Below, one piece after another: positions 1-64,000 of a stretch of DNA of 64,000 nucleotides; position 1 is the first letter of the stretch, and each line of letters opens with the position of its first letter. The translations under genes were made by a program, and so were the position numbers. The notes below the pieces were generated by a model that made no database searches, was not told where the DNA came from, and saw only the letters and a list, made by a program, of their open reading frames with translations. The stretch covers positions 1 to 64,000 of the forward strand of contig NZ_CP017243.1 of assembly GCF_001908375.1 (NCBI RefSeq), in the 5' to 3' direction. Source of the stretch: Rhizobium etli 8C-3. GTDB taxonomy: Bacteria; Pseudomonadota; Alphaproteobacteria; Rhizobiales; Rhizobiaceae.

Positions 1-40
1 GTGCGGCTGATCGTTATTCCTGCCGTTGAGGATTTCGGTT

Positions 41-56
41 GTGGTCAGCTGACCAC
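41..56. repeat. 16-bp palindrome, first copy
   Basis: GTGGTCAGCTGACCAC is a perfect palindrome. An identical copy lies at 2479-2494, so the two bracket the IS3/IS4 remnant cluster. Similar palindromic blocks occur at the ends of some IS21-type elements, so these may be ends of a lost or nested element; that link is inference. Apart from this palindrome I see no gene in 1-430. Confidence 0.5.
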
Positions 57-439
57 CAAGCTAACCCCTTGGAAAACACCAACTTTCAAAGGCGGCTTGT
101 CGCAGGCATTGTGCCGGTTACCGTCTGGCTCCCGAGCCAAATGACGCCTCTTAGGGGAACAGTAGACCGTGATCTCAATACGAACGCGCCCAAGGTCGCG
201 CACGAACAAGACCAGGAGCGAAGTCTTCGCACGAAATGGCAGCCGCCTTTCATCAATTCATTGGCACCGGCGCGGCAAATCGCAAGGCGGCCGGCTGTGC
301 CGGCTAATCGCGAGTGGGCGATGGCGCCGCATGGATAGGACGCAATAGGAACAAGTACCTGCTGCCATCCGCAGCCCCGGAATCTACGGGGCTGATTCGC
401 GGCGGCACTTCCACAACACTGGGAGAATTCATCAACCGC

Positions 440-745
440 TATCTTGGGCGAGGTGACGCAATGAGCCACTCGACCCTATGGTCTTTTGACCAGGCAAGAA
501 TGGCATTCGAGGTGAGTTTGGTGCCGTTGTCGGAGAGATCATTGCGAGTTTCGAGCGAGGCGACGACCGGAGATCGAGGTGTCCGGGGATCGCCGCGAGG
601 CATTCTCGCGTCGCGTCATCGACGATGTTGAGCACGCGAAACCCCCTTCCGTAAGCGAACTTGCAGGCACGCGCGCACCGATCCTGGCCAACGCGAAGGC
701 TCTGCCCGCTGGTCGCTGGATTTTGTTCGTGACCAAAAGCAAATG
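440..745 (-). pseudogene. IS3-family OrfB (DDE integrase) fragment, frameshifted
   Basis: The minus strand encodes pieces of an IS3-family (IS407-like) OrfB integrase core: a stretch reading FAYGRGFRVLNIVDDATREC, then, after frame changes, remnants of the DNGT.LTSNAI block. The same region is recognisable on the plus strand at about 1838-2085, so the two fragments are diverged inverted copies. No complete reading frame remains, and it cannot make an active transposase. It abuts the IS4-family fragment at about 750-780. Confidence 0.65.
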
Positions 746-774
746 ATCCAGTGGAACATTTCTCCACCGAACGA

Positions 775-1575
775 CTGAGGCATATACCTATCTCGCAAGG
801 CCCAGCCATCGGCACAGTATTTGAGTCCGTTGAAGAAGGTGATGGGTCCAGACGGCTTGGAGGAGGCATAGCCGTTCCAGCCGCCGAGTTTGGCGATGAT
901 CCAAGCGGCCCAGGCGAGCGAAGCTTTGGGATGGGGATTGGATTGCAGCTTGGTCTTGCCCTTGAAGCGGCTTTCGAGGGCGGCGAGCGTGTTGATCTCG
1001 TGGGGACTGACTGCCAGGCTTGCCGGGTGAGGATCGCCGCCACTGCGGTCCTGCACGAGTTGGAGGACGATTGCCGCGGCCTTGGCGGCGATGGCGACGA
1101 GCTTTTCCAGCCGCGGCGCTAACTGCAATTGGCTGTCCTCGATCTTGAAGCCCTGCGTCTTCATCACCCGGAAGAACTGCTCGATCATCCAGCGCTGCTT
1201 GTACCAAGCGACGATCTGCCAGGCGTCAGTCGCACTGGAGAGCGCATGGGTGGTCAAGAGCAGCCAATGCAAGGGCTCGACACCGTCGGGTGCGTCCGGT
1301 TCGACGACCTCGACCCAACTGAGCCTAACCCCGTCGGGCAGCCCTTCTTCGCGCAGGTTTTGCGGTTGCCTGATCGTCGCCTGGCCGAAGCGCAGGCACA
1401 ACGTTGCCTGCCGCGCCGGACGGTCGGCGCGCTCGCGCAGCTCGATCGTTTGGGTGTCGCAGAACCGAACTGTCTCTACGACATCACGCAGTTTAGAGCC
1501 GCCGATGAGTGCATGGTCATGCATGACGCGCGACAAAAGATCGAAGCGTTGGTCGGGCAGGTGCGCCCACATCAT
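775..1575 (-). pseudogene. IS4-family transposase, C-terminal part
   Basis: The frame of about 265 codons carries the C-terminal part of an IS4-type DDE transposase. The segment YKQRWMIEQFFRVMKTQGFK corresponds to the Y-(2)-R-(3)-E-(6)-K signature that holds the catalytic Glu. The usual N-terminal half with the first Asp is missing, and the frame runs on into the IS3 fragment at its 3' end, so the gene is truncated at both sides. It sits between two inverted IS3 OrfB fragments. Some residual expression is possible but function is unlikely. Confidence 0.7.
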
Positions 1576-1581
1576 AAAGAA

Positions 1582-2353
1582 GTCGCCCTATTGCGCGACC
1601 TCGCCAATGAGCGATGGCGTTTCGGCGACCGGCGACCGGCGACCGGCGACCGGCGACCGGCGACCGGCGGCTTCGGCGGGGGGGGGAGCGACGTTGGGGT
1701 CGACCGCATCTACGGGCTCTATCGCGAAGAAGGACTTTCCGTTCGCAAGCAGAAAAGCCGGGGCGGCACGCTGTCGGCACGCGTGGCCCGATCCTGGTCG
1801 AAGCGAAGGCCAATGCCCGAAGCTCGCTGAATCTCGTTCACGACCAGTTCGCTTGCGGAAGGCGGTTTCGCGTGCTCAACTTCGTCGAAGACGTGACCCG
1901 CGAATGCCTGGCGGCGATCCCGTGCACCTCGATCTTGCGTCGTCGCGTCGCTCGCGAACTGTCGGTCCTCATCGAACGGCGCGGCAAATCGGGGATGATC
2001 GTCTCCGACAACGGCACGGAATTCACCTCGAATGCCATCCTTGCCAGGTCGAAGGATCATAGTGTCGAGTCGCACGGCATCACGCCGGGAAGCCGATGCA
2101 AAACGCTAATGTCGAGAGCTTCAACGGCCGGATGCGGGACGAGATGGTCAACCAAAGCCTGTTCCTCGGCTGCGATTATGCCCGAAGCGCCATTGCTGGG
2201 CCGACGATTACAACCACTTCCGGCCGCACTCATCGCTCGGACCAGACCCGGGCACGTGATGCAGATACCATTGCCGCAACCGGCTCCAACGCTGCGCGAG
2301 ATGAAAGCTTCGCGTTTCCGCCACTTGGCGTACTCGGAGCGCGCAGGCTCTAG
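1582..2353 (+). pseudogene. IS3-family OrfB transposase, broken by frameshifts and a repeat
   Basis: Reading across frames gives a typical IS407-group OrfB: EVALLRDLANERWRFG, then RIYGLYREEGLSVRKQK, the HDQFACGRRFRVLNFVEDVTREC integrase block (about 1840-1910), VSDNGTEFTSNAI (about 2005-2040) and NVESFNGRMRDE with the catalytic Glu (about 2105-2140). At least two frameshifts separate the blocks, and a 7-bp tandem array replaces the segment near 1623-1669. OrfA is absent. It is a dead element, homologous to the inverted fragment at 440-745. Confidence 0.75.
1623..1669 (+). repeat. 7-bp tandem repeat (CGGCGAC)
   Basis: Six full head-to-tail copies of CGGCGAC plus a partial seventh. They lie where an intact IS3 OrfB would have ordinary coding sequence, so the array looks like slippage expansion inside a dead transposase gene. 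Confidence 0.85.
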
Positions 2354-3399
2354 TCGCTGCCGGAGAGGATTGAGTGCTAGGTCAGCGGGTCCACTGATCG
2401 AGGTTTTTCGCCAGACTCTGCTGTCGTGGGCCAGCAAGTCTTTTGGGGTGGGACGCACTGCCAACAGCTGCTTTTCCGGTGGTCAGCTGACCACAGCTAC
2501 AACACTCTGAAAAGAAGCGACATTTTCGGGCGCTACTATGGACGGCGCATGACCCGCTCCTCGCGCCACCTCTCACAAGATCGGTTGTGTAGAGATAGGT
2601 ACCGTCCTGTCGCCGCCATGGGTCGCGGGGTCTTGGCGGTCATTTTTGATCGTACATGACGTTCTAAGGGCATTGGTCATGGTTGCCCGGGTAGAATGGC
2701 CGACAGCCCTTCTATGCGGCTGGTGTAGTAAGGTCAGTTGATGCACGGAGCCGATTGAGCGGCTTCGTGTTCGAACGAACAATCGCGGTGTTTGTCACGA
2801 CTGAAAGGAGACATTGCTTTGTAATCTTAACGGCGGTCTCCGCAGGATGCTTCAGGACGAAGACCTCCCAGGCTTCGAGGACAGTCGAAATTTGCTGGTC
2901 GTAAAACGAATGTTTGCAGATCTTCGGCCGTAATCATTCTTGTAGGAAATATAGCTGGCGGCGCGGACAAATGGCTCAATCAAATTGTCGAGCATCCTTG
3001 AAAGAACGCCGAAACGCGGACGGATTGTAAAAGAAACAAATACTGTCTGACTGAGTTCCGGCTCGCGCCCGAATTCGTCGTGCAGCCGAGACGGCTTTTT
3101 GGTAGCGAGGGGAGCGGCTGTCCTCTGCTTTTACCCGCGCCGCCGAGGGTCATGGCCCGCGCGCCTCTGCGGATCATAATCACCGCGGCTGAAGCCTTCA
3201 GCACGTTCCGGGGGAGGGGGCGAGCAGGCGGAGGAAGCCGGCTCCGCGGCGAGGATGTAGGCGCTGAGCTGAAACCGCGGAGCGATAGCGACTAGCGGTC
3301 CTGGCGCTACAGATCCCCAAAGGCCGGACCTGACGGCTATGCAGTCGAATAGCGACAAGAAAAGACTCTCTGCCATCGGGCGTCGGATGAACCATGCCC
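2354..3399. other. Region without a recognisable gene
   Basis: Apart from the palindrome at 2479-2494, I see only short frames without family resemblance, recognisable start signals or conserved motifs. This is likely inter-element debris between the IS cluster and the recombinase gene. Confidence 0.5.
2479..2494. repeat. 16-bp palindrome, second copy
   Basis: Exact second copy of GTGGTCAGCTGACCAC at 41-56. The flanking bases differ after the palindrome, so the repeated unit is essentially the palindrome itself. It closes the IS3-IS4-IS3 block and may mark an element end. Confidence 0.5.
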
Positions 3400-4317
3400 T
3401 CAACGGCGAATGAGGCCAAATCGGTGGGCTTCGTCCAGCAGGACCCGCACCGAGGACGGTTGCCAGTTCTTGCCGCTGCGCACAGGCCGTTCTCCCATCT
3501 GGTCCAGTTGCGCGGCAATGTCGCGCAGCGACAGGTTGGGATCGGCAATGGCAATTGCCGCCACCAGCTTCATCAGATAGTCTTCGGGAGCCCGGCGAGG
3601 GGATCGAGCAAGGAGTTCCTTCTCCGCGAGCTTTTCGCGTACCATGCGATGAACAGCGCGACGAAGGCGTTCGACGGTCCAGTCGTGGCCACGGCGATTG
3701 AGAACCCGCACGACATTGTCCCAACTGTGCTGCGGCCGGAGTTGACGCACCATCGGCAGCCACGTCTGCGCCGATGCAATGAGTTCATCGAGATAGAGCT
3801 TCTCCCGTGCCTGCGAGATTGCCTTGATCGCCTCCGGCCGTCGTTCTCGCAGACCGGGATTTCCAGGAAGCTTGCCGCGTGCCTTCGCCGCCTTAATGCC
3901 GGCTTTGGTACGCTCAGCGATTAGCGCCCGCTCGAGCTGCGCGACGGCGCCGAGGACCTGAAGGGAAAACATGCCCTGCGGGGTCGACGTATCGATTGGA
4001 TCGCGGATCGACCGGAAATGCACGCCGCGGGCCTCGAGGTCCTCGATCACCGACAAGAGATGACTGACGGATCGGGCCAGTCGATCGAGGCGCACGACAA
4101 TGAGGACGTCGCCGGCGCTAAGTTCAGCGAGTAATCGCGTCAGCACCGGTCGAGCCCGCGATGCTCCGGAACCATGCTCCTGATGGATCCGATCGCAGCC
4201 GGCTGCACGCAGCTCGTCCAACTGGGCATCGTGGACCTGTTCATCCGTCGACACCCGGGCATAACCGATCAGCCGCTTGGGAGATTGTTGGTTGTCAAAT
4301 GTTTGTGGCTTTGCCAT
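3400..4317 (-). CDS. Serine recombinase (resolvase/invertase family)
   Basis: The protein (305 aa from the ATG at 4317) has the N-terminal resolvase domain: GYARVSTDEQ with the nucleophilic Ser at about residue 23, then VVRLDRLARSVSHLLSVIEDL and GAVAQLERALIAERTKAGIKAA leading into the E helix. The extra ~130 C-terminal residues are longer than in classical Tn3 resolvases (about 185 aa) and contain a second helix-turn-helix-like or recombinase-type region. A longer frame opens at 4365, but the ATG at 4317 fits the family start better. It probably catalyses site-specific resolution or inversion for a transposon or the plasmid; no res site was identified beside it. Confidence 0.9.
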   Translation of the reverse strand: MAKPQTFDNQQSPKRLIGYARVSTDEQVHDAQLDELRAAGCDRIHQEHGSGASRARPVLTRLLAELSAGDVLIVVRLDRLARSVSHLLSVIEDLEARGVHFRSIRDPIDTSTPQGMFSLQVLGAVAQLERALIAERTKAGIKAAKARGKLPGNPGLRERRPEAIKAISQAREKLYLDELIASAQTWLPMVRQLRPQHSWDNVVRVLNRRGHDWTVERLRRAVHRMVREKLAEKELLARSPRRAPEDYLMKLVAAIAIADPNLSLRDIAAQLDQMGERPVRSGKNWQPSSVRVLLDEAHRFGLIRR

Positions 4318-4365
4318 CGCGCTTGTAACGGCCCTGTCTCGAAGTAGTTTGTACAGATAAGGCAT

Positions 4366-4843
4366 GCGTTAGAAATCGAACAGTTGCAAGCGTGTTTTAG
4401 GCATCAAATAGCGGCCCGCCAGACTCAAATCGCCGCCCGAGATAAGCAACGGAGCGTCCGCACTGACAAACCCGCGCCAGCGGGCTCCTGTGGCGGAAAG
4501 GCCGGAAAAACAACCGTTTTGGAGATGCCGCGAGAGCAGGGGCCCTCGGGAGGTCGCCGGCACATTATGCCGGAAGAAGGGTCGGGATTATGCGGGGCAA
4601 CTGCGGCGGCCGAATTCTGTCTCGGGGAGTCCGGTCATCCCAGACGAAATCGGCCGAAAAGCCTGGAAAACCGCGCATTTCCTGCGATCCATGGTGACCG
4701 ACACCCTAATTTGCGGCGTTATAGCAATCACTTCCGATAAGCGGTACTTATCGGTGGCGAGCCGCCACGGGCTCTTTTATAGCATGTGGGGAACCGCAGT
4801 GACCTTATAGCTTTCGTTTAAGACATCATTTACCATAATTTCA
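4366..4843. other. Intergenic region, nothing recognised
   Basis: About 480 bp between the recombinase start and the DUF1612 gene. Only short frames without recognisable content. It may hold divergent promoters and a recombinase target site, but no clear symmetric site was seen. Confidence 0.4.
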
Positions 4844-5980
4844 ATGGCTTACGATCTCTCGAAAATCAGCCTGAGTGTCTTAATGCGGCCGGCTTTCGAC
4901 GCTGTTGTCGCTCTGACGCGTCTGGACGAGCGCATTGAGCGCTCCGTGGTAGGATCAGGCTGGCTAGAACGCCAAAACTTTGCCGACGCCTGCGCCTCGC
5001 TGTGGATCGACGGAGAACTCGTCCATCTCGAAGACCTCGTCCTCCACGACGCCACCCGCGATATCCGCACCCCCACTCACGAACTGACCATCGCCCGCGA
5101 CGTGCTGCGCACTCGCCGACGCATTTGCGGCCAGGCGCCTGACTGGGCGCTATCCGCCGAAGGTTTGCGGACGCTGAGGCAGACATCGGAAACCACGTCG
5201 GCCGCCGCGGGCGAGGCGGAGACGGCCGGAGTCATCAGGCCCAAGGCCCCGATCGAGCCAGAAGGGGAGGGTGATGATGGTGATGACGTCAAAGATCTGC
5301 CGGGCGTCGACTATGCTGCAATCGATGCGCTGCTCGCGCGCTCGGACGCCGCAATCGAACGAGCCAAAAAGCCCGGTCGGACCCCGGCCAATAACCGCGA
5401 GCGAGACCCTCTCGTCTATGATCTCGACTGGGACGAAGATGCTCGGCTCGACGAATGGCGCGGCGCGCTGCGCCAGGCCGAAAACTTGCCGGCCGTGCTG
5501 CAGGCGATCGTCGCCCTCGATGCCTGGAATGAGTTGTCGGTGCTGCAGCACGCGCCCTGGCTTGGCCGGCTGTTTGCCGCCTCGATCCTGCGCCAGGCCG
5601 GCATCACTACCGGCGCCCATCTTGCCGCCGTCAATCTCGGGCTCAAAACGATACCCGTCGATCGGCGCCGCAGTCGCGATCGGAAGACTCGACTGCTCGC
5701 GATTGCCCAGGGGCTGATCGCGGCCGCGGAGATTGGCATGAAAGAACATGACCGGTTGACGCTGGCGCGAAAAATGATGGAGCGAAAGCTGGAGGGACGC
5801 CGAACCTCTTCAAAATTGCCAGAACTGGTCGAGCTGGTCATGGCAAAACCGCTGGTCTCTGCCGGGATGGTTGCGAAGACGCTCGACGTCACACCGCAGG
5901 CGGCGCGGCGGATTGTTTTGGAGCTTGGCCTCAGGGAGATGACCGGGAGGGGGAGGTTTCGGGCATGGGGAGTGCACTAA
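4844..5980 (+). CDS. RHE_PE00001-type protein (DUF1612 with C-terminal HTH)
   Basis: This 378-aa protein matches the rhizobial plasmid family named after RHE_PE00001: an N-terminal DUF1612 region, an acidic linker near residues 145-160 ([11 protein letters not shown]), a conserved block [24 protein letters not shown] and a C-terminal helix-turn-helix (about 320-365, containing [20 protein letters not shown]). The family is often found on Rhizobium plasmids near recombinases. The HTH suggests DNA binding, perhaps regulation or replicon maintenance; the precise role is unknown. The ATG at 4844 begins the usual [10 protein letters not shown] start. Confidence 0.85.
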
Positions 5981-6219
5981 GGTCTAAGGTCACCGGGCGA
6001 TTGTTGGCATTCCGTGCAGGGTCGTGGGCCGCTAGTGTAAGCGACTGAGGCAAAGGGACGATGAGCGTGCGTCTAACAAAGGCAGACGTCATTGAGTGTT
6101 TCGAAAAGTGCGATAGATAGTATCGGCTAGCAAGCAAGGCTATCCTAGACCACTATGAACGCAACGACAAGGATTGCTACAAGCGCTGCACAATTGATGA
6201 CCTGGTTGGGGCATCGAGC
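5981..6219 (+). other. Short intergenic region with a possible decayed frame
   Basis: From the ATG at 6061 a frame reads MSVRLTKADVIECFEKCDR, meets a TAG, and would continue in the same frame towards the convergent RES gene. It may be a remnant of a small gene, but I do not recognise the family. Confidence 0.25.
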
Positions 6220-6960
6220 TTAAGCCGCTATCACGTTCTCGCTACCCCGCAGATCGTCAGGTACATATTCTTTCCCGGAACCAAAGGAATAGATCCGACT
6301 GATAAGTTTTCCGTCCCAGACGAACTTGAAGTGGTTGCCCTGAACGGCCCGATCTAGGACCTCACCCCGAAGTACGCAGACACAAAAGCCGGCACCTCGC
6401 TCTGGCGGCCTATAGAGCAGGCCGTCGAAACCGGCATCCATGATATGCCGACCGCGCTTGTATCTCGTGTCAATATCAAGGTCCGGATCCCAATCGCGAC
6501 CATCAACGAAGCGGCCTTTCACGGTGCGCGACAATTCTCGCATCTCAAGTCCAATCGGTGCCTCGCTAGTGCGAGACAGGAACCTCTCTCGTTTCCAAAT
6601 GGAAACAGAAAGGGCTGTCTGAATGTCGCTAAATAGTTCTAGCACCGGATTTTCGGGGCCGAAAAACCGCGAGCCCTCCGGGTTGTGATATGTGAATGGG
6701 GCATGATTCCAGTTCTGAAGAAGTGGGGCGTTATCATCAACAATCGTAGCTCCACCTCGGAGAATGCGCTCTCGGTCTTTCAGGCGCGGATTGGTTAGGG
6801 ACTCAATCTCAGCCAGTTCCTTACTCCGACCATTCGCTACCCGCGCAAAAACATCAATCGTCGGAAATCGCGACGGAATGAGAGTAAAGAACGTTTGCTT
6901 GACGTCGATCACAGTGAAAGAGTTAGCCGCCACGCTGCGCGTCCACATATTGTCTGACAC
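6220..6960 (-). CDS. RES-domain toxin
   Basis: The 246-aa product fits the RES family of type II toxins, named for conserved Arg, Glu and Ser residues and known in studied members to deplete cellular NAD+. It is encoded directly after an Xre/MbcA/ParS-type antitoxin and overlaps it by 38 bp, the usual toxin-second order. The start is GTG at 6960 or the in-frame ATG at 6948. It is at the long end for RES proteins. Assignment to the family rests on the partner gene as much as on the sequence; catalytic residues were not individually confirmed. Confidence 0.7.
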   Translation of the reverse strand: MSDNMWTRSVAANSFTVIDVKQTFFTLIPSRFPTIDVFARVANGRSKELAEIESLTNPRLKDRERILRGGATIVDDNAPLLQNWNHAPFTYHNPEGSRFFGPENPVLELFSDIQTALSVSIWKRERFLSRTSEAPIGLEMRELSRTVKGRFVDGRDWDPDLDIDTRYKRGRHIMDAGFDGLLYRPPERGAGFCVCVLRGEVLDRAVQGNHFKFVWDGKLISRIYSFGSGKEYVPDDLRGSENVIAA

Positions 6961-7312
6961 GGAATATATCCATCACTTGGCCGCCGCGCATAACGTCGAG
7001 AGCACTCTGCCCGCGGAAAAACTGGTTAGGTCTTCGGATCCAAGTGTCAGCAGCTCTGCTGTCCGGGAGTAGAATCTCAAGGGCCTTATGGATCGCGAGT
7101 AGGTGAGAGACTCGCTCGACGGTGTCTCTTGGAATTGAGCCTCCTTCTTTCTTCCACTTAAAGAAGGTCGATCGGCCAGGCGATCCCAGCAGGAGAAGTT
7201 GGTCTTCGGTTGAAAGCTCCCACAACTCCGCAAGTCCTTGAAATGCCTCCATGACTGCCGGAATCGATGATCGCCCTTCGGCCGCTGCGGCGACGGGTTC
7301 GATATTAGCCAC
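6923..7312 (-). CDS. Xre/MbcA/ParS-type antitoxin
   Basis: 129 aa from a GTG start at 7312. An N-terminal HTH-like region (LWELSTEDQLLLLGSPGRST, about residues 30-50) is followed by FFKWKKEGGSIPRDTVERVSHLLAIHKALEILLPD and the C-terminal toxin-binding segment (about 90-129) with WIRRPNQFFRGQSALDVMRG, closely matching the ParS/DUF2384 motif in which the antitoxin inserts into the RES active site. Overlap with the toxin gene implies translational coupling. The repeated palindrome just upstream (7330-7390) is the expected autoregulatory operator. Confidence 0.88.
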   Translation of the reverse strand: MANIEPVAAAAEGRSSIPAVMEAFQGLAELWELSTEDQLLLLGSPGRSTFFKWKKEGGSIPRDTVERVSHLLAIHKALEILLPDSRAADTWIRRPNQFFRGQSALDVMRGGQVMDIFRVRQYVDAQRGG

Positions 7313-7329
7313 GCATGAATCTCCCGAAA

Positions 7330-7390
7330 AGTCCCAATATGGACTTGTATTTCAAATAAGTCCCGATATAGATTAGTCCATATCGGGACT
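7330..7390. promoter_or_regulatory. Operator array of the RES-Xre module
   Basis: Two copies of AGTCC-N6-GGACT (7330-7345 and 7375-7390) surround a third half-site. The half-sites 7359-7369 and 7380-7390 form a perfect 11-bp inverted repeat (AGTCCCGATAT / ATATCGGGACT). The array lies 18-78 bp upstream of the antitoxin start and upstream of the divergent ubiquitin-like operon, so it could control both directions. The binding protein is inferred to be the Xre antitoxin. Confidence 0.7.
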
Positions 7391-7453
7391 AGAATCGCAG
7401 TGTAGTCCACTGACGAATCACGATCAAGAGTCGCCGGAGAACGGAGCGCAGTT

Positions 7454-8113
7454 ATGGTAAAAGACAACAAGAAATTCGAGTTCACTGTCGATGGCGCGAT
7501 TTATAGCATCGGCGATAAAGTCATGGACGGCAGTCAGATTCGGGAGACCGCGGGCAAAGTGCCTGCGAGCGAGTTTGTCCTCATACAGATCGTTGAGAAA
7601 TCCGGGCGCTCGATTGGCCTTGAGGATGAGGTGAAGTTCGCCCCGGGTGAAACTGCGGTATTCCGGACTTTCGAAAGCGATCGGGTTTACAACTTCACTG
7701 TTGACGAACGCGGTTGGGAGTGGGGCGAGGGAGCAATCGCTGCCGCCGATCTCTATCGTTACGCGGACATTGATGAGGACCGCGAACTGGTCCTCGATAG
7801 TGATGGTGACACAATCATCCCGGTCGATGGCAAAATCGATTTGAGCGGTAAGGGCGTCGAGCGCGTCCGTAGCCGCGAACCCAAAACCGTGACAATTAAA
7901 GTCAACGGGCGGCCGCGGACCGTTGAGAAGCGTCGCCATAGCTATCGCGAAATCGCCGCGATTGCTTACCCGAATCCCGACTTCGAAAACTTCAACTACA
8001 CCACGACCTACCTTCATGGGGTCGGTGGTGCAGAGGGTGATCTCGTTGAGGGTGAATCTATCATGGTCAAGAATGGGATGGTGTTCAATGTCCGTCGATC
8101 TGATAAGTCGTGA
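7454..8113 (+). CDS. Triple ubiquitin-like protein (multiubiquitin family)
   Basis: The 219-aa protein appears to hold three beta-grasp (ubiquitin-like) repeats: about 6-75 (KFEFTVDGAIYSIGDKVMDG..), 78-140 (YNFTVDERGWEWGEGAIAAA..) and 143-215 (KTVTIKVNGRPRTVEKRRHS..). Each begins with a short beta hairpin and a turn before a helix, as in the bacterial multiubiquitin domain. The C terminus is FNVRRSDKS, without a terminal di-glycine. It overlaps the E1-like gene by 26 bp and heads a three-gene operon. The likely role is a substrate or modifier for E1-type adenylation; whether it is conjugated to anything is unknown. Confidence 0.85.
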   Translation: MVKDNKKFEFTVDGAIYSIGDKVMDGSQIRETAGKVPASEFVLIQIVEKSGRSIGLEDEVKFAPGETAVFRTFESDRVYNFTVDERGWEWGEGAIAAADLYRYADIDEDRELVLDSDGDTIIPVDGKIDLSGKGVERVRSREPKTVTIKVNGRPRTVEKRRHSYREIAAIAYPNPDFENFNYTTTYLHGVGGAEGDLVEGESIMVKNGMVFNVRRSDKS

Positions 8114-9278
8114 CCCGTTTCTGAAGCAACTCGAAGACGAAGGCTTCGAGCTTGAGGTGAGCAACGGTCATTTGATTGTCCGTAGCATTCCTTATGTGAC
8201 GGTCGATGGCTCCTTGGCCCGCGGCGTCCTCACCTGTGCCCTTTCGCTTGAAGCGTCCTCTGGGTTGACCTCGACGCCGCAGGGCGATCACACCATGTAT
8301 TTCGCAGGTGGGATGCCATGTCATCGCGATGGAAAGCCGATGAACAATATCGTCAACGGTGCCGTTCAGCAGCGCTTCGCTGATATTGATGTTAGCTATT
8401 ATTTGTCGTCGAAGCCGGAGATCACTCATCGCTACGAGACTATCTACGACAAGGTAGTAGCTTACGAGGGATTGATCGGCGGTGCCGCGAGATCTTTGGA
8501 CCGAACGGCTAACGCCAGGACGCATGCCCGCGGGTTGATCTCAAATGACGACAGTCCATTCGCAATTCCTGACTCTGCCTCGGCCCGATACCGTATAGGC
8601 GCGGTAAACCGAAAGCTTATGGGACGGGTCGCCATCATAGGCCTTGGCGGGACCGGGTCCTACCTGCTCGACCTTCTTGCCAAGACATGGGTCACGGAGA
8701 TCCACCTGTATGACGGGGATCAGCTTCTTAATCACAATTTGTTCCGGTCGCCTGGCTCGCCTGAAAGGGAATTGCTCAAGGAGTTCCCTTTCAAGGTGAA
8801 CTACTACACGCAGGTTTACGCGCGTATTCACAAGGGCATCGTTTCCCACCCGGTCCGCGTTACATATGGCAATGTTGACGAGCTCTCGGGCTTCGACTTC
8901 GTCTTTGTCTGCATCGATAAGGGCTCGTCGCGGCGCGAAATCGCTGAGGGACTGGTCCGGTTGGCGATCCCGTTTATCGACACCGGGATCGGCGTTGGCC
9001 TGGAGGATGGCAGGCTGGACGGATGCGCGAGGGCGACGTTCATCCGCCCAGGCACCGACTGGAGCGAGGTCGAGAGGCTGCTTCCCTTCGGCGATGACGT
9101 AGAAGATGACGATGTCTACCGAACGGATATCCAGATCGCGGCCATCAACTCGCTAAACGCAATCATGGCCATCATGCGCTGGCAGCGGTGGGCGGACTAT
9201 TTTCGTGATGAGCGTAATGAGATGAATTCGGTTTACATGATCGAGGGGAACAATATCTCGAACAGGGCTGCGATATGA
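8088..9278 (+). CDS. E1-like adenylyltransferase with N-terminal DUF6791-type domain
   Basis: Starting at the ATG at 8088 (396 aa; longer frames would lie inside the upstream gene). The C-terminal ThiF/E1 Rossmann domain (about 165-390) has the nucleotide loop GLGGTGS (185-191), the acidic YDGD (208-211), NHNLFR with the conserved Asn/Arg (215-220) and FVCIDKGSSRR (273-283). Candidate thioester cysteines in this domain are C275 and C313. The N-terminal ~160 residues resemble DUF6791, a domain usually fused to such E1 proteins and possibly E2-related, with C78 in a GGMPCHRDG turn. It should activate the C terminus of the upstream ubiquitin-like protein. It overlaps both neighbours. Confidence 0.85.
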   Translation: MSVDLISRDPFLKQLEDEGFELEVSNGHLIVRSIPYVTVDGSLARGVLTCALSLEASSGLTSTPQGDHTMYFAGGMPCHRDGKPMNNIVNGAVQQRFADIDVSYYLSSKPEITHRYETIYDKVVAYEGLIGGAARSLDRTANARTHARGLISNDDSPFAIPDSASARYRIGAVNRKLMGRVAIIGLGGTGSYLLDLLAKTWVTEIHLYDGDQLLNHNLFRSPGSPERELLKEFPFKVNYYTQVYARIHKGIVSHPVRVTYGNVDELSGFDFVFVCIDKGSSRREIAEGLVRLAIPFIDTGIGVGLEDGRLDGCARATFIRPGTDWSEVERLLPFGDDVEDDDVYRTDIQIAAINSLNAIMAIMRWQRWADYFRDERNEMNSVYMIEGNNISNRAAI

Positions 9279-9700
9279 CGCGGATTAAAAGGCTGAGAAC
9301 AGTCTTCACAGCGGAGATACCTGAAACTCTCGACGACGGGGTTTTGTATGTTTCGCGGGAGTGTCGCGTCGCACTCCACAATTGCGCGTGCGGGTGCGGT
9401 GAGGAAGTATCGACGCCTCTGGTCGCGACCGAATACAAGTTAACTATGCACGGCGACAACGCATCGCTCTGGCCATCGATCGGCAATCACGACTTTGCCT
9501 GTGCTTCGCACTACGTCATCGATCAAGGGATGATAGTTTGGGCCAACAAGATGTCACGGGCTGCAATCGAGGCCGGCCGAGAGAAGGATCGGCTTCTTAA
9601 GCGACCGCCCGCGCCTTCCCCTATTGCAGAAACGATGGGACCAACAGCCGGAGGTCTATTTGGCTGGTTCAAGTCCATCTTCCGAAAGTTCTTCAACTGA
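9275..9700 (+). CDS. DUF6527 family protein (Cys/His-rich)
   Basis: 141 aa, start overlapping the E1 stop (ATGA). It matches the DUF6527 family that accompanies multiubiquitin and E1 genes. Visible conserved-looking residues are C37, C39 and C41 in HNCACGCGEE, and C76 and H79 in FACASHYVI, compatible with a metal site or a catalytic cysteine. The C-terminal tail (about 125-141, GGLFGWFKSIFRKFFN) is amphipathic and basic and could bind membranes. Its biochemical role is not known to me. As the third member of a tightly coupled operon it may serve as conjugation partner, protease or effector; these are inferences. Confidence 0.8.
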   Translation: MTRIKRLRTVFTAEIPETLDDGVLYVSRECRVALHNCACGCGEEVSTPLVATEYKLTMHGDNASLWPSIGNHDFACASHYVIDQGMIVWANKMSRAAIEAGREKDRLLKRPPAPSPIAETMGPTAGGLFGWFKSIFRKFFN

Positions 9701-9708
9701 CAGGCGGC

Positions 9709-9736
9709 GGACGCAGGCGAACAAAGACCTGCGTCC
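9709..9736 (+). terminator. Stem-loop after the ubiquitin-like operon
   Basis: GGACGCAGG (9709-9717) pairs perfectly with CCTGCGTCC (9728-9736) around a 10-nt loop, 9 bp after the DUF6527 stop. It is followed by a modestly T-rich stretch rather than a strong T run, so termination may be partial. Confidence 0.55.
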
Positions 9737-9884
9737 TTCTGACATTTAGTGGCTTGCGGTGACGGGAAGGCGGAAAGTTCTCGCTCGGGCTACCCAATCG
9801 GTCCACCGTCGGGCTCCAGTGATAATGACTCGCGTCGAGAGCCGGCATAGTGCAATCTGGGGTAGGGGGAATCAGGGGTAGGAC

Positions 9885-12572
9885 ATGCATCTCATCTTCG
9901 GCTTGGCAGCAGATGGTCGAGTTTATCCCGACGCGCACGACGCATCCGGAAGTTTGGATGAGGATGTCGTTGGACCCTTGGGTCTGGTTCAGACGCTTGA
10001 AACCCAGCTAGGAATGCTTGCACCGAGCGTTTCGAAGGCGGTGCGCATTTCGACTTATCTCGCAAAGCTCCGTGCTTGCGGTGGCGATCGTTTCTGGGCC
10101 TCGTCATTTTCGAGGGATCCCTGGTCTACGGCCGCCACCCTCCTTGAGTGGCGCGATACGCTGGTGGGCGGTGGCTGGCACGGTACCGCGACCGGTAGCA
10201 ATCGCCTAGACGATCTCGCTGCCGCAGAGGCAGTCGAGCCAACATTGCCGGCGGGCTTGGAAGATCGCGCCATAGCTTTGCTCGACGTCCTTAAGACAAG
10301 GCCTGGCCTAAGAATTCACCAACTCGGTTTGGCAGACCGGCGGGATCTTTTGCCGCCACTGTGGGCACGCATTGTTAAGGCTCTCGAATCCGTCGGGGTC
10401 ACGATCTTCCAACACGAGCAGCCCGACCTGGCGGCAGAGGGCTCTGACCTGCGCATAGTGCAGAGGGTTCTATCAGGGGAGCCCGTCCAGCCACTGGCAG
10501 GCGACGGCACTCTTACAATGGTGGAAGCCGATACGGAGCTCATGGCTGCTGAAACGATCGCCGACTGGTTAGCAGCCTTGCCGTCGGAGGACCTGCGCGG
10601 AAGCGTCATTCTCGCTTCCGACGGCGATACGGCGCTCCTGGACCATGCTTTGCGGGCGAGGGGCATTCCAGCCCTCGGGCTCTCCGCCTCATCACCCTGG
10701 CGTGGAGCACTGCAGGTTCTTCCTCTGGCTTTCGCCGCCGCGTGGCAGCCGTTCGATCCCCGCGCGCTATTAAACCTCTTTCTCCTTCCCAGGCCACCTG
10801 TTGCGGCCTGGGCCGCGCGTCGGCTCGCACGCGCGCTCAGCGAAGAGCCGGGGGTCGGTGGCCGCGTCTGGCGCGAAGCATGGGTCCAAATCGAGGATCG
10901 CCTGCTCGAAATCAATACGCGATCCGACGCGGATACAGCGCGCCGTAAAACCGACACGACGCTTGCGGAATGGCGCGCATGGACGGAGGTCGGGCGCTTT
11001 GCGAGAGGCGAGGGGATGCCACTGTCGGAGGCGTTGGCGATCTGCGGGAGAGTGGCCGCTTGGGCGATGCGTTCGGACGGTGGCGATGGCGACCGCTTGC
11101 TGATGGCAGTTTCGAATGCTGCGGCTGCTGTGTCTGACGCCCTGAGCCGCCTGGAGCTTTCGGTCATTCCCGCCCTCCTTCTCGAGCGGGTTGTCTTGCA
11201 AGTCCTGTCGGAGGGCGTTCCCAATCCGGACCATTTTGCGGAAGCTGGTGCTGTTCGTGCCATCAAGGCGCCAGGAGCATTGTGGTCCTCGGCCCTGCGT
11301 GTCATCTGGTGGAACTTTGTCGGTCCTGGCGAAAAGATTGCCATCACACCATGGGACAATGCCGAGCGTGAAGCGCTCATTGCCAATGGAGTGGAGATCG
11401 ATGCTTCACCAGCGATTGCGCGTCGGATCGAGGCCGCCCATAGCAGTGTCATCCGGCGTTGCCACGGAAACCTCATTCTCGTGCGCCCAGCGCTTGCGCG
11501 CGACGCGCAGACGACCCTTCATCCAATGGCGCATCGTTTGCGGCCTCTGCTGAAAGAAAGCGGGGCGGCGATCACCTTCAAGGCGGAACGGCTGCTGCGT
11601 GAACCCGATGCCATGCTCGCCGGCAGGATACTTCCTCGCCAGCTTGTTGGACGGCAAGTGCAGCCGCCAGCAGGGGTTCCAGTCTGGACAATACCGCCGG
11701 GAACGACACGCCTTACCGACACCCGTCGTGAGAGCGCGACTTCGCTGACACGGATGTTGAACTGTCAATTGAGCTGGTTCGCCCAGGATATTCTCAATCT
11801 TCGGCCGGGTCGTTTTGCAGAAATCCCAGGCACCGACCAGCTCTTCGGAAATCTCGCCCACGAGATCGCCCGCCGGCTGCTCCTTCCGGGCGCACCACCG
11901 GCCGAAGCCGGTATCAGGACGGAAGCAATCAGGCATTTCGAAAGCCTGCTTCCCGAGATCGCAGCTCCGCTCCTCCAGCCCGAACATGCCGGAGAACTCG
12001 CGGCCGCTCGCGAAATGGTGCCACGTGCCTTGGAGGCGCTTGTTCGCCTGCTCCATGCTCAAGGTCTGGAGATCGTCGGGTCGGAGCTCGATCGGGAAGG
12101 TATCCAGGGGCAGCTCCTGCTTCAGGGCAGACTCGACCTCCTGGTTCGTCGCGGCGACCGGATCGCAGTTCTGGACCTCAAATGGACCCGCTCCGAACGG
12201 CGATATAGGGAGGAAGTCGCGTCCGGGCGTGCCATCCAGCTAGCCATCTATCGCGGGCTTTCGGCCAGCGACGGGACGGGTGCTCCGGGAGGCTATTTTC
12301 TGCTGCGCCAGCGACGCATAGTAGCGGGTCCGGGCTCCATTCTGACCGGCAATCCTATTGAAGCGGATATAGATGACCTCGCTACGCTTGGCCATGTGAA
12401 AAACGATTGGCGTCTCTGGCACGATCTCACCACGAAGGGGACTCTGATTGCGGCCGGCTTCCCCGATACAGGTGATCTGCGACCTGCTGGGCTTGCGATT
12501 GATGCAGCGAAAGAACCCTGCCGCTTCTGCAATTTGCGCGGCCTCTGTCGCGTCTACGAGGAGCTTGTTTGA
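9885..12572 (+). CDS. AddB-like nuclease with Fe-S cluster motif
   Basis: 895 aa. The N-terminal two thirds resemble the inactivated helicase half of AddB-type proteins. The C terminus is a PD-(D/E)XK nuclease of the RecB/AddB type: H659 in GNLAHEIARR, D751 in GRLD, D764-L-K766, and Q785 in the IQLAIYRG motif. C627 together with C879, C882 and C888 gives the split four-cysteine arrangement that binds 4Fe-4S in AddB. It is directly followed, with a 1-bp overlap, by an AddA-like helicase-nuclease. The housekeeping addAB pair is expected on the chromosome, so this diverged pair beside restriction genes more likely processes invading DNA; that is inference. Confidence 0.82.
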   Translation: MHLIFGLAADGRVYPDAHDASGSLDEDVVGPLGLVQTLETQLGMLAPSVSKAVRISTYLAKLRACGGDRFWASSFSRDPWSTAATLLEWRDTLVGGGWHGTATGSNRLDDLAAAEAVEPTLPAGLEDRAIALLDVLKTRPGLRIHQLGLADRRDLLPPLWARIVKALESVGVTIFQHEQPDLAAEGSDLRIVQRVLSGEPVQPLAGDGTLTMVEADTELMAAETIADWLAALPSEDLRGSVILASDGDTALLDHALRARGIPALGLSASSPWRGALQVLPLAFAAAWQPFDPRALLNLFLLPRPPVAAWAARRLARALSEEPGVGGRVWREAWVQIEDRLLEINTRSDADTARRKTDTTLAEWRAWTEVGRFARGEGMPLSEALAICGRVAAWAMRSDGGDGDRLLMAVSNAAAAVSDALSRLELSVIPALLLERVVLQVLSEGVPNPDHFAEAGAVRAIKAPGALWSSALRVIWWNFVGPGEKIAITPWDNAEREALIANGVEIDASPAIARRIEAAHSSVIRRCHGNLILVRPALARDAQTTLHPMAHRLRPLLKESGAAITFKAERLLREPDAMLAGRILPRQLVGRQVQPPAGVPVWTIPPGTTRLTDTRRESATSLTRMLNCQLSWFAQDILNLRPGRFAEIPGTDQLFGNLAHEIARRLLLPGAPPAEAGIRTEAIRHFESLLPEIAAPLLQPEHAGELAAAREMVPRALEALVRLLHAQGLEIVGSELDREGIQGQLLLQGRLDLLVRRGDRIAVLDLKWTRSERRYREEVASGRAIQLAIYRGLSASDGTGAPGGYFLLRQRRIVAGPGSILTGNPIEADIDDLATLGHVKNDWRLWHDLTTKGTLIAAGFPDTGDLRPAGLAIDAAKEPCRFCNLRGLCRVYEELV

Positions 12573-15500
12573 TGTCGCGACTGACGACCATTACCGCCGC
12601 CGCTGGCGCCGGAAAGACGACGAGGATCGTCAATGACATCGCCGACGAGGTTCTGGTGCGTACGCCCGAACAGATCCTTGCGACGACGTTCACCATCAAG
12701 GCGGCGGATGAACTTGTCGAACGCGCCCGTGCCAAACTATTTGAGCAAGGCAAGGCGGACGCAGCTGCCCAGTTGCTCGGTGCGCGCTTCGGCACTGTCA
12801 ACGCCGTTTGCAGCCAAATCGTCAGCGAATTTGTCATCGACCTGGGGCGCTCGCCGTCGACCGCTGTCATCGGTGAATCCAACATGTCGCTGGTGTTCAG
12901 CGTGGCCGCGGACGGTGCAATCGCCGCACGTGCCGAGGTCCTGAACGAACTCGCGGACCACTTCGGCTACAATGATCCTCGTGCGCCGGGGACGGGAGAA
13001 CCGCCTGACTGGCGCCGGACTGTGCGCAGTATCGCGACCCTCGCGCGGGCAAATGGAATTGAGGCTGACCAGTTAGCCTCGTCGGCGCAGCGATCAATTG
13101 AGGCCTTTCTGGCATGCTTTCCACCTCCCGCGGCAGACGCCGCGGACCTCGACGCAGCACTGGCCAACGCGTTGAAGGATGCCTTCGAAATGCGCCCGGC
13201 CATCGTGAGCAGCACGGGAGCGGATTCGGTCGAGACGATCAGGGCGGCGCATGAACGCATTTTACGCGGCGAAACGCTCAGTTGGTCGACTTGGGCGCGT
13301 TTGACCAAGGTGAAATGCGCGCCCACCAAGGACGGACAGCCTTATAATCAGGCGTTGATCCATCTTATCGCCGCGGCGGGGCGGCACAGCGAGCATCCGC
13401 GGCTCCGGTTCGAATGCGAGCAGTTCATCACGGAGACGTTTCATTGCGCCGCCGAGGCGTTGACCGCTTACCAGGATTGGAAGGCCGAGCGTGGGCTATT
13501 GGATTTTACGGATCAGGAAGCTCTCGCGCTAGAGATCCTCAAAACACCTCACCTGGCCGCAAGGCTCAAGGAACGTGTCAGCCGTGTCTTCGTCGATGAG
13601 TTCCAGGATTCGAGTCCCTTGCAGCTTGCCGTGTTCACACTTCTTGGGGAGCTGGTCGACGAGAGCACCTGGGTTGGTGATCCGAAGCAGGCCATCTACG
13701 GCTTTCGCGGCGCCGACACCGAGCTGACCCAGGCTGCGTTTCTCGGCGCTGGGGGGAAGCCCGAGGACAATCCGGTCCTGTCCAAATCATGGCGAAGCCG
13801 CAAAAGCCTGGTCGATCTCTTCAATGCCATGTTTACGCCGGTCTTCGAACGGATGGGACTGCCGGCGGCGAAGCACGCGTTTTCGGATGCGGCGCGATCC
13901 GACGCTGGCTTTGACAAGCCTTCAGCAGGATGGTGGTGGCTGATGGGCAAAGTCGACGAGCAGGCACAAGCCCTCGCGGAGGGAATCCGGCAATGTCTGG
14001 CCGAAGCCGACAACTGGCTTGTCGAAGACGACAAGCACGATCACAGGCCAATCACGCCAGGTGACATCGCCATTCTCTGCCGTTCCAATACCGATGTCGG
14101 ACGTTTTGCCCTCGCCCTTAGCCGTGCTGGACTTCCGGTGGCAGTTGAACGATCGGGACTTGCGCGTACACCCCATGTGGAATTCGTGCTCGCCGCTTGT
14201 CGGCGCGTGGCTGACGCGACGGATCGCCTTGCCCTCGCGGAGCTCGCCCGCTTCTTCGCTGATGATGCCGGTTCCAATGCATGGCTGCAGGCTGCTACCT
14301 CTGATGATGCCGACGCAGCGCTCCGGGCAGCCGTGCCGATATCGGATGCGCTTGATAGGCTCGCAGGTCAATTGCTCAATTTCACGCCGGCCGAACTGGT
14401 CGACGCCGTACTCGCGTTGCCAGCACTGTTGAGCCATATCGAGAGCTGGGGCGATACCGCGATGCGCTTCGACGACCTCGAGGCGTTGCGCGGTTTCTCA
14501 CGCGCCTATGAGGAAGAGTGCGCTGCATCCGGCTCGCCTGCGACCCTGCAGGGGCTGCTGCTTGCGCTCGACGGAGCGGAGCCGAAGCGCCCCCCAAGCC
14601 TTGCCAGTGATGCGATCCAGGTCATGACCTATCACGGATCGAAAGGCCTTGAATGGCCAATGACGATCTTGACCGGACTTGCCTGGGAATCGAAGGCGCG
14701 GCTGTTCGAGCCGGTCGCCGAGACGACCGGCGAGCTTGATTGGCGCAACCCTCTGGCGGAGCGGTGGATTCGCTTCTGGCCGTGGCCGTATGGTCAGAGT
14801 GGAAAAGGCGGCACGATCGATGTTGAGGTAGCGAACTCAGAGACGGGGCGGCGTGCTTTGCAACGCGCTGTCGAGGAAGACACCAGGCTTCTCTATGTTG
14901 GCGCCACGCGAGCCCGCGACTATCTGATCTTTGCTCCGCCGGCGAAAGGCCCGCTCAATTGGCTGAGCCTGCTCAATGCGCCGGAGGCCGCAGCGCATGT
15001 CGTTCCTCCCCAGAACGACGATAACCAGCTTGGGGTTGGGAACCAGAATTTCACAGTCAATGTGAAGGCGCTTGCGACGAGTGGCGAATTGACGGAGCGT
15101 GGCAGGCTGCCCACCTACGTGCGAGCGCGAACGACCGAGCCGCAGGTCCGTCCGCCCTTGTTTCTGAAACCAAGCGAGGCGGTAGGTGGAAGCTGGAAGG
15201 TCGTCGAAAGGGTTGACCTTGGCGGAAGGCTCCCGATACACGGGATCGCCGACATTGCAGCGCTAGGCGAAGCGCTCCATTCCATCATCGGCTATGATGA
15301 TCCAGACCGCGACCGAAGTCAGCGCCTTGCCGACGCGTCGTCTATCCTGACGCGTTGGAACGTGATTGGCTTCAAAGCAGATGATGCGCTTATCGCCAGT
15401 GACCGACTAGCAACCTGGCGCCGCGGCCGATGGCCGGTGACCAGGTGCATTGCTGAAGTGCCCGTCACGTCACCCGCAGCCGATCAGCTTCTCAAGGGCC

Positions 15501-15730
15501 GTATTGATATGCTGGTCGAAACCGGGATTGATTTCGCTATTATCGACCACAAGAGCTTTCCCGGCCGTTTCGAGCTTTGGGAAGAACGAGCCGTTGGCCA
15601 CGCGCCGCAACTTGCTGCCTATGCAGGTGCGGTGGAATCAATCACCGGACGGCGTTGCTCTGAACTCTGGATCCATATGCCCGTAGTTGGCACAATGTTC
15701 CGATTGGCTCCAGTGACGCGCGATCCCTGA
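12572..15730 (+). CDS. AddA/UvrD-like helicase-nuclease
   Basis: 1052 aa from the ATG at 12572, which shares its first base with the stop of the upstream gene (TGATG); a TTG one codon earlier is less likely. SF1 helicase motifs are visible: Walker A AAAGAGKTTR (about 9-18), FTIKAADELVERA, DEFQD (about 342-346), GDPKQAIYGFRGAD, VMTYHGSKGLEW and LLYVGATRARD. The C terminus adds a PD-(D/E)XK nuclease with D979 in GRIDML, D992-H-K994 and QLAAYAGAV. This is the AddA layout. With the AddB-like partner it should form a dual-nuclease, DNA-unwinding complex. Confidence 0.88.
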   Translation: MSRLTTITAAAGAGKTTRIVNDIADEVLVRTPEQILATTFTIKAADELVERARAKLFEQGKADAAAQLLGARFGTVNAVCSQIVSEFVIDLGRSPSTAVIGESNMSLVFSVAADGAIAARAEVLNELADHFGYNDPRAPGTGEPPDWRRTVRSIATLARANGIEADQLASSAQRSIEAFLACFPPPAADAADLDAALANALKDAFEMRPAIVSSTGADSVETIRAAHERILRGETLSWSTWARLTKVKCAPTKDGQPYNQALIHLIAAAGRHSEHPRLRFECEQFITETFHCAAEALTAYQDWKAERGLLDFTDQEALALEILKTPHLAARLKERVSRVFVDEFQDSSPLQLAVFTLLGELVDESTWVGDPKQAIYGFRGADTELTQAAFLGAGGKPEDNPVLSKSWRSRKSLVDLFNAMFTPVFERMGLPAAKHAFSDAARSDAGFDKPSAGWWWLMGKVDEQAQALAEGIRQCLAEADNWLVEDDKHDHRPITPGDIAILCRSNTDVGRFALALSRAGLPVAVERSGLARTPHVEFVLAACRRVADATDRLALAELARFFADDAGSNAWLQAATSDDADAALRAAVPISDALDRLAGQLLNFTPAELVDAVLALPALLSHIESWGDTAMRFDDLEALRGFSRAYEEECAASGSPATLQGLLLALDGAEPKRPPSLASDAIQVMTYHGSKGLEWPMTILTGLAWESKARLFEPVAETTGELDWRNPLAERWIRFWPWPYGQSGKGGTIDVEVANSETGRRALQRAVEEDTRLLYVGATRARDYLIFAPPAKGPLNWLSLLNAPEAAAHVVPPQNDDNQLGVGNQNFTVNVKALATSGELTERGRLPTYVRARTTEPQVRPPLFLKPSEAVGGSWKVVERVDLGGRLPIHGIADIAALGEALHSIIGYDDPDRDRSQRLADASSILTRWNVIGFKADDALIASDRLATWRRGRWPVTRCIAEVPVTSPAADQLLKGRIDMLVETGIDFAIIDHKSFPGRFELWEERAVGHAPQLAAYAGAVESITGRRCSELWIHMPVVGTMFRLAPVTRDP

Positions 15731-15740
15731 AACATAAGCC

Positions 15741-16346
15741 ATGGCCGCCGGCGCAACGCCGGCCAATCTCCTCGAAAGTGTTGAGGTTAAGGTGCAGCAA
15801 CTTAACGACGTTTTTTGTCAGGCTACGGCTTCCATCGGAGGCCTCTACTTTCATCTACCAGTCCATGGAAGCGATCCCAAATTTCGCGAACGCGTATATT
15901 GCTATGAATTATATCACCAACTTCGGCAGATCTGGCCGTCGGACACTGCGTTCGTGTTGAACGGTGAAGTAGACAAACAAGGACACGCTCTGATCAAGGC
16001 AACCGGCGCCCGTCTCGCGTCGCCGGATCTGCTTGTTCACATCCCCGGATCGATGGACAACAATCATGCCATCATTGAGGTGAAACCTGGTTCTGCGCGG
16101 CTTGGCGGCATATGTAAGGATATTCTAACGCTATCTGAATACTGTCGCCTCGTAGGCTACCATCGCGCTATTTACCTGTTCTATGGCGAACTTCCAGAAC
16201 GTCTGATCACCCAAGCGATCGAGATTGTCACAAAAGTCAACGGGCCGATCACTCCCATAGAGTTGTGGTTCCACCCTCAACCCGGAACACCGGCCGAGCT
16301 AGTCGGCACATTGATTCACGGTGACTCTGCGTCCAAGGGCTTTTGA
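15741..16346 (+). CDS. Small PD-(D/E)XK-like protein of unknown function
   Basis: 201 aa, beginning 11 bp after the helicase stop and so in the same operon. The pattern E (RVYCYELYHQLR, about 51-62), P-D (ASPDLLVHIPG) and E-x-K (AIIEVKPG, about 110-120) fits a minimal PD-(D/E)XK nuclease core. No additional DNA-binding domain is visible. It may be an accessory nuclease of the AddAB-like module, or an inactive relative. I do not recognise a named family. Confidence 0.65.
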   Translation: MAAGATPANLLESVEVKVQQLNDVFCQATASIGGLYFHLPVHGSDPKFRERVYCYELYHQLRQIWPSDTAFVLNGEVDKQGHALIKATGARLASPDLLVHIPGSMDNNHAIIEVKPGSARLGGICKDILTLSEYCRLVGYHRAIYLFYGELPERLITQAIEIVTKVNGPITPIELWFHPQPGTPAELVGTLIHGDSASKGF

Positions 16347-16431
16347 AATGCCTGGGCGCGCTAACGCGTAGGGGAGTTGACTAATCTTGTCCTGAAAGGG
16401 AACAAGCAGATTATCACACGGGGCTTTATGC

Positions 16432-18252
16432 ATGAACAAACAGATCGATCCGCAAGACCGAAACATTAAATCTCTTTTCCAAGACTTTTACCGCGTTCCC
16501 GATTATCAGCGGGAGTACGTTTGGGGTGAGACGGACCCTCGCGGTGAGGGTGGCGAAGAGGTCGAACAATTTCTGAGCGACATCTACAGCGAGTACCAGA
16601 ATGCCAGTAAGAACGACGCGCCTGAGTATTTCATCGGGACCGTTGTTGTTTGTCGCGAGGCCGGCGATGTTTTCGACCTCATCGACGGTCAGCAGCGAAC
16701 TACAACCGCCTATCTCACATTATGCGCGCTCCGCGATAAGCTGGTCGCTTTAAAGGCAGATGTTCCAGAGGAACTTCCCGGACAGATAATTTACAGCTCC
16801 ACCAACTGGCAGGGCGAGACAACGCAAAGTCTAAGGCTCGACCTTCAATACGAAGATGCGGGCGACGTCCTAAGAAGGTATGCGGAAGGTGCAGGCACCG
16901 ACGCCCCCAGCGATGGAACGAGGTCAATCCGAAATCTCTACAATGCATATCTGACAATCAAGGAATTTATTGAGACCACGCTTAAAAACGATCCAGCCGA
17001 AGTACGCCGTTTCTACGGCTACTTCACCAACAAGGTGAAGATCATCCGGATCGAAACTCCGACCGTAGCCGTGGCGTTGAAAATATTTGAGACGATCAAT
17101 GATCGTGGCGTCGGCCTCGACGCCATGGACTTGCTCAAGAACCTCCTTTTCATGAACGCAAAAGGTGAGGAGTTTAGCAAGCTGAAAGCTGTGTGGAAAC
17201 AGCTCACCGATGCTATCTATCAGGCGAACGAAAAGCCGCTACGGTTCTTGAGGTACTATCTGCTTGCGGCGCATGACGTAGACGGAAGGCTTCGTGAAGA
17301 CGCGATCTACGATTGGTTTCGGAAGAACGCGGAGCAAACCAATCACGAAAAAAAACCGCTCGCTTTTGCCGGAAAGCTGCTTGACGCTGCCAAGGCGTAT
17401 GCTCACTTCGCGAAGGGACAGAACGTCGCTGGCGAAGAAGAGGCAGGAATCATCAACACCCGTCTGCTCGGAGGAAAGTCCATAAAGCAGCACTTTATTC
17501 TCCTGCTTGCTGGTCGCTCCCTGTCCCCTGCGAATTTCAGCAAACTTGCCGACGATCTGGAGAAAACCATGTTCGTTTGGCTACTGACCGGCACGTCAGG
17601 TAAAGAGTATGAGAGACGTATTATCGAAGCTGCGCATCAGCTCAACAAAATCTCTGATGCGCAGCTTGAACTGTTTTTGGAGAAAACCTTGCGTGCCGAG
17701 CGTCAAACGCTGGCCCTTGAATTCCGGAGGACGTTGCTTGGTTTGAAGACCTGGCAGCTCCGCGGCTTCCGTCTCCGCTATCTACTGGCAAAGCTCACGC
17801 AGTATATCGACCTGCAGGCATACGGCTCGAGTGCATCGCGCGACCGCCTGTCCGACTACACGGCCGGCGGCAACGACATTGAGCACATCTTGGCATCGAA
17901 TGCTTCTTTCGAGGCTATGGAAGAGTTTGGCGAGGGTGCCGCCGATATTCATATTCGCCAGTGTCTCGGCAACCTGTTACTCATCGAGAAAGCGATCAAC
18001 AGGGCGCTTCAGAACGGCCGGTATTCCGGAAAAATCGTAGCGTATGAGCAGTCGAAATTTCTGCTAACGAAGTGTCAGGCGGATGCTGCAGCGCACGAGG
18101 TGGGCAAGGACGACAGGATTACGGCAACCGTGCGCAAGCTTGAAAGCTGGCAAACTTGGAATGCGGTAGCTGTCACAGAGCGTCAGGAGTTTCTGAGTAA
18201 ACTGGCGGAGGTCGTCTGGGATATCCCAATGCCTTCAGCATCAAGCAACTGA
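16432..18252 (+). CDS. DUF262/DUF1524 protein (GmrSD-type restriction)
   Basis: 606 aa. The N-terminal DUF262 domain (ParB/Srx-like NTPase) shows VPDYQREYVW (22-31) and DLIDGQQRTTT (about 82-92). The C-terminal DUF1524 domain is of the His-Me finger type: NDIEHILAS around H485 and CLGNLLLIEKAINRALQNGRY. This fused arrangement matches the GmrSD type IV enzymes, some of which cut phage DNA carrying modified bases. It starts 86 bp after the previous gene and probably belongs to the same operon. Target and nucleotide are not predictable from sequence. Confidence 0.85.
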   Translation: MNKQIDPQDRNIKSLFQDFYRVPDYQREYVWGETDPRGEGGEEVEQFLSDIYSEYQNASKNDAPEYFIGTVVVCREAGDVFDLIDGQQRTTTAYLTLCALRDKLVALKADVPEELPGQIIYSSTNWQGETTQSLRLDLQYEDAGDVLRRYAEGAGTDAPSDGTRSIRNLYNAYLTIKEFIETTLKNDPAEVRRFYGYFTNKVKIIRIETPTVAVALKIFETINDRGVGLDAMDLLKNLLFMNAKGEEFSKLKAVWKQLTDAIYQANEKPLRFLRYYLLAAHDVDGRLREDAIYDWFRKNAEQTNHEKKPLAFAGKLLDAAKAYAHFAKGQNVAGEEEAGIINTRLLGGKSIKQHFILLLAGRSLSPANFSKLADDLEKTMFVWLLTGTSGKEYERRIIEAAHQLNKISDAQLELFLEKTLRAERQTLALEFRRTLLGLKTWQLRGFRLRYLLAKLTQYIDLQAYGSSASRDRLSDYTAGGNDIEHILASNASFEAMEEFGEGAADIHIRQCLGNLLLIEKAINRALQNGRYSGKIVAYEQSKFLLTKCQADAAAHEVGKDDRITATVRKLESWQTWNAVAVTERQEFLSKLAEVVWDIPMPSASSN

Positions 18253-18743
18253 CAAGGAGTACCAGCGGCTGCACGAAGGGTTATGCGCGGACTACCTGAC
18301 ACGACTAAGGTGCTGAGCCAGCGCAGGTAACCACATGCGATAAAGCGCTTCGAGCCCCACCTGCAGTGCGGGCCGGCCCGTCAAAAACGTCCGGGTTGAA
18401 TATCGCTCCGTGGGACTCTGTATGGAAATCGTTAGGGCTGCTTGATTACAGGCCGCATCTCTATCGAGATCTGCAGATCTCGACCGTCACGCCAAGACCG
18501 GTTGGTCCGTCTCCGGGCCCAAAGGGTGCCTGGTCTCCAATTCCAAGATCAGCCGTTCGTTTCAGTAATCTCTGTCTGTTTCTATAGGTTCATTACGCCC
18601 GTATGCTTCCGTCAGTGAATGGCAGTTTGTTCAGCCAGATGGAACCCTTGAGGTCCCGCCTAGTCATTGGTCTCCATTGCGCACTCATTCGAGTCACCCA
18701 GCGTGGATGTTGGTTTGATTCCTCGTCCCGAAATAGCGCCTGC
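18253..18743. other. Convergent intergenic region, nothing recognised
   Basis: About 490 bp between the convergent GmrSD-like gene and the DUF6883 gene. No clear frame, RNA gene or strong terminator was seen. Confidence 0.4.
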
Positions 18744-19124
18744 TTAGGCTAAATCGATTGGATGCGCGGTAATCAAAATAGGTGGTAGGCCGTCTCCGTG
18801 ATCATTCCAAACCGTCCTAATGCAATAACTGCGGCCATTCGGCATCCCGACAAAGCAGTCAACGACTAGCTTCATTCCGAAGGCATGTTTCTCTACTGAA
18901 GCGACAGGATTGCAAGCAGCGTGCTCTCGCATCGTTTCCTTAAATGACTCAATGTCTTCACGTTTGTGGCCAACGCCTTCAAAAAATTTGGCCTTCGCTG
19001 CTCCTATTGAATGGTTGTTGTTGAGAAGGTAGTCAGCGACCTTATTGTCGGCAATGCGAAGGTCTTGGGGGTTCTCAATCCACGATTGCTCGCCCAATGG
19101 CTGCCAAGGCGGGGTGTCATGCAT
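18744..19124 (-). CDS. DUF6883 family protein
   Basis: 126 aa from the ATG at 19124, which overlaps the stop of the upstream res gene by 8 bp. It fits DUF6883: DNKVADYLLNNNHSIGAAKAKFFEGVGH near the N terminus and a C-terminal strand pair with RTVWNDHGDGLPPILITAHP. In other genomes DUF6883 genes commonly lie next to small DUF4926 genes. Here the partner-like DUF4926 domain appears to be fused to the end of Res (see that entry). The two-domain pairing resembles a toxin-antitoxin or immunity arrangement, but no function is established to my knowledge. Confidence 0.75.
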   Translation of the reverse strand: MHDTPPWQPLGEQSWIENPQDLRIADNKVADYLLNNNHSIGAAKAKFFEGVGHKREDIESFKETMREHAACNPVASVEKHAFGMKLVVDCFVGMPNGRSYCIRTVWNDHGDGLPPILITAHPIDLA

Positions 19125-22083
19125 CGATCGGCTCCAGATCACTCCCGAAGACCGTTACTGTCAAAGCCGGGGCAAGCGAAACCTCAACCTCGTATGCATC
19201 TCGCGACGGATAGCTATCGACGATGACTCCTTCTGTGCCTGCGGGAATATCGATTCTCGCGGCCGTGAAAGCACGCCGCAGCCTGACTAGGGAATGTGCG
19301 GCAAACCGATGGCCCGCTGTCCTACGGATAATGTCCTCAATCTGATGGGGCGCGAACGCTACGTCCCAATCCCAGCGACCGAAGCCACCTGAAGCATTGA
19401 TTGCCCCGATCCACTCGTCGAGCGCGAGCCTTTTTGCCTTGTCCTGAGGGCTGTCAGTGCCCTTGACTTCCAGCGCCAGCATCGTCCCACCTGTGAGGCG
19501 CACAAGGAAGTCCGGAACATAGCGTCGCCGCGAACCCGCCCACATGTAGTAGATCTGGAAGCCGAGATGATCGTTCTTGGCATAAGCGATGACGTCGTCG
19601 CGCTTCTCGAAGATGTTCGCTGCATGTCCCTCCCAGGATGAATCCCCAACCAGGTGGCTGATATGCGACTTGGTTGTCGGAAAGCACGGCTTGGTGGTGT
19701 ACCAGGTCCGCATCTGGCCGGTGGCGCCGATCGGGTTTTCCTCGTCGAACACCGGCGTCAGACGTTCCGTGTTCTGCTCTGTCACGTTGCTCAGCACATG
19801 CTGAACGACGAGGTCGATGTTGAGTGCGATCAGAATCCGCCGCCGAAGCGGGTCGGAGTGGAACAGCGACGGGATGTCGAGGCGGTCGGAGTTGAGGAAC
19901 GCCTCAACGATCTTGACCAGCTGCGCTGCGAGATACTCGTAGTTACCCGAAAAACCGTGGCTGAGTTCGGCGAAGGCCTTCCGTGCTGCCTGAAAGACGA
20001 GACGTTGCAGACGAAAGCCGTCAGGCAGTTTCTCGAGGTCGATGGCTGTCACCTTGCCCATGTCGGTCGCGCCGCCGAGCGCGGGGGCCAATTCCGCGCT
20101 GATTGGCGTGCTGGCAGGGTCGAGCACGAGCGGTGTTACCTTGCCCCAGTCCATGGCAAGTTGTGGTCTCACGACCGTTTCAACCCGCAGCACGTTCGGC
20201 CAGCGAAGTTCCAGGTGGGCCCGCTCGGGCAGGACTTCGATCTGAGTGGTCGGTTTCGGAGGCGGTGGAGCTTCCCCGCCTTCGCCTGTTTCCGAAATGG
20301 AAAGCGGCACACCGAAAACGTTGACGTATTCGGGCAGGAACAGGCCATTCTCGTCCGTGTCATAGGACACCCGACGCAATCCGCGCCCGACGACCTGTTC
20401 GCAGAGCAGCTGCGAGGTGAAGGCCCGGAGACCCATGATGTGCGTGACGTTCTTGGCGTCCCATCCCTCCGACAGCATCGCAACCGATATGACGTTCTGC
20501 AGATCCTGTCCGGCCCCATCCCGCTTTCCGACGTTGTCCACGATCTCACGCAGCAGTTCTTCCTTCTTCAGGGCGCGGAACTGCTGGCGGCGGGTCTCGG
20601 GGATGGTCGCAGCGTCGATGATTGCCTTCAGCCGCGCCTCGTAATCCTTGTCGGAGGTCGCGGTCTCGCCGATCTCAGCCTTCTCCAGCACCTTGGAATC
20701 GACCCGGAGCGTTCGGGTCGGTGCGTGCAATTCCGGCCAGTGCGCATCGCCCTTGTTGAAATAGGTCTCGATGCGGGCTGCGGTTTCGGTGCGGTTGCAG
20801 ACCGTCAGCATGACCGGCGGGGAATGATGCCCGGCCTCCTGCCATTGCGCCCGAGTTTCCCGCCAGTCGGCGCCGAGCAGCGTATAGGCGTCCTGGACCA
20901 GCTTCGGCAGCGCTTCATGCGCTTCGGCCTTGCGGTTCAGATCTTCGGAAACGGTCGGGTCGCGGTAAATGTGGTAGAGTTTCGAGCGCAGCGTCTTAGC
21001 ATCCGGAACCGCATCGTCCCTGACCACCACGCGCGGGGTCTTCACCAGCCCGGCCTCGATCGCGTCGTTTAGGCCGAAATCCGAGATGATCCAGTCGAAC
21101 AGCGCAGTATCGGTGCTCTTCTTACCCGTCGGCGCGAAGGGCGTTGCCGACAGGTCGAAGCAGCGCTGGATGCGCCGGGTCTTGTGGATGCGGTCGAGCC
21201 CCTCGATCCAGCGCGTTGCCTCGTCGAGGTCGATGCCATGCTCCTCGGCATGCTTCTTGCTGATCTTCACCTCGGGCGGCTTGCGATAGGCGTGGTGTGC
21301 CTCGTCGTTGATGACGATGATGTCCTTGTGCGCCGCCAGCTTGCCCAGCACGCGCCGTGTGAAGGCTTCGTCGGATTCGCGCCCCTTCTTCACCACCGAG
21401 CGGTCCGCTTCCTTCAGCGGCATTAGCGTGTGCCAGTTCTCGATCATCACCTCCGCCTGGTTCAGTTTCTGGCGCAGGGCCTCGGACGGGCACAGGTTGA
21501 ACTCGTCGTAATAGCTGCCCTCGCTGGGCAATAGCACCTGCAGCCGTTCCTTCACGGTTAGGCCGGGCGCCACGATGAACACCGCACGGCTGAAATCCTT
21601 GTTCCGCTTCGGATAGGTCAGCGCGTTCAGCACCTGCCAGGTGATGATCATCGCCATCACCGTGGTCTTTCCCGCGCCCGTCGCCATCTTGTTGCAGAGA
21701 CGCTCCCATACTCCGCCATCGCCGGGGATCGCGATGCCCTGCTTGTAGCCTGCCGCACCCTCGACCCACCAGATCAGCGTCTCGATGGCCTCAAGCTGGC
21801 AGAAATAGAACGGATGCTGTCGCGCTTCGTGGTCGTGCCAGTGCTCCAACAGCTTGCGGGTGACGATGGTCACGCCGGGCCAGCCGTCTTCGCGCCACTG
21901 ATCCACGCGGATGCGGATCGTGTTCACCAGATCCAGCACCTCTGTGCGTTTGGTGTTGTTGCGCGCGTCAAAGACCTCGTAGCTTGCCGGCCGCCGCTCG
22001 GGCTTGATCTCCAGCTTGCCGCCCTTGGCCTCGACCCAATGCTGCGCCGGGCAAACGAAGGGCGAATTGATGATGAGGGACAT
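19117..22083 (-). CDS. Type III-like restriction subunit Res (BPTD_3080-type) with C-terminal DUF4926-like domain
   Basis: 988 aa. SF2 helicase motor: Walker A ATGAGKTT (134-141), DEAHH (260-264), SATPFAPTGK, and the motif VI region EQVVGRGLRR. A PD-(D/E)XK nuclease follows near the C terminus: PDF with D858, then E872-V-K874. The last ~50 residues, beyond the usual end, contain IDIPAGTEGVIVDSYPSRDA and YEVEVS, matching the pattern of DUF4926. The gene starts 4 bp after mod and forms one operon with it. With the methyltransferase it should make an ATP-dependent restriction complex. Confidence 0.88.
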   Translation of the reverse strand: MSLIINSPFVCPAQHWVEAKGGKLEIKPERRPASYEVFDARNNTKRTEVLDLVNTIRIRVDQWREDGWPGVTIVTRKLLEHWHDHEARQHPFYFCQLEAIETLIWWVEGAAGYKQGIAIPGDGGVWERLCNKMATGAGKTTVMAMIITWQVLNALTYPKRNKDFSRAVFIVAPGLTVKERLQVLLPSEGSYYDEFNLCPSEALRQKLNQAEVMIENWHTLMPLKEADRSVVKKGRESDEAFTRRVLGKLAAHKDIIVINDEAHHAYRKPPEVKISKKHAEEHGIDLDEATRWIEGLDRIHKTRRIQRCFDLSATPFAPTGKKSTDTALFDWIISDFGLNDAIEAGLVKTPRVVVRDDAVPDAKTLRSKLYHIYRDPTVSEDLNRKAEAHEALPKLVQDAYTLLGADWRETRAQWQEAGHHSPPVMLTVCNRTETAARIETYFNKGDAHWPELHAPTRTLRVDSKVLEKAEIGETATSDKDYEARLKAIIDAATIPETRRQQFRALKKEELLREIVDNVGKRDGAGQDLQNVISVAMLSEGWDAKNVTHIMGLRAFTSQLLCEQVVGRGLRRVSYDTDENGLFLPEYVNVFGVPLSISETGEGGEAPPPPKPTTQIEVLPERAHLELRWPNVLRVETVVRPQLAMDWGKVTPLVLDPASTPISAELAPALGGATDMGKVTAIDLEKLPDGFRLQRLVFQAARKAFAELSHGFSGNYEYLAAQLVKIVEAFLNSDRLDIPSLFHSDPLRRRILIALNIDLVVQHVLSNVTEQNTERLTPVFDEENPIGATGQMRTWYTTKPCFPTTKSHISHLVGDSSWEGHAANIFEKRDDVIAYAKNDHLGFQIYYMWAGSRRRYVPDFLVRLTGGTMLALEVKGTDSPQDKAKRLALDEWIGAINASGGFGRWDWDVAFAPHQIEDIIRRTAGHRFAAHSLVRLRRAFTAARIDIPAGTEGVIVDSYPSRDAYEVEVSLAPALTVTVFGSDLEPIDA

Positions 22084-22087
22084 GGGC

Positions 22088-25000
22088 TTATCCCTCCAGC
22101 GACATGATCTTGAGCGACTCGATCCCGCGGTCGTCCACGATCTTGACCGCGATGCGTCGGTTCTCGCCCGCTTCGAAGGGCAGCGAGACGGTGCCGTGGA
22201 ACTGCTCCAGCAGGTCTTCGTCCAGCTCTGCCCTCACGGTTTTGCGCAGGCGGTTCCAGCCGCCCTTCGCATCCGCTATCGGGAAGAACACCTGATGCGG
22301 CATCAAGGATCGGTTGTCGTAATCCACGTCAAGCGACCACATGGCGATCTGCTTGGTGCCGCCCGAGACCAGATCGCCCTTGCGCGGATCGAAATAGTCG
22401 AAACCGTTGACCTGAACCTCCCACAGCCCGTCCTTGCGCTTGCGCAGGTCCACATCGGGCTGGCCCATCAGCCAGAAGGACTGGTTGGAACTGCGGCCCT
22501 TCTTCAAGTCTTCGGTCAAAAGGTCGGTGTTCATCTGCGCCTTGAGCAGCGTTACGCCCGGCCAGTTCACCTCGGCGATGTCTTTCGCAGCCTCAGGGTC
22601 AAAGGTGAAGGCGCAGAATAGGATGAATTTCGGCGACGGGCGCAGGGTCTCGGCTTCGGTCAGCGCCAGTTCCACCTGCCGCTGCTCCAGCGCCGCGTGC
22701 TCGGGGCCGAAGCTGACGACGACGCGTTCGCCCGTCTCGGCCAGCAATCCGCTGGCGTGTATGTGTTTCAGCCCCGGCAGCGTCTCGAATTCGGCGAAGC
22801 GGAGCATGGCGCCGCCCTTGCCACGCACGCCGGTCTTCAGCAGTTCGTCGCGCCAGAGCGCTTGGCGCGACGTCTCGCCGGAGCGGGCGACGGTTTCGTC
22901 GGCCTCTTGTGGGGGCAAGCTGTCGTCCAGCGACAGGACGGTAGGCGCCGGCACCGCCTCGACTGAGAATGGCCCGCAGATGCGCAATTTGGATTTGTCG
23001 ATGCGCGGCTTGTCGTAAAGCGTTTCCTGCTCGGCGTGGTCACTTATGCTCTGGTCCATGCGGCGCAGCATCGCCTGCCGGGCTTTGTGGAAGCTTTCGA
23101 AGGGCGCACGGGCTGTATCGGGCCATGCGTCGGGCCAGTCTAACGGCACTTCCCATTCGTGCAGGGTGTCACCTTTGGCGAAGTCTACTGGCTCACCCTT
23201 GCGCACGCCTTGGCTGGGCTTGAGTGGCTTTGGTGGAGTGGCGGCCAGCGCACTGATCAGATCGGCCAGCGCCGCGGCGATTTTGGGATGGTCTTCATCA
23301 AATATCTTGTCGATATCCGTATTGCTGCCAATCGACCCCAGGCTAATGCGCTTTGCAGTTTCATGATCAAATCCGCCCTTCAATCCTTCGTGCGGGTATT
23401 TTAGAATGTAGTAGTCAAAGCTGGCAGTCATCAGCCGCTGCTTTGCGAGCGTGATGGCAATACGTGAGGTATCGCAAGTGATCCAGCGGCGCCCCCATTT
23501 TTCAGCTGTAAACGCCGTAGTTCCGGAGCCGCAGGTAATATCTAACACTAGATCACCTGGATCTGTCGTCATCAATATGCAGCGCTCTACAATGCGGGTG
23601 TTGGTTTCGACGACGTATTGCATGTTGGATGCGCCACCAAACCCAAGCCAAACTGAGTGAAACACCTTGTATTCGAAATCAGTCGCAAATTTCTTCAAAC
23701 GAAGCGACGTAGTTTTCGGAACTATCCGCCCAGCTTTAGCCGCGCGATCAAGTCCTTCGATCGGCACCTTCCAATGTTCATTCGCGCCGCACGGCCAGCT
23801 CTTTCCCATGAAATTGTATGGGCAGGTGGTCGTACTTCTGAAGCCATCCGATTTCAGCGGGTCTTCAGAATAGTCGCCATCCATATCCGGCTTTTTTTCA
23901 TAGAGAGTTCGGTACTTCAGGCGATCTTTGTTCTTCGCGTAAAACAACAGGATGTCGCAAACCTTTCCGAGGTGGCTGCCAGTCACAGATCCTGTTTTCG
24001 AGAATGATATCTGCGAGACAAAATTTGTAACGCCGAATATTTCGTCAAGCACTCCCCTGACCAAATGTACATTCTCATCAGATATCTGCACGAAGACTGC
24101 TCCACTATCGTTCAGCAGCTCTCTTGCCAATATTAAGCGGTCACGCAAATAGGTGAGGTATGAATGGATGCCGAGTTCCCACGTGTCCCGAAAGGCCTTG
24201 ATCATCTCGGGTTCTTGGTTGAGGTCCTCATCTTTATCCGAGTCTGACAGCTTTCTTTTGTTCGTGAAGGGCTGGAAGTTTGATCCGTATTTGATGCCAT
24301 AGGGCGGATCGATGTAGATCATCTGCACCTTGCCGCGCATGCTCTCCTTGGCCAGAAGCGAGTTCATGACCAGAAGGCTGTCGCCCGCCACCAGCCGGTT
24401 CGACCAGCCCTTTTCATGGTGATAGAAATCCAGTGCTTGGCGCAGCGGCAGGTTCTCGAACGGTGCGGCGAACAGGTCCGGCTGCCGCCACTGGGTCGGC
24501 GCATCCTTGCCCTTCAGCCGCTTCGCCGCATTGGCGAGGATCGTCGCCGGGTCCACCCGTTCATGGACATGGAGCGAGACGGTATCGACCTCGAAGCTCA
24601 ATCGCTCTGCCTTGCCAGTCCAGTTCAAATAGGGCGCCTGCAGCCGCTTCAGTTCCCGCAGCGCGTCCTCCATCCGCTCGGGATCTTCGCTGGCCAGCGC
24701 GTCGTCGATCAGCTTCTCGATTCCCGCGCGCGCAGAGTCAAAATTCAGCACCGGGTCGAGATGCGGGTCATAGGCCCAGACCGTCTTGTCGCCATCTGGA
24801 TCTGTACCGGCATGGACCATCCCGACCTCGGGGTTGTTCACCCGCGTCTCGCCGTGGCGGTAGGACAGCACCTCCACGAGCCCGTCCGCCCTGCGCGCGA
24901 CCTTCTTCCCGGCCTTGGCCCTTCGCTGACGCGAGGCGGCCTCTTCGGTGTGGATCAGTTCGAACTGGTCGTCCTCGTCACTCTCATCCTCGTCTAGGTC

Positions 25001-25225
25001 GTCTTTATCATCGTCCGGTTCATCCGTGACACGGAAGATCGACCCGCCACGTCCCTGGCCACTCCCCAGCACGCCCTCATCGATCAGCGCATCGCGCGCG
25101 GCGATGTAGTCGTCTTCGGCAAGGTCCGGCATGTGCTCGCGCAGCAGCGCAAGCATCGCCCCGTTGCCAATGGTGGAGCCATCTTCGGGTGTCAGGGACA
25201 GGATTAGATTGGAAATATCGGACAT
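22088..25225 (-). CDS. Type III-like DNA methyltransferase Mod
   Basis: 1045 aa. An N-terminal winged-helix-like region (about 1-65) is followed by a very acidic linker (about 70-90, rich in Asp/Glu). The catalytic motif DPPY lies at 306-309 (IYIDPPYGIKYGSNF), and the AdoMet motif LDITCGSGTTAF comes later, the order of beta-class N6-adenine (or N4-cytosine) methyltransferases. The middle carries a large target-recognition region. The C-terminal third (about 850-1045) is beyond a minimal Mod. It protects self DNA and supplies sequence recognition for Res. The recognition site cannot be read from sequence. Confidence 0.9.
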   Translation of the reverse strand: MSDISNLILSLTPEDGSTIGNGAMLALLREHMPDLAEDDYIAARDALIDEGVLGSGQGRGGSIFRVTDEPDDDKDDLDEDESDEDDQFELIHTEEAASRQRRAKAGKKVARRADGLVEVLSYRHGETRVNNPEVGMVHAGTDPDGDKTVWAYDPHLDPVLNFDSARAGIEKLIDDALASEDPERMEDALRELKRLQAPYLNWTGKAERLSFEVDTVSLHVHERVDPATILANAAKRLKGKDAPTQWRQPDLFAAPFENLPLRQALDFYHHEKGWSNRLVAGDSLLVMNSLLAKESMRGKVQMIYIDPPYGIKYGSNFQPFTNKRKLSDSDKDEDLNQEPEMIKAFRDTWELGIHSYLTYLRDRLILARELLNDSGAVFVQISDENVHLVRGVLDEIFGVTNFVSQISFSKTGSVTGSHLGKVCDILLFYAKNKDRLKYRTLYEKKPDMDGDYSEDPLKSDGFRSTTTCPYNFMGKSWPCGANEHWKVPIEGLDRAAKAGRIVPKTTSLRLKKFATDFEYKVFHSVWLGFGGASNMQYVVETNTRIVERCILMTTDPGDLVLDITCGSGTTAFTAEKWGRRWITCDTSRIAITLAKQRLMTASFDYYILKYPHEGLKGGFDHETAKRISLGSIGSNTDIDKIFDEDHPKIAAALADLISALAATPPKPLKPSQGVRKGEPVDFAKGDTLHEWEVPLDWPDAWPDTARAPFESFHKARQAMLRRMDQSISDHAEQETLYDKPRIDKSKLRICGPFSVEAVPAPTVLSLDDSLPPQEADETVARSGETSRQALWRDELLKTGVRGKGGAMLRFAEFETLPGLKHIHASGLLAETGERVVVSFGPEHAALEQRQVELALTEAETLRPSPKFILFCAFTFDPEAAKDIAEVNWPGVTLLKAQMNTDLLTEDLKKGRSSNQSFWLMGQPDVDLRKRKDGLWEVQVNGFDYFDPRKGDLVSGGTKQIAMWSLDVDYDNRSLMPHQVFFPIADAKGGWNRLRKTVRAELDEDLLEQFHGTVSLPFEAGENRRIAVKIVDDRGIESLKIMSLEG

Positions 25226-25573
25226 GGGGCCAGGAACTCATAAACGGTCTTGTTCTTCATTACCTATCGCGCCGGTTGTCCGTTTGCACCTAGGAATTCT
25301 ATTTCCTGATGCCCGACTGAAGATCATAAAGCGAGCAAGTATGCGAATGGTCGCTTCGGCGAAGCTCTAGCGCAGCATCGAGGGTTGTCGCAAATGGCCC
25401 CTGAGGAGCGTGAGCGAGCCGCTCTCAACGCGGAACGTTTGCTTTACCCGCTGCACTCCAACAAACGGCCTGACAGGTTGCGGTCCCCTTCCGGACAGCC
25501 CATAGCAGACCAGATGCTTGATCTGGCTGATTTATTTACCGCCTTGCATCCGAAATTCTGGCGGGTCGTTGGT
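25226..25573. other. Intergenic region upstream of mod
   Basis: About 350 bp upstream of the R-M operon, expected to hold its promoter. A plus-strand frame (25393-25663, MAPEERERAALNAER...) runs into the antisense of the next gene. It has no recognised family and I do not call it as a gene. Confidence 0.4.
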
Positions 25574-26233
25574 TCATATCCCTTCAAGGCGTCTATCTTG
25601 AACCTCATCCAATTCATTTCGTGGACATGGGTTTGGGTTTTGGTTGGTACAGGCGCCGTTTGACGAGCGCAAAGCGTTGCGGAGATCCTTGTCCACCACC
25701 GCAAGATCGAGCCATTCCGGATCGAAGTAGCCGCCGCACCACCGGATAGTTTCAGTATATTCCGGATCTTCCTTGTCGGCGATGATCTCCAGGAAGCGCT
25801 CATAGCCGGAAACGCCGCCAACATCTTCGGGTGGCCGCGCCCTTTCGCCAGCAATGCAGCTTCCCTGTTTTGGCGAAGGCGCGAGTGTCAGGAATTCCTC
25901 GACCGCAACGGTGTGCCGCCAGCCATCCCCGAAATCATAGTTATAGCTGAAGACAGAACCTTCTTCAAAGTCCAGCAAGCGAACCTCTGTCTGATCGAAG
26001 ACGCGAGGATCGTCGTCGGTCGCGTCCTCTGTGAGGACCTCGATATCACCATAGCGTAGACCACCAATCCGAAACTCGTAGAGATGATAGTTCCACCAGT
26101 TGAAGGCAGCCTGAATTCCGAGATGCAGGTGCTGAAGATTCCAGTCGATGGGCAGGACTAACCGACGCCAGACTTGCGGCTGGATCTCGTCGATGGAAAC
26201 TTTGATCTGCACGGCGTTTGCGGGCTTGAACAT
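25574..26233 (-). CDS. Plasmid pRiA4b ORF-3 family protein
   Basis: About 219 aa from the ATG at 26233 (MFKPANAVQIKVSID); a longer frame to 26383 would add an unlikely N-terminal tail. It has the family signatures IQPQVWRRLVLP, LQHLHLGIQAAFNWWNYHLYEF, VFSYNYDFGDGWRHTV and PPEDVGGVSGYERFL. The family is widespread on rhizobial and agrobacterial plasmids and is often found near IS66-type elements. Function is unknown; the fold is a compact alpha/beta domain. The C-terminal ~30 residues look non-conserved. Confidence 0.88.
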   Translation of the reverse strand: MFKPANAVQIKVSIDEIQPQVWRRLVLPIDWNLQHLHLGIQAAFNWWNYHLYEFRIGGLRYGDIEVLTEDATDDDPRVFDQTEVRLLDFEEGSVFSYNYDFGDGWRHTVAVEEFLTLAPSPKQGSCIAGERARPPEDVGGVSGYERFLEIIADKEDPEYTETIRWCGGYFDPEWLDLAVVDKDLRNALRSSNGACTNQNPNPCPRNELDEVQDRRLEGI

Positions 26234-26381
26234 GACAGGAATGAACAAGGTCGCAAGGAGATCGTCAAGAAGGTCGCTCGACGATATGGCTGGGATCGGC
26301 ACGCTCCTGGCAGCAACCTGCCGGCTTGTGCAGGCGTCGATGCTCACTATCTCTGGTATGGGCCTGAATTGGAGCATCGCC

Positions 26382-26558
26382 ATGGATCAAAGCGCGGCCG
26401 ATATGGTGTCGAAGGTGTGCATCGAAATTCTTCCGCCGGAACGGGAAGACACCTGCACTCCGGACGCAGCAATCTGTCCCTGCTGTCGAAAGTTGCGCCC
26501 GGCATCGAGCATGGATGACGATGGCTGTGGGATTTGTGACGAATGCCTGGCGCCCTGA
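26382..26558 (+). CDS. Small Cys-rich (zinc-finger-like) rhizobial protein
   Basis: 58 aa with two CxxC pairs: ICPCCRKLRPASSMDDDGCG and ICDECLAP, an obvious four-cysteine zinc-binding pattern. GGAG lies 7 bp before the ATG at 26382. The C terminus GICDECLAP is, as I recall, common to a family of very small rhizobial plasmid proteins. It overlaps the next gene by 16 bp. Function unknown; a nucleic-acid or regulator-binding role is plausible. Confidence 0.7.
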   Translation: MDQSAADMVSKVCIEILPPEREDTCTPDAAICPCCRKLRPASSMDDDGCGICDECLAP

Positions 26559-26866
26559 CCTCCAGCAAAGAAGCGTCTGCTGTTTCTGCCTCATTTGAAG
26601 CCGCGCTTGCCAGACTATCTGACGGCTATATTCACGGGAATTTCGGTGGTCGAGCATGGGGCGTGACCGTCAAGCGGTCGGAGGACGGAAAGCGGACTTG
26701 GCTCTATGGCGAGGAGCTTGGCGGAACAGATATCATCAGCTTCAACTTCTATCGATTGGCTGCATCAGGCTCGCTGCTGAAGCCGTGCGAAATGTCATCC
26801 ACCAAGGTGATCGAGTTCGTTCTCGGCTTTGAGCCGAGTACGCAGAAAGCTGTGCCTTCATCATAG
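26543..26866 (+). CDS. Conserved small rhizobial protein of unknown function
   Basis: 107 aa, translationally coupled to the preceding zinc-finger-like gene. The sequence (FEAALARLSDGYIHGNFGGR, TWLYGEELGGTDIISFNFYR, STKVIEFVLGFEP) is typical of a rhizobial plasmid family I have seen annotated only as hypothetical. It is short, globular and has no signal peptide or membrane segment. The start at 26543 gives the coupling overlap; an internal start is possible. Confidence 0.65.
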   Translation: MPGALTSSKEASAVSASFEAALARLSDGYIHGNFGGRAWGVTVKRSEDGKRTWLYGEELGGTDIISFNFYRLAASGSLLKPCEMSSTKVIEFVLGFEPSTQKAVPSS

Positions 26867-26896
26867 TGGCCGAAAAATAAGCAAAAGATTTATGTT

Positions 26897-26925
26897 GCAA
26901 TGCAGCATACGCATGGCTGCATTGC
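26897..26925. repeat. Perfect 10-bp inverted repeat
   Basis: GCAATGCAGC (26897-26906) and GCTGCATTGC (26916-26925) are perfect complements with a 9-nt spacer. No T run follows, so it is more likely an operator or the upstream edge of the small RNA promoter than a terminator. It lies about 50 bp before the first anti-SD hairpin. Confidence 0.6.
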
Positions 26926-26972
26926 GATCTGAATGCTGGCGATCAAAGAAGCCTCTGGTATCCTCAGGGCAT

Positions 26973-27132
26973 CGAAGCAATGCACCTCCTCCCGCAGGGC
27001 TTCGTGTTTCAGGCGACCCACCCCTCCTCCCAAGGGACGTCTGACGGAACAGCGGCACTCCTCCTCCCAGCCGTTGTTCAATTCTTTCGAAAAGCCTGCC
27101 GCACCTCCTCCCGCTGCAGGCTTTTTCGTTTT
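26973..27132 (+). ncRNA. Candidate small RNA with four CCUCCUCCC hairpin loops (cuckoo/CcsR/alpha-r14-like)
   Basis: Four consecutive stem-loops each expose CCTCCTCCC, complementary to Shine-Dalgarno sequences. Loop motifs: 26985-26993, 27023-27031, 27060-27068, 27104-27112. Stems: CGAAGC/GCTTCG (26973-27004), TCAGGCG/CGTCTGA (27009-27044), GAACAGCGGC/GCCGTTGTTC (27047-27079) and AAAAGCCTGC/GCAGGCTTTT (27090-27125). The last stem runs into a T-rich tail (27122-27132), a good Rho-independent terminator, which fixes the strand. Stem sequences differ while loops are identical, so selection is on the loop. This matches the stress-related anti-SD small RNAs of Alphaproteobacteria, usually described with fewer hairpins. 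Confidence 0.82.
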
Positions 27133-27161
27133 ACGACAGATTCGTGGTCTGAGATCAGGCG

Positions 27162-27935
27162 TCAAAGCAGACTACCCTGTTCCACCGGCTCTCCGGATTT
27201 CGACACGATCGTAGATCCGTATGGTTCGCGTGAAGAAATGATGAGCGCATCATTCTGTAGTGGTCGAGCGAGGTGCTTTGCCTCGTCCCAAGGCGCCCGC
27301 ATCCAGATGTCGGTTTCTTCCTTTGTCAGCAACAGTACCGGCATGGCCTTCTCGTGGATGGGCTTGACGAGATCGTTGGGATCCGTGGTGAGAAACCCAT
27401 AGAGGTCGTCAGTGGTCAGGCCGTCCCTGACCTTCCGCACGCTTTTCCACTGCGGCACATGAATGCCCGCAAAGAACATCAGCGATTTCGCCTCATCGCG
27501 GGCAAACCAGGTATTGGGTACCTTGCCGCCGGTTTCCTGGCTTGCCGGATCCGGTTCGGCAAAGCTTGTGACCGGGACCAGGCATCGATGCTCGATGCCA
27601 AACCATCGTGTCCAGTGGGGAAGGTTAAGCTTGCGGACATTGGTCACGCCCCGGTCCGGTTCCATGCGGATGAGCTCGTCCATTTCGACTGCCTGACCCT
27701 TGGCTCTCAGTTTCTCCGCCCGAGCTTCCGCAGCCTTCTTTTGCACGAAAATCGGCGATGGCAGGCCCCAGCGCGCATGCACGAGCTGCTTTCTTCCGTC
27801 AGCCGTGTTGCGGACGACCGGCCCCATCTGGTCGGGGTTCATCTGATAGGCCGGCATCAGATTGATCAGGCTTTCGGCATCCTGGGCCCACTTCGCGACC
27901 CAGTCCTTGTCTTCCATCCGGTAGAGATTGCACAT
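27162..27935 (-). CDS. SOS-response-associated peptidase (SRAP, YedK/HMCES type)
   Basis: 257 aa beginning MCNLYRM, so Cys2 becomes the N-terminal residue after Met removal, as required for the covalent link to abasic DNA. Other family residues are visible: N33 (YQMNP), E127 (VTSFAEP) and H194 ([12 protein letters not shown]). Known family members cap abasic sites in single-stranded DNA. It lies in the same block as a DNA ligase and the imuAB-dnaE2 operon, in line with a damage-tolerance role. No LexA box was seen directly upstream. Confidence 0.92.
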
Positions 27936-27995
27936 CCAACGCCATCCACGTTCGCAAGGTCGTGGAAGACAATCTAACGGACGATACCGATTTCG

Positions 27996-29063
27996 CTAGT
28001 CGAGCGTGAAGACGTCGGCATTGTCCTGACGTTCCCGCAAGCCCTTGTAGGATGGATGCCGCAGTTTGCCGTCTCCGGTCCAGGCCCGAAACTCGATCTC
28101 GGCGATCAAGGTCGGCGCGACCCAGACGATGTCAGCTTTCCCGGCGAAGGACACAGGTGGCTGCTTTTGCTTCCAGCGCAGATTGTCGAGCGTCTTGCGC
28201 AGCCTATCCATCTCGGCTTGCTTGAAGCCCGTGCCGACGCTCCCAACATGAACAAGATCATGGTCGCGGTAGGCGGCAAGCACGAGAGACCCGAAGCCGC
28301 CAAGCGACGCCGTGGATGGCTCATAGCCGACGATCATGAAGGCTTCGCTCTCAACGCATTTGACCTTCACCCAGTCGCCGGTGCGGCCGGAGCGATAGGG
28401 CTGATCGAGGTTCTTGCCGACGATGCCTTCGAGACCAAGGCGGCAAACGTTCTCAAGCAGGACAGCGGGATCCGCGTCGAACGTCTCCGAAAGACGGATG
28501 GCGCCATCTTTCTCGGTGAGCGTATCCTCAAGAAGATGCCGGCGCGAGCGGTATTCGATCCCGCGCAGATCATGGCCGTCGAGATAAATTAGATCGAAGG
28601 CGTAGAGAATGGCGTCCGAGGCGCGGTTGCCAGCGGCCTTTCCAGAAGCGCCGAGCGATTGCTGCAGCAGCTCAAAATCCGGTCGCCCTTCTTGGTCAAG
28701 CACCACCGCCTCGCCATCGATGATCATCGTCGCCGGCCCGAGCGCCCGAGCGGCCTCTGCTATATCAGGAAAGCGATGCGTCCAATCATGGCCACCACGT
28801 GTAAGGATGCGCACACCTTGCGGCTCGATATGGACCGCCAGGCGATAGCCGTCCCATTTCAGCTCCCAGCTCCACTGATCACCTTTTGGCGGATGTGCCT
28901 TCAGCTCAGCCAGCGCTGGCTCAACCCGATCGGGCATGGGATCGAAAAGCAGCTGTGGCTGTGCCGGATTGCGTTTCCTGCGTGGCTTCGAGCGGATCGG
29001 AGCTTCGCCGTCACGAAGAAGCGGCTTTGTTCTAGGTGGGTTTGACCTGGGAGGCTTTGTCAT
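27996..29063 (-). CDS. ATP-dependent DNA ligase (LigD ligase-domain/LigC-like)
   Basis: 355 aa from the ATG at 29063 (MTKPPRSNPP); a longer frame to 29162 adds an unlikely tail. Adenylation lysine K69 lies in ELKWDGYRL. Further motifs are GGHDWTHRFPDI, IDGEAVVLD, YAFDLIYLDG, EGIVGK and DWVKVKC, followed by the OB-fold with GGFGSLVLAAY. No polymerase or phosphoesterase domain is present, so it is a stand-alone ligase of the bacterial end-joining type. It is transcribed away from imuA. Plasmid-borne copies are common in rhizobia. Confidence 0.92.
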   Translation of the reverse strand: MTKPPRSNPPRTKPLLRDGEAPIRSKPRRKRNPAQPQLLFDPMPDRVEPALAELKAHPPKGDQWSWELKWDGYRLAVHIEPQGVRILTRGGHDWTHRFPDIAEAARALGPATMIIDGEAVVLDQEGRPDFELLQQSLGASGKAAGNRASDAILYAFDLIYLDGHDLRGIEYRSRRHLLEDTLTEKDGAIRLSETFDADPAVLLENVCRLGLEGIVGKNLDQPYRSGRTGDWVKVKCVESEAFMIVGYEPSTASLGGFGSLVLAAYRDHDLVHVGSVGTGFKQAEMDRLRKTLDNLRWKQKQPPVSFAGKADIVWVAPTLIAEIEFRAWTGDGKLRHPSYKGLRERQDNADVFTLD

Positions 29064-29249
29064 GGCTGAAGTGCAGCACAAAAAGCTTAAGAACATTGCG
29101 ACGAACTGACTTCTTTCCCCGCTATCCACCGGCAGGGCCCAAACGCCCGGAAACTGCGCCAAAAATTCTTTTCGGCCTTACGCGATTGATTCCGTTCGCA
29201 ATCTTCAAGATCGCTAATGCTAGGCGAATATTCCTACGCTCAATGTGTC

Positions 29250-29284
29250 TTGACTCTTTGCTGGCACAAGAACAGATAGTGAAC
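29250..29284 (+). promoter_or_regulatory. Promoter with LexA box upstream of imuA
   Basis: GAAC-AGATAGT-GAAC at 29270-29284 is the reverse complement of the alphaproteobacterial LexA motif GTTC-N7-GTTC. A -35-like TTGACT sits at 29250-29255, so the box overlaps the expected -10 area. It lies 61 bp before imuA and should repress the mutagenesis operon until DNA damage. Confidence 0.82.
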
Positions 29285-29345
29285 ATATCGCCCGCCCGAC
29301 ATGATGTCGATCCCGCCAACGCGACCTTGAAGGGAGCCGTGAACG

Positions 29346-30122
29346 ATGAATGCTGCCCGTGCCACGAGGGCCCCTGAGGAGGTTTCCGATGTGATCGCCA
29401 ATCTGCGCGAGCGCATCGCATCAATGGAGGGTGCGCAGGCCAGACGTGCCGGCTGTCTGCCCTTCGGTCTGTCGGAGATCGATGCGGTCCTGCCGGGCGG
29501 TGGTCTCGCCCATGGAGCGCTGCATGAGTTCGCGGGCGGCGGTTCCGGTACTGTTGATGGCGCGGCGGCGGCACTCTGTGTGGCCGGCATTGCCGCGCGA
29601 ACCAAAGGCCCCGTCGTTTGGTGTTTGACCCGACCGGATCTATTCTTTCCGGCGCTTGCCCAGGTGGGCCTCCATCCCGACCGGGTGATTTTTGTCGAGT
29701 CCGACAGGGAAGAGGATGTTCTGGCCAATATGGAGGAGGGACTGTCGTTCGGCGGTCTCGGAGCGGTCGTCGGCGAACTTGTCCGCCTGCCGATGGTCAG
29801 TTCCCGCCGATTGCAGCTAGCCGCCGAGCGAACCGGGACGATGGCTCTTGCCGTCCGGCGATGGCGACGGCAGACCGAGGCGAATGATTTTGGCCAGCCG
29901 ACGGCGTCAACAACCAGATGGCGGGTCAGTGTGATGCCATCGGAAGAGCTGCCGGTACCGGGGGTGGGCAGGCCTCAATGGTTTCTTGAATTGATGCGCG
30001 TGAAAGCGGGTGAGTGTGCTGAGTTTCTCGTGAGGGCGTGTGATGACAAGGGTCGTCTCGATCTATCTTCCGGATCTGCCGACGGATCGTATTCGGCGGG
30101 CGGATCCCTCCATTTCGCCTGA
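29346..30122 (+). CDS. imuA: ImuA, RecA-like mutagenesis cassette protein
   Basis: 258 aa with GCLPFGLSEIDAVLPGGGLA and HGALHEFAG near the N terminus (about 37-65), typical of ImuA, a RecA/SulA-like protein without a good Walker A motif. It overlaps imuB by 80 bp and opens the imuA-imuB-dnaE2 operon. In studied bacteria ImuA supports damage-induced mutagenesis together with ImuB and DnaE2. The LexA box upstream predicts SOS induction. Confidence 0.92.
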   Translation: MNAARATRAPEEVSDVIANLRERIASMEGAQARRAGCLPFGLSEIDAVLPGGGLAHGALHEFAGGGSGTVDGAAAALCVAGIAARTKGPVVWCLTRPDLFFPALAQVGLHPDRVIFVESDREEDVLANMEEGLSFGGLGAVVGELVRLPMVSSRRLQLAAERTGTMALAVRRWRRQTEANDFGQPTASTTRWRVSVMPSEELPVPGVGRPQWFLELMRVKAGECAEFLVRACDDKGRLDLSSGSADGSYSAGGSLHFA

Positions 30123-31554
30123 ACAGCCAATTGCCGTGATCGCAAGAAGCGGGTCGAAGCGATGGGTTTCGGCTGCCGACCCGGCTGCCCGGGTGGCAGG
30201 CGTGCATGTCGGCATGCCGGCGGCAAAGGCGCAGTCGCTGTTTCATGGCCTGATGATGGTCGACGCGGATATCGAAGCCGATCGGGTAGCCCTCGAACGC
30301 ATCACACTGTGGGCACTAACAATCTATTCGCCGATCGTCGCGATTGACGGGATCGACGGCATCGTGATGGACACCGAAGGCGCCGACCACCTGCAGGGCG
30401 GCGAGCTGCCAATGGTGACAAAGATCGCCAACCAGTTTCTGGGCAGGAAGCTGACTGCCCGCGTGGCGGTCGCCGACAGCTGGGGTGCAGCCCATGCCTG
30501 CGCCCGCGCAATCAAGCGCGAGACGATTGTCATTCCGCCGGGTGAGACAGTGCGGGCCGTCGAAAAGCTGCCTATATCGCTCCTGCGCCTGCCGGCAACG
30601 ATTGTCAGCGATCTCCGCATTCTCGGATTTCAGACGATCGGGGAGCTTGCCAATACCCCGCGCGCGCCGCTGACGTTGCGCTTTGGGCCGGAGGTTGGGC
30701 GCCGTCTCGACCAGATGCTCTGTCGCATCGCCGAGCCGATCAAGCCAATCCGGACGCCTGAGCTGGTCGAAGTCTCGAAAGCCTTCGCTGAACCAATTGG
30801 CGCTGCCGAAACGATCAACAAATATGTCGGCCGCCTCGTCGTCCAACTGGTCGATGAGCTTCAGAAGCGCGGCCTTGGGGTGCGCCGCGCCGACCTGATC
30901 GTCGAGAAGGTCGACGGCACCAGACAAGCCATTCGCGCAGGCACTGCCAAACCTGCCCGCGACGTTGCCTGGCTGACGAAACTGTTTCGGGACCGGACGG
31001 AAAAGATCGAGCCGGGTTTCGGGATCGAGAGGCTCACCCTTGTCGCCGTCATGGTAGAGCCATTGGAGGAGGCGCAGAAAGTCTCTGCTCTGGTCGAGGA
31101 TGACATCACCGATGTGACACCGCTCATCGATATCTATGGAAATCGGGGCCAGCGGGTCTATCGCGTCGCGCCGGTTGCATCCGATGTGCCGGAACGTTCC
31201 GTCCGGCGGATCAGTCCCGTTGCTGAACCGATCCCTGTTGCCTGGGTGAGCCATTGGCGCCGTCCAGTCCGGCTTTTGCCACGACCCGAACTGATCGAGG
31301 CGATTGCGCTGATGCCGGACCGGCCGCCTGTTTCCATCGTCTGGCGCGGCAAGCGCCGTAAGGTCAAACGCGCCGACGGCCCGGAACGCATCTTCGGGGA
31401 GTGGTGGCAGCGTGACGCCGAGATGGAGGCGGTGCGGGACTACTTTCTCATCGAGGACGAGGCAGGCGAGCGCCTGTGGGTGTTCCGCTCCGGCGACGGA
31501 GTGGATCCCGAGACCGGGTCCCATCGCTGGTTCTGCCACGGGATCTTCGCATGA
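30043..31554 (+). CDS. imuB: ImuB, Y-family polymerase-like protein
   Basis: 503 aa from the ATG at 30043 (a GTG one codon earlier is the alternative). The Y-family fold is visible ([40 protein letters not shown], and helix-hairpin-helix-like [18 protein letters not shown]). The start lacks the usual catalytic Asp pattern of active Y polymerases, as is known for ImuB, which bridges DnaE2 to the beta clamp. It overlaps both neighbours and its stop overlaps the dnaE2 ATG. Confidence 0.92.
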
Positions 31555-34500
31555 GCTACGCCGAGCTGCAGGTCACGACCCACTTTTCCTTTCTGCGCGG
31601 CGCCTCCTCTGCACAGGAATTGTTCGAGACGGCGAAACAGCTCGGCATCGAAGCACTCGGCGTCGTCGATCGCAATTCGCTGGCCGGGATCGTCCGCGCC
31701 CTGGAAGCATCTCGCGCCACGGGTCTGCGCCTGGTCGTCGGCTGTCGGCTCGATCTCGCGGATGGGATGTCTGTGCTGGTCTATCCGATGGACCGATCCG
31801 CCTATTCGCGCCTGACGCGCCTCATCACGCTGGGCAAATCGCGCGGCGGCAAGAACAACTGCATCCTGCACTGGGACGATATCGTCGCTTACTCCGAGGG
31901 GATGATCGGCATTTTGGTGCCGGATCTGCCGGATGATCTTTGCGCGATCCAGCTTCGAAAAATGGCTGAGCTGTTTGGTGATCGCGCTTACGTCTCTCTC
32001 TGTCTGCGTCGGCGACCGAACGACCAGTTGCGGCTGCATGAGATTTCCAACATGGCGGCTCGGTTCAAGGTCAGAACCGTCGTCACCAATGATGTGCTGT
32101 TTCATGAGCCGGGCCGGCGGCAATTGCAGGACATCGTTACCTGTATCCGGCACAACACCACGATCGACGATGTCGGTTTCGAGCGCGAACGCCACGCCGA
32201 CCGCTACCTCAAGCCACCGGAGGAAATGGCACGCCTGTTTCCGCGCTACGCGCAAGCACTCGCGCGAACCCTGGAAATCGTGCATCGCTGCAAGTTCTCG
32301 CTTGAGGAGCTGACCTACCAGTACCCGGAGGAAGCCATCGTTCCGGGCAAGGACGCCCAGGCGTCTCTCGAGCATTATGTCTGGGAATGTGCGCCGGACC
32401 GGTACCCGGAAGGTCTGCCGCCGGACGTGTTGAAGACCGTACGCCACGAGCTCGATCTCATCCGCACCATGAAATACGCGCCGTACTTCCTGACGGTGTT
32501 TTCGATCGTGCGCTTTGCCAGAAGCCAGGGCATTCTCTGTCAGGGCAGGGGATCGGCGGCCAACAGCGCCGTCTGCTATATTCTCGGCATCACATCGATC
32601 GACCCCTCGACCAATGATCTCCTCTTCGAGCGTTTCGTCAGCCAGGAACGCGACGAGCCGCCGGATATCGATGTCGACTTCGAGCACGAACGGCGCGAGG
32701 AGGTCATCCAGTGGATCTACAAGACTTATACCAAGGAGAAGGCGGCACTTTGTGCGACCGTCACCCGATACCGGGCCAAGGGCGCAATCCGCGATGTCGG
32801 CAAGGCGCTTGGCCTGCCTGAAGATGTCATCAAGGCGCTGTCGTCAGGCATGTGGTCCTGGTCGGAAGAAATTCCCGACCGAAACATCAGGGAACTCAAT
32901 CTCAACCCGGACGACCGGCGCTTAGCGCTCACCCTGAAACTGGCACAGCAGCTGATGGGCGCGCCGCGTCATCTCGGCCAGCACCCCGGCGGCTTTGTCC
33001 TCACCCATGACCGGCTGGACGATCTTGTACCGATCGAGCCGGCGACGATGAAAGACCGGCAGATCATCGAATGGGACAAGGACGATGTCGAGGCTCTGAA
33101 GTTCATGAAGGTGGATGTCTTGGCGCTCGGGATGCTCACCTGCATGGCCAAGGCTTTTGATCTCATCCGCGAGCACAAAGGGCAGGATCTTGATCTCTCG
33201 AAAATCAGCCAAGAGGATGCGGCGACCTATGCAATGATCCGCAAGGCTGACACGCTCGGCACCTTCCAGATCGAAAGCCGTGCGCAGATGGCGATGCTGC
33301 CGCGGTTAAAACCGCGCACGTTCTACGATCTCGTTGTTCAGGTGGCGATCGTGCGGCCGGGCCCAATCCAGGGCGACATGGTGCATCCCTATCTCCGTCG
33401 TCGCGAAGGCAAGGAGCCCGTCGAGTATCCGACACCCGAGTTGGAGGCGGTGCTCGGCAAGACACTTGGCGTGCCGCTGTTTCAAGAGTCAGCGATGCGC
33501 GTCGCCATGGTCTGTGCCGGCTTTACCGGTGGTGAGGCCGACCAGCTGCGCAAATCCATGGCGACCTTCAAGTTCACCGGCGGCGTCTCGCGCTTCAAGG
33601 ACAAGCTGGTGTCAGGCATGGTCAAGAACGGATATTCGGCCGAGTTCGCCGAAAAGACCTTTTCGCAGTTGGAGGGCTTTGGCTCATACGGCTTTCCGGA
33701 AAGTCATGCGGCCTCCTTTGCGTTGATTGCCTACGCTTCGAACTACATCAAGTGCCATTGCCCCGACGTCTTTTGTGCAGCCCTTCTCAACAGCCAGCCA
33801 ATGGGATTTTATGCTCCGGCCCAGATCGTCGGGGACGCGATCAAGCATGGCGTCGAGGTGCGGCCGGTCTGCGTCAACCGCTCGCGATGGGACTGCACGC
33901 TGGAAAGGATTGGAGGCAGCGATCGTCATGCTGTGCGCCTCGGGTTTCGGCAGGTGAAAGGGCTGGCTGTCGCGGACGCCGCACGGATCGTTGCAGCGCG
34001 CATGAACAACCCGTTCGCCTCAGTCGATGACATGTGGCGCCGGTCTAGCGTGCCGACCGAAGCGCTTGTTCAACTCGCGGAGGCCGACGCCTTTCTGCCA
34101 TCGCTGAAACTCGAACGACGCGATGCGCTTTGGGCGATCAAGGCGCTGCGCGACGAGCCGTTACCCCTGTTTGCCGCCGCCGCCGAACGTGAGGCAACAG
34201 CAATTGCCGAGCAACAGGAGCCGGAGGTGGCACTTCGGCAGATGAACGACGGCCACAACGTGATCGAGGACTACAGCCACATCGGGCTGACTTTGCGCCA
34301 GCATCCGGTCGCCTTTCTGCGCAAGGGCCTGTCGGTACGCAATATCATCACCTGTGCCGAGGCGATGAATGCTCGGGATGGCCGATGGGTTTACACCGCT
34401 GGACTCGTGCTGGTGCGGCAGAAGCCGGGATCGGCCAAGGGTGTGATGTTCATCACCATCGAGGACGAGACGGGTCCGGCCAACGTCGTTGTGTGGCCGT

Positions 34501-34805
34501 CGCTATTCGAGAAGCGTCGGCGTATCGTACTGGGATCCTCAATGATGGCGATCAACGGGCGGATCCAGCGAGAAGGGGAGGTGGTCCATCTCGTCGCCCA
34601 GCAACTCTTCGATCTCTCAGCCGATCTGGTTGGCCTTGCCGATCGAGATACGGAGTTCAGGCTGCCGACCGGGAGAGGCGACGAGTTTGCCCATGGGGGT
34701 GGGCCGGATTCACGTGATCGGCTAAAGCCGGTCGTTCCGCGGGACATGTTCACACCCGATCTTCATATCGATACGCTGAAGGTGAAGAGCCGGAATTTTC
34801 ATTGA
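31551..34805 (+). CDS. dnaE2: Error-prone DNA polymerase DnaE2 (ImuC)
   Basis: 1084 aa from the ATG at 31551, coupled to imuB through ATGA; this start gives the normal N terminus [19 protein letters not shown] of the PHP domain. The catalytic palm carries PDIDVDFEH (371-379) and later QEVAMR-like elements ([20 protein letters not shown]). A C-terminal OB region includes [20 protein letters not shown]. Length is normal for DnaE2 (about 1080). It performs translesion synthesis in the SOS response with ImuA and ImuB. Confidence 0.95.
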
Positions 34806-34884
34806 GCGATCTGGGTAAATGTCTGGTCGGAGGCGCTATTGGTTCAAAGCGATGTTACTTCTCAGTGGCCACTTCGCTGAAAAT

Positions 34885-35308
34885 CTAGATGTTGACCGAG
34901 GCGTCGGGGAATTTCGCGGTGATCTCGAACGTGCCGCCCAAAGCCTCCATATAGCGTCGCAGGCTGCTGACATAGATATCGCCACGCTGCTCCAGCTTTG
35001 CGACAGCCGGCTGCTTCACATAGAGTGCGCGTGCCAGATCCTGCTGAGTTTTTTCGGGCCACGCGCAGCTCGTGTAGCGCCAAGTCTTCGAGAATTGTCT
35101 TTGTCGCTTCATCTTGCGGGCACGGCCTTCTGGGCCATTCTGTTGTGCAAGGTGTCGGATGAGAAGGGGAGGGAAAGGAAGTTGCTGCCGTTTGGCTTCT
35201 AGAAGCCCCGACTGCCCTTACAATATCGTCCTGAACGGCCTCGATCAGCGTCGTGTACCACTCACCAAACTCGTCGTTTATTGGGGGAACAAGAGGCGTG
35301 CGAAGCAT
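34885..35308 (-). pseudogene. Broken RelE/HigB-type toxin and Xre antitoxin pair
   Basis: The upstream part encodes the start of a toxin (NDEFGEWYTTLIEAVQDDIV). It is then joined by deletion to an antitoxin whose HTH is split by a frameshift near 35060: ILEDLALHELRVARKNSAG in one frame and QQDLARALYVKQPAVAKLEQ with RGDIYVSSLRRYMEALGG in another. The order toxin then antitoxin fits HigBA-like modules. The toxin body is missing, so the module is dead. It lies downstream of, and antisense to, dnaE2. Confidence 0.7.
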
Positions 35309-35543
35309 ACGCTAAGGGCGAACGGAATGAGAATTTAGGCTCCCGCAATGCGACGCTCTCGCTGAGAACGTCGCGCAGTGTTCAGGCACTGTGATGATTA
35401 GTCCGGACCTGCGAGCGAAGCTCGTCTCGTCGCCCAAGAACCTAGAGAATTAGTAACGTAAGGTTGTTACTTAGGTGTATTGGCGGTGGCGAATGTATGG
35501 CGACCGGGCAAATGAATAGACGCTCAATGCAGAAACAGAGAAT

Positions 35544-36653
35544 ATGACCGTACACACTTTCAAATCCTCTTCCAGCTCTCCCGAAATAATTAAGATCAAC
35601 AAAGGCTTAATCCGCGAGAATTACCGGAACCGAAGGCAGACAAATGTGATGGTGGACACCAACATCCTGCTGACGATTGAAATCGCGTATAACGGATCGC
35701 AGCGGCATAAGGACTTGAAAGACGCAGGCATTGTCGATCTGGCAAGGTTGATCGAGACGACGTCAAAATACGGCGTTTTCATATCGCCTGCTGCTGCCTA
35801 CCAGGAGCTTCCGCCGGGGCGACGGGCTCCGGTCGAGGCTGCGTTCGAAAGGTTTTGCAGAGACTACCTGCCCAAGTTCCGGGATGACCCTAACTCAGTG
35901 AAGGTTCCTTTCGCCGGCGAAAGTTTTGAGCCCGAGGCCTTCAGTGCACTATCACCGGAGCGTCAGACGACCATCGCCTGCTCTTATGCGTCACTGCTGG
36001 CCTTAAACATTATTTATCGCCTGGAAGCGTTGGACGGGTTTGAAAAATTCACGCTCTACATCGACTACTGCGAGGAAGTCCTTAACCTCATCAGCCTGAA
36101 GGAATTGTCGATCGCGCGATACGTATTCGCTCCTGAAAAGGGTATGACTGACGTTGTGAGGACGCGGAAGTCGGCCACTGTGAACAATTTCACGAAACTG
36201 AAGAAGGGCGGCGCCAAAGGCTTGACCCGGGTCCAAGAGCTACACCGTATCGCGCTGAACGGTGCTAATGACCTAAAACTGATCTCCGCCGCTGATATCG
36301 TGAATAATTCACGAGAGCAGTTCATGTTTGGAGTGATCGAGCACGATGTGTGGATCGCGACTCGTGACGAAAAACTCTACGAGTTCTGCCGCGCATGTCC
36401 AGGTTTCGTTGGCTGGGGGGCCGGGGGACCCCTTGCCCGCTTCGTTGACACACACGCAGATATAAAAGGCACCCGCTATTGGAAGGACACCATAGACCTG
36501 CAACAGCAAAGGCTCGAAGCGCGTTACGCAACGGTTGATCGAGCCAAGGAAATGGACGACATCGTGGCGGCGGCTTTCAATATTGAAGCTGACCTCTTGG
36601 ACGATAGGGCAATCGGGTACTTTTCAAAGAGATCATGGAGATCTCAAGGGTGA
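35544..36653 (+). CDS. PIN-like domain protein of unknown function
   Basis: 369 aa. NVMVDTNILLTIE (D38 and the following N/T) is the classic first acidic motif of PIN nucleases, and DVWIATRDEKLYEFC (about 267-281) resembles the last conserved acidic strand, giving a complete PIN-like core with a long helical insert. No antitoxin gene precedes it; it stands alone with its own promoter region. RNase activity is plausible. The sequence has more moderate base composition than neighbouring housekeeping-like genes, suggesting transfer. Not recognised beyond the fold. Confidence 0.7.
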   Translation: MTVHTFKSSSSSPEIIKINKGLIRENYRNRRQTNVMVDTNILLTIEIAYNGSQRHKDLKDAGIVDLARLIETTSKYGVFISPAAAYQELPPGRRAPVEAAFERFCRDYLPKFRDDPNSVKVPFAGESFEPEAFSALSPERQTTIACSYASLLALNIIYRLEALDGFEKFTLYIDYCEEVLNLISLKELSIARYVFAPEKGMTDVVRTRKSATVNNFTKLKKGGAKGLTRVQELHRIALNGANDLKLISAADIVNNSREQFMFGVIEHDVWIATRDEKLYEFCRACPGFVGWGAGGPLARFVDTHADIKGTRYWKDTIDLQQQRLEARYATVDRAKEMDDIVAAAFNIEADLLDDRAIGYFSKRSWRSQG

Positions 36654-36723
36654 CGAGCATTTGCGTCTAAAAACCTCGACAGAGCTATGGTCGGCACTGA
36701 GCAGGTAAAAAACCGTGCCACTA

Positions 36724-37636
36724 AGAGTCCGTGCCGAAACTGGTCATGATTGGCGTGCGATGCGTCTGACGAGGATCATGACGGCTGCCGCGTAGAGGAA
36801 AGCGGTGGCGGATTCGATGGTCGCCTCGGCGTCCTTCCATAGCCTGCGGTTACGGCTGATCCAGGCGAAGAAGCGCTCGACCACCCATCGCCTCGGCTGC
36901 ACGGCGAAGCCGATCTGATCGGGCTTTCGCCTGACAATTTCGACTGCAATGGACGTGGCTTCGGCCACGCGCGGGCCTTGGTAGCCTGCATCGGCGAAGA
37001 CCTTGCCGACAAATGGAAATGGCCGCCGCGAGGCTTGCAGCACCGGGCCCGCTCCGTCGCGGTCCTGGATATTGGCCGGATGCGGGAACAGCACCAGCGC
37101 CCGACCGTCGGTGTCGACCAGTGCATGGCGCTTGCGGCCCTTGATCTTCTTGCCCGCATCATAGCCGCGCGGCCCGCCGCTCTCGCAGGTCTTGACCGTC
37201 TGGCTGTCGATGACCGAGGCCGTGGGCGAGGCCTCGCGTCCGCATCGCTGCCGATCCTGCATCAGAAGCTGGTGATTGATCTTCTCGAACAGGCAGTCGT
37301 CGCGGAACCGGCAGAACCACCGGAACACCGTGCTTCTCGGCGGAAAGTCGGACGGCAGAAGCCGCCAGCCGATGCCGCCGCGCATGACATAGAAGATTGC
37401 ATTCATGATCTCGCGCAGCGGCCATCCGCGCGGACGTCCCGTCTTCGCCGCAGCCGGCATCATCGGCGCAATCAAATTCCACTCGCGATCCGTCAGATCG
37501 GTTTCATAACGCAGGCTTTCTCGGTTATGCTGGCGACGGGTAGCTGGCGTCCACATCAGGTCTCTCCGATTAGGCTTCGACACCCAATTCGGAATCACGA
37601 CCGCGCCAGCTACTCAACCCTTTCGAGACGGGCTCT
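36724..37636 (-). mobile_element. IS5-family insertion sequence
   Basis: The transposase gene is flanked by imperfect inverted ends: AGAGTCCGTGCCGAAA at the left (from 36724) and, read inward from the right (to 37636), AGAGCCCGTCTCGAAA. A TA lies immediately outside each end (36722-36723 and 37637-37638), compatible with a TA target duplication seen in several IS5 subgroups. The element appears complete and separates the PIN-like gene from the membrane-anchored protein gene. Confidence 0.75.
36744..37556 (-). CDS. IS5-family transposase
   Basis: 270 aa from the ATG at 37556 (a GTG at 37598 would extend it by 14). A full DDE catalytic triad is visible, numbered on the longer form: D131 in VIDSQTVKT, D203 in FADAGYQG and E241 in WVVERFFAW. 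The N-terminal region LTDREWNLIAPMMP with GRPRGWPLREIMNAI is typical of the family. The frame is uninterrupted, so the enzyme may be active. Confidence 0.93.
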   Translation of the reverse strand: MWTPATRRQHNRESLRYETDLTDREWNLIAPMMPAAAKTGRPRGWPLREIMNAIFYVMRGGIGWRLLPSDFPPRSTVFRWFCRFRDDCLFEKINHQLLMQDRQRCGREASPTASVIDSQTVKTCESGGPRGYDAGKKIKGRKRHALVDTDGRALVLFPHPANIQDRDGAGPVLQASRRPFPFVGKVFADAGYQGPRVAEATSIAVEIVRRKPDQIGFAVQPRRWVVERFFAWISRNRRLWKDAEATIESATAFLYAAAVMILVRRIARQS

Positions 37637-37809
37637 TAGGTATGCTTCCGGATCACCGAGCATGTTTTGTATCGGAGACGTCACCGGGAATATGCCGTGG
37701 ATCTATCAACCGATACAAATATACGTCTATTTCGCTCTCTTCGGGTGGTGCAGTTACATCGGCGTTCAGACAAAGAGAACTTGGTCGAAGTTTCGCGGAA
37801 CTGATAGTG

Positions 37810-39909
37810 TCACCAATGCCAATTCCCAGGGTTAAGATCGGAACGCTCAAGATCATCCTTTGCTTTCTGAGCGGCATCGGCGATCCCCTTCGCGAGATCG
37901 GCGGCAGCCTTCGCGGCGGCATCTGCTGCAGCTTTGGCGTTGTCGACTGCGCCCTGAACGCCTTTCGTCCCCTCCCGCCAGGCGTTGTCAGGAAGATCTT
38001 TGAGGGAGTCGAAAGGCCGCTCGTAGAGCTTGGTCAATTCTTTTTTCGTTTCCTCCGCCACATGCTGCCCCGCCCGAACGGCGTCCATGATTGCTTTGGC
38101 AAGCAAGTTCTTATCTAGTAGCGTGACATTCCAAGACTTAAGAATGAAGTTGTCATCGGGCTCGCAGGCAATAGCGGGAACGGCTTCGTTAAGGGCTGTC
38201 TTGAAAGCGTCAAACTGTTCCTTCGAAACCGGACCCGCATCACCCGTTTTTGGAACTATCGAGTAACCTGCGGAGAGCTCAAGATAATCCGCCCCCACCA
38301 CGACGTCCTTCGGATCCCATGCGACCTCAACACCTCTGCGACCGAAGTTCGTATACTCGCGTTCGTCGGGCCTTGGCTCCTCGTTTTTGCCGAAGGGGTA
38401 GAATGTCGGGAGGCTGGAGATCAAAATTGAAGGCGCTTGTTTCCCGCCGCCGATGTTGCGCTCAACGTCAATCCTCAACTGATGAATGGTAAGCCACGCA
38501 TTCGCCGCGATGTCGCTAGGCGCGCTCGGGGTAACGCCAATGGTTATACGTCGGCAGGCAAGCTCGGGTATCAGAACAATCGCCGAGCCGGCGGCGACCG
38601 TTTGCTTCGCCACTTTTATCGAGACTGGAAGATCGAGTGACGTTTTGGCGTGAAGATCGATATCATTGCCAAAACCTCCTCCAACAAAGGCGGCATTCGT
38701 GTGGGTGTGCAGTTCCACTTTCAGGCTTGCATCTACTCGAAGTGCGGTTTGAAGGCCAACCCCAGGCACCCACTTGATGTCTGGTGGCTGAACGTCGAAC
38801 AATCCGGAGAGAAATGACGGCCCACGTGGCGTGACGACAAGGCTGACCTCACCTAAGAGGTCGTCCTTCAGCAAGGCTGGGTGAGCGATCTCTCCGCTCG
38901 CATTGGAACTGCTGATCGAGCCCGTCGTTGCCTGACGGAGCTCTGAAGCCATCTCTAAAATCGGAGTATTGTGGATTCGGACATAGACGAGATCGCGATC
39001 GTCGCGGAAAGGGCGCAGACGGTCGGAAACCGATTTCCTGCGGCGCTCAAGCGCTTCAGAAGTCGTTTCTTTTGTTTCGGCCAAGTGCGAGAAGACCTCG
39101 TCGATAGTTTTTCCGCCGAGCATCCAAATGCCGTTTGTCGTCGATACGGGGATTTCGGCTGCAATGCTTCTATGAAGCTTGTCGCGATTGATCTTAATCG
39201 CAAGATCATACCCGCCGCTCACTTCGAACTTGTTGTGACTGGAATTCGCTTTGCCAATGTCCAGTTCTAAGTCACTCACAATGCTTGGCCCCGGAATAAC
39301 GAGTTCCTTGCCCCAACCCGTAAAAGCTCCGTCGGCGATTAGTTCGGCTAAGAGGTCCCCCGAACTTAATGATAAATTTCCCCAATTGAATTTAGGCTTA
39401 ACTGCGTACGGGACGAGATGAAGGCGGATTGCGTTCCGGCCTTTGTCGTCCTTGTCGGGCAGCGGAAGGAGCATGGTATCGAGTTCAGCAAATGCTGTCG
39501 TTCCTGCCCACCAAGACGTCTTTTTATCGGCTTGATAATGAGCGGAAAGCGATAATTTGGCATGAAATGAGCCATCGTTCGTGCTCAGCACCGCTTCTTC
39601 GACCCGCACTATGACTGCGCCATCATAGTGTCCTTCGGGATCCTTATCGCCGAGGCGAACGACGCGTTCGATCCCATTGAGCCCGCTTACAAGTCCTCTC
39701 AGCGCGCGCTCGGGTAGAAAGATGCGGTTGCTCCAGTCGTCTGGCTTGGCCCCGGTTTGTAGAATGGCTTCGGTGAGGGCCAGCGAGCGCTCTTGCAACG
39801 CAAGTGTCTCTTCGAGTCTCCGCTCTTCAAACAGATGATAAAGATATGTCCCAGCTACACCGCAGACCAACACGACGATGGCGGCAAGTCCAATTAAAAG
39901 TTTCCTCAT
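37810..39909 (-). CDS. Membrane-anchored protein with Ala-rich coiled-coil C terminus, unknown
   Basis: About 699 aa from the ATG at 39909, preceded by GGGGGAACGAC. Residues 1-25 (MRKLLIGLAAIVVLVCGVAG) form a single N-terminal membrane anchor. The rest is predicted to be periplasmic and mainly beta-rich, and ends in an Ala/Lys/Asp-rich helical tail (about 650-690, VDNAKAAADAAAKAAADLAK) that looks like a coiled coil. No family is recognised. The IS5 element lies 170 bp beyond its stop. A surface or envelope role is plausible; nothing in the neighbourhood specifies it. Confidence 0.7.
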   Translation of the reverse strand: MRKLLIGLAAIVVLVCGVAGTYLYHLFEERRLEETLALQERSLALTEAILQTGAKPDDWSNRIFLPERALRGLVSGLNGIERVVRLGDKDPEGHYDGAVIVRVEEAVLSTNDGSFHAKLSLSAHYQADKKTSWWAGTTAFAELDTMLLPLPDKDDKGRNAIRLHLVPYAVKPKFNWGNLSLSSGDLLAELIADGAFTGWGKELVIPGPSIVSDLELDIGKANSSHNKFEVSGGYDLAIKINRDKLHRSIAAEIPVSTTNGIWMLGGKTIDEVFSHLAETKETTSEALERRRKSVSDRLRPFRDDRDLVYVRIHNTPILEMASELRQATTGSISSSNASGEIAHPALLKDDLLGEVSLVVTPRGPSFLSGLFDVQPPDIKWVPGVGLQTALRVDASLKVELHTHTNAAFVGGGFGNDIDLHAKTSLDLPVSIKVAKQTVAAGSAIVLIPELACRRITIGVTPSAPSDIAANAWLTIHQLRIDVERNIGGGKQAPSILISSLPTFYPFGKNEEPRPDEREYTNFGRRGVEVAWDPKDVVVGADYLELSAGYSIVPKTGDAGPVSKEQFDAFKTALNEAVPAIACEPDDNFILKSWNVTLLDKNLLAKAIMDAVRAGQHVAEETKKELTKLYERPFDSLKDLPDNAWREGTKGVQGAVDNAKAAADAAAKAAADLAKGIADAAQKAKDDLERSDLNPGNWHW

Positions 39910-40321
39910 GTCGTTCCCCCAGGTTGCCACAATGGTGCACATTATTATTGTATTTTTCACCATAAATCTTGCACCGGCTGGCGAACTCAAGCGTCCCTAA
40001 GATCGACCCGGACATATCCGGGCGATCATACATGAGTGTACGGCCGGCTCACTGAGCCGGAGCCGCTTCGGCATAGCCGATCTCGTCGAAGACGGTGAAG
40101 GTGATCTCGCTCGGGCCGGCAAGCTCCTTCATGCGGCGAGCGATATGGAACGCGATGACAACAATGCACCCGGAAGCGCTGCTTCGACACAACTTACTAT
40201 TGACGCGCCCGGCTGCGATTGGACGACCCCATGAGTTTAACTGCGTGCTATCCCTTGACCCAGGATAATAGAATTCGATCGCATTGAGAACGACCGTTGC
40301 GCGGTCGCTCGATGGTAATAT
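39910..40321 (-). other. Intergenic region with a short coding remnant
   Basis: About 410 bp. On the minus strand, about 40049-40160, a fragment reads RMKELAGPSEITFTVFDEIG and then reaches a stop; it looks like the C-terminal tail of a deleted gene that I cannot name. Otherwise nothing is recognised. Confidence 0.35.
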
Positions 40322-41065
40322 CTAAAAGATCATGCCGCCCGCGACGTCGATCGTGCTTCCCGTTATCCAATCCGCGTCGCTAGATACCGCGAAGGAGACT
40401 GCTGCGGCGATGTCAGTAGGCTCGCCTATTCGACCTAGCGGCGTTTTACCGATCAAGTAGCCATCGGACGCAACGTCTCGGATATCGGCGTTGCCTTCCG
40501 TGGCGGTGAAACCGGGGGCGATCCCTACTACCCGAATCTTGCGAGATCCCAGCTCAAGCGCGAGAGACCGCGTGAGCGTGTTGACCGCTCCCTTCGTTGA
40601 GCAGTAAGCGTGCACAGTAGGATAAGGACTTTGCGCCATTCCGGAGCTGATATTAACGATCACGCCTCCTTCACCCAATTCGCGAGCCGCGGCCTGCGTC
40701 ATAAGAAGAAGGCCGCGCACGTTAAGAGCAAAGTGCTCGTCGATGCTCGCAGCGGTTAGGCTTTCAAGGCTGTCCATTTTATAGACAGCCGCATTGTTGA
40801 TGAGAATGTCCAACTTTCCGAACTTCTCGATGGTAGCGCGAACGAGGGACGAAATTTCGGCCGGGTTGGAGATGTCGGCTTTGATTGCGAATGCGGAGCC
40901 GCCAGCCGCCGTAATTCTATCGACGACGGCCTGCGCCATGTCCGACGATCGGGCGTAGTTCACGATTACAGAGGCGCCATCCGCAGCCAAGCGCTCAGCA
41001 ATGCCAGCGCCAATGCCCTTCGACGACCCGGTCACGATCGCGACTTTCCCAGTAAGCTTTTGCAT
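40322..41065 (-). CDS. SDR-family oxidoreductase (3-oxoacyl-ACP reductase-like)
   Basis: 247 aa. Rossmann motif TGSSKGIG (12-19), NNAA (90-93), catalytic S140/S141 and Y154-x3-K158, and C-terminal TIDVAGGMIF, which is the classical SDR layout. It is divergent from a TetR-family gene with a palindrome between them, a common arrangement for a regulated oxidoreductase. Substrate cannot be predicted. Confidence 0.93.
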   Translation of the reverse strand: MQKLTGKVAIVTGSSKGIGAGIAERLAADGASVIVNYARSSDMAQAVVDRITAAGGSAFAIKADISNPAEISSLVRATIEKFGKLDILINNAAVYKMDSLESLTAASIDEHFALNVRGLLLMTQAAARELGEGGVIVNISSGMAQSPYPTVHAYCSTKGAVNTLTRSLALELGSRKIRVVGIAPGFTATEGNADIRDVASDGYLIGKTPLGRIGEPTDIAAAVSFAVSSDADWITGSTIDVAGGMIF

Positions 41066-41072
41066 ATCTTAA

Positions 41073-41094
41073 TTTCCTATCAATCACTAGGAAA
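41073..41094. promoter_or_regulatory. Palindromic operator between SDR and TetR genes
   Basis: TTTCCTA (41073-41079) and TAGGAAA (41088-41094) form a perfect inverted repeat with an 8-bp spacer, starting 8 bp upstream of the SDR start. It is the obvious candidate site for the divergently encoded TetR-type regulator. Confidence 0.65.
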
Positions 41095-41135
41095 CACATT
41101 TATGGGACTTGAACACAGCCGTCAAGAGTTTAATA

Positions 41136-41765
41136 ATGATCACTATGATTGACGACCTTTATCATGCGCCTAGGAAGGGTGGACGGCCCCTGTCCTTTGA
41201 CCGGGATGCTGCTCTCCAAAAGGCGATGGTGCTGTTCTGGCGGTACGGCTATGAAGGGACATCTCTCGCCACATTGACCGCCGCGCTCGGGGTCAAACCG
41301 TCGAGCATCTACACCGCCTTCGGAGACAAGAAGCGGTTGTTTCTGGAGGCTGTCGAACTCTATCTCGCGAGCGGGCCGGCAGTTGAGGACGTGGTCAGCG
41401 ACGGAAAGTCGCTCACGGAGGTCGTCCACGAGTTGCTTGTCAATGCGGCTACCAAGTTTACCGGAGAGGAAACCCCTCGGGGCTGCTTGCTGGCAACGTC
41501 GGTCATAAGCTGTTCACAAGACTCGATGGATCTGCAGGAGATGCTTGCCGGCATCAGGCGCCATCTTGAGGCACAGCTACTGATTCGAATTTCCTACGCC
41601 ATAGATAAAGGCGAAATAGGCCCAGACGTAAATCCGGTAGCGCTTGCGGGGCTCATCATGGCTGTTGCGCAGGGCATGTCGACCCTCGCACGCGATGGCG
41701 CATCGCGATCCCATCTTATGTCGATCGTCGATATCACGTTAGCGTCATTACCTTTTCGAACATAA
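41136..41765 (+). CDS. TetR/AcrR-family transcriptional regulator
   Basis: 209 aa from the ATG at 41136 (an ATG at 41145 is also possible). The N-terminal HTH is clear: ALQKAMVLFWRYGYEGTSLA and TLTAALGVKPSSIYTAFGDK with KRLF following. The C-terminal ligand domain has PRGCLLATSVISCS, common in TetR regulators linked to SDR or efflux genes. It probably represses the divergent SDR gene through the palindrome at 41073-41094. Confidence 0.92.
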   Translation: MITMIDDLYHAPRKGGRPLSFDRDAALQKAMVLFWRYGYEGTSLATLTAALGVKPSSIYTAFGDKKRLFLEAVELYLASGPAVEDVVSDGKSLTEVVHELLVNAATKFTGEETPRGCLLATSVISCSQDSMDLQEMLAGIRRHLEAQLLIRISYAIDKGEIGPDVNPVALAGLIMAVAQGMSTLARDGASRSHLMSIVDITLASLPFRT

Positions 41766-42160
41766 GTCTTAGGTGCCGTTGCTCTTGAATATCAAATAAA
41801 GCGGCGGGCCTCGCGCGACGTGCACTAATGGCGCAGGCTCATCGCGCCGTACGAATCGTTCGCGCTCAGCATCCTGGTTCCACGTGTGTAACAACGCCTG
41901 ATCCCGCACTATATGGAGTCCCCGCCATTCCGCCGTATCCGCTTATACGCTTCTAACTGAGCGGCGAGATGTGCTTCACAGAGTATCAGGAATATCTGTG
42001 CCAGTGATGACGCTAAAGGCGGAATGGTGACCTTCGATGCTGATTTTGAATTGGTCATGGCGCGGCTACGGCCGCTAACGACTCCACAACACAGGTGCAC
42101 TTCTGGCTTCGATACTGCAGTTCCCATAAATAGACTTTGGCAATATGTTATAACGCCACA
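41766..42160. other. Region without a recognisable gene
   Basis: About 390 bp between the tetR gene and the PDZ fragment. Only short frames without family resemblance. Confidence 0.4.
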
Positions 42161-42343
42161 GTGCAATCATCGGCACAGGCCGGCCTGCAGCCGGACGACG
42201 TTATCGTCGCTCTCGACCAGCAGCCGGTGACGGACGTCGGGCAACTCCTCTCAATACTCGTGAAGGAGCATGCCCGTGCTCTCATCACCGTCGTGAGGAA
42301 CGGCCACCGCCTCTTCGTGGCCGCTGACGTGCAGACCCAGTAG
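42161..42343 (+). pseudogene. PDZ-domain remnant of a Deg/Do-type protease
   Basis: The frame reads VQSSAQAGLQPDDVIVALDQ, then QPVTDVGQLLSILVKEHARA and LITVVRNGHRLFVAADV, which is the C-terminal PDZ domain of a DegP-like periplasmic protease. The protease domain and any start signal are missing, so this is a 3' fragment left by deletion. Confidence 0.65.
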
Positions 42344-42394
42344 CAGCCCGCAGACCGTGTTCTGTCCGCTGAAATTCCAAGGTCGCTCTCGTGC

Positions 42395-42408
42395 TTGATG
42401 AAGATCAA
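42395..42408. promoter_or_regulatory. FixK/FNR box upstream of the BON gene
   Basis: TTGATGAAGATCAA matches the TTGAT-N4-ATCAA consensus of FixK/FnrN/FNR regulators exactly. It is centred about 66 bp before the BON-protein start, which fits activation under low oxygen as in nodules. Confidence 0.75.
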
Positions 42409-42466
42409 CGACGAAAATCTGCGGCGCTGTCACGATCGGCACGTCGCAAACCTGAAGGAGGTTGTC

Positions 42467-43114
42467 ATGAACGACATTCAACTCAGACAGAACATTCTCG
42501 ACGAAATGGAATTCGAGCCCAGCATCGACGCGGCTGATATCGGCGTCGCGGTCGATAGCGGGATCGTCACACTGACTGGTCACGTGCGCACCTACGCGGA
42601 GAAAGAAGCCGCAGAGCGCGTGGTTAGTCGCGTCAAGGGCGTGCGCGGAATAGCTGCCGATATCGAGGTCCGGATTTTCGGGCCGAAGGAAACAGACGAC
42701 GACTACATCGCCCGGCGCGCTGTCAAAATGCTCGACTGGAACGTTTCCGTGCCAAAGGATTCGGTGCAGGTGCGGGTCCTCAAAGGGTGGATCACCTTGC
42801 GGGGAGAGGTCGAGTGGCAATATCAAAAGAACGCGGCCTACGACGCCGTGCGGGATCTCGCCGGCGTAGTAGGGGTGTCCAACCTAGTGGAGCTGAAGCC
42901 GCATATTACGGCGGTGGATGTCAAGAAACGCATCGAGGATGCTTTCCAGCGCGACGCCGCTCTTGAGGCCGATGCAATCAGAATCGACGTCCAAGGCAGA
43001 AAGGTAATCCTCTCCGGCAAGGTGAAGACCTGGTCGGAACGGCAGGCGGCGGAGCGCGCTGCATGGTCCGCTCCAGGGATCAGCACTCTCGACGACCGAC
43101 TGACGGTCGGGTGA
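42467..43114 (+). CDS. Triple BON-domain protein
   Basis: 215 aa from the ATG at 42467, chosen because AAGGAGG precedes it at 42454-42460; the frame is open further upstream. Three BON repeats are visible, at about 2-67, 78-143 and 146-215, each with the GxVxLxGxV core (GIVTLTGHVR, GWITLRGEVE, RKVILSGKVK). No signal peptide is present, so it is cytoplasmic, unlike OsmY. BON proteins are associated with membrane or osmotic stress. The FixK box upstream predicts microaerobic expression. Confidence 0.9.
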   Translation: MNDIQLRQNILDEMEFEPSIDAADIGVAVDSGIVTLTGHVRTYAEKEAAERVVSRVKGVRGIAADIEVRIFGPKETDDDYIARRAVKMLDWNVSVPKDSVQVRVLKGWITLRGEVEWQYQKNAAYDAVRDLAGVVGVSNLVELKPHITAVDVKKRIEDAFQRDAALEADAIRIDVQGRKVILSGKVKTWSERQAAERAAWSAPGISTLDDRLTVG

Positions 43115-43389
43115 TCGAATATCGGGATTGGCTAGACATTACTGCTCTGCCCACACTCAGCAGCAAGGGCGCCGCTGAGCGCCCTTCGCATAGAGCCCAA
43201 TTTCCTTGATCGACTTGCGCGCAGATCTCGTCTTCGGAACGAAATTCCGCACCACCCGTTGCAGAGCCTCCGTCGCGAGCACAAGGCGACCATTGATGTT
43301 CTTGGAGAGCGACCTTGGGTGGCGACGTAGGCTGGGATCTTCCGCGAAGAAAGATATGAGTCCCCGCAACGGCAGCGCGATTGAGGTTC

Positions 43390-44130
43390 GGGTTTGATTT
43401 TTCTAAATTGAAATCCTGCTGTCGAGCAGAATCGCTATTAGGCCTCGCGGCGAGCAGCAGCCTGAGACGGGTCGACATCTCCGATGCAGTGTACGGCTTC
43501 TTCAGCCAGCCGGCGCCCGCTTCGATCTCCTTGTCCGCGGCATGGGGTTCAGAAAAGCCCGACGTCAGGAGAATTTTCACCCTCGGCCAGCGCTCCCGGA
43601 CATTCCGGGCCAGTTCGTCGTCGTTCATTCCCGGCATGGCCACATCACTGAACAGGAGCGCTACGTCATGCCCCGCCTCCAGCTCCTTCAACGCGTCGAT
43701 CCCGTTCGTAGCTTCGATCACGAAGTAGGCAAGCGTCTGCAGGCGGCTGACCGTCACTCGGCGAACTCTCGCGTCGTCCTCGACCACCAGGATAGTTTCC
43801 GTGCCCCGAGGCGGGGCTTCCTCAGCCCGCTGCTCGTTCGGATGAGAATCCTTTCCGGCGTCGGCGCGTGGAAGAAAGAGGCGCACCGTCGTCCCTTCGC
43901 CAAGTTCGCTGTAGAGCTGCAGGTGCCCTGCGGATTGCTTTGCGAAACCGTAGACCATGCTCAGCCCAAGCCCCGTTCCCGAGCCCGTCGGTTTCGCGGT
44001 GAAGAACGGTCGAAAGCCCTCTCCATCACATCGGACGTCATTCCGGTGCCGGTGTCGGTCACGGAAATGAGGACGTAGCTGCCGGGGCGGATCGCCGGGT
44101 ACATCAGGACATAGTCGGAGTCGATCTTGC
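43390..44130 (-). pseudogene. Hybrid histidine kinase remnant (HATPase and receiver domains)
   Basis: Reading across a frameshift near 44010 gives SYVLISVTDTGTGM, then FFTAKPTGSGTGLGLSMVYG with ATPase G boxes, then a receiver domain: ILVVEDDARVRRVTVSRLQT, a phospho-acceptor Asp in LLFSDVAMPGM, and KKPYTASEM. The sensor and dimerisation parts upstream are missing, so the gene lacks its N terminus as well as being frameshifted. It is a decayed hybrid kinase. Confidence 0.75.
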
Positions 44131-44176
44131 AACAGAGCCCTTGCAGGCGGGCACCTCAAAGCAGACAGGAGCTGCG

Positions 44177-44278
44177 ATGGAGGACAAGGCTTCGCAGGTT
44201 CTATCGAGCACGAAATACAGCACTGCTACCAAGCAGTTGGCAGGATCCGTGCTCTCACAATCCAACAAAAAGCGCTGA
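44177..44278 (+). CDS. Very small Ser/Lys-rich protein (possible)
   Basis: 33 codons, MEDKASQVLSSTKYSTATKQ then LAGSVLSQSNKKR, preceded by AGGAG 5 bp before the ATG. The pattern of short Ser/Thr/Ala segments ending in LSQ resembles small rhizobial stress proteins annotated as hypothetical. Evidence is limited to the ribosome-binding site and composition. Confidence 0.35.
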   Translation: MEDKASQVLSSTKYSTATKQLAGSVLSQSNKKR

Positions 44279-45085
44279 TGAACGAACAAGAACTTTCGAA
44301 CCAGTTTCTGTTGTTTTTCCCGGGCTTCTCGTCAACCAGTCTTATTCCGTTTCCTGCCACCTTAACTCATCATCTTCCGGAAAAGCGGCAGTTGGTTGCG
44401 AACATCCAGTGCCTCGGTCGGTGGACTCCGCTGAAGCGCCTATTTGAAGTCACTCTGCCCCACGCTTCAATGCAGCTAGGAATGGGAAGCGATGAGCAAA
44501 GTGCGTAGGAGATCAAAGTTTCCCACTCCTTGTGGCCTGCCGAGGTCGGCGATCGATGACAGGCGTAATCGAGAGACACTGGCCCCGAGACATCAATGCC
44601 GCTTGGGGGAGACGTATCTGACAACGTTGGTTGTAAATCCGCTTTTGTTTGCCGATGCACATTCAGTGCCATGGCTGGATCGCATGGTTCAGATACACGC
44701 AGATAGACATCGCGACCGATCGCGCGCGTGCCCGGCCTCGCCGAAAAGGTGCCAGATGTGACGGCAGCCTTGCATGCAAAGCTCGACGAGCACCGGGCGT
44801 TCGTACGGGAGCGTGGAGAAGACTTGCCGGAAATCCAGAATTGGCGCTGGGCACGCTCCTCCTAGTGCGACAGAGGACCGGATTGGGTAGCGACTACCAC
44901 CAGCCATACTGCCGCAGCTACGCCGGCACGCAGGAGAAAGGATTCGAGTGCGAGGTGGCAACCTCGCCTTCGACTTGGGGTGTCCCACGGCAATCGCAGC
45001 CTTTGCAGCGTCAGCTATCTGTTTCGAGTCCTGTTCGTTCTGCAAACGATGCGATCTTAATACGTCCTGGAGAATGATCGCCGGG
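44279..45085. other. Region without a recognisable gene
   Basis: About 800 bp with several short overlapping frames on both strands, none with a family resemblance or good start signal. Probably decayed sequence. Confidence 0.4.
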
Positions 45086-46138
45086 TCATGCTGCAGCCGT
45101 CAACGAGAGGCAGCTAAGGGTGAAGCCCGGTCCCATCGCCGTCAGGACAGTTCTCCTGGGTAGTCCTTGCGCAAGAAGCTTCTCGAGTACGAACAGCGCG
45201 GTTGGCGAGGACATGTTCCCATAGTCCGAGAGAACCTCACGTTCCTGGTCGAGGGTTCCCTGGCTTAGTTTAAGCGCCGATTCCAAGGCGGTGATAACCT
45301 TTGATCCACCGGGGTGGCACGCAAACCGGTCAACGTCGGCAGGAGCAAGATCTGATCGGGCGAGTATGGACGTTACGCCCTTCAGCACATGAGTTTCGGC
45401 GAACGGTGGTATCGCACGATCGAAGATCACGCCCAGACCCTCCGGATCGACGCTCCATCCCATGATGTCTAGCGTGTCGGGCCACGTATGCTGGCCTGCA
45501 AGTTCGACCTCGGCCAGACCGGTCTCACTAGCACGCACCACGCAGGCGGCGGCCCCGTCGCCGAAGAGGGCGGTCGCCACGATGTTCGCCTTCGTAAGCT
45601 TGTCCATGCGAAATGCCAACGTGCAGGTCTCGACGGCGACCACCAGCACGACTGAGCCTGGCCGGGATGCCGCCAGCCGTGACCCGATTGAAAGCCCAGA
45701 GACTCCGCCGGCACAGCCGAGGCCAAACACGGGAACCCGTTCGACATCGTCCCGGAAGCCCAGTTCTCGGCTTACCCTCGCTTCCAGACTAGGTGTCGCA
45801 ATACCAGTCGAGGAGACGGTTACGATCGTGTCGACATCGCCTGCTGCAATGCCCGCCGACACGAGAGCTTTGCTGGCGGCGGCGACGAACATTGCACCCG
45901 CGCCCTCGATATGAGCGAGGTTTCGTTCGGGCCATCCCGACGTCTCGAGATACCACTCGATCGGCCGGACGGCATAGCGGCGCCGAATTCCCGAGGTTTC
46001 GAACACCCTTGCCAGCTTTTCGAAATCGTCAAATCGCGATGAGAACGCGGTGTGCGAGGCTCGCGCCGCGTCACGCTGGTCGATGACATGTGGCGGAACG
46101 GCGGTGCCGACGGATACCAGCTTGACGGGTTGCTGCAT
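45086..46138 (-). CDS. Type III polyketide synthase (chalcone synthase-like)
   Basis: 350 aa with the thiolase-fold triad: C142 in VFGLGCAGG, H275 in FACHPGG and N308 in DYGNMSS. N-terminal LVSVGTAVPPHVIDQ and the C-terminal MGPGFTLSCLSL are typical. Bacterial type III synthases make alkylresorcinols, pyrones or phloroglucinol-type products from acyl-CoA and malonyl-CoA. No methyltransferase or oxidase partner gene is next to it. Length is normal and the gene looks intact. Confidence 0.93.
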   Translation of the reverse strand: MQQPVKLVSVGTAVPPHVIDQRDAARASHTAFSSRFDDFEKLARVFETSGIRRRYAVRPIEWYLETSGWPERNLAHIEGAGAMFVAAASKALVSAGIAAGDVDTIVTVSSTGIATPSLEARVSRELGFRDDVERVPVFGLGCAGGVSGLSIGSRLAASRPGSVVLVVAVETCTLAFRMDKLTKANIVATALFGDGAAACVVRASETGLAEVELAGQHTWPDTLDIMGWSVDPEGLGVIFDRAIPPFAETHVLKGVTSILARSDLAPADVDRFACHPGGSKVITALESALKLSQGTLDQEREVLSDYGNMSSPTALFVLEKLLAQGLPRRTVLTAMGPGFTLSCLSLTAAA

Positions 46139-46313
46139 AAGACTCCTTGCGACGGCGCGGGAAGAATTTGGTACGCCGCGCGAGGACGAGACCGAACCGT
46201 AACGCCTCGATCCTCAATAAGTTGCAATGCGGGCGAGCCTGACGCCGCACTTCGTCGGAAGGCTTCAGAGACGACGACGCGTGAAGAATGCCTCCCGCGG
46301 CTTCGTGTCTGCC

Positions 46314-46327
46314 TTGATCCACGTCAA
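46314..46327. promoter_or_regulatory. FixK/FNR-like box upstream of the CBS-BON gene
   Basis: TTGATCCACGTCAA contains both TTGA and TCAA half sites with the correct 6-bp spacing; one inner position departs from TTGAT-N4-ATCAA. It ends 52 bp before the ATG at 46380, an ordinary activator position. Confidence 0.6.
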
Positions 46328-46379
46328 TGCGCTCAACAAGTTGGCTCCGTAATTGTCCGATCGAAAAGGAGACAGCGCG

Positions 46380-47030
46380 ATGCTTGCTAGAGACATCATG
46401 ACGACCCCGTGACGACGCTCGACGAGGGACACAACGTCAGGGAAGCCGTCGAGATCGTCAACGCCAGCAAGATCGGCGCGGTGCCCGTCATCGATGGCGA
46501 AGGGCGGCTCACCGGCATCGTCACCGGGGAGACCTGCTGCGCCGGGTGGCGTCATCCTGGGCGAGACGGGCGGTACCGCATACGCGCGACCGCGAAGATG
46601 CACTGGCGGACTATGTGAAGGCCCGAAGCTGGCGCGTCAAGGACGTGATGTCGACGCCCGTCGTCAGCGCCGCCCCGAGCGCAACCGCGAGCCAGCTCGC
46701 AGAACTCCTGCAGGCCCACGACATCAAACACCGAACGGCAGACTCGCCGGCATAATCAGCCGTCACGACTTGATGCGAGCGCTTCTCGATGTTCGACGGC
46801 AGTGTACTGCTTCCGGCGACGAGGCCCTAGGGACGGCCGTTCGTGGCCGCCTGGAAACCGAGTTCGAAATAAGGTTCCCCATCGTCAATGCGACCGTCTC
46901 CAACGGGGCAGTCACCCTGAGGGGAGAGGTCGAGACGGAGCTGGAATGCTCGGCGGCCAGGGTGGCGGCGGAAAGCATCCGCGGCGTCGGCGGCGTGGTA
47001 AACAACATCACCCTGGCTACCGCATGGTGA
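46380..47030 (+). pseudogene. CBS-domain protein with C-terminal BON domain, frameshifted
   Basis: The ATG at 46380 starts MLARDIMTTP and a one-base loss then gives TGA. The shifted frame continues TTLDEGHNVREAVEIVNASK and IGAVPVIDGEGRLTGIVTG (first CBS). A second CBS follows in yet another frame (WRVKDVMSTPVVSAAPSATA; then NGRLAGIISRHDLMRALL). The BON domain is VNATVSNGAVTLRGEVETEL near 46890-46950. At least three frameshifts are needed. Intact relatives bind adenine nucleotides and act in stress responses. Confidence 0.8.
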
Positions 47031-47069
47031 GCTCTCTCAAACTATGAAATCGTCCCTGGAGTTTCCGTC

Positions 47070-47213
47070 ATGTTTGTCAGGGTCATCGCAGACGCCGTCG
47101 TGTCGAGGCTTCTCCTCATCATCCTGATCCTCATGGTGGGGACGGTCGTGAGCGTCCTACTGGTGAGGCCATCCCACGACTCCCGAACCGGGCGCGTCGA
47201 GCGCTCTCTCTGA
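47070..47213 (+). CDS. Small single-pass membrane protein (possible)
   Basis: 47 aa: MFVRVIADAVVSRLLLIILI followed by LMVGTVVSVLLV form one clear transmembrane helix (about 10-32) and a short basic tail. GGAG lies 8 bp before the ATG. It follows the CBS-BON pseudogene by 39 bp and may have been part of the same transcript. No family recognised. Confidence 0.45.
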   Translation: MFVRVIADAVVSRLLLIILILMVGTVVSVLLVRPSHDSRTGRVERSL

Positions 47214-47299
47214 CCCGTGAGTGCGCGATGAACATCTGGCCCTCCAGGATTTAATTGTCCGGCCGCGTCCCGCAAAAGACCGGAGGCGCGACGGATTCG

Positions 47300-47800
47300 A
47301 TGCTCTCCGAACTATTCGGCTTCATCTGGCTGATGGGAAGGCGTCATCAGGCGTTGGTCGCAGGGCTGTCCCTGGCTCTTTTCGTTATCGGCGCGGCGCC
47401 TCTCGAACTCCAGCGCCGGATCGTCAATGAGGCGACCGAGCAAGCGTCATACCGGTCTCTTCTCTTTCTCGTATCCCTCTATCTCGCGGTCGCAGTGTTG
47501 AAGGGCGCGATAAAATTCACCTCCAACCTCTAAAGAAGCTGGGTGGGCGAAAAAAGCACGCTTTGGCTCGGGGCGCGCGTTCTGCATCGGGCCGAGACGC
47601 CGCCATCGGAATCCACGCTCGAGGGGGTTGAGCTGTCGATCATCTTTGCGGAAGCGGAACCGGTGGGCAGTTTCGTTGGGACCAGCATCTCCGAGCCGCT
47701 ACTCCAGATCGGCATCCTTGTCACCGTGGGCGGTTATCTGATCTATCTCCAGCCGCTGATGAGGATGGCCGCCCGCAAAGCCGATCACCCGCTACAGCGC
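47300..47800 (+). pseudogene. ABC transporter permease-domain remnant
   Basis: The frame from the ATG at 47300 reads MLSELFGFIWLMGRRHQALV with membrane helices (LVAGLSLALFVIGAAPL, LFLVSLYLAVAVLKGAIKF). A TAA at about 47531 interrupts it, after which homologous sequence continues (LHRAETPPSESTLEGVELSI, FVGTSISEPLLQIGILVTVG). The ATP-binding half is absent; the remnant ends where the convergent coxL fragment begins. It is the membrane-domain end of a fused exporter-type ABC protein. Confidence 0.7.
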
Positions 47801-47841
47801 AATGAAACGCGCGGGCGCTCGGCTTTACTCCCTACCGTCAC

Positions 47842-48207
47842 CTACGCCACGTACTGGGACACGATCCAGTAGAACGGCCACCTTTTCCCGCGTGCAAGTG
47901 GCCATATGGGGGTGGCGTAATAACCAGGCATACGCGAGGTCGGTATGGCAGGTTTGATCTCTCCTTCCAGGTCGCTCGCGTCATAGATCGCGACGACGCC
48001 GGGCACCGAGAACGCATCGCCGACATCGATGTTCAGGATTCGGGCATGTGGCTGGTCGGAGCGTCGCAATGCGATATGCAACATACCGCGGCGCCATGTA
48101 TCGACATACTGACCAACACCCGTCAGCAGACGTGGATCTTCGGTGCGCTTGTCCCGCTTGCCGACAAGTTTGGGCCGCAGCTCGACGGAATGGTCCTGCT
48201 GGCTCAT
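47842..48207 (-). pseudogene. Molybdenum hydroxylase large subunit, N-terminal fragment (CoxL-like)
   Basis: From the ATG at 48207 the frame reads KLVGKRDKRTEDPRLLTGVG, YVDTWRRGMLHIALRRSDQP and HARILNIDVGDAFSVPGVVA, which is the first ~100 residues of a xanthine dehydrogenase/CO dehydrogenase-type molybdopterin subunit. The remaining ~650 residues are missing, cut at the junction with the ABC-transporter remnant. It overlaps the preceding lactonase-like gene by 4 bp, showing the original operon order. Confidence 0.8.
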
Positions 48208-48965
48208 TCGTAGAACTCCACACCCTTTCGCAACTCTTGCCATTGCGCGTCGTCGTGGCCGAAAATGATAGAAGCTCCCCGCTCCCGAAGAGCTTTCAGG
48301 CGAGCGAGTGCCTCTGCGGCGAGTTCGATGTTCCAAGTATTTCTCGGAGCGATACCGGTGTCGACGCTCGCCTGGAGCGGGGCAGCATCTGAAGCGAGTA
48401 TAAATGAACCATCTTTTTCCAGCTCGACACGGGCGACGGTCATTCCGGGGGTATGACCCGGCATGGGCAGCAAGACGATGCGCCCGTCGCCAAAGACGTC
48501 ATGCTCGGCATTGAAGGTCTGGAAACCCTGGGGCTGGTCCCATTCTCCTCGAAGATAGCCTTGATTTTCTGCACCGCTTGCCGTGGCGGCCTGCGCCTCC
48601 GCTTCGTGGCAGAGGATCGTTGCGCGCCGAAAGTACGCGTTGCAGCCGCAATGATCGGGATGCAGATGTGAACAGATCACAACATCTATGTCCTCGGGAT
48701 CGAGAGCAAGAGTCTTCAACTGATGAACGACCGTCCGCTCTGGCGAAAAGATCGGGGTCATAACCTTGCTTAACCCACCCCATCGCGCGCCTGGATCGAT
48801 GGCGGCCTCTGGATTGCATCCGCTATCGAACAGCGCGTTGCCTTGGGGATGGCGCATCAGGGTGGCGTGAACCGGCAATTCAATCGCTTCTTCCTTCAGC
48901 GCCCCAGGGACGTAAATGGACCGGCGCATACGAAGCCGGCCGGCCTCGAGAAAATGCATCTTCAT
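48204..48965 (-). CDS. Metallo-beta-lactamase fold hydrolase (N-acyl homoserine lactonase-like)
   Basis: 253 aa. Zinc motif H100-L-H102-P-D104-H105 (ICSHLHPDHCG), a later His in LPMPGHTPG, an Asp in LASDAAPLQ and a final His in FGHDDAQW give the full dinuclear zinc site of the AiiA/AttM (BlcC)-type lactonase group. It is intact while the surrounding coxM, coxS and coxL genes are broken, and overlaps coxL by ATGA. Lactone hydrolysis is likely; acyl-homoserine lactone as substrate is an inference from the family. Confidence 0.87.
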   Translation of the reverse strand: MKMHFLEAGRLRMRRSIYVPGALKEEAIELPVHATLMRHPQGNALFDSGCNPEAAIDPGARWGGLSKVMTPIFSPERTVVHQLKTLALDPEDIDVVICSHLHPDHCGCNAYFRRATILCHEAEAQAATASGAENQGYLRGEWDQPQGFQTFNAEHDVFGDGRIVLLPMPGHTPGMTVARVELEKDGSFILASDAAPLQASVDTGIAPRNTWNIELAAEALARLKALRERGASIIFGHDDAQWQELRKGVEFYE

Positions 48966-49436
48966 CTTAAAGGTCCTCTCTTGCTAGCCAGTTCGCGGAC
49001 GGCGTTGACGATGTTTTCATAGCCCGTACAACGACAGATGTTTCCTGAGAGCGCTTCCCTGATCTTATCATCGGTTTCCAGCGGATGGTGGCGAAGAAGG
49101 TCGATGATCGCCAACGATGAAACTGGGCCTACAAATTCGCATTGCAGGCCATGATGCTGGCGGAACGCTTCTTGGATTCGTCCGAGTATCGACGCTTCCC
49201 TGGCCATGGTTTCGATTTCGCTCCCGTCTGCCTGCACTGCAAGCATCAGACAGGAGCGTGCGCTCCTTCCATCGAGAATGACGGTGCAGGCACCGCAAAC
49301 GCCATGTTCGCACCCGACATGGGTTCCGGTCAGGCAAAGGATCCTGGCGCAGGAAGTGGCTCAGCAGCGTTCGTGCTTCGATCGTGCGCGTCATATACGC
49401 TTCGTTGACGCTGACGGTGATCGTCTTCTCACTCAT
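48962..49436 (-). pseudogene. Molybdenum hydroxylase Fe-S subunit (CoxS-like), frameshifted
   Basis: The start MSEKTITVSVNEAYMTRTIE is CoxS-like. A frameshift near 49345 then separates it from the [2Fe-2S] cluster region (in another frame, CEHGVCGACTVILDG) and the C-terminal part LMLAVQADGSEIETMAREAS ... GNICRCTGYENIVNAV with the second cluster. A single indel explains the break. Start and stop overlap the neighbouring coxM and lactonase genes. Confidence 0.82.
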
Positions 49437-50165
49437 CTTGCTTGAAGCCTTTCGTGGTTCGCGCGGCTCCAGGCGGCGCGAAGGGCCCGTTTGGCAAGGA
49501 CGCCTGAGAGATGCCTGCGGTAATCTGCAGAGGCATGGATATCCGTGTTGGGCGTGAGGATTCCAGCCAGGCGATCCGCCACCGTATCGAGAACCGGCTC
49601 GGAAACATCCGTCCCCTCGATGATGCCCTCGATCTCTTCAAGCCGCAGCGGGGTTTCACCAACGCCCATCATGCCAACGCGAACGTCAGACGCCCTGCCA
49701 TCTACACAATGCAGCGTCGTCGCAAAGCAAGCGAGTGCGAAGTCCCCGTGGCGTTTTGCAAACTCCTCAAATCCCCATCCGGCATCCGGTCTCATCGCGT
49801 CGAGCTCGACGCGAATTACAAACTCGTCCGGTTCCAACGAGTTGACCAGCGATCCGACAAAAAAATCGGCTGCAGGTATTTCGCGTCTGCCGCGCTGAGA
49901 GGAGGCGATGACCGTCCCACCGAGGAACCGTGTCATCATCGGCATCTCGGTCGCTGGATCCGCATGCGCGACGCTGCCGCCGAAGGTGCCGCGGTTGCGC
50001 ACGGTCATATGGGTGACGTGATGCATCGCCTCATGCACGATCGGCAAGTGTTGGCGGATGATCGGGTCTGTCGCGGTCATGTGATGGCGTACCGTCGGCG
50101 CCGATTCTCACCCGATCTCCGTGCAGTTCGATCCGATCTCCATGAACCGAAGTTACTACGCGCGG
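49433..50165 (-). pseudogene. Molybdenum hydroxylase FAD subunit (CoxM-like), N terminus decayed
   Basis: From about 50080 down, the frame is intact: MHHVTHMTVRNRGTFGGSVA, then HADPATEMP and DFFVGSLVNSLEPDEFVIRV, the typical FAD-binding and C-terminal region. Upstream only scraps remain (VHGDRIELHGDRVRIGA in shifted frames near 50100-50160). The first ~80 residues are replaced by an IS66 transposase fragment, so insertion-mediated deletion is likely. Confidence 0.8.
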
Positions 50166-50279
50166 CGCCCAAAATCCCGCGGCCCTGCTCGGATGGATAC
50201 GATCTCTCTGAGCAGTTCGAGGTTCTCGCCGGTCATGGTGGCCACGTCTTCGATCGTGCAGATATGCATCGAACGAGCC

Positions 50280-50440
50280 ATCAGGCGGCCTTTTGCGCAG
50301 TGGAGACCGTCGGAAGCATATTCCACGGCAACAGGTCTTCAAGCCTATCTACCGGTTAATCTTTGATCTGGGTTAGGACGTCCGTGAGGTAGCTCTCGGG
50401 GTTGCGGCCATGCAGTTTGTCCGTTCCAATGATGGTCAAG
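50280..50440 (-). pseudogene. IS66-family TnpC, C-terminal fragment
   Basis: The minus strand reads NPESYLTDVLTQIKD, a stop, then PVDRLEDLLPWNM, the characteristic C-terminal tail of IS66 TnpC. An upstream LTIIGTDKLHG also fits. Only about 50 codons remain. It abuts the decayed coxM N terminus. Confidence 0.75.
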
Positions 50441-50507
50441 ATATTAGCGTTGCGCTATCCCGTTCGTAATTTGCATCGTGTAAGTCTTCACTCCTGATGC
50501 TCGTTCT

Positions 50508-50545
50508 CGGGCCGCGCCACGCAACGCGCGGCCCGTCTTTCGGTT
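50508..50545 (+). terminator. Rho-independent terminator-like hairpin
   Basis: CGGGCCGCG (50508-50516) pairs with CGCGGCCCG (50527-50535) and is followed by TCTTTCGGTTTT. It lies about 105 bp before rhizavidin and likely insulates it from upstream transcription, or ends a lost upstream gene. Confidence 0.6.
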
Positions 50546-50649
50546 TTCTCAACCCGGGAAATTGCTACTCGGATTGATTGATTATTACGAGTTTATATGC
50601 AACCTTCGGTACGATCGCCGACGGTCGGCGCACATCAGGAGGAAAAACC

Positions 50650-51117
50650 ATGATCCGTACTAATGCAGTTGCAGCACTTGTGTTTGCTGTAGCAACCTCA
50701 GCTCTTGCTTTCGATGCAAGCAACTTCAAGGATTTTTCAAGCATCGCATCGGCTTCCAGCAGTTGGCAGAACCAGTCCGGCTCGACGATGATCATTCAAG
50801 TCGACTCGTTCGGAAACGTCTCCGGCCAATATGTAAACAGAGCCCAGGGCACCGGATGCCAGAACTCGCCCTATCCGCTAACAGGAAGGGTAAACGGGAC
50901 GTTCATCGCATTTTCGGTCGGCTGGAACAATTCGACGGAGAACTGCAATTCCGCAACCGGATGGACCGGCTACGCACAGGTCAACGGCAACAACACTGAG
51001 ATAGTCACGAGCTGGAACCTCGCTTACGAAGGCGGCTCCGGTCCGGCCATTGAGCAAGGACAAGACACTTTCCAGTACGTGCCGACGACTGAGAACAAAA
51101 GCCTCTTGAAGGATTAA
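50650..51117 (+). CDS. Rhizavidin, secreted dimeric avidin-family biotin-binding protein
   Basis: 155 aa from the ATG at 50650, chosen for the strong AGGAGGA at 50637-50643; the frame is open 24 codons upstream. A signal peptide (MIRTNAVAALVFAVATSALA) is cut before FDASNFKDFSS. The mature part has avidin-fold features: SSWQNQSGSTMIIQVDSFGN with the biotin-contact Asn/Ser, and GWTGYAQVNG with the binding Trp, plus WNLAYEGGSGPAIEQGQDTF. Two cysteines (GTGCQN and TENCNS) could form the known rhizavidin disulphide. I recognise the sequence as rhizavidin of R. etli from memory. Biotin sequestration against competitors or predators is a proposed role. Confidence 0.95.
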   Translation: MIRTNAVAALVFAVATSALAFDASNFKDFSSIASASSSWQNQSGSTMIIQVDSFGNVSGQYVNRAQGTGCQNSPYPLTGRVNGTFIAFSVGWNNSTENCNSATGWTGYAQVNGNNTEIVTSWNLAYEGGSGPAIEQGQDTFQYVPTTENKSLLKD

Positions 51118-51220
51118 TCTCCTCTGCCCTGCCGGCGCTGGCCCGTCAGAGATTGTGGAGCAAGAATTCATCGAATATGGCCAAAGGCTTAGACGAAGCT
51201 GCTTTCCCTGCCGAATAAAA

Positions 51221-51246
51221 GCGCCGCGTGCTCGTCCGCGCGGCGC
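51221..51246 (+). terminator. GC-rich hairpin downstream of rhizavidin
   Basis: GCGCCGCG (51221-51228) pairs with CGCGGCGC (51239-51246), 104 bp after the rhizavidin stop, followed by AAATCCTTATTTG. A candidate terminator, though the T run is poor. Confidence 0.45.
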
Positions 51247-51329
51247 AAATCCTTATTTGATGAGTTCAATGCGGCCAAAACGGCAAGCTTTCCGGACAAA
51301 AGTAAGCATCCGAGGATGCGCCGCCTTGG

Positions 51330-51545
51330 GGCAAACGCGGCGATCTGATCAAGGTCGTTTGGCACGATGGCCAGGGGGCCTGCCTGTTCACGAAAAAATT
51401 GGAGCGAGGAAGGTTTATCTAGCGTGACGGCCAGGGCGCTTGTCTGTTCACGAAGAAGCTGGAGCGCGGCCGCTTCATCTGGCCGTCAGCCGCTGACGGC
51501 ACGGTGGTGATCACACCGGCGCAGCTCGGTTATCTGCTCGAAGGT
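51330..51545 (+). pseudogene. Two fused IS66 TnpB fragments
   Basis: The frame reads KRGDLIKVVWHDGQGACLFT KKLERGRFI, hits TAG, then repeats in the same frame DGQGACLFTKKLERGRFIWP and SAADGTVVITPAQLGYLLEG. The two copies are 60 bp apart (51361-51420 and 51421-51480) and differ at many positions, so they come from different IS66 lineages joined at homologous codons. TnpB is the accessory IS66 protein (Orf2). The frame is broken again at 51545. Confidence 0.75.
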
Positions 51546-51564
51546 CTACAGAAATATCCCTGCT

Positions 51565-52113
51565 TGTGAGTCTGACGAATCATCACCGGACAAGATCGAG
51601 GTGCTGGATCCGAGCCATCCGTTATTTGGACGCTCCTTTAATGTGATCCGTGAGGTGGGACGTAGAGGCGGCAACTTCGCGCCGTCGTATGAGGTTGAAC
51701 ATCGTGGTGGATCGACCTTGCTGATACCCGTGTCTGCGACACAGGGATATGTCGAAGCCTGAAATACTGACGCGCAAAGGACACCATTCGCCCAATTGTG
51801 AGGAGAAGGTTTTGCCAATCACTGTGCAACGCCTCCGCCTTGCAGCGGGCATCTAGGTAAAGGCACAGCGCAACAGATGGACACACGAACCTAGTTTGCT
51901 CAGCGCCGTACAACTTGCCGCCAGGCTCGATATTCCCGTCAATTGGATTTACGTTCAAATCAGGCGGAAGCGCCTGCTCATCGACCAGCAATCAACCGGA
52001 GCATATTTGTTCCAAAATTCCCCGGCGGTCGTCAACGCGGTTCGCGACCTTCGCAACCGTACCATTCATCAACTCGATCTGAGAATCATTCAGCCTCACC
52101 AGGAGGGGCATCA
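51565..52113 (+). pseudogene. Remnant of a recombinase element nested in tnpB
   Basis: Two pieces are visible. At 51590-51760 the frame reads KIEVLDPSHPLFGRSFNVIR and YEVEHRGGSTLLIPV, resembling the small DUF5372-type proteins that accompany recombinases. At 51896-52113 it reads LSAVQLAARLDIPVNWIYVQ and IRRKRLLIDQQSTGAYLFQ, ending in HQEGHQHPL, which resembles the C-terminal tail of a rhizobial large serine recombinase. Both are incomplete. Their position between the two halves of an IS66 tnpB gene indicates a nested insertion. Confidence 0.5.
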
Positions 52114-52118
52114 ACATC

Positions 52119-52183
52119 CGTTGTCGCTGGAGGGAATTGACTGGCGCGCACGGCAGGAAACCTGGCGCCCCAGCCGGGTTTGA
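52119..52183 (+). pseudogene. IS66 TnpB C-terminal end
   Basis: LEGIDWRARQETWRPSRV is the conserved end of IS66 TnpB and continues the fragment interrupted at 51545, with the LEG codons present at both breakpoints. The stop TGA follows at 52181-52183. Confidence 0.7.
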
Positions 52184-52230
52184 CTGAATTTTTACATTGA
52201 GATTGTTGAGAAATCTGATTCAATGTCGTT

Positions 52231-52897
52231 ATGACATTGCCGCCGCTTACCCTGCCATCGGACCTTGCCAGCGCTCATCCGGCGCTGCTGGCCGAACCTG
52301 CTGCGCGGCTGCAAGCTGAGGCGGAAGCGGCCAACGCGAAGGCGCGGCTGTCGAACATTGAGGCGCTCAACGTGCATTTGCAGTTGCTGATCGGCAAGCT
52401 GGAGCGCGAGAAGCACGGGCCGCGCCGCGAGCGCACGCAGCGGCTGATCGATCAGTTGGAATTTGCAGCTCGAAGAGCTCGTGGCGTAGGCCGCCGAGGA
52501 CGAACTGAGCGTCCAAGAGGCCGCGGCCAGAACGCAGTCCGTGCGCGCCTTCGCCCGCAAGCGTCCAGTGCGCAAGGCGTGGCCCAAAGACGTCGAGCGC
52601 GCACGCATCGTCATCGAAGCGCCGACGGCATGTGCCTGCTGTGGCGGCTCGCGGCTGTCGAAGCTGGGCGAGGACGTGACGGAAACGCTGGAGGATATCC
52701 CGCGCCGATTCAAGGTGATCGAGACGGTGCGCGAGAAATTTACCTGCCGCGATTGCGAGGCGATCAGTCAGGCTCCCGCACCGTTCCATGCGACGCCCGC
52801 GCGGCTTCATCGGCCCTCAGTTGCTGGCGACGATCGTGTTCGACAAGTTCGGGCAGCACATCCCGCTGAACCGCCAGAGCACGCGGTTCAAATGTGA
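52231..52897 (+). pseudogene. IS66 TnpC transposase, N-terminal part, frameshifted
   Basis: From the ATG at 52231 the frame begins MTLPPLTLPSDLASAHPALL. The coiled-coil part includes NIEALNVHLQLLIGKLEREK HGPRRERTQRLIDQLE, then a frameshift near 52460. The zinc-finger region follows (CACCGGSRLSKLGEDVTETL, FTCRDCEAISQ), and after another shift GFIGPQLLATIVFDKFGQHI PLNRQ. The catalytic DDE domain is absent; the sequence ends at a junction near 52900. Confidence 0.8.
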
Positions 52898-52975
52898 GGC
52901 ATCGGTCCGTCGACCCAGACCCTGGCCGGTGAATGTTGATCCGAATGTCTTCGAGCTGCGGCAAATGCTGGAGCA

Positions 52976-53368
52976 TCACTGTCGCACGGCATACCAGGAG
53001 GCAACGTAGCCGGCTGCGGCGACCCCATGCGAATGCGGGACGTCGCGGACGATGCTACCGACAATGGCGTCCCTTTGATCGACGCCATTCGGCCAGTTCG
53101 GCACGATGTAGCCGCGATAGCTGTAGATCCAGGTCTCGCCGGCCACATCGCCCTTTCCAGTGAATTGCAGCTCGACAGGGTCTCCCGGACGCACCGTACC
53201 GGTCAATTCCAGCGACCACCCGGGCCCACCAATGGTTCCGCCGACCTTGCGCCGAGCCAACTCGGTCAGCACCAGCGTTCCCTGGCCAAATTCCAGTGCA
53301 TTGAAATCAACCGATAAATCGGGATTGTTGATCAGGCTGCGATAACTCCAAGTGCCAGTGAAGCTCAT
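52976..53368 (-). CDS. Beta-rich small protein of unknown function
   Basis: About 130 aa from the ATG at 53368, with GGGAGGAAC just upstream. There is no signal peptide. The sequence alternates beta strands and turns: SFTGTWSYRSLINNP, GQGTLVLTELARRKVGGTIG, GETWIYSYRGYIVPNWPNGV and IVGSIVRDVPHSHGVAAAGY. The last motif with HSHG is distinctive. A small beta-barrel is plausible. It is the next gene after the multicopper oxidase in the same direction (start 27 bp from its stop), so the two may share a transcript. Family not recognised. Confidence 0.7.
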   Translation of the reverse strand: MSFTGTWSYRSLINNPDLSVDFNALEFGQGTLVLTELARRKVGGTIGGPGWSLELTGTVRPGDPVELQFTGKGDVAGETWIYSYRGYIVPNWPNGVDQRDAIVGSIVRDVPHSHGVAAAGYVASWYAVRQ

Positions 53369-53394
53369 AGTTCCTCCCAATGGCGATCGACGCC

Positions 53395-55338
53395 CTAATG
53401 ATGGCCGGAAACGGTGCCACCCTGGCCGTCCGGCAGGGTGATCCTGATGTTCTGCATCATGCCCTGGTCCTCATGATCGAGGATGTGGCAATGCAGAACG
53501 AACTCGCCGATATAGCGCTGGTAGTGCGTCCGCACGGTGATCGTGTAGCGCGCCGACGGATCGGTGCCGGGATTCTTGATCCACAGCGTGTCCTTCCAGA
53601 CATTTTTCAAGCCTGGATATTGCGGATCGCCGTCGTCATCGGCGCCAAGCGCGCTGACATCGTTGCCGGCCGCATCGACAATTTTGATGATCTGAAACGG
53701 ATTGACATGGATATGGAATGGGTGGCTGACGAAATCCGAGCGGAGCGTCCATTCGTCGACTCCGCTCAGCGGCAACGTCCGGTCGATGCGGTTGGGATCA
53801 TAAGGTTTGCCGTCAACCTCGAAGAAGGTGGCACCCGGCTGTTTCACATCGATGTTAAACACCAGTTGCTGCTCGCCGGTGACCTCGCCCGCGTCGATGT
53901 CCGGATGGGGAATAAAGCTTGAGAGCGACATCTCGTTCTTGAGGTCATCGATAACCTTGCCGGCGACATTCTGTGACATCGTGCGCTCAGCCGCCGAAAT
54001 CAGCCAATCCTGCAGATAGGTGCCGATCTCGCCATTGACGGCATGGCCGCCTACTGCAGTGACTATGCCGAGAAGCCGTCGGCTTGGAGCCTCCTGGTTG
54101 ACGCTGGCCGCTGCCGGTGCGGCGCCATCGATGATGCAGTAGTCACCCGCTCCTGGCAACACCACCAGCGCGTCAACGCGGTAGCCCGGTTGCAGGATCG
54201 CTTGCTGCCGCATCTGCACCTGCGCCATTGTCAGCCCGTCCTGGGCCACCACCCCATACGGAATAGTATCCTTGCCGCAATTCTGATCGATCCATCTGTC
54301 GGTGTCCGCTGCCGCAAGCGTGCGGAACGCGGTCGTCCCGGTCTTGCGCCGGATTTCGAAATTGATGGTGTCGCGAACCCCGGCGTGTATCATCCGCCAC
54401 CGCTCGACCGAGCCAGCCTCCGCTAATGCCAACTGACCAAGCACCTGGCCGTTGACGCTGGTGAAGCGGCCCGAAGCCGGCCAACTGCCAGGTCCGAACT
54501 GATCGTAGCTTTCGATGCCGCCCACCTGTCCTGGCTGGCAATCATAAGTGATGTCGCCATTGTTATCGGTGCAAGCATATTGAATCTGCTGTAGCACCAA
54601 AACCCGTTCGGCGATATCGGAGCCGCCCGGCTGCTTCAATAGGCGGTCGATATCGCCAGTCTCGGTCGGTGTCGGCATGCGATCGCCACGGATGATCAAC
54701 GCCCCGGACATGCCACTCGACACCTGCAATGCGGTTGATCCGTGTAGGTGTGGGTGATACCAGAAGGTGCCGGCGGGATGCTCAACGGCGATGTTGTATT
54801 CATATTGGAACGAAACGCCGGGACGGATTGAGATCAGCACATTATCGCCATTGCCAGACGGATTTACCCAGAGACCGTGCGAATGCAGGTTGGTACCGTT
54901 GAAGCAATGGGGGGTATTGGCACTGCCACCGCCGATGCCGCAGGTGGAATCCTGAGGGAACAGGTTGTGAAGCGTTACCCGCACCGTCTGACCGGGCCGT
55001 AGATCGATGGTCGGTCCAACCAATGGCGTGTCGGCACCGGATAAGCCGGTCTGGCGGGCGTCTTGATAGCCGCGCAGTTTAACGTGGTCGTAGCGCGCCG
55101 TGGCCGGATTGTAGATCTGTCGGTCGAGATAGGTAGCGTTCATATCGAGCAGAACCTCGCCCGGAAATGTCTCCCGGCTTTGTTCGAAGGTTTTCAGCAT
55201 CCCCTGGGATTTTGTGATAGGTTGCAGCATATAGGCCAGGGGGTTAGTCACGGCCCTGGCCTCTTGAGCGACTGCGAATAGCGCATGGGTGACCGAAAAA
55301 ACGCTCGCCATACCGAAGATCGCAATTTTGTCAGACAC
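53395..55338 (-). CDS. Multicopper oxidase (laccase-like), secreted
   Basis: 647 aa from a GTG at 55338, chosen because GGGAGGG lies at 55349-55355; a longer frame reaches 55404. A signal-peptide-like segment (IAIFGMASVFSVTHALFAVA) is at the N terminus. All four copper motifs are present: HSHG (152-155), HPHLHG (195-200), HPFHIH (from about 539) and HCHILDHEDQGMM (about 616-628), the last with Met as the probable axial type 1 ligand. It should oxidise phenols, bilirubin-like substrates or metals in the periplasm, reducing O2 to water. It ends GTVSGHH. Confidence 0.93.
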   Translation of the reverse strand: MSDKIAIFGMASVFSVTHALFAVAQEARAVTNPLAYMLQPITKSQGMLKTFEQSRETFPGEVLLDMNATYLDRQIYNPATARYDHVKLRGYQDARQTGLSGADTPLVGPTIDLRPGQTVRVTLHNLFPQDSTCGIGGGSANTPHCFNGTNLHSHGLWVNPSGNGDNVLISIRPGVSFQYEYNIAVEHPAGTFWYHPHLHGSTALQVSSGMSGALIIRGDRMPTPTETGDIDRLLKQPGGSDIAERVLVLQQIQYACTDNNGDITYDCQPGQVGGIESYDQFGPGSWPASGRFTSVNGQVLGQLALAEAGSVERWRMIHAGVRDTINFEIRRKTGTTAFRTLAAADTDRWIDQNCGKDTIPYGVVAQDGLTMAQVQMRQQAILQPGYRVDALVVLPGAGDYCIIDGAAPAAASVNQEAPSRRLLGIVTAVGGHAVNGEIGTYLQDWLISAAERTMSQNVAGKVIDDLKNEMSLSSFIPHPDIDAGEVTGEQQLVFNIDVKQPGATFFEVDGKPYDPNRIDRTLPLSGVDEWTLRSDFVSHPFHIHVNPFQIIKIVDAAGNDVSALGADDDGDPQYPGLKNVWKDTLWIKNPGTDPSARYTITVRTHYQRYIGEFVLHCHILDHEDQGMMQNIRITLPDGQGGTVSGHH

Positions 55339-55969
55339 AGACAAACAACCCTCCCAAACCTCTGCCCGGAGTTTTGTTCTCCCCGGGTCGAACCGCATCC
55401 ACAAAGTTCTACTGCGTCACCATGCGTTCACCTGCAATTCGACTTTGACTCGCGCGCTTTCTCGGGAGAAGACAGCTGCCGCCGCGCGACGAGAAAGTTT
55501 CAAGACTCATGCCACTCTGGCCGGATCGAGCCTCAGAAGGAATCTTGTGCCTATGCTTCAAGGACTTCCACGAGAGCGCGGTAGGAAGTCGGGCGGAACA
55601 GCACCATGGCGCGCACCTGACAAACCTGACAGCAGGTGTAGTAGGCCCGACATTTTTGTGGGGAGCATCGTTACGTGCGGCAATACGCGTCTCACCTTGT
55701 TTGTTTGTCGAGCTGCACTCGAGCAACGCCTTGACGCTCATATCGCGGTCACCGCCGCGGGCATTAATGTCGGCGTCACATACCGTTCATCACACCGCCT
55801 AATCGGAGAGACACCACGGGCAGACTACGCCAGTTCTTCCGGCTCTCTGCGCTGCGCGATGATCTCGAAACAAGGTTGCTTGCTCAGGAGTATCGCGCCC
55901 TGCTCCTCGACGATCATTTCGACGACGGCAGGAGGGAGCCCTTCCACAATCTTCTCCTACGGACGTCTC
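55339..55969. other. Region without a recognisable gene
   Basis: About 630 bp upstream of the oxidase. Frames on both strands are long but show no family resemblance and look like chance frames in GC-rich DNA. The oxidase promoter should lie in the first 100-200 bp. Confidence 0.4.
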
Positions 55970-56671
55970 TTATGGACGTCCAACGCGATATCTCAGATGC
56001 ACGGAGCCGAGGCCAGCGGCTTCGGCGCTGATAAACGTGAGCCTCGCCCTGCCGGCAAGCCCATCCTCGCCGCCCTCGAATATGGCCGGTGTATTCGACT
56101 TGCCTCCGATCGCAGGGAAGATGACCAGGCTGACCTCGTCAACAAGACCCGCCTTCAAGAAATGGCCATTGGTTTGCGCCCCGCCTTCCAGCATCAAGCG
56201 CTTCACACCGAACTCGGTTCCAAGAAGGTCAAGCGCGTTTTTCAGATCGACGCCATCTTTCTCCGAGACGATATAGGAAACGCCAGCCTGGGTGAGGCCC
56301 GCCAGGTAAGCATCATCCACGTCAGATCCTGTCAGGACCACAAGGTGAGCTCCCTCAATGTCGCTCTTGTCCCAGCGTAGCCGACCGTCCTTATCCACGA
56401 TGACAGCGAACTCGCCGGCGTCCGGGTTGGCGATATGGATCGGTCGCGCGGCTGTGCCGGTTGCTTGATAGGGGCGGTCGACGGCGTCCGCGAACTCTTC
56501 TCCCGTCGCTCTTCCCGAAAGCCAGGCGTCGGCACCGATCTTCTCATGCAGGCCGTCATAGATCTTCACGAGCTCATCGACCGAATGGCCGGTTGCCTCG
56601 GCCCAATCATTGACGATCAATCGGCCATCCAGCGGCGACATCATGTGACAGATTACATAGGGTCTGGGCAT
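55970..56671 (-). CDS. RibD C-terminal / dihydrofolate reductase-like protein
   Basis: 233 aa from the ATG at 56671, with AGAGGAGAG 7-8 bp upstream; the frame opens slightly earlier at 56695. MPRPYVICHMMSPLDGRLI is the typical RibD_C start. The NADPH-binding region includes VKRLMLEGGAQTNGHFLKAG LVDEVSLVIFPAIGG. It is a stand-alone reductase domain without a deaminase, common in plasmid catabolic clusters. It is encoded 32 bp after an SDR gene on the same strand and may be co-transcribed. Confidence 0.9.
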   Translation of the reverse strand: MPRPYVICHMMSPLDGRLIVNDWAEATGHSVDELVKIYDGLHEKIGADAWLSGRATGEEFADAVDRPYQATGTAARPIHIANPDAGEFAVIVDKDGRLRWDKSDIEGAHLVVLTGSDVDDAYLAGLTQAGVSYIVSEKDGVDLKNALDLLGTEFGVKRLMLEGGAQTNGHFLKAGLVDEVSLVIFPAIGGKSNTPAIFEGGEDGLAGRARLTFISAEAAGLGSVHLRYRVGRP

Positions 56672-56702
56672 TGGATTACTCTCCTCTACAAACATTCCAC
56701 CG

Positions 56703-57554
56703 TCAGTGGCCTGCCTTCAACCAGGCTGCGAATTTATCCATCCAGTCGGGGTGCCAACGTGAAAGCGCGGGTCGGTTCAGAATCATGTCATCGGCCGCCC
56801 AGCGGATCCGTCTGGCATCTATCGCAGACGTAACCGCGTTATCCGGACAGATGATGTAAAAATTCTCGTCGAGCAGACGGACCAGGAAGTATTCCACCAG
56901 TTGCTCTGCGGTCCATGCCTCATCGGGTTTCGCAATGCCCTGCGGCTTGAGTGCGATGTTCATGGGTGTCCACGTGTAGCCAGGGACGAGGAGATGAGCC
57001 GAAACACGACCTCCCGTCTCCTTCAGAAGCTCGTGCGACAGCTGTTCGGTCAGGACTTTGACAGCTGCCTTTGCCACCGAATATGCGGCGTTACCTGGAG
57101 GAGTCGTAATACCTTCCTTGGAGCCGAGGTTGACAACGGCCGACTGGCGACCGGCTTCGATCATGTAGGGCACGAAGACGTGTTGCGCGGCCAGAACACC
57201 TCCGAAGTTTACATCGATCTGGCGTCGCCACTTTGCAGGATTGTCCCAAGGGCCGGCTCCTTGCGTTATGCCCGCGTTGTTTACTAGGACGGCCACGTCG
57301 CCAAACCGCGAAATCGTTTCGTCCCGCAACCTGGTCAGTGCCGACAAATCTGATACGTCGCCGCTCACGATCAGGATGTCCGTGTCGAGTGTCGAAGTAA
57401 CATCCTCAAGTGCGTCGGCGTCGAGATCCAGCAGCGCGAGCTTCATGCCGCGGGCCGCGAGAGCCCTCGCGATTGCCAAGCCGATGCCCTTCGCAGCTCC
57501 CGTGATGACCGCAACGCGGCCAGGAGCAACGACGCTGTTCATTCTCTCGCTCAT
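56703..57554 (-). CDS. SDR-family oxidoreductase
   Basis: 283 aa. TGAAKGIG (19-26), NNAG (92-95), catalytic Y158-x3-K162 in AAYSVAKAAV and a Ser in VVNLGSKEG. The C-terminal extension (about 240-283) with IRWAADDMILNRPALSRWHP is longer than in the simplest SDRs and may complete the substrate pocket. It is first in a two-gene operon with the RibD-type reductase. Substrate unknown. Confidence 0.9.
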   Translation of the reverse strand: MSERMNSVVAPGRVAVITGAAKGIGLAIARALAARGMKLALLDLDADALEDVTSTLDTDILIVSGDVSDLSALTRLRDETISRFGDVAVLVNNAGITQGAGPWDNPAKWRRQIDVNFGGVLAAQHVFVPYMIEAGRQSAVVNLGSKEGITTPPGNAAYSVAKAAVKVLTEQLSHELLKETGGRVSAHLLVPGYTWTPMNIALKPQGIAKPDEAWTAEQLVEYFLVRLLDENFYIICPDNAVTSAIDARRIRWAADDMILNRPALSRWHPDWMDKFAAWLKAGH

Positions 57555-58021
57555 TTTTTGTCTTTCCCGTCATTGGACCGTCACCGCTGGAAGGTGTGCC
57601 GGACAAGCCGTCGCCGTGGAATTTTTCTCCGAGAAGCGTGCCGGCCGATGGCACCAGCGCAGAGAAGTCCATCAACGCTACTCGGGCGCTTGGGTCGTCG
57701 GATCATATCCGCGGGCTGCGAACGACCGTTCGATCGCACTATAAGAATAGGGTAGCGCGACGGCTACTTGAAGTGAGCGGGATCGCACGCACCGATGAGC
57801 CGTGTTCACTCAAGGGCCTTCGTGACGTAGGGAATGCCTGGCCAGTTCGACCGCGGACGGGACCAAAAAGGTAACGCACTCCTGGTCCCTGCCAGATCGG
57901 TGGATGATTTTCACTCGCCGCCCCGATCAATTTTGCTCATGTAACCAATCGGCTCCACGGGCATTTGGTCACCAGCGCCTCGAGACGATCGTGGTGCTGA
58001 CCAAACCAAAGGAGTGAAATC
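57555..58021. other. Divergent intergenic region, nothing recognised
   Basis: About 470 bp between two divergent SDR genes. It should hold both promoters. No clear palindrome or RNA element was identified. Confidence 0.4.
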
Positions 58022-58804
58022 ATGACAGGGAATAAACCACTCGCAATGATCACGGGCGGCTCATCTGGAATAGGCTTCGAGCTTGCCAAACAATTCGCCA
58101 AGAATGGATTCGATGTCGCCATTTCAGGCTCAAGCGACAAGGTGAACGAGGCCGCCGATGCGCTACGAAGCCTTGATGCCGAAGCATATCCGTTCAAAGC
58201 GGATGCCTCGACGTACGATGGCGTCGAGAGGTTCTGGACCTTTACGCAGGGGCTGGGGCGCCCCTTGGAAGCCGCGGCTCTGAACGTCGGTATCGGTATT
58301 GGCGGCGCCTTTGTCGATAACGATCTCGAGGATGAGCTTCGCCTGCTTGCGATCAATGTAACCGGGACCGTCCATATGGCCAAACGCGTCGTCCAACATA
58401 TGGTCAAGAACGGCCGCGGCAGGATTCTCATCACCTCCTCGGTTTCGGCGACCCTGCCCACGCCATACGAAACCGTTTACGGCCCGTCGAAGGCATTCGG
58501 TTACATGGTCGCGGAATCTCTGCGCGAGGAGTTGCGCTCGACCGGGGTCACGGTGACGGCACTCCTTCCGGGCGCCACCAACAGCGACTTCCACGCGAAC
58601 GCTGGAATGGGCGGTACGAAGCTCGGTGGCCAACAAAAAAACGACAAGACGCTCGTCGCCAAGCAGGGCTTCGAGGCCCTCATGAACGGCATCGACCATA
58701 TCGTCGGCGGAGATCAGAAAACCAAGCGGCAGGTGTTGGAAAACCGGACGACCCCCGAGCCCGTCAAAGCCGCGCGGCAAGCCGAATTGACCCAACCGCA
58801 GTGA
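58022..58804 (+). CDS. SDR-family oxidoreductase
   Basis: 260 aa, with AAAGGAG 8 bp before the ATG. MITGGSSGIGFELAKQFAKN is the Rossmann motif (TGGSSGIG at 11-18); catalytic S140 area ITSSVSA and Y153-x3-K157. In place of the usual NNAG it has ALNVGIGIGG, an unusual variant. The C-terminal tail is polar (TKRQVLENRTTPEPVKAARQ). It is followed after 11 bp by a second SDR gene, forming an operon upstream of a LysR gene. Confidence 0.9.
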   Translation: MTGNKPLAMITGGSSGIGFELAKQFAKNGFDVAISGSSDKVNEAADALRSLDAEAYPFKADASTYDGVERFWTFTQGLGRPLEAAALNVGIGIGGAFVDNDLEDELRLLAINVTGTVHMAKRVVQHMVKNGRGRILITSSVSATLPTPYETVYGPSKAFGYMVAESLREELRSTGVTVTALLPGATNSDFHANAGMGGTKLGGQQKNDKTLVAKQGFEALMNGIDHIVGGDQKTKRQVLENRTTPEPVKAARQAELTQPQ

Positions 58805-58815
58805 AGGAGCACGTC

Positions 58816-59763
58816 ATGTCACATCTGAAAAACAAGGTCGCCATCGTCACAGGGGCTTCCTCGGGCATTGGAGCGGCGACCGCCAGAGGATTGGCGGAAA
58901 AAGGTGCGCGCGTCGTCCTTGCCGGCCGCAATGAGGAACGCCTCAGTCAGATCGTCGAAGACATCACCGGTTCGGGAGGTATTGCCAGCTACAAGGTTGC
59001 TGATGCCACGGATTTTGAGAGTACCAAGGCCCTCGTCGCGTTCGCCACAACGACGTACGGCCCGGTCGATATATTGGTCAACAATGCCGGCCTCATGCTC
59101 TTTTCCTATTGGAAGGATGCCGCCGTCGGCGATTGGAACAAGATGATCGATACCAACCTGCGTGGCTATCTGCATGCGATCGCCGCGGTGCTGCCGTCGA
59201 TGTTGGAGCGCCGGTCCGGCCGCATCCTGAATATGAGCTCTATCGCCGGCGTTCATGTCGGCGAGGCGGCAGGGGTTTACGGAGCCACGAAGTTCTTCAT
59301 ACGCGGTATTACCGAAAGCCTCAGGAAGGAGGTGGGCGTGGGTAGCGGGATCCAAGTGTCTATGATCAGCCCTGGCGTGATCGATACCGGCTGGGCCGAC
59401 AAGGTTCATGACGAGACGGGCAGAAAGATCGCCGGAGAGCTCAACAAGCAGGGTATTCCGCCGTCGTCGGTGGCTGAAGCCGTGGTCTATGCACTAGACC
59501 AGCCCCCGGAGATCACGATCAACGACATTTCGTCCATCCAACCCGGCAGGACTGGTAGCCCGCGTTTTCGAGAGCTCAGAACTAGAACCTCCGGGACTGT
59601 TAGACCGCCTCGCGGAACCAACCGGTGCCGTCTCTCGTGGCTGTGGACACGAAGATCTTCATTGCATGACGATCTAATCCCGGACGTTTTCGTTTTTCAG
59701 CGACCGGGCCATCTCCGCCGTCCTTCGCAGGATCCAACATGGATCACTAGGTCAAATTTTTGA
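58816..59763 (+). CDS. SDR-family oxidoreductase with aberrant C-terminal extension
   Basis: 315 aa from the ATG at 58816, preceded by GAAGGAG. The classic SDR domain covers residues 1-240: TGASSGIG (12-19), NNAG, and VYGATKFF with the catalytic Tyr/Lys. The last recognisable family residues are PEITINDISSIQPGR. The following ~70 residues (TGSPRFRELRTRTSGTVRPP...) are Arg-rich and unlike the family, which suggests a small indel at the natural stop has caused read-through. The enzyme core is intact. Confidence 0.87.
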   Translation: MSHLKNKVAIVTGASSGIGAATARGLAEKGARVVLAGRNEERLSQIVEDITGSGGIASYKVADATDFESTKALVAFATTTYGPVDILVNNAGLMLFSYWKDAAVGDWNKMIDTNLRGYLHAIAAVLPSMLERRSGRILNMSSIAGVHVGEAAGVYGATKFFIRGITESLRKEVGVGSGIQVSMISPGVIDTGWADKVHDETGRKIAGELNKQGIPPSSVAEAVVYALDQPPEITINDISSIQPGRTGSPRFRELRTRTSGTVRPPRGTNRCRLSWLWTRRSSLHDDLIPDVFVFQRPGHLRRPSQDPTWITRSNF

Positions 59764-59894
59764 CTGCTTCCTCGGCCATCACATACCAAATACAGGGCCA
59801 GTTAAATAAGGATTGAAGGTGCCGGCCGGCCTGAAGCAAGGTCGGCGCCGGCAAGGGCGATCTTTTTCAGTACAAGTGCGAGTATCCATAACTC

Positions 59895-60800
59895 ATGGTA
59901 TCAACGCGGGCCGATCTGGCCGACCTTGAAACTTTCGTCGCGATCGCGCGTGCGGGGGGGTTCCGAAAGGCCGCCGCGCTTCGCGGCGTTTCCGGGTCTG
60001 CCCTCAGCCACTCGATCAGGGGTTTGGAGGCCCGTCTGGGCGTCCGTCTGTTTCATCGGACAAGCAGGAGCATCAGTCTCACCGCCGCCGGCGAAGTGCT
60101 GCTTGCCGAACTGGAGCCCCGTTTCCTCGGCATTCAAGCTGCGATGGATCTCCTAGACAGTTTCAGGAGCGGGCCTACGGGCAGAGTGAGAGTGACCACC
60201 CTGCGTGACGCCGCCGAGCTGCTGATCGCTCCTCGACTGCACAGTTTTCGCAAGAGCTACCCAGATGTCGAGGTCGAAGTCAGCGTCGAGGATCGCTTCA
60301 TCGATATGGTCGCCGAAGGTTTTGACGCGGGCATCCGTTATGGGGGAACGGTTCCCGAGGGGATGATCGCGTCGCGTCTGACATCCGAACTCGAATGGAT
60401 CGTAGTCGGTTCTCCGGCCTATCTCAACGAACGAGGGCGGCCCGCGCGGCCGGAAGATCTCTTGACGCACGAGTGCATCCGGATCCGAACCGGTACGGAT
60501 CACCTCTGCAAATGGGAACTTGGCGACGGCGATCGCATGGTTTCTCTCGACGTTCCGGGACTTCTCACGCTCGGAGATTCGGAACTATCTATCCGCATGG
60601 CGGAGGAGGGAGGCGGTCTCTTTTATTGCCTGCAGGCCCGGGTCGAGGACAAACTTGCGGCCGGTTCACTCGAAGTCGTGCTGCCGGACTGGACCTCTAC
60701 CGGGCCGGGTTTTCATGCATACTACGTTTCGCATCGACAGGTGCCGTCCGCTCTCCGGACGTTTCTCGACTACCTTAAGGCGCCGGTTGCGGGCGATTGA
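59895..60800 (+). CDS. LysR-family transcriptional regulator
   Basis: 301 aa. The N-terminal winged HTH (DLETFVAIARAGGFRKAAAL RGVSGSALSHSIRGLEARLG VRLFHR) and the co-inducer domain (GRVRVTTLRDAAELLIAPRL, FDAGIRYGGTVPEGMIASRL) are complete, at normal length. Members of this subgroup often regulate adjacent SDR genes. Here it lies 131 bp downstream of the SDR operon on the same strand. Confidence 0.93.
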   Translation: MVSTRADLADLETFVAIARAGGFRKAAALRGVSGSALSHSIRGLEARLGVRLFHRTSRSISLTAAGEVLLAELEPRFLGIQAAMDLLDSFRSGPTGRVRVTTLRDAAELLIAPRLHSFRKSYPDVEVEVSVEDRFIDMVAEGFDAGIRYGGTVPEGMIASRLTSELEWIVVGSPAYLNERGRPARPEDLLTHECIRIRTGTDHLCKWELGDGDRMVSLDVPGLLTLGDSELSIRMAEEGGGLFYCLQARVEDKLAAGSLEVVLPDWTSTGPGFHAYYVSHRQVPSALRTFLDYLKAPVAGD

Positions 60801-60830
60801 AGTGACGGCCAGACGAGACAGCTTCACCAG

Positions 60831-61959
60831 GCAGGAGAATCGCATATGGATGGTAAGGAGTTGTTTTGCTGAGGCAAATCGACTCAAGAACTCTCCGATA
60901 ATTTGGAGGTACGGATGAATCGATTTGCCACCTGTTTTAAAGATCTGCCCGACCCTCGGGGCGCAACACACGTCATCCGCTGATGTCGATCCTGTTCATT
61001 GCCATTGCCGCGATCGTTTGCGGCGCCGAAAGCTGCGCCGACATGGCCGATTCGGCGTTTCCAAAAAGAAGTGGCTCAAGACGATCGTGCCGCTGCCCTA
61101 TGGCATCGCCGGCCATGGCACCTTCTCCACCGTTTTCCGCTGCCTCAATCAGGTTGCCTTCGAAGCCGCTTTACCGAAGCCTTTGCAAAGGGCATGGAAG
61201 GCGTGGTGGCGGTCGACGGCAAGGCGGTACGAGGCGACGCCGCTGCCCCTCGTCAAGGTCTGGGCTGCCGGTTGCGGCCTGGTCATCGGCCAACAGACCG
61301 CGCCGGGCCGCAACGAGGTCCAAGGGGCGCTCGATGCGCTTGCGCTTTTGTCGCTGGAAGGTGCCATCGTCACCGCCGATGCCCTGCATTGCCGCGCCGA
61401 TACCGCTCATGCCATCCTTTCCGCCGGCGGCGACTATGCCCTGGCGTTGAAGGCCAATCAGCCCGGCCTCCTGGCACAGACGATTGCTCGTCTGGACGAC
61501 GTCGAGCCACTCGGCGTCCAGACCGCCGCCGAGAATGACCATGACCGCTGCGAAAGACGCCGTGCCTGCATCGTCGCCGTCAATGACATCGACTTCCCCG
61601 GCCTGCAGGCCATCGGCTCCGTCGAGGCCACAAGCCGTCATGCCGATGGCCGTCTGACCAGCCATGTCCGCTACTTCCTGCTCTCCACCGTCATGTCGGC
61701 TGCCGCCCTGATCGAGGTAACCAGAACTCATTGGCAGATCGAAAACAAACTGCACTGGGTGCTCGACGTCCAGTTCCGCGAGGATGCCGCCAGAAACCGT
61801 AAGGATCACGGACCGGCAAACATTGCTCTGTTACGAAAGATTGCCCTCAACCTCATCCGGGCCCATCCAGATAAGGCCTCCATTCGTCGAAAGATCAAGA
61901 AGGCAGGGTGGGACGATCAGTTCCTCATCTCTATCATCGCTCATATGCGATAGCCCTGC
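60831..61959 (+). mobile_element. ISAs1-family insertion with perfect 8-bp target duplication
   Basis: The ends are inverted repeats: GCAGGAGAATCGCATATG at 60831-60848 and, on the other strand, GCAGGGCTATCGCATATG ending at 61959 (15 of 18 match). TTCACCAG flanks both ends directly (60823-60830 and 61960-61967), a perfect 8-bp target duplication. Length is 1129 bp. The insertion lies just after the LysR gene. Confidence 0.85.
60915..61953 (+). pseudogene. ISAs1-family transposase, frameshifted
   Basis: MNRFATCFKDLPDPRG begins at the ATG at 60915 and then shifts. MSILFIAIAAIVCGAESCAD continues in a second frame, and FGVSKKKWLKTIVPLPYGIA in a third. The C-terminal body from about 61060 is one long frame with GLVIGQQTAPGRNEVQGALD, IVTADALHC, DYALALKANQP and THWQIENKLHWVLDVQFRED, typical of ISAs1. 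The catalytic part therefore remains, but the N terminus needs at least two frame corrections. Confidence 0.85.
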
Positions 61960-61967
61960 TTCACCAG

Positions 61968-62278
61968 GGGAATTTGAGTGCCGGCAGAAAGCGGTCGCTC
62001 GCAGCCAGAAAAATAATTGGCAGCAAGATCGCCTGGCATCCTTTAACATGCCGAAAGCGGAAAAAAATACGTGACAGCCTCCGATCCCTCTCTGAGCCGA
62101 GGCCATCCATGATGGTAGAGAATCCGCAAGTCTTCGGCTGTCTGACACGACCAGCCGGTACGAATGCGGTACTGCCACGGCTCTCCTCCAGGCGCCCGTT
62201 TTTGATCTCTCGATATCTAAATTTGTGCAGACGAGCAGGCAAAGCTATAACGGCAGGATCAACGAATACTGGTAGCTC
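61968..62278. other. Intergenic region, nothing recognised
   Basis: About 310 bp after the ISAs1 element. Short frames only, including a hydrophobic minus-strand stretch (AILLPIIFLAASDRFLPA) without context. Confidence 0.35.
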
Positions 62279-62563
62279 TCAGACAATCTGGATCGATATC
62301 AACCGGGAATGCCTGCATATGTAGGGAGGATTCAAGCACGGCGTGAGGGCGATGCAGACGGACGAGGCGGAGACGTCACGGAAACCCGAGAGCACCTGCA
62401 TCACCTCGCTCGAGGTTTCCAGGCGGCCTTGTAGGAGACCCGCGGCGTAGTGCCCCGAAAACCCCACCGCGCAAATGCTGATTATGAAAGACAGTACGAA
62501 AATGATTACTCTGTAGCCGGAAACGGGACAACAGCCTGTCCATTGTGGTCGATCCTTGTCCAT
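62279..62563 (-). pseudogene. N-terminal fragment of a transducer-like membrane protein
   Basis: From the ATG at 62563 the frame reads GYRVIIFVLSFIISICAVGF, a transmembrane segment, then YAAGLLQGRLETSSEVMQVL SGFRDVSAS, which resembles the first periplasmic segment of methyl-accepting chemotaxis proteins. After that the sequence diverges and stops at 62279, so only the first ~65 residues are recognisable. Confidence 0.4.
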
Positions 62564-63011
62564 AGGCGGTGAAGAAACTTCATCAATCGGGATCCGCCTC
62601 CGAGGGAAGCATCGAATCATCAATGACGACACGAAAGCTGCGCGACCGAGGTTGTCTGTCAACAGATTGTCTGATAAAGCTTGCTAATGTTCGAACTGTC
62701 TCACAAACTTGCGGAGGAATAACTCCGTAACAGAACCGGCGCTGCCGCAGCCGGCACAACTTTCACTGCTGAAATCGATTGCCGCGATGTTCCTTGTTTT
62801 CAATGGAAAGCGGTGACCGCATCTCGGCTATGTGAAGGCTTCGAACATGTCGTCGTCCTCGCGACGGCGGGACGCGACGCCTTGATGAACAAACGGGCGT
62901 CCTTTTTATGGATGGACGGCTCCATGGCGCCGAGATCACCAGCTTCCCCGATATGCATCTTGAGATGTTGATCTGGGACAGGTAAGTATTGAGATTCAAG
63001 AAGCAGAGAAG
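62564..63011. other. Upstream region of the glycoside hydrolase gene
   Basis: About 450 bp with no recognisable gene. It should hold the promoter of the family 3 glycoside hydrolase. No strong operator palindrome was identified. Confidence 0.4.
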
Positions 63012-64000
63012 ATGATTGATAAGAAAGCATTGCTCGATAATATGACCTTGGCGGAGCAGGTCTCGCTACTTTCCGGCGATACGTTCTGGTCTTTACCGCC
63101 CATCGACCGCCTAGGGATAGGGAGATTGCGCTTGACCGACGGCCCCAACGGCGCCCGCGGGGCGGGGTCTTTTGTCGGAGGTGTGACTGCAGCGGCTTTC
63201 CCGGTGGGCATCGCCATCGGAGCGAGTTGGAACCCGGATCTAGCCAAGGAAATCGGCAGTGCCCTAGGTGACGAGGTTCTTTCAAAAGGTGCCCACGTCT
63301 CGTTAGCCCCCACCGTTAACATCCAGCGTAGCGTCACAAACGGCCGCAACTTTGAGTGCTTCTCTGAGGATCCGATCCTGACGGCGGAACTTGCAGTCGG
63401 CTATATCGAAGGTCTGCAGTCCACGAAAGTCGGTGCCACGATAAAACATTTCGTCGGCAACGAGTCCGAGATTGAACGTACAACCATCTCTTCAGATATC
63501 GATGAACGCACGCTGCGCGAAGTCTACCTGATACCCTTTGAGACGGCGGTGAAGCGGGCAAAGGTCTGGGCCGTGATGTCTTCGTATAACAAGCTAAACG
63601 GTACTTACACGGCGGAAAGCCATTGGCTGTTGAACGAGGTTCTGCGCGGTGACTGGGGTTTTAACGGCGTGGTGATGTCGGACTGGTTCGGCTCGCGTTC
63701 GACCGCACCCACCGTGAATGCCGGGCTGGATCTGGAGATGCCGGGCCCGACTCGCGATCGCGGCTCCAAGCTACTGGCTGCGGTCGAAGGCGGCGAGGTT
63801 AGTGTCGAGACGATCCGCGCCTGTGTGCGCAATATCCTGACTTTGATGGAACGCACCGGCGCTATCAACGATCATCGCGAGTTTAAGGAGTACGCCATTG
63901 ATCAACCGAAACATAGGGCATTGATCAGGCGCGCGGGAGCGGAAAGCGCAGTTCTGCTACAGAATGACGGGATCCTGCCATTGGCTCAGCAAGGTATGGT
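63012..64000 (+). CDS. Glycoside hydrolase family 3 (beta-glucosidase-like), partial
   Basis: The frame opens at the ATG at 63012 and is still open at the window edge (329 codons seen). GH3 features: LTDGPNGARG (41-50), APTVNIQRS (99-107), GRNFECFSEDP (111-121), the KHF triplet (145-147) and the catalytic nucleophile D224 in VMSDWFGS. A linker starts near 245, and the second domain begins (GAESAVLLQNDGILPL). Family 3 enzymes release glucose or related sugars from oligosaccharides and plant glycosides. No signal peptide is present, so it is probably cytoplasmic. The acid/base residue would lie beyond the window. Confidence 0.92.
   Translation, partial: MIDKKALLDNMTLAEQVSLLSGDTFWSLPPIDRLGIGRLRLTDGPNGARGAGSFVGGVTAAAFPVGIAIGASWNPDLAKEIGSALGDEVLSKGAHVSLAPTVNIQRSVTNGRNFECFSEDPILTAELAVGYIEGLQSTKVGATIKHFVGNESEIERTTISSDIDERTLREVYLIPFETAVKRAKVWAVMSSYNKLNGTYTAESHWLLNEVLRGDWGFNGVVMSDWFGSRSTAPTVNAGLDLEMPGPTRDRGSKLLAAVEGGEVSVETIRACVRNILTLMERTGAINDHREFKEYAIDQPKHRALIRRAGAESAVLLQNDGILPLAQQGM

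Follow-up and report, generated by a model that had tools for sequence, protein, structure and literature searches.

Which kind of ubiquitin-like system is encoded by three overlapping genes of Rhizobium etli 8C-3, and how such a system may operate without a JAB peptidase, is the question raised by this locus. The window, that is, the whole stretch of DNA analysed, comprises 64,000 nt (assembly GCF_001908375.1, contig NZ_CP017243.1, positions 1–64,000, forward strand). The three genes are the following:

7454..8113, + strand: triple ubiquitin-like protein (Ubl; three Multi_ubiq domains), 219 aa, C-terminus ...NVRRSDKS (Pfam PF14452, E 6.1e-32)
8088..9278, + strand: E1-like enzyme, DUF6791 fused to a ThiF adenylyltransferase, 396 aa (Pfam and NCBIfam)
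9275..9700, + strand: DUF6527 protein, 141 aa (Pfam PF20137, E 4.4e-21)

The recomputed open reading frames agree with the first-pass annotation in the gene positions and in the overlaps of 26 nt (Ubl/E1) and 4 nt (E1/DUF6527). The three Ubl repeats that it had read in the first protein correspond to PF14452 matches in three stretches (E 6e-32), and residues 10–219 match the solved "multi-ubiquitin domain protein" 9cd2 (E 1.9e-21). The second protein is, as claimed, an E1-type adenylyltransferase with a DUF6791-type domain: PF20590 covers residues 12–162 (E 4.5e-37), ThiF PF00899 follows (E 1.8e-12), the NCBIfam family is NF004804 (E 2.5e-147), and the motifs GLGGTGS and YDGD are located at residues 185–191 and 208–211. 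The assignment of the third protein to DUF6527 is borne out by PF20137. A further claim, that the set has no separate E2 or JAB, stood for the JAB, since Prok-JAB PF14464 was found neither in the trio nor in its own genome (the model was positive in 8 of 14 control genomes). For the E2 it has to be amended: Prok-E2_E PF14462 was likewise absent from the trio and its genome, a weak control with no control genome positive (elsewhere the model matched 3 of 385 genomes, 2 of them over the cut-off), but an E2-like domain is predicted inside the E1.

Iyer, Burroughs and Aravind (2006) described operon class 6e (polyUbl), whose prototype is mlr6139, with a variant in which an unassigned domain replaces the JAB (accessible text of PMC1779556). 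Their class and the trio share one to three tandem Ubls and an E1 with a non-JAB N-terminal domain; the third protein binds metal in the 6e description and is predicted to do so in the window. The window E1 is 67% identical to Mlr6140, a match from which DUF6791 would be the distinct non-JAB domain of these authors. The metal motif is C-x3-C-x35-38-H-x2-C in the 6e description and C-x3-C-x34-C-x2-H in the window DUF6527, where the predicted site is C37-x3-C41-x34-C76-x2-H79 (invariant columns in 70 sequences). In a search of solved structures, the best E-value was 1.3 for the DUF6527 of the window and 0.011, to MbnC, for that of Citrobacter. The operon is real, conserved and of an already described kind.

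Conservation of the set was evaluated in named genomes, scanned by E1 alignment and two E1 peptide patterns, with the best 80 of at least 570 relatives kept; the sample therefore favours near relatives. E1 identity to the window ranges from 37 to 100% across these best 80. Their record titles include Proteobacteria, Actinobacteria, Cyanobacteria, Bacteroidetes, Chloroflexi, Acidobacteria, Verrucomicrobia, Planctomycetes, Nitrospira, Patescibacteria and two archaea; the archaeal records (L063 and L083, uncultured or metagenome-assembled) may be misplaced contigs. The trio recurs as a set, beyond what chance would give: a Ubl gene immediately precedes the E1 in 79 of the 80 kept relatives (the contig of L040 is cut there), and DUF6527 follows it in all 80, after about 1.3 kb in L064 and about 2.0 kb in L076. 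In L006 (7176–7539) DUF6527 is split over two frames and is a broken gene or a sequencing error. Within taxa the trio is sporadic, with DUF6791 in 7 of 199 family genomes and 8 of 398 phylum genomes, its own genome counted in both. E1 relatives occur in 115 of 72,556 plasmid records (the weakest of them matching in the ThiF part only) and in none of 50,697 phage records.

The same genome (G000, 7.3 Mb) carries a second trio on another contig (L004, 4952–6825), with a single Ubl ending in TGQS, an E1 34% identical to that of the window, its own DUF6527, and likewise a 26-nt Ubl/E1 overlap. This copy adjoins a large ORF (6812–10189), helicase-nuclease-like by eye. The 79 relatives, the window and the second copy form a set of 81 loci, which E1 identity thresholds of 90% and 60% reduce to 72 and 44 clusters; a set of 97 adds six loci from the phylum draw (L101–L106) and ten hand-picked divergent plasmid copies.

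The junction between the first two genes, compared across these sets, has two parts of note:

8088..8113, + strand: 26-nt dual-coded overlap of the Ubl C-terminus and the E1 N-terminus, in the +1 register (ORFs; conserved in loci)
8108..8113, + strand: terminal Ser codon TCG and stop TGA of the Ubl, read in the E1 frame within residues 7–9 (loci comparison)

The overlap measures 26 nt in 92 of 97 loci, including all six of the phylum draw and six of the ten plasmid copies; the other four (L110 and L112–L114) have 41 nt, with the E1 start moved and both the register and the terminal Ser kept. The +1 frame relation holds in 97 of 97. In 96 of them the codon 26 nt before the Ubl end aligns to one and the same position of the E1 profile; L115 is off by two residues. 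A start codon stands exactly at this point in 80 of 81 loci (ATG in 78, GTG in 2), and L019 has TTG one codon further on, with an overlap of 23 nt. When the 44 cluster representatives are compared pair by pair, mean DNA identity rises from 0.63 immediately ahead of the overlap to its maximum of 0.70 within it, and drops to 0.58 immediately behind. The E1/DUF6527 junction is variable: with start codons chosen automatically, –4 nt is the commonest spacing (35 of 81 loci) and the remainder spans –115 to +22, extremes that are rough for the same reason, with outliers in L006 (+195) and L076 (+1964) and no assigned spacing in L064 and L070. Across the loci compared, the Ubl/E1 junction is fixed and dual-coded.

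Such a junction might serve for programmed frameshifting, with a Ubl-E2-E1 fusion as an additional product that would correspond, out of frame, to the in-frame fusion BubAB. The single frame relation in all 97 loci would fit, as would the in-frame Ubl-E2 fusions of some JAB-type operons, but the E1 has the start of its own just described, and a Shine-Dalgarno-like match of at least 4 of 5 precedes it in 76 of 81 loci (a figure without a shuffled control). No classical slippery motif was noticed in a casual, unsystematic reading. We regard a frameshift as highly improbable.

The encoded C-terminal residue of the Ubl is Ser in all 97 loci (81 of 81, 6 of 6 and 10 of 10), and the C-terminal Gly of classical Ubl modifiers is absent from the encoded end. 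Ser is the only strict residue: it is preceded by K, R, Q or L in the 81 loci and by E in four of the ten plasmid copies, while Phe stands nine residues from the end in 79 of 81 (Leu in two). The solved relative 9cd2 ends in TDKS. Of 126 Ubl proteins found, 120 were listed; DKS closes 116 of these, and the four with a different end (P0326, P0334, P0343 and P0347) look like fusions or fragments.

The Ser codons in the 81 loci are TCG (52), TCA (14), TCT (13), TCC (1) and AGC (1), and E1 residue 8 is R (52), H (14), L (13), P (1) and A (1); the stops are TAG (55), TAA (14) and TGA (12), and E1 residue 9 is S (55), N (14) and D (12). The counts are equal because the register shares bases, and the informative point in this comparison is the constancy of the Ubl Ser against the variation in the E1. 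A null model that keeps the E1 protein and its own codon usage, and ignores shared ancestry, expects about 22 of 81 loci with Ser against the 81 observed, so the E1 coding alone was rejected as the source of the residue. A wider form of this explanation takes overlap and Ser as by-products of E1 N-terminal coding together with inheritance, unrelated to Ubl function. The genes are inherited together and the loci are not independent, as their reduction to 44 clusters indicates, and E1 residues M1, S2, L5 and I6 are themselves well conserved. Nevertheless, the Ubl residue remains Ser under five different residues at E1 position 8, L069 keeps it through AGC although its E1 residues 6–8 differ, and the four divergent copies with a moved E1 start retain register and Ser, all of which makes the by-product explanation unlikely.

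The Ubl ends were also read in 11 JAB-type operons, of which only L085 was Pfam-scanned, the others being assigned by alignment to L085 and record annotation. The Ubl ends in Gly in L094 and L095, has Gly near its end in L096 (TTEGGAA), continues from a Gly in frame into the E2 in L085, L091, L092, L093 and L100, and ends in HGNH in L097. In two actinobacterial operons (L098, 1815–2114; L099, 1444–2088) the Ubls end in DDNS, without terminal Gly. Since these two bear a JAB, a Ser end alone does not imply that the JAB is absent; conversely, L094 and L095 have a JAB though their Ubl genes already end at Gly. The annotation of L092, L093, L098 and L099 lists no DUF6527, and L097, from Bradyrhizobium, has a gene annotated as phosphotransferase (3744–5348) between E1 and DUF6527.

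The trio was also compared with other known systems. In Citrobacter Bub (BubAB-BubCD-DUF6527, L085) the JAB is fused to the E1 and Prok-E2_E to the Ubl. In the trio, by contrast, there is no JAB, the domain joined to the E1 is DUF6791, E2-like in its model, and the Ubl is a separate protein with Ser at its end; a DUF6527 gene after the E1 is common to both. The Ubl of the window is related in sequence to solved BilA 8u38 of Bil (BilABCD; E 3.6e-5), but Bil has its own E2 and JAB genes (accessible part of PMC11354881) and the window genome has no JAB. CBASS Cap2 and 6A-MBL carry, as is predicted for the trio, an E2-like domain N-terminal to the E1 in one protein, but the E1 similarity is weak (NF058523, E 8e-6); neither a CD-NTase nor a metallo-beta-lactamase was detected by Pfam among five flanking proteins (4844–15730). 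The first-pass annotation had regarded Bil- and Bub-type operons alike as known antiphage systems. This holds for Bil, listed as a known anti-phage pathway, and not for Bub, which is named with phage protection undemonstrated (both in the available portion of PMC13373217).

The features of the E1 that bear on its chemistry are these:

8121..8573, + strand: DUF6791 domain, E2-like fold in the model, residues 12–162 (C78 at 8319–8321; invariant S107 at 8406–8408)
8640..8660, + strand: ATP loop GLGGTGS, residues 185–191
9117..9119, + strand: codon of invariant Tyr344 (84 of 84 sequences), aligned with Y370 of BubCD

The AF2 model of the E1 has a pLDDT of 91.2. A Foldseek search with the DUF6791 model gave no match at E ≤ 0.001 (best 0.29), and an HMM-HMM comparison with 11 Prok-E2_E sequences reached 2%; these values give no support for homology of DUF6791 with BubB. 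In a second look at the Foldseek candidates the rows shown were of E2/UEV type, and the model resembled BubB. DUF6791 is predicted, from its model, to be an E2-fold domain.

Its position opens another possibility, that DUF6791 substitutes for the JAB as a peptidase that trims or removes the Ubl. Iyer et al. speculated that the N-terminal domain of the non-JAB variant replaces the JAB role (PMC1779556, accessible part); DUF6791 occupies the place of the JAB in BubCD and has the invariant polar residues H68, S107 and Y126. No JAMM motif was seen in it, however, and the candidate rows, in the second look only, included no JAB; a JAB-like DUF6791 was rejected on these grounds. Moreover, the last residue of the encoded Ubl is already invariant. 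A peptidase role is quite improbable.

Invariance was counted over a selection of 84 E1 sequences, taken from the loci and from the listed proteins. No Cys is invariant among them: position 78 is C in 77, H in 5 and S in 2, and position 275 is C in 64. In most members, which do have Cys at position 78, this residue may play a part. H68, S107, Y126, Y344 and the ATP-site residues are invariant in all 84. The Y344 column is Tyr in 11 of 11 JAB-type E1s and aligns with Y370 of BubCD; a rougher first alignment had paired it with Y362 and was replaced by the one including these 11 E1s. PDB titles include a Y370F BubCD with BubB and BubA, which suggests that its depositors held Y370 important. In a pattern search the Ser of a W-S-R-H motif, or a close variant, was found in 10 of 11 Prok-E2_E proteins, and Cys is wholly absent from 5 of the 11. 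We infer that S107 of DUF6791 corresponds to this Ser.

The closest fold to the window E1 is BubCD, with ThiF, MoeB and MccB also among the closest. The latter three agree with an E1 that adenylates the Ubl without protein conjugation, in a ThiS/MoaD-like sulfur carrier or an MccB-like small-molecule pathway, and so do the lack of an invariant Cys for thioester transfer and the fact that the C-terminus on which MccB acts is not Gly; PDB titles pair MccB with MccA and with succinimide. The families of neighbouring genes were grouped by clustering, and a partner from a sulfur or nucleotide pathway may stand among them. On the other hand, the top match belongs to a Ubl-E2-JAB operon and the DUF6791 model is E2-like, and a carrier or small-molecule role seems to us doubtful.

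The surroundings of the trio bear on its regulation, and divergent to it lie:

6220..6960, – strand: RES-domain toxin of a RES-Xre pair (Pfam RES, E 1.4e-10)
6923..7312, – strand: Xre/MbcA/ParS-type antitoxin (Pfam Xre_MbcA_ParS_C, E 8e-12)
7329..7393, no strand: operator-like inverted repeats AGTCCCGATAT/ATATCGGGACT in the interval from the antitoxin gene to the Ubl gene, with partial conservation in six related loci

Together with three AGTCC-type repeats in the same interval, they are a likely operator. A scan found 1 promoter site and 3 terminator sites, where shuffled sequence gave 1.6 and 2.1. The RES family occurs upstream of the trio in 7 loci including the window, and RES-Xre also at the divergent L110. 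Three upstream HExxH families, of ImmA type by eye, occur in 30, 9 and 5 of the 81 loci, on the strand opposite to the trio in 28 of 30, 8 of 9 and 5 of 5, some with an HTH gene, and several plasmid records annotate the upstream gene as an ImmA/IrrE peptidase beside an HTH regulator. The accessible text of PMC4963859 reports that 70% of PF14452 proteins adjoin ImmA-type peptidase/HTH loci.

On the other side, directly 3′ of the trio (9885–15730), are an AddB-like PD-(D/E)XK nuclease and an AddA/UvrD-like helicase; a helicase of the same cluster lies near the trio in L005, L017, L028, L069 and L072. The restriction-rich surroundings noted earlier were found again, with GmrSD and a type III restriction-modification pair at 16432–25225; these neighbours are the context for a possible antiphage role of the trio. 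Farther on are a SRAP-domain gene (27162–27935) and a DNA polymerase III alpha-type gene (31476–34805), which we take to be ImuC/DnaE2-like.

We consider it rather probable that the three genes make up a self-contained module for ubiquitin-like conjugation, of the Iyer 6e, Bub-related type. The sequences compared establish which genes form the set, that its dual-coded junction is fixed, that the terminal Ser is invariant, and that an invariant E1 Cys and a JAB are lacking. In the mechanism that we propose, the ThiF domain would adenylate the carboxylate of the C-terminal Ser of the Ubl. The activated Ubl would then move to the E2-like domain, either within one polypeptide or across a dimer, and from there to a target. 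The nucleophile in this transfer would be an oxygen and not a cysteine; Y344, in the crossover region of the E1, and S107, in the E2-like domain, are the candidates. DUF6527 may be a metal-bound adaptor for the target or the E2. A JAB would be unneeded for Ubl maturation, since the stop codon already places the end of the Ubl at the right residue; in Citrobacter Bub, in contrast, the Ubl runs in frame into the E2 and would have to be cut free. The 26-nt overlap would couple the synthesis of the Ubl and its enzyme, and expression of the trio is probably set by the divergent Xre antitoxin, the place of which is taken in many relatives by an HTH and ImmA-like peptidase pair.

A bolder version, a pathway without cysteine catalysis in which E2 and E1 are fused, the terminal Ser takes part in the chemistry and a stop codon locked in the E1 gene matures the Ubl, is to be held only tentatively, with low probability. 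The Ser could act, for example, through an internal ester, comparable to the use that MccB makes of its terminal Asn.

The Ser-ended Ubl, the fixed dual-coded junction, the E2-like DUF6791 of the model and the lack of an invariant Cys are the new features of this operon. Our search found nothing on the Ser end, the fixed junction or a role of DUF6791 within the searchable literature, and the 6e description of Iyer et al. 2006, in the accessible text of PMC1779556, makes no mention of a fixed overlap or a terminal Ser.

An out-of-frame junction kept in one register across phyla means that the last residue and the stop of the Ubl are tied to the N-terminus of the E1. For DUF6791, a Pfam family of unknown function, the E2-like reading would supply a working role. 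The textbook chemistry of ubiquitin-like tagging is that of Gly and Cys; a Ser-ended tag, with no invariant Cys and an E2-like domain inside the E1, in many phyla, would widen the range of E1 substrates, and the trio would offer a small, testable three-protein system.
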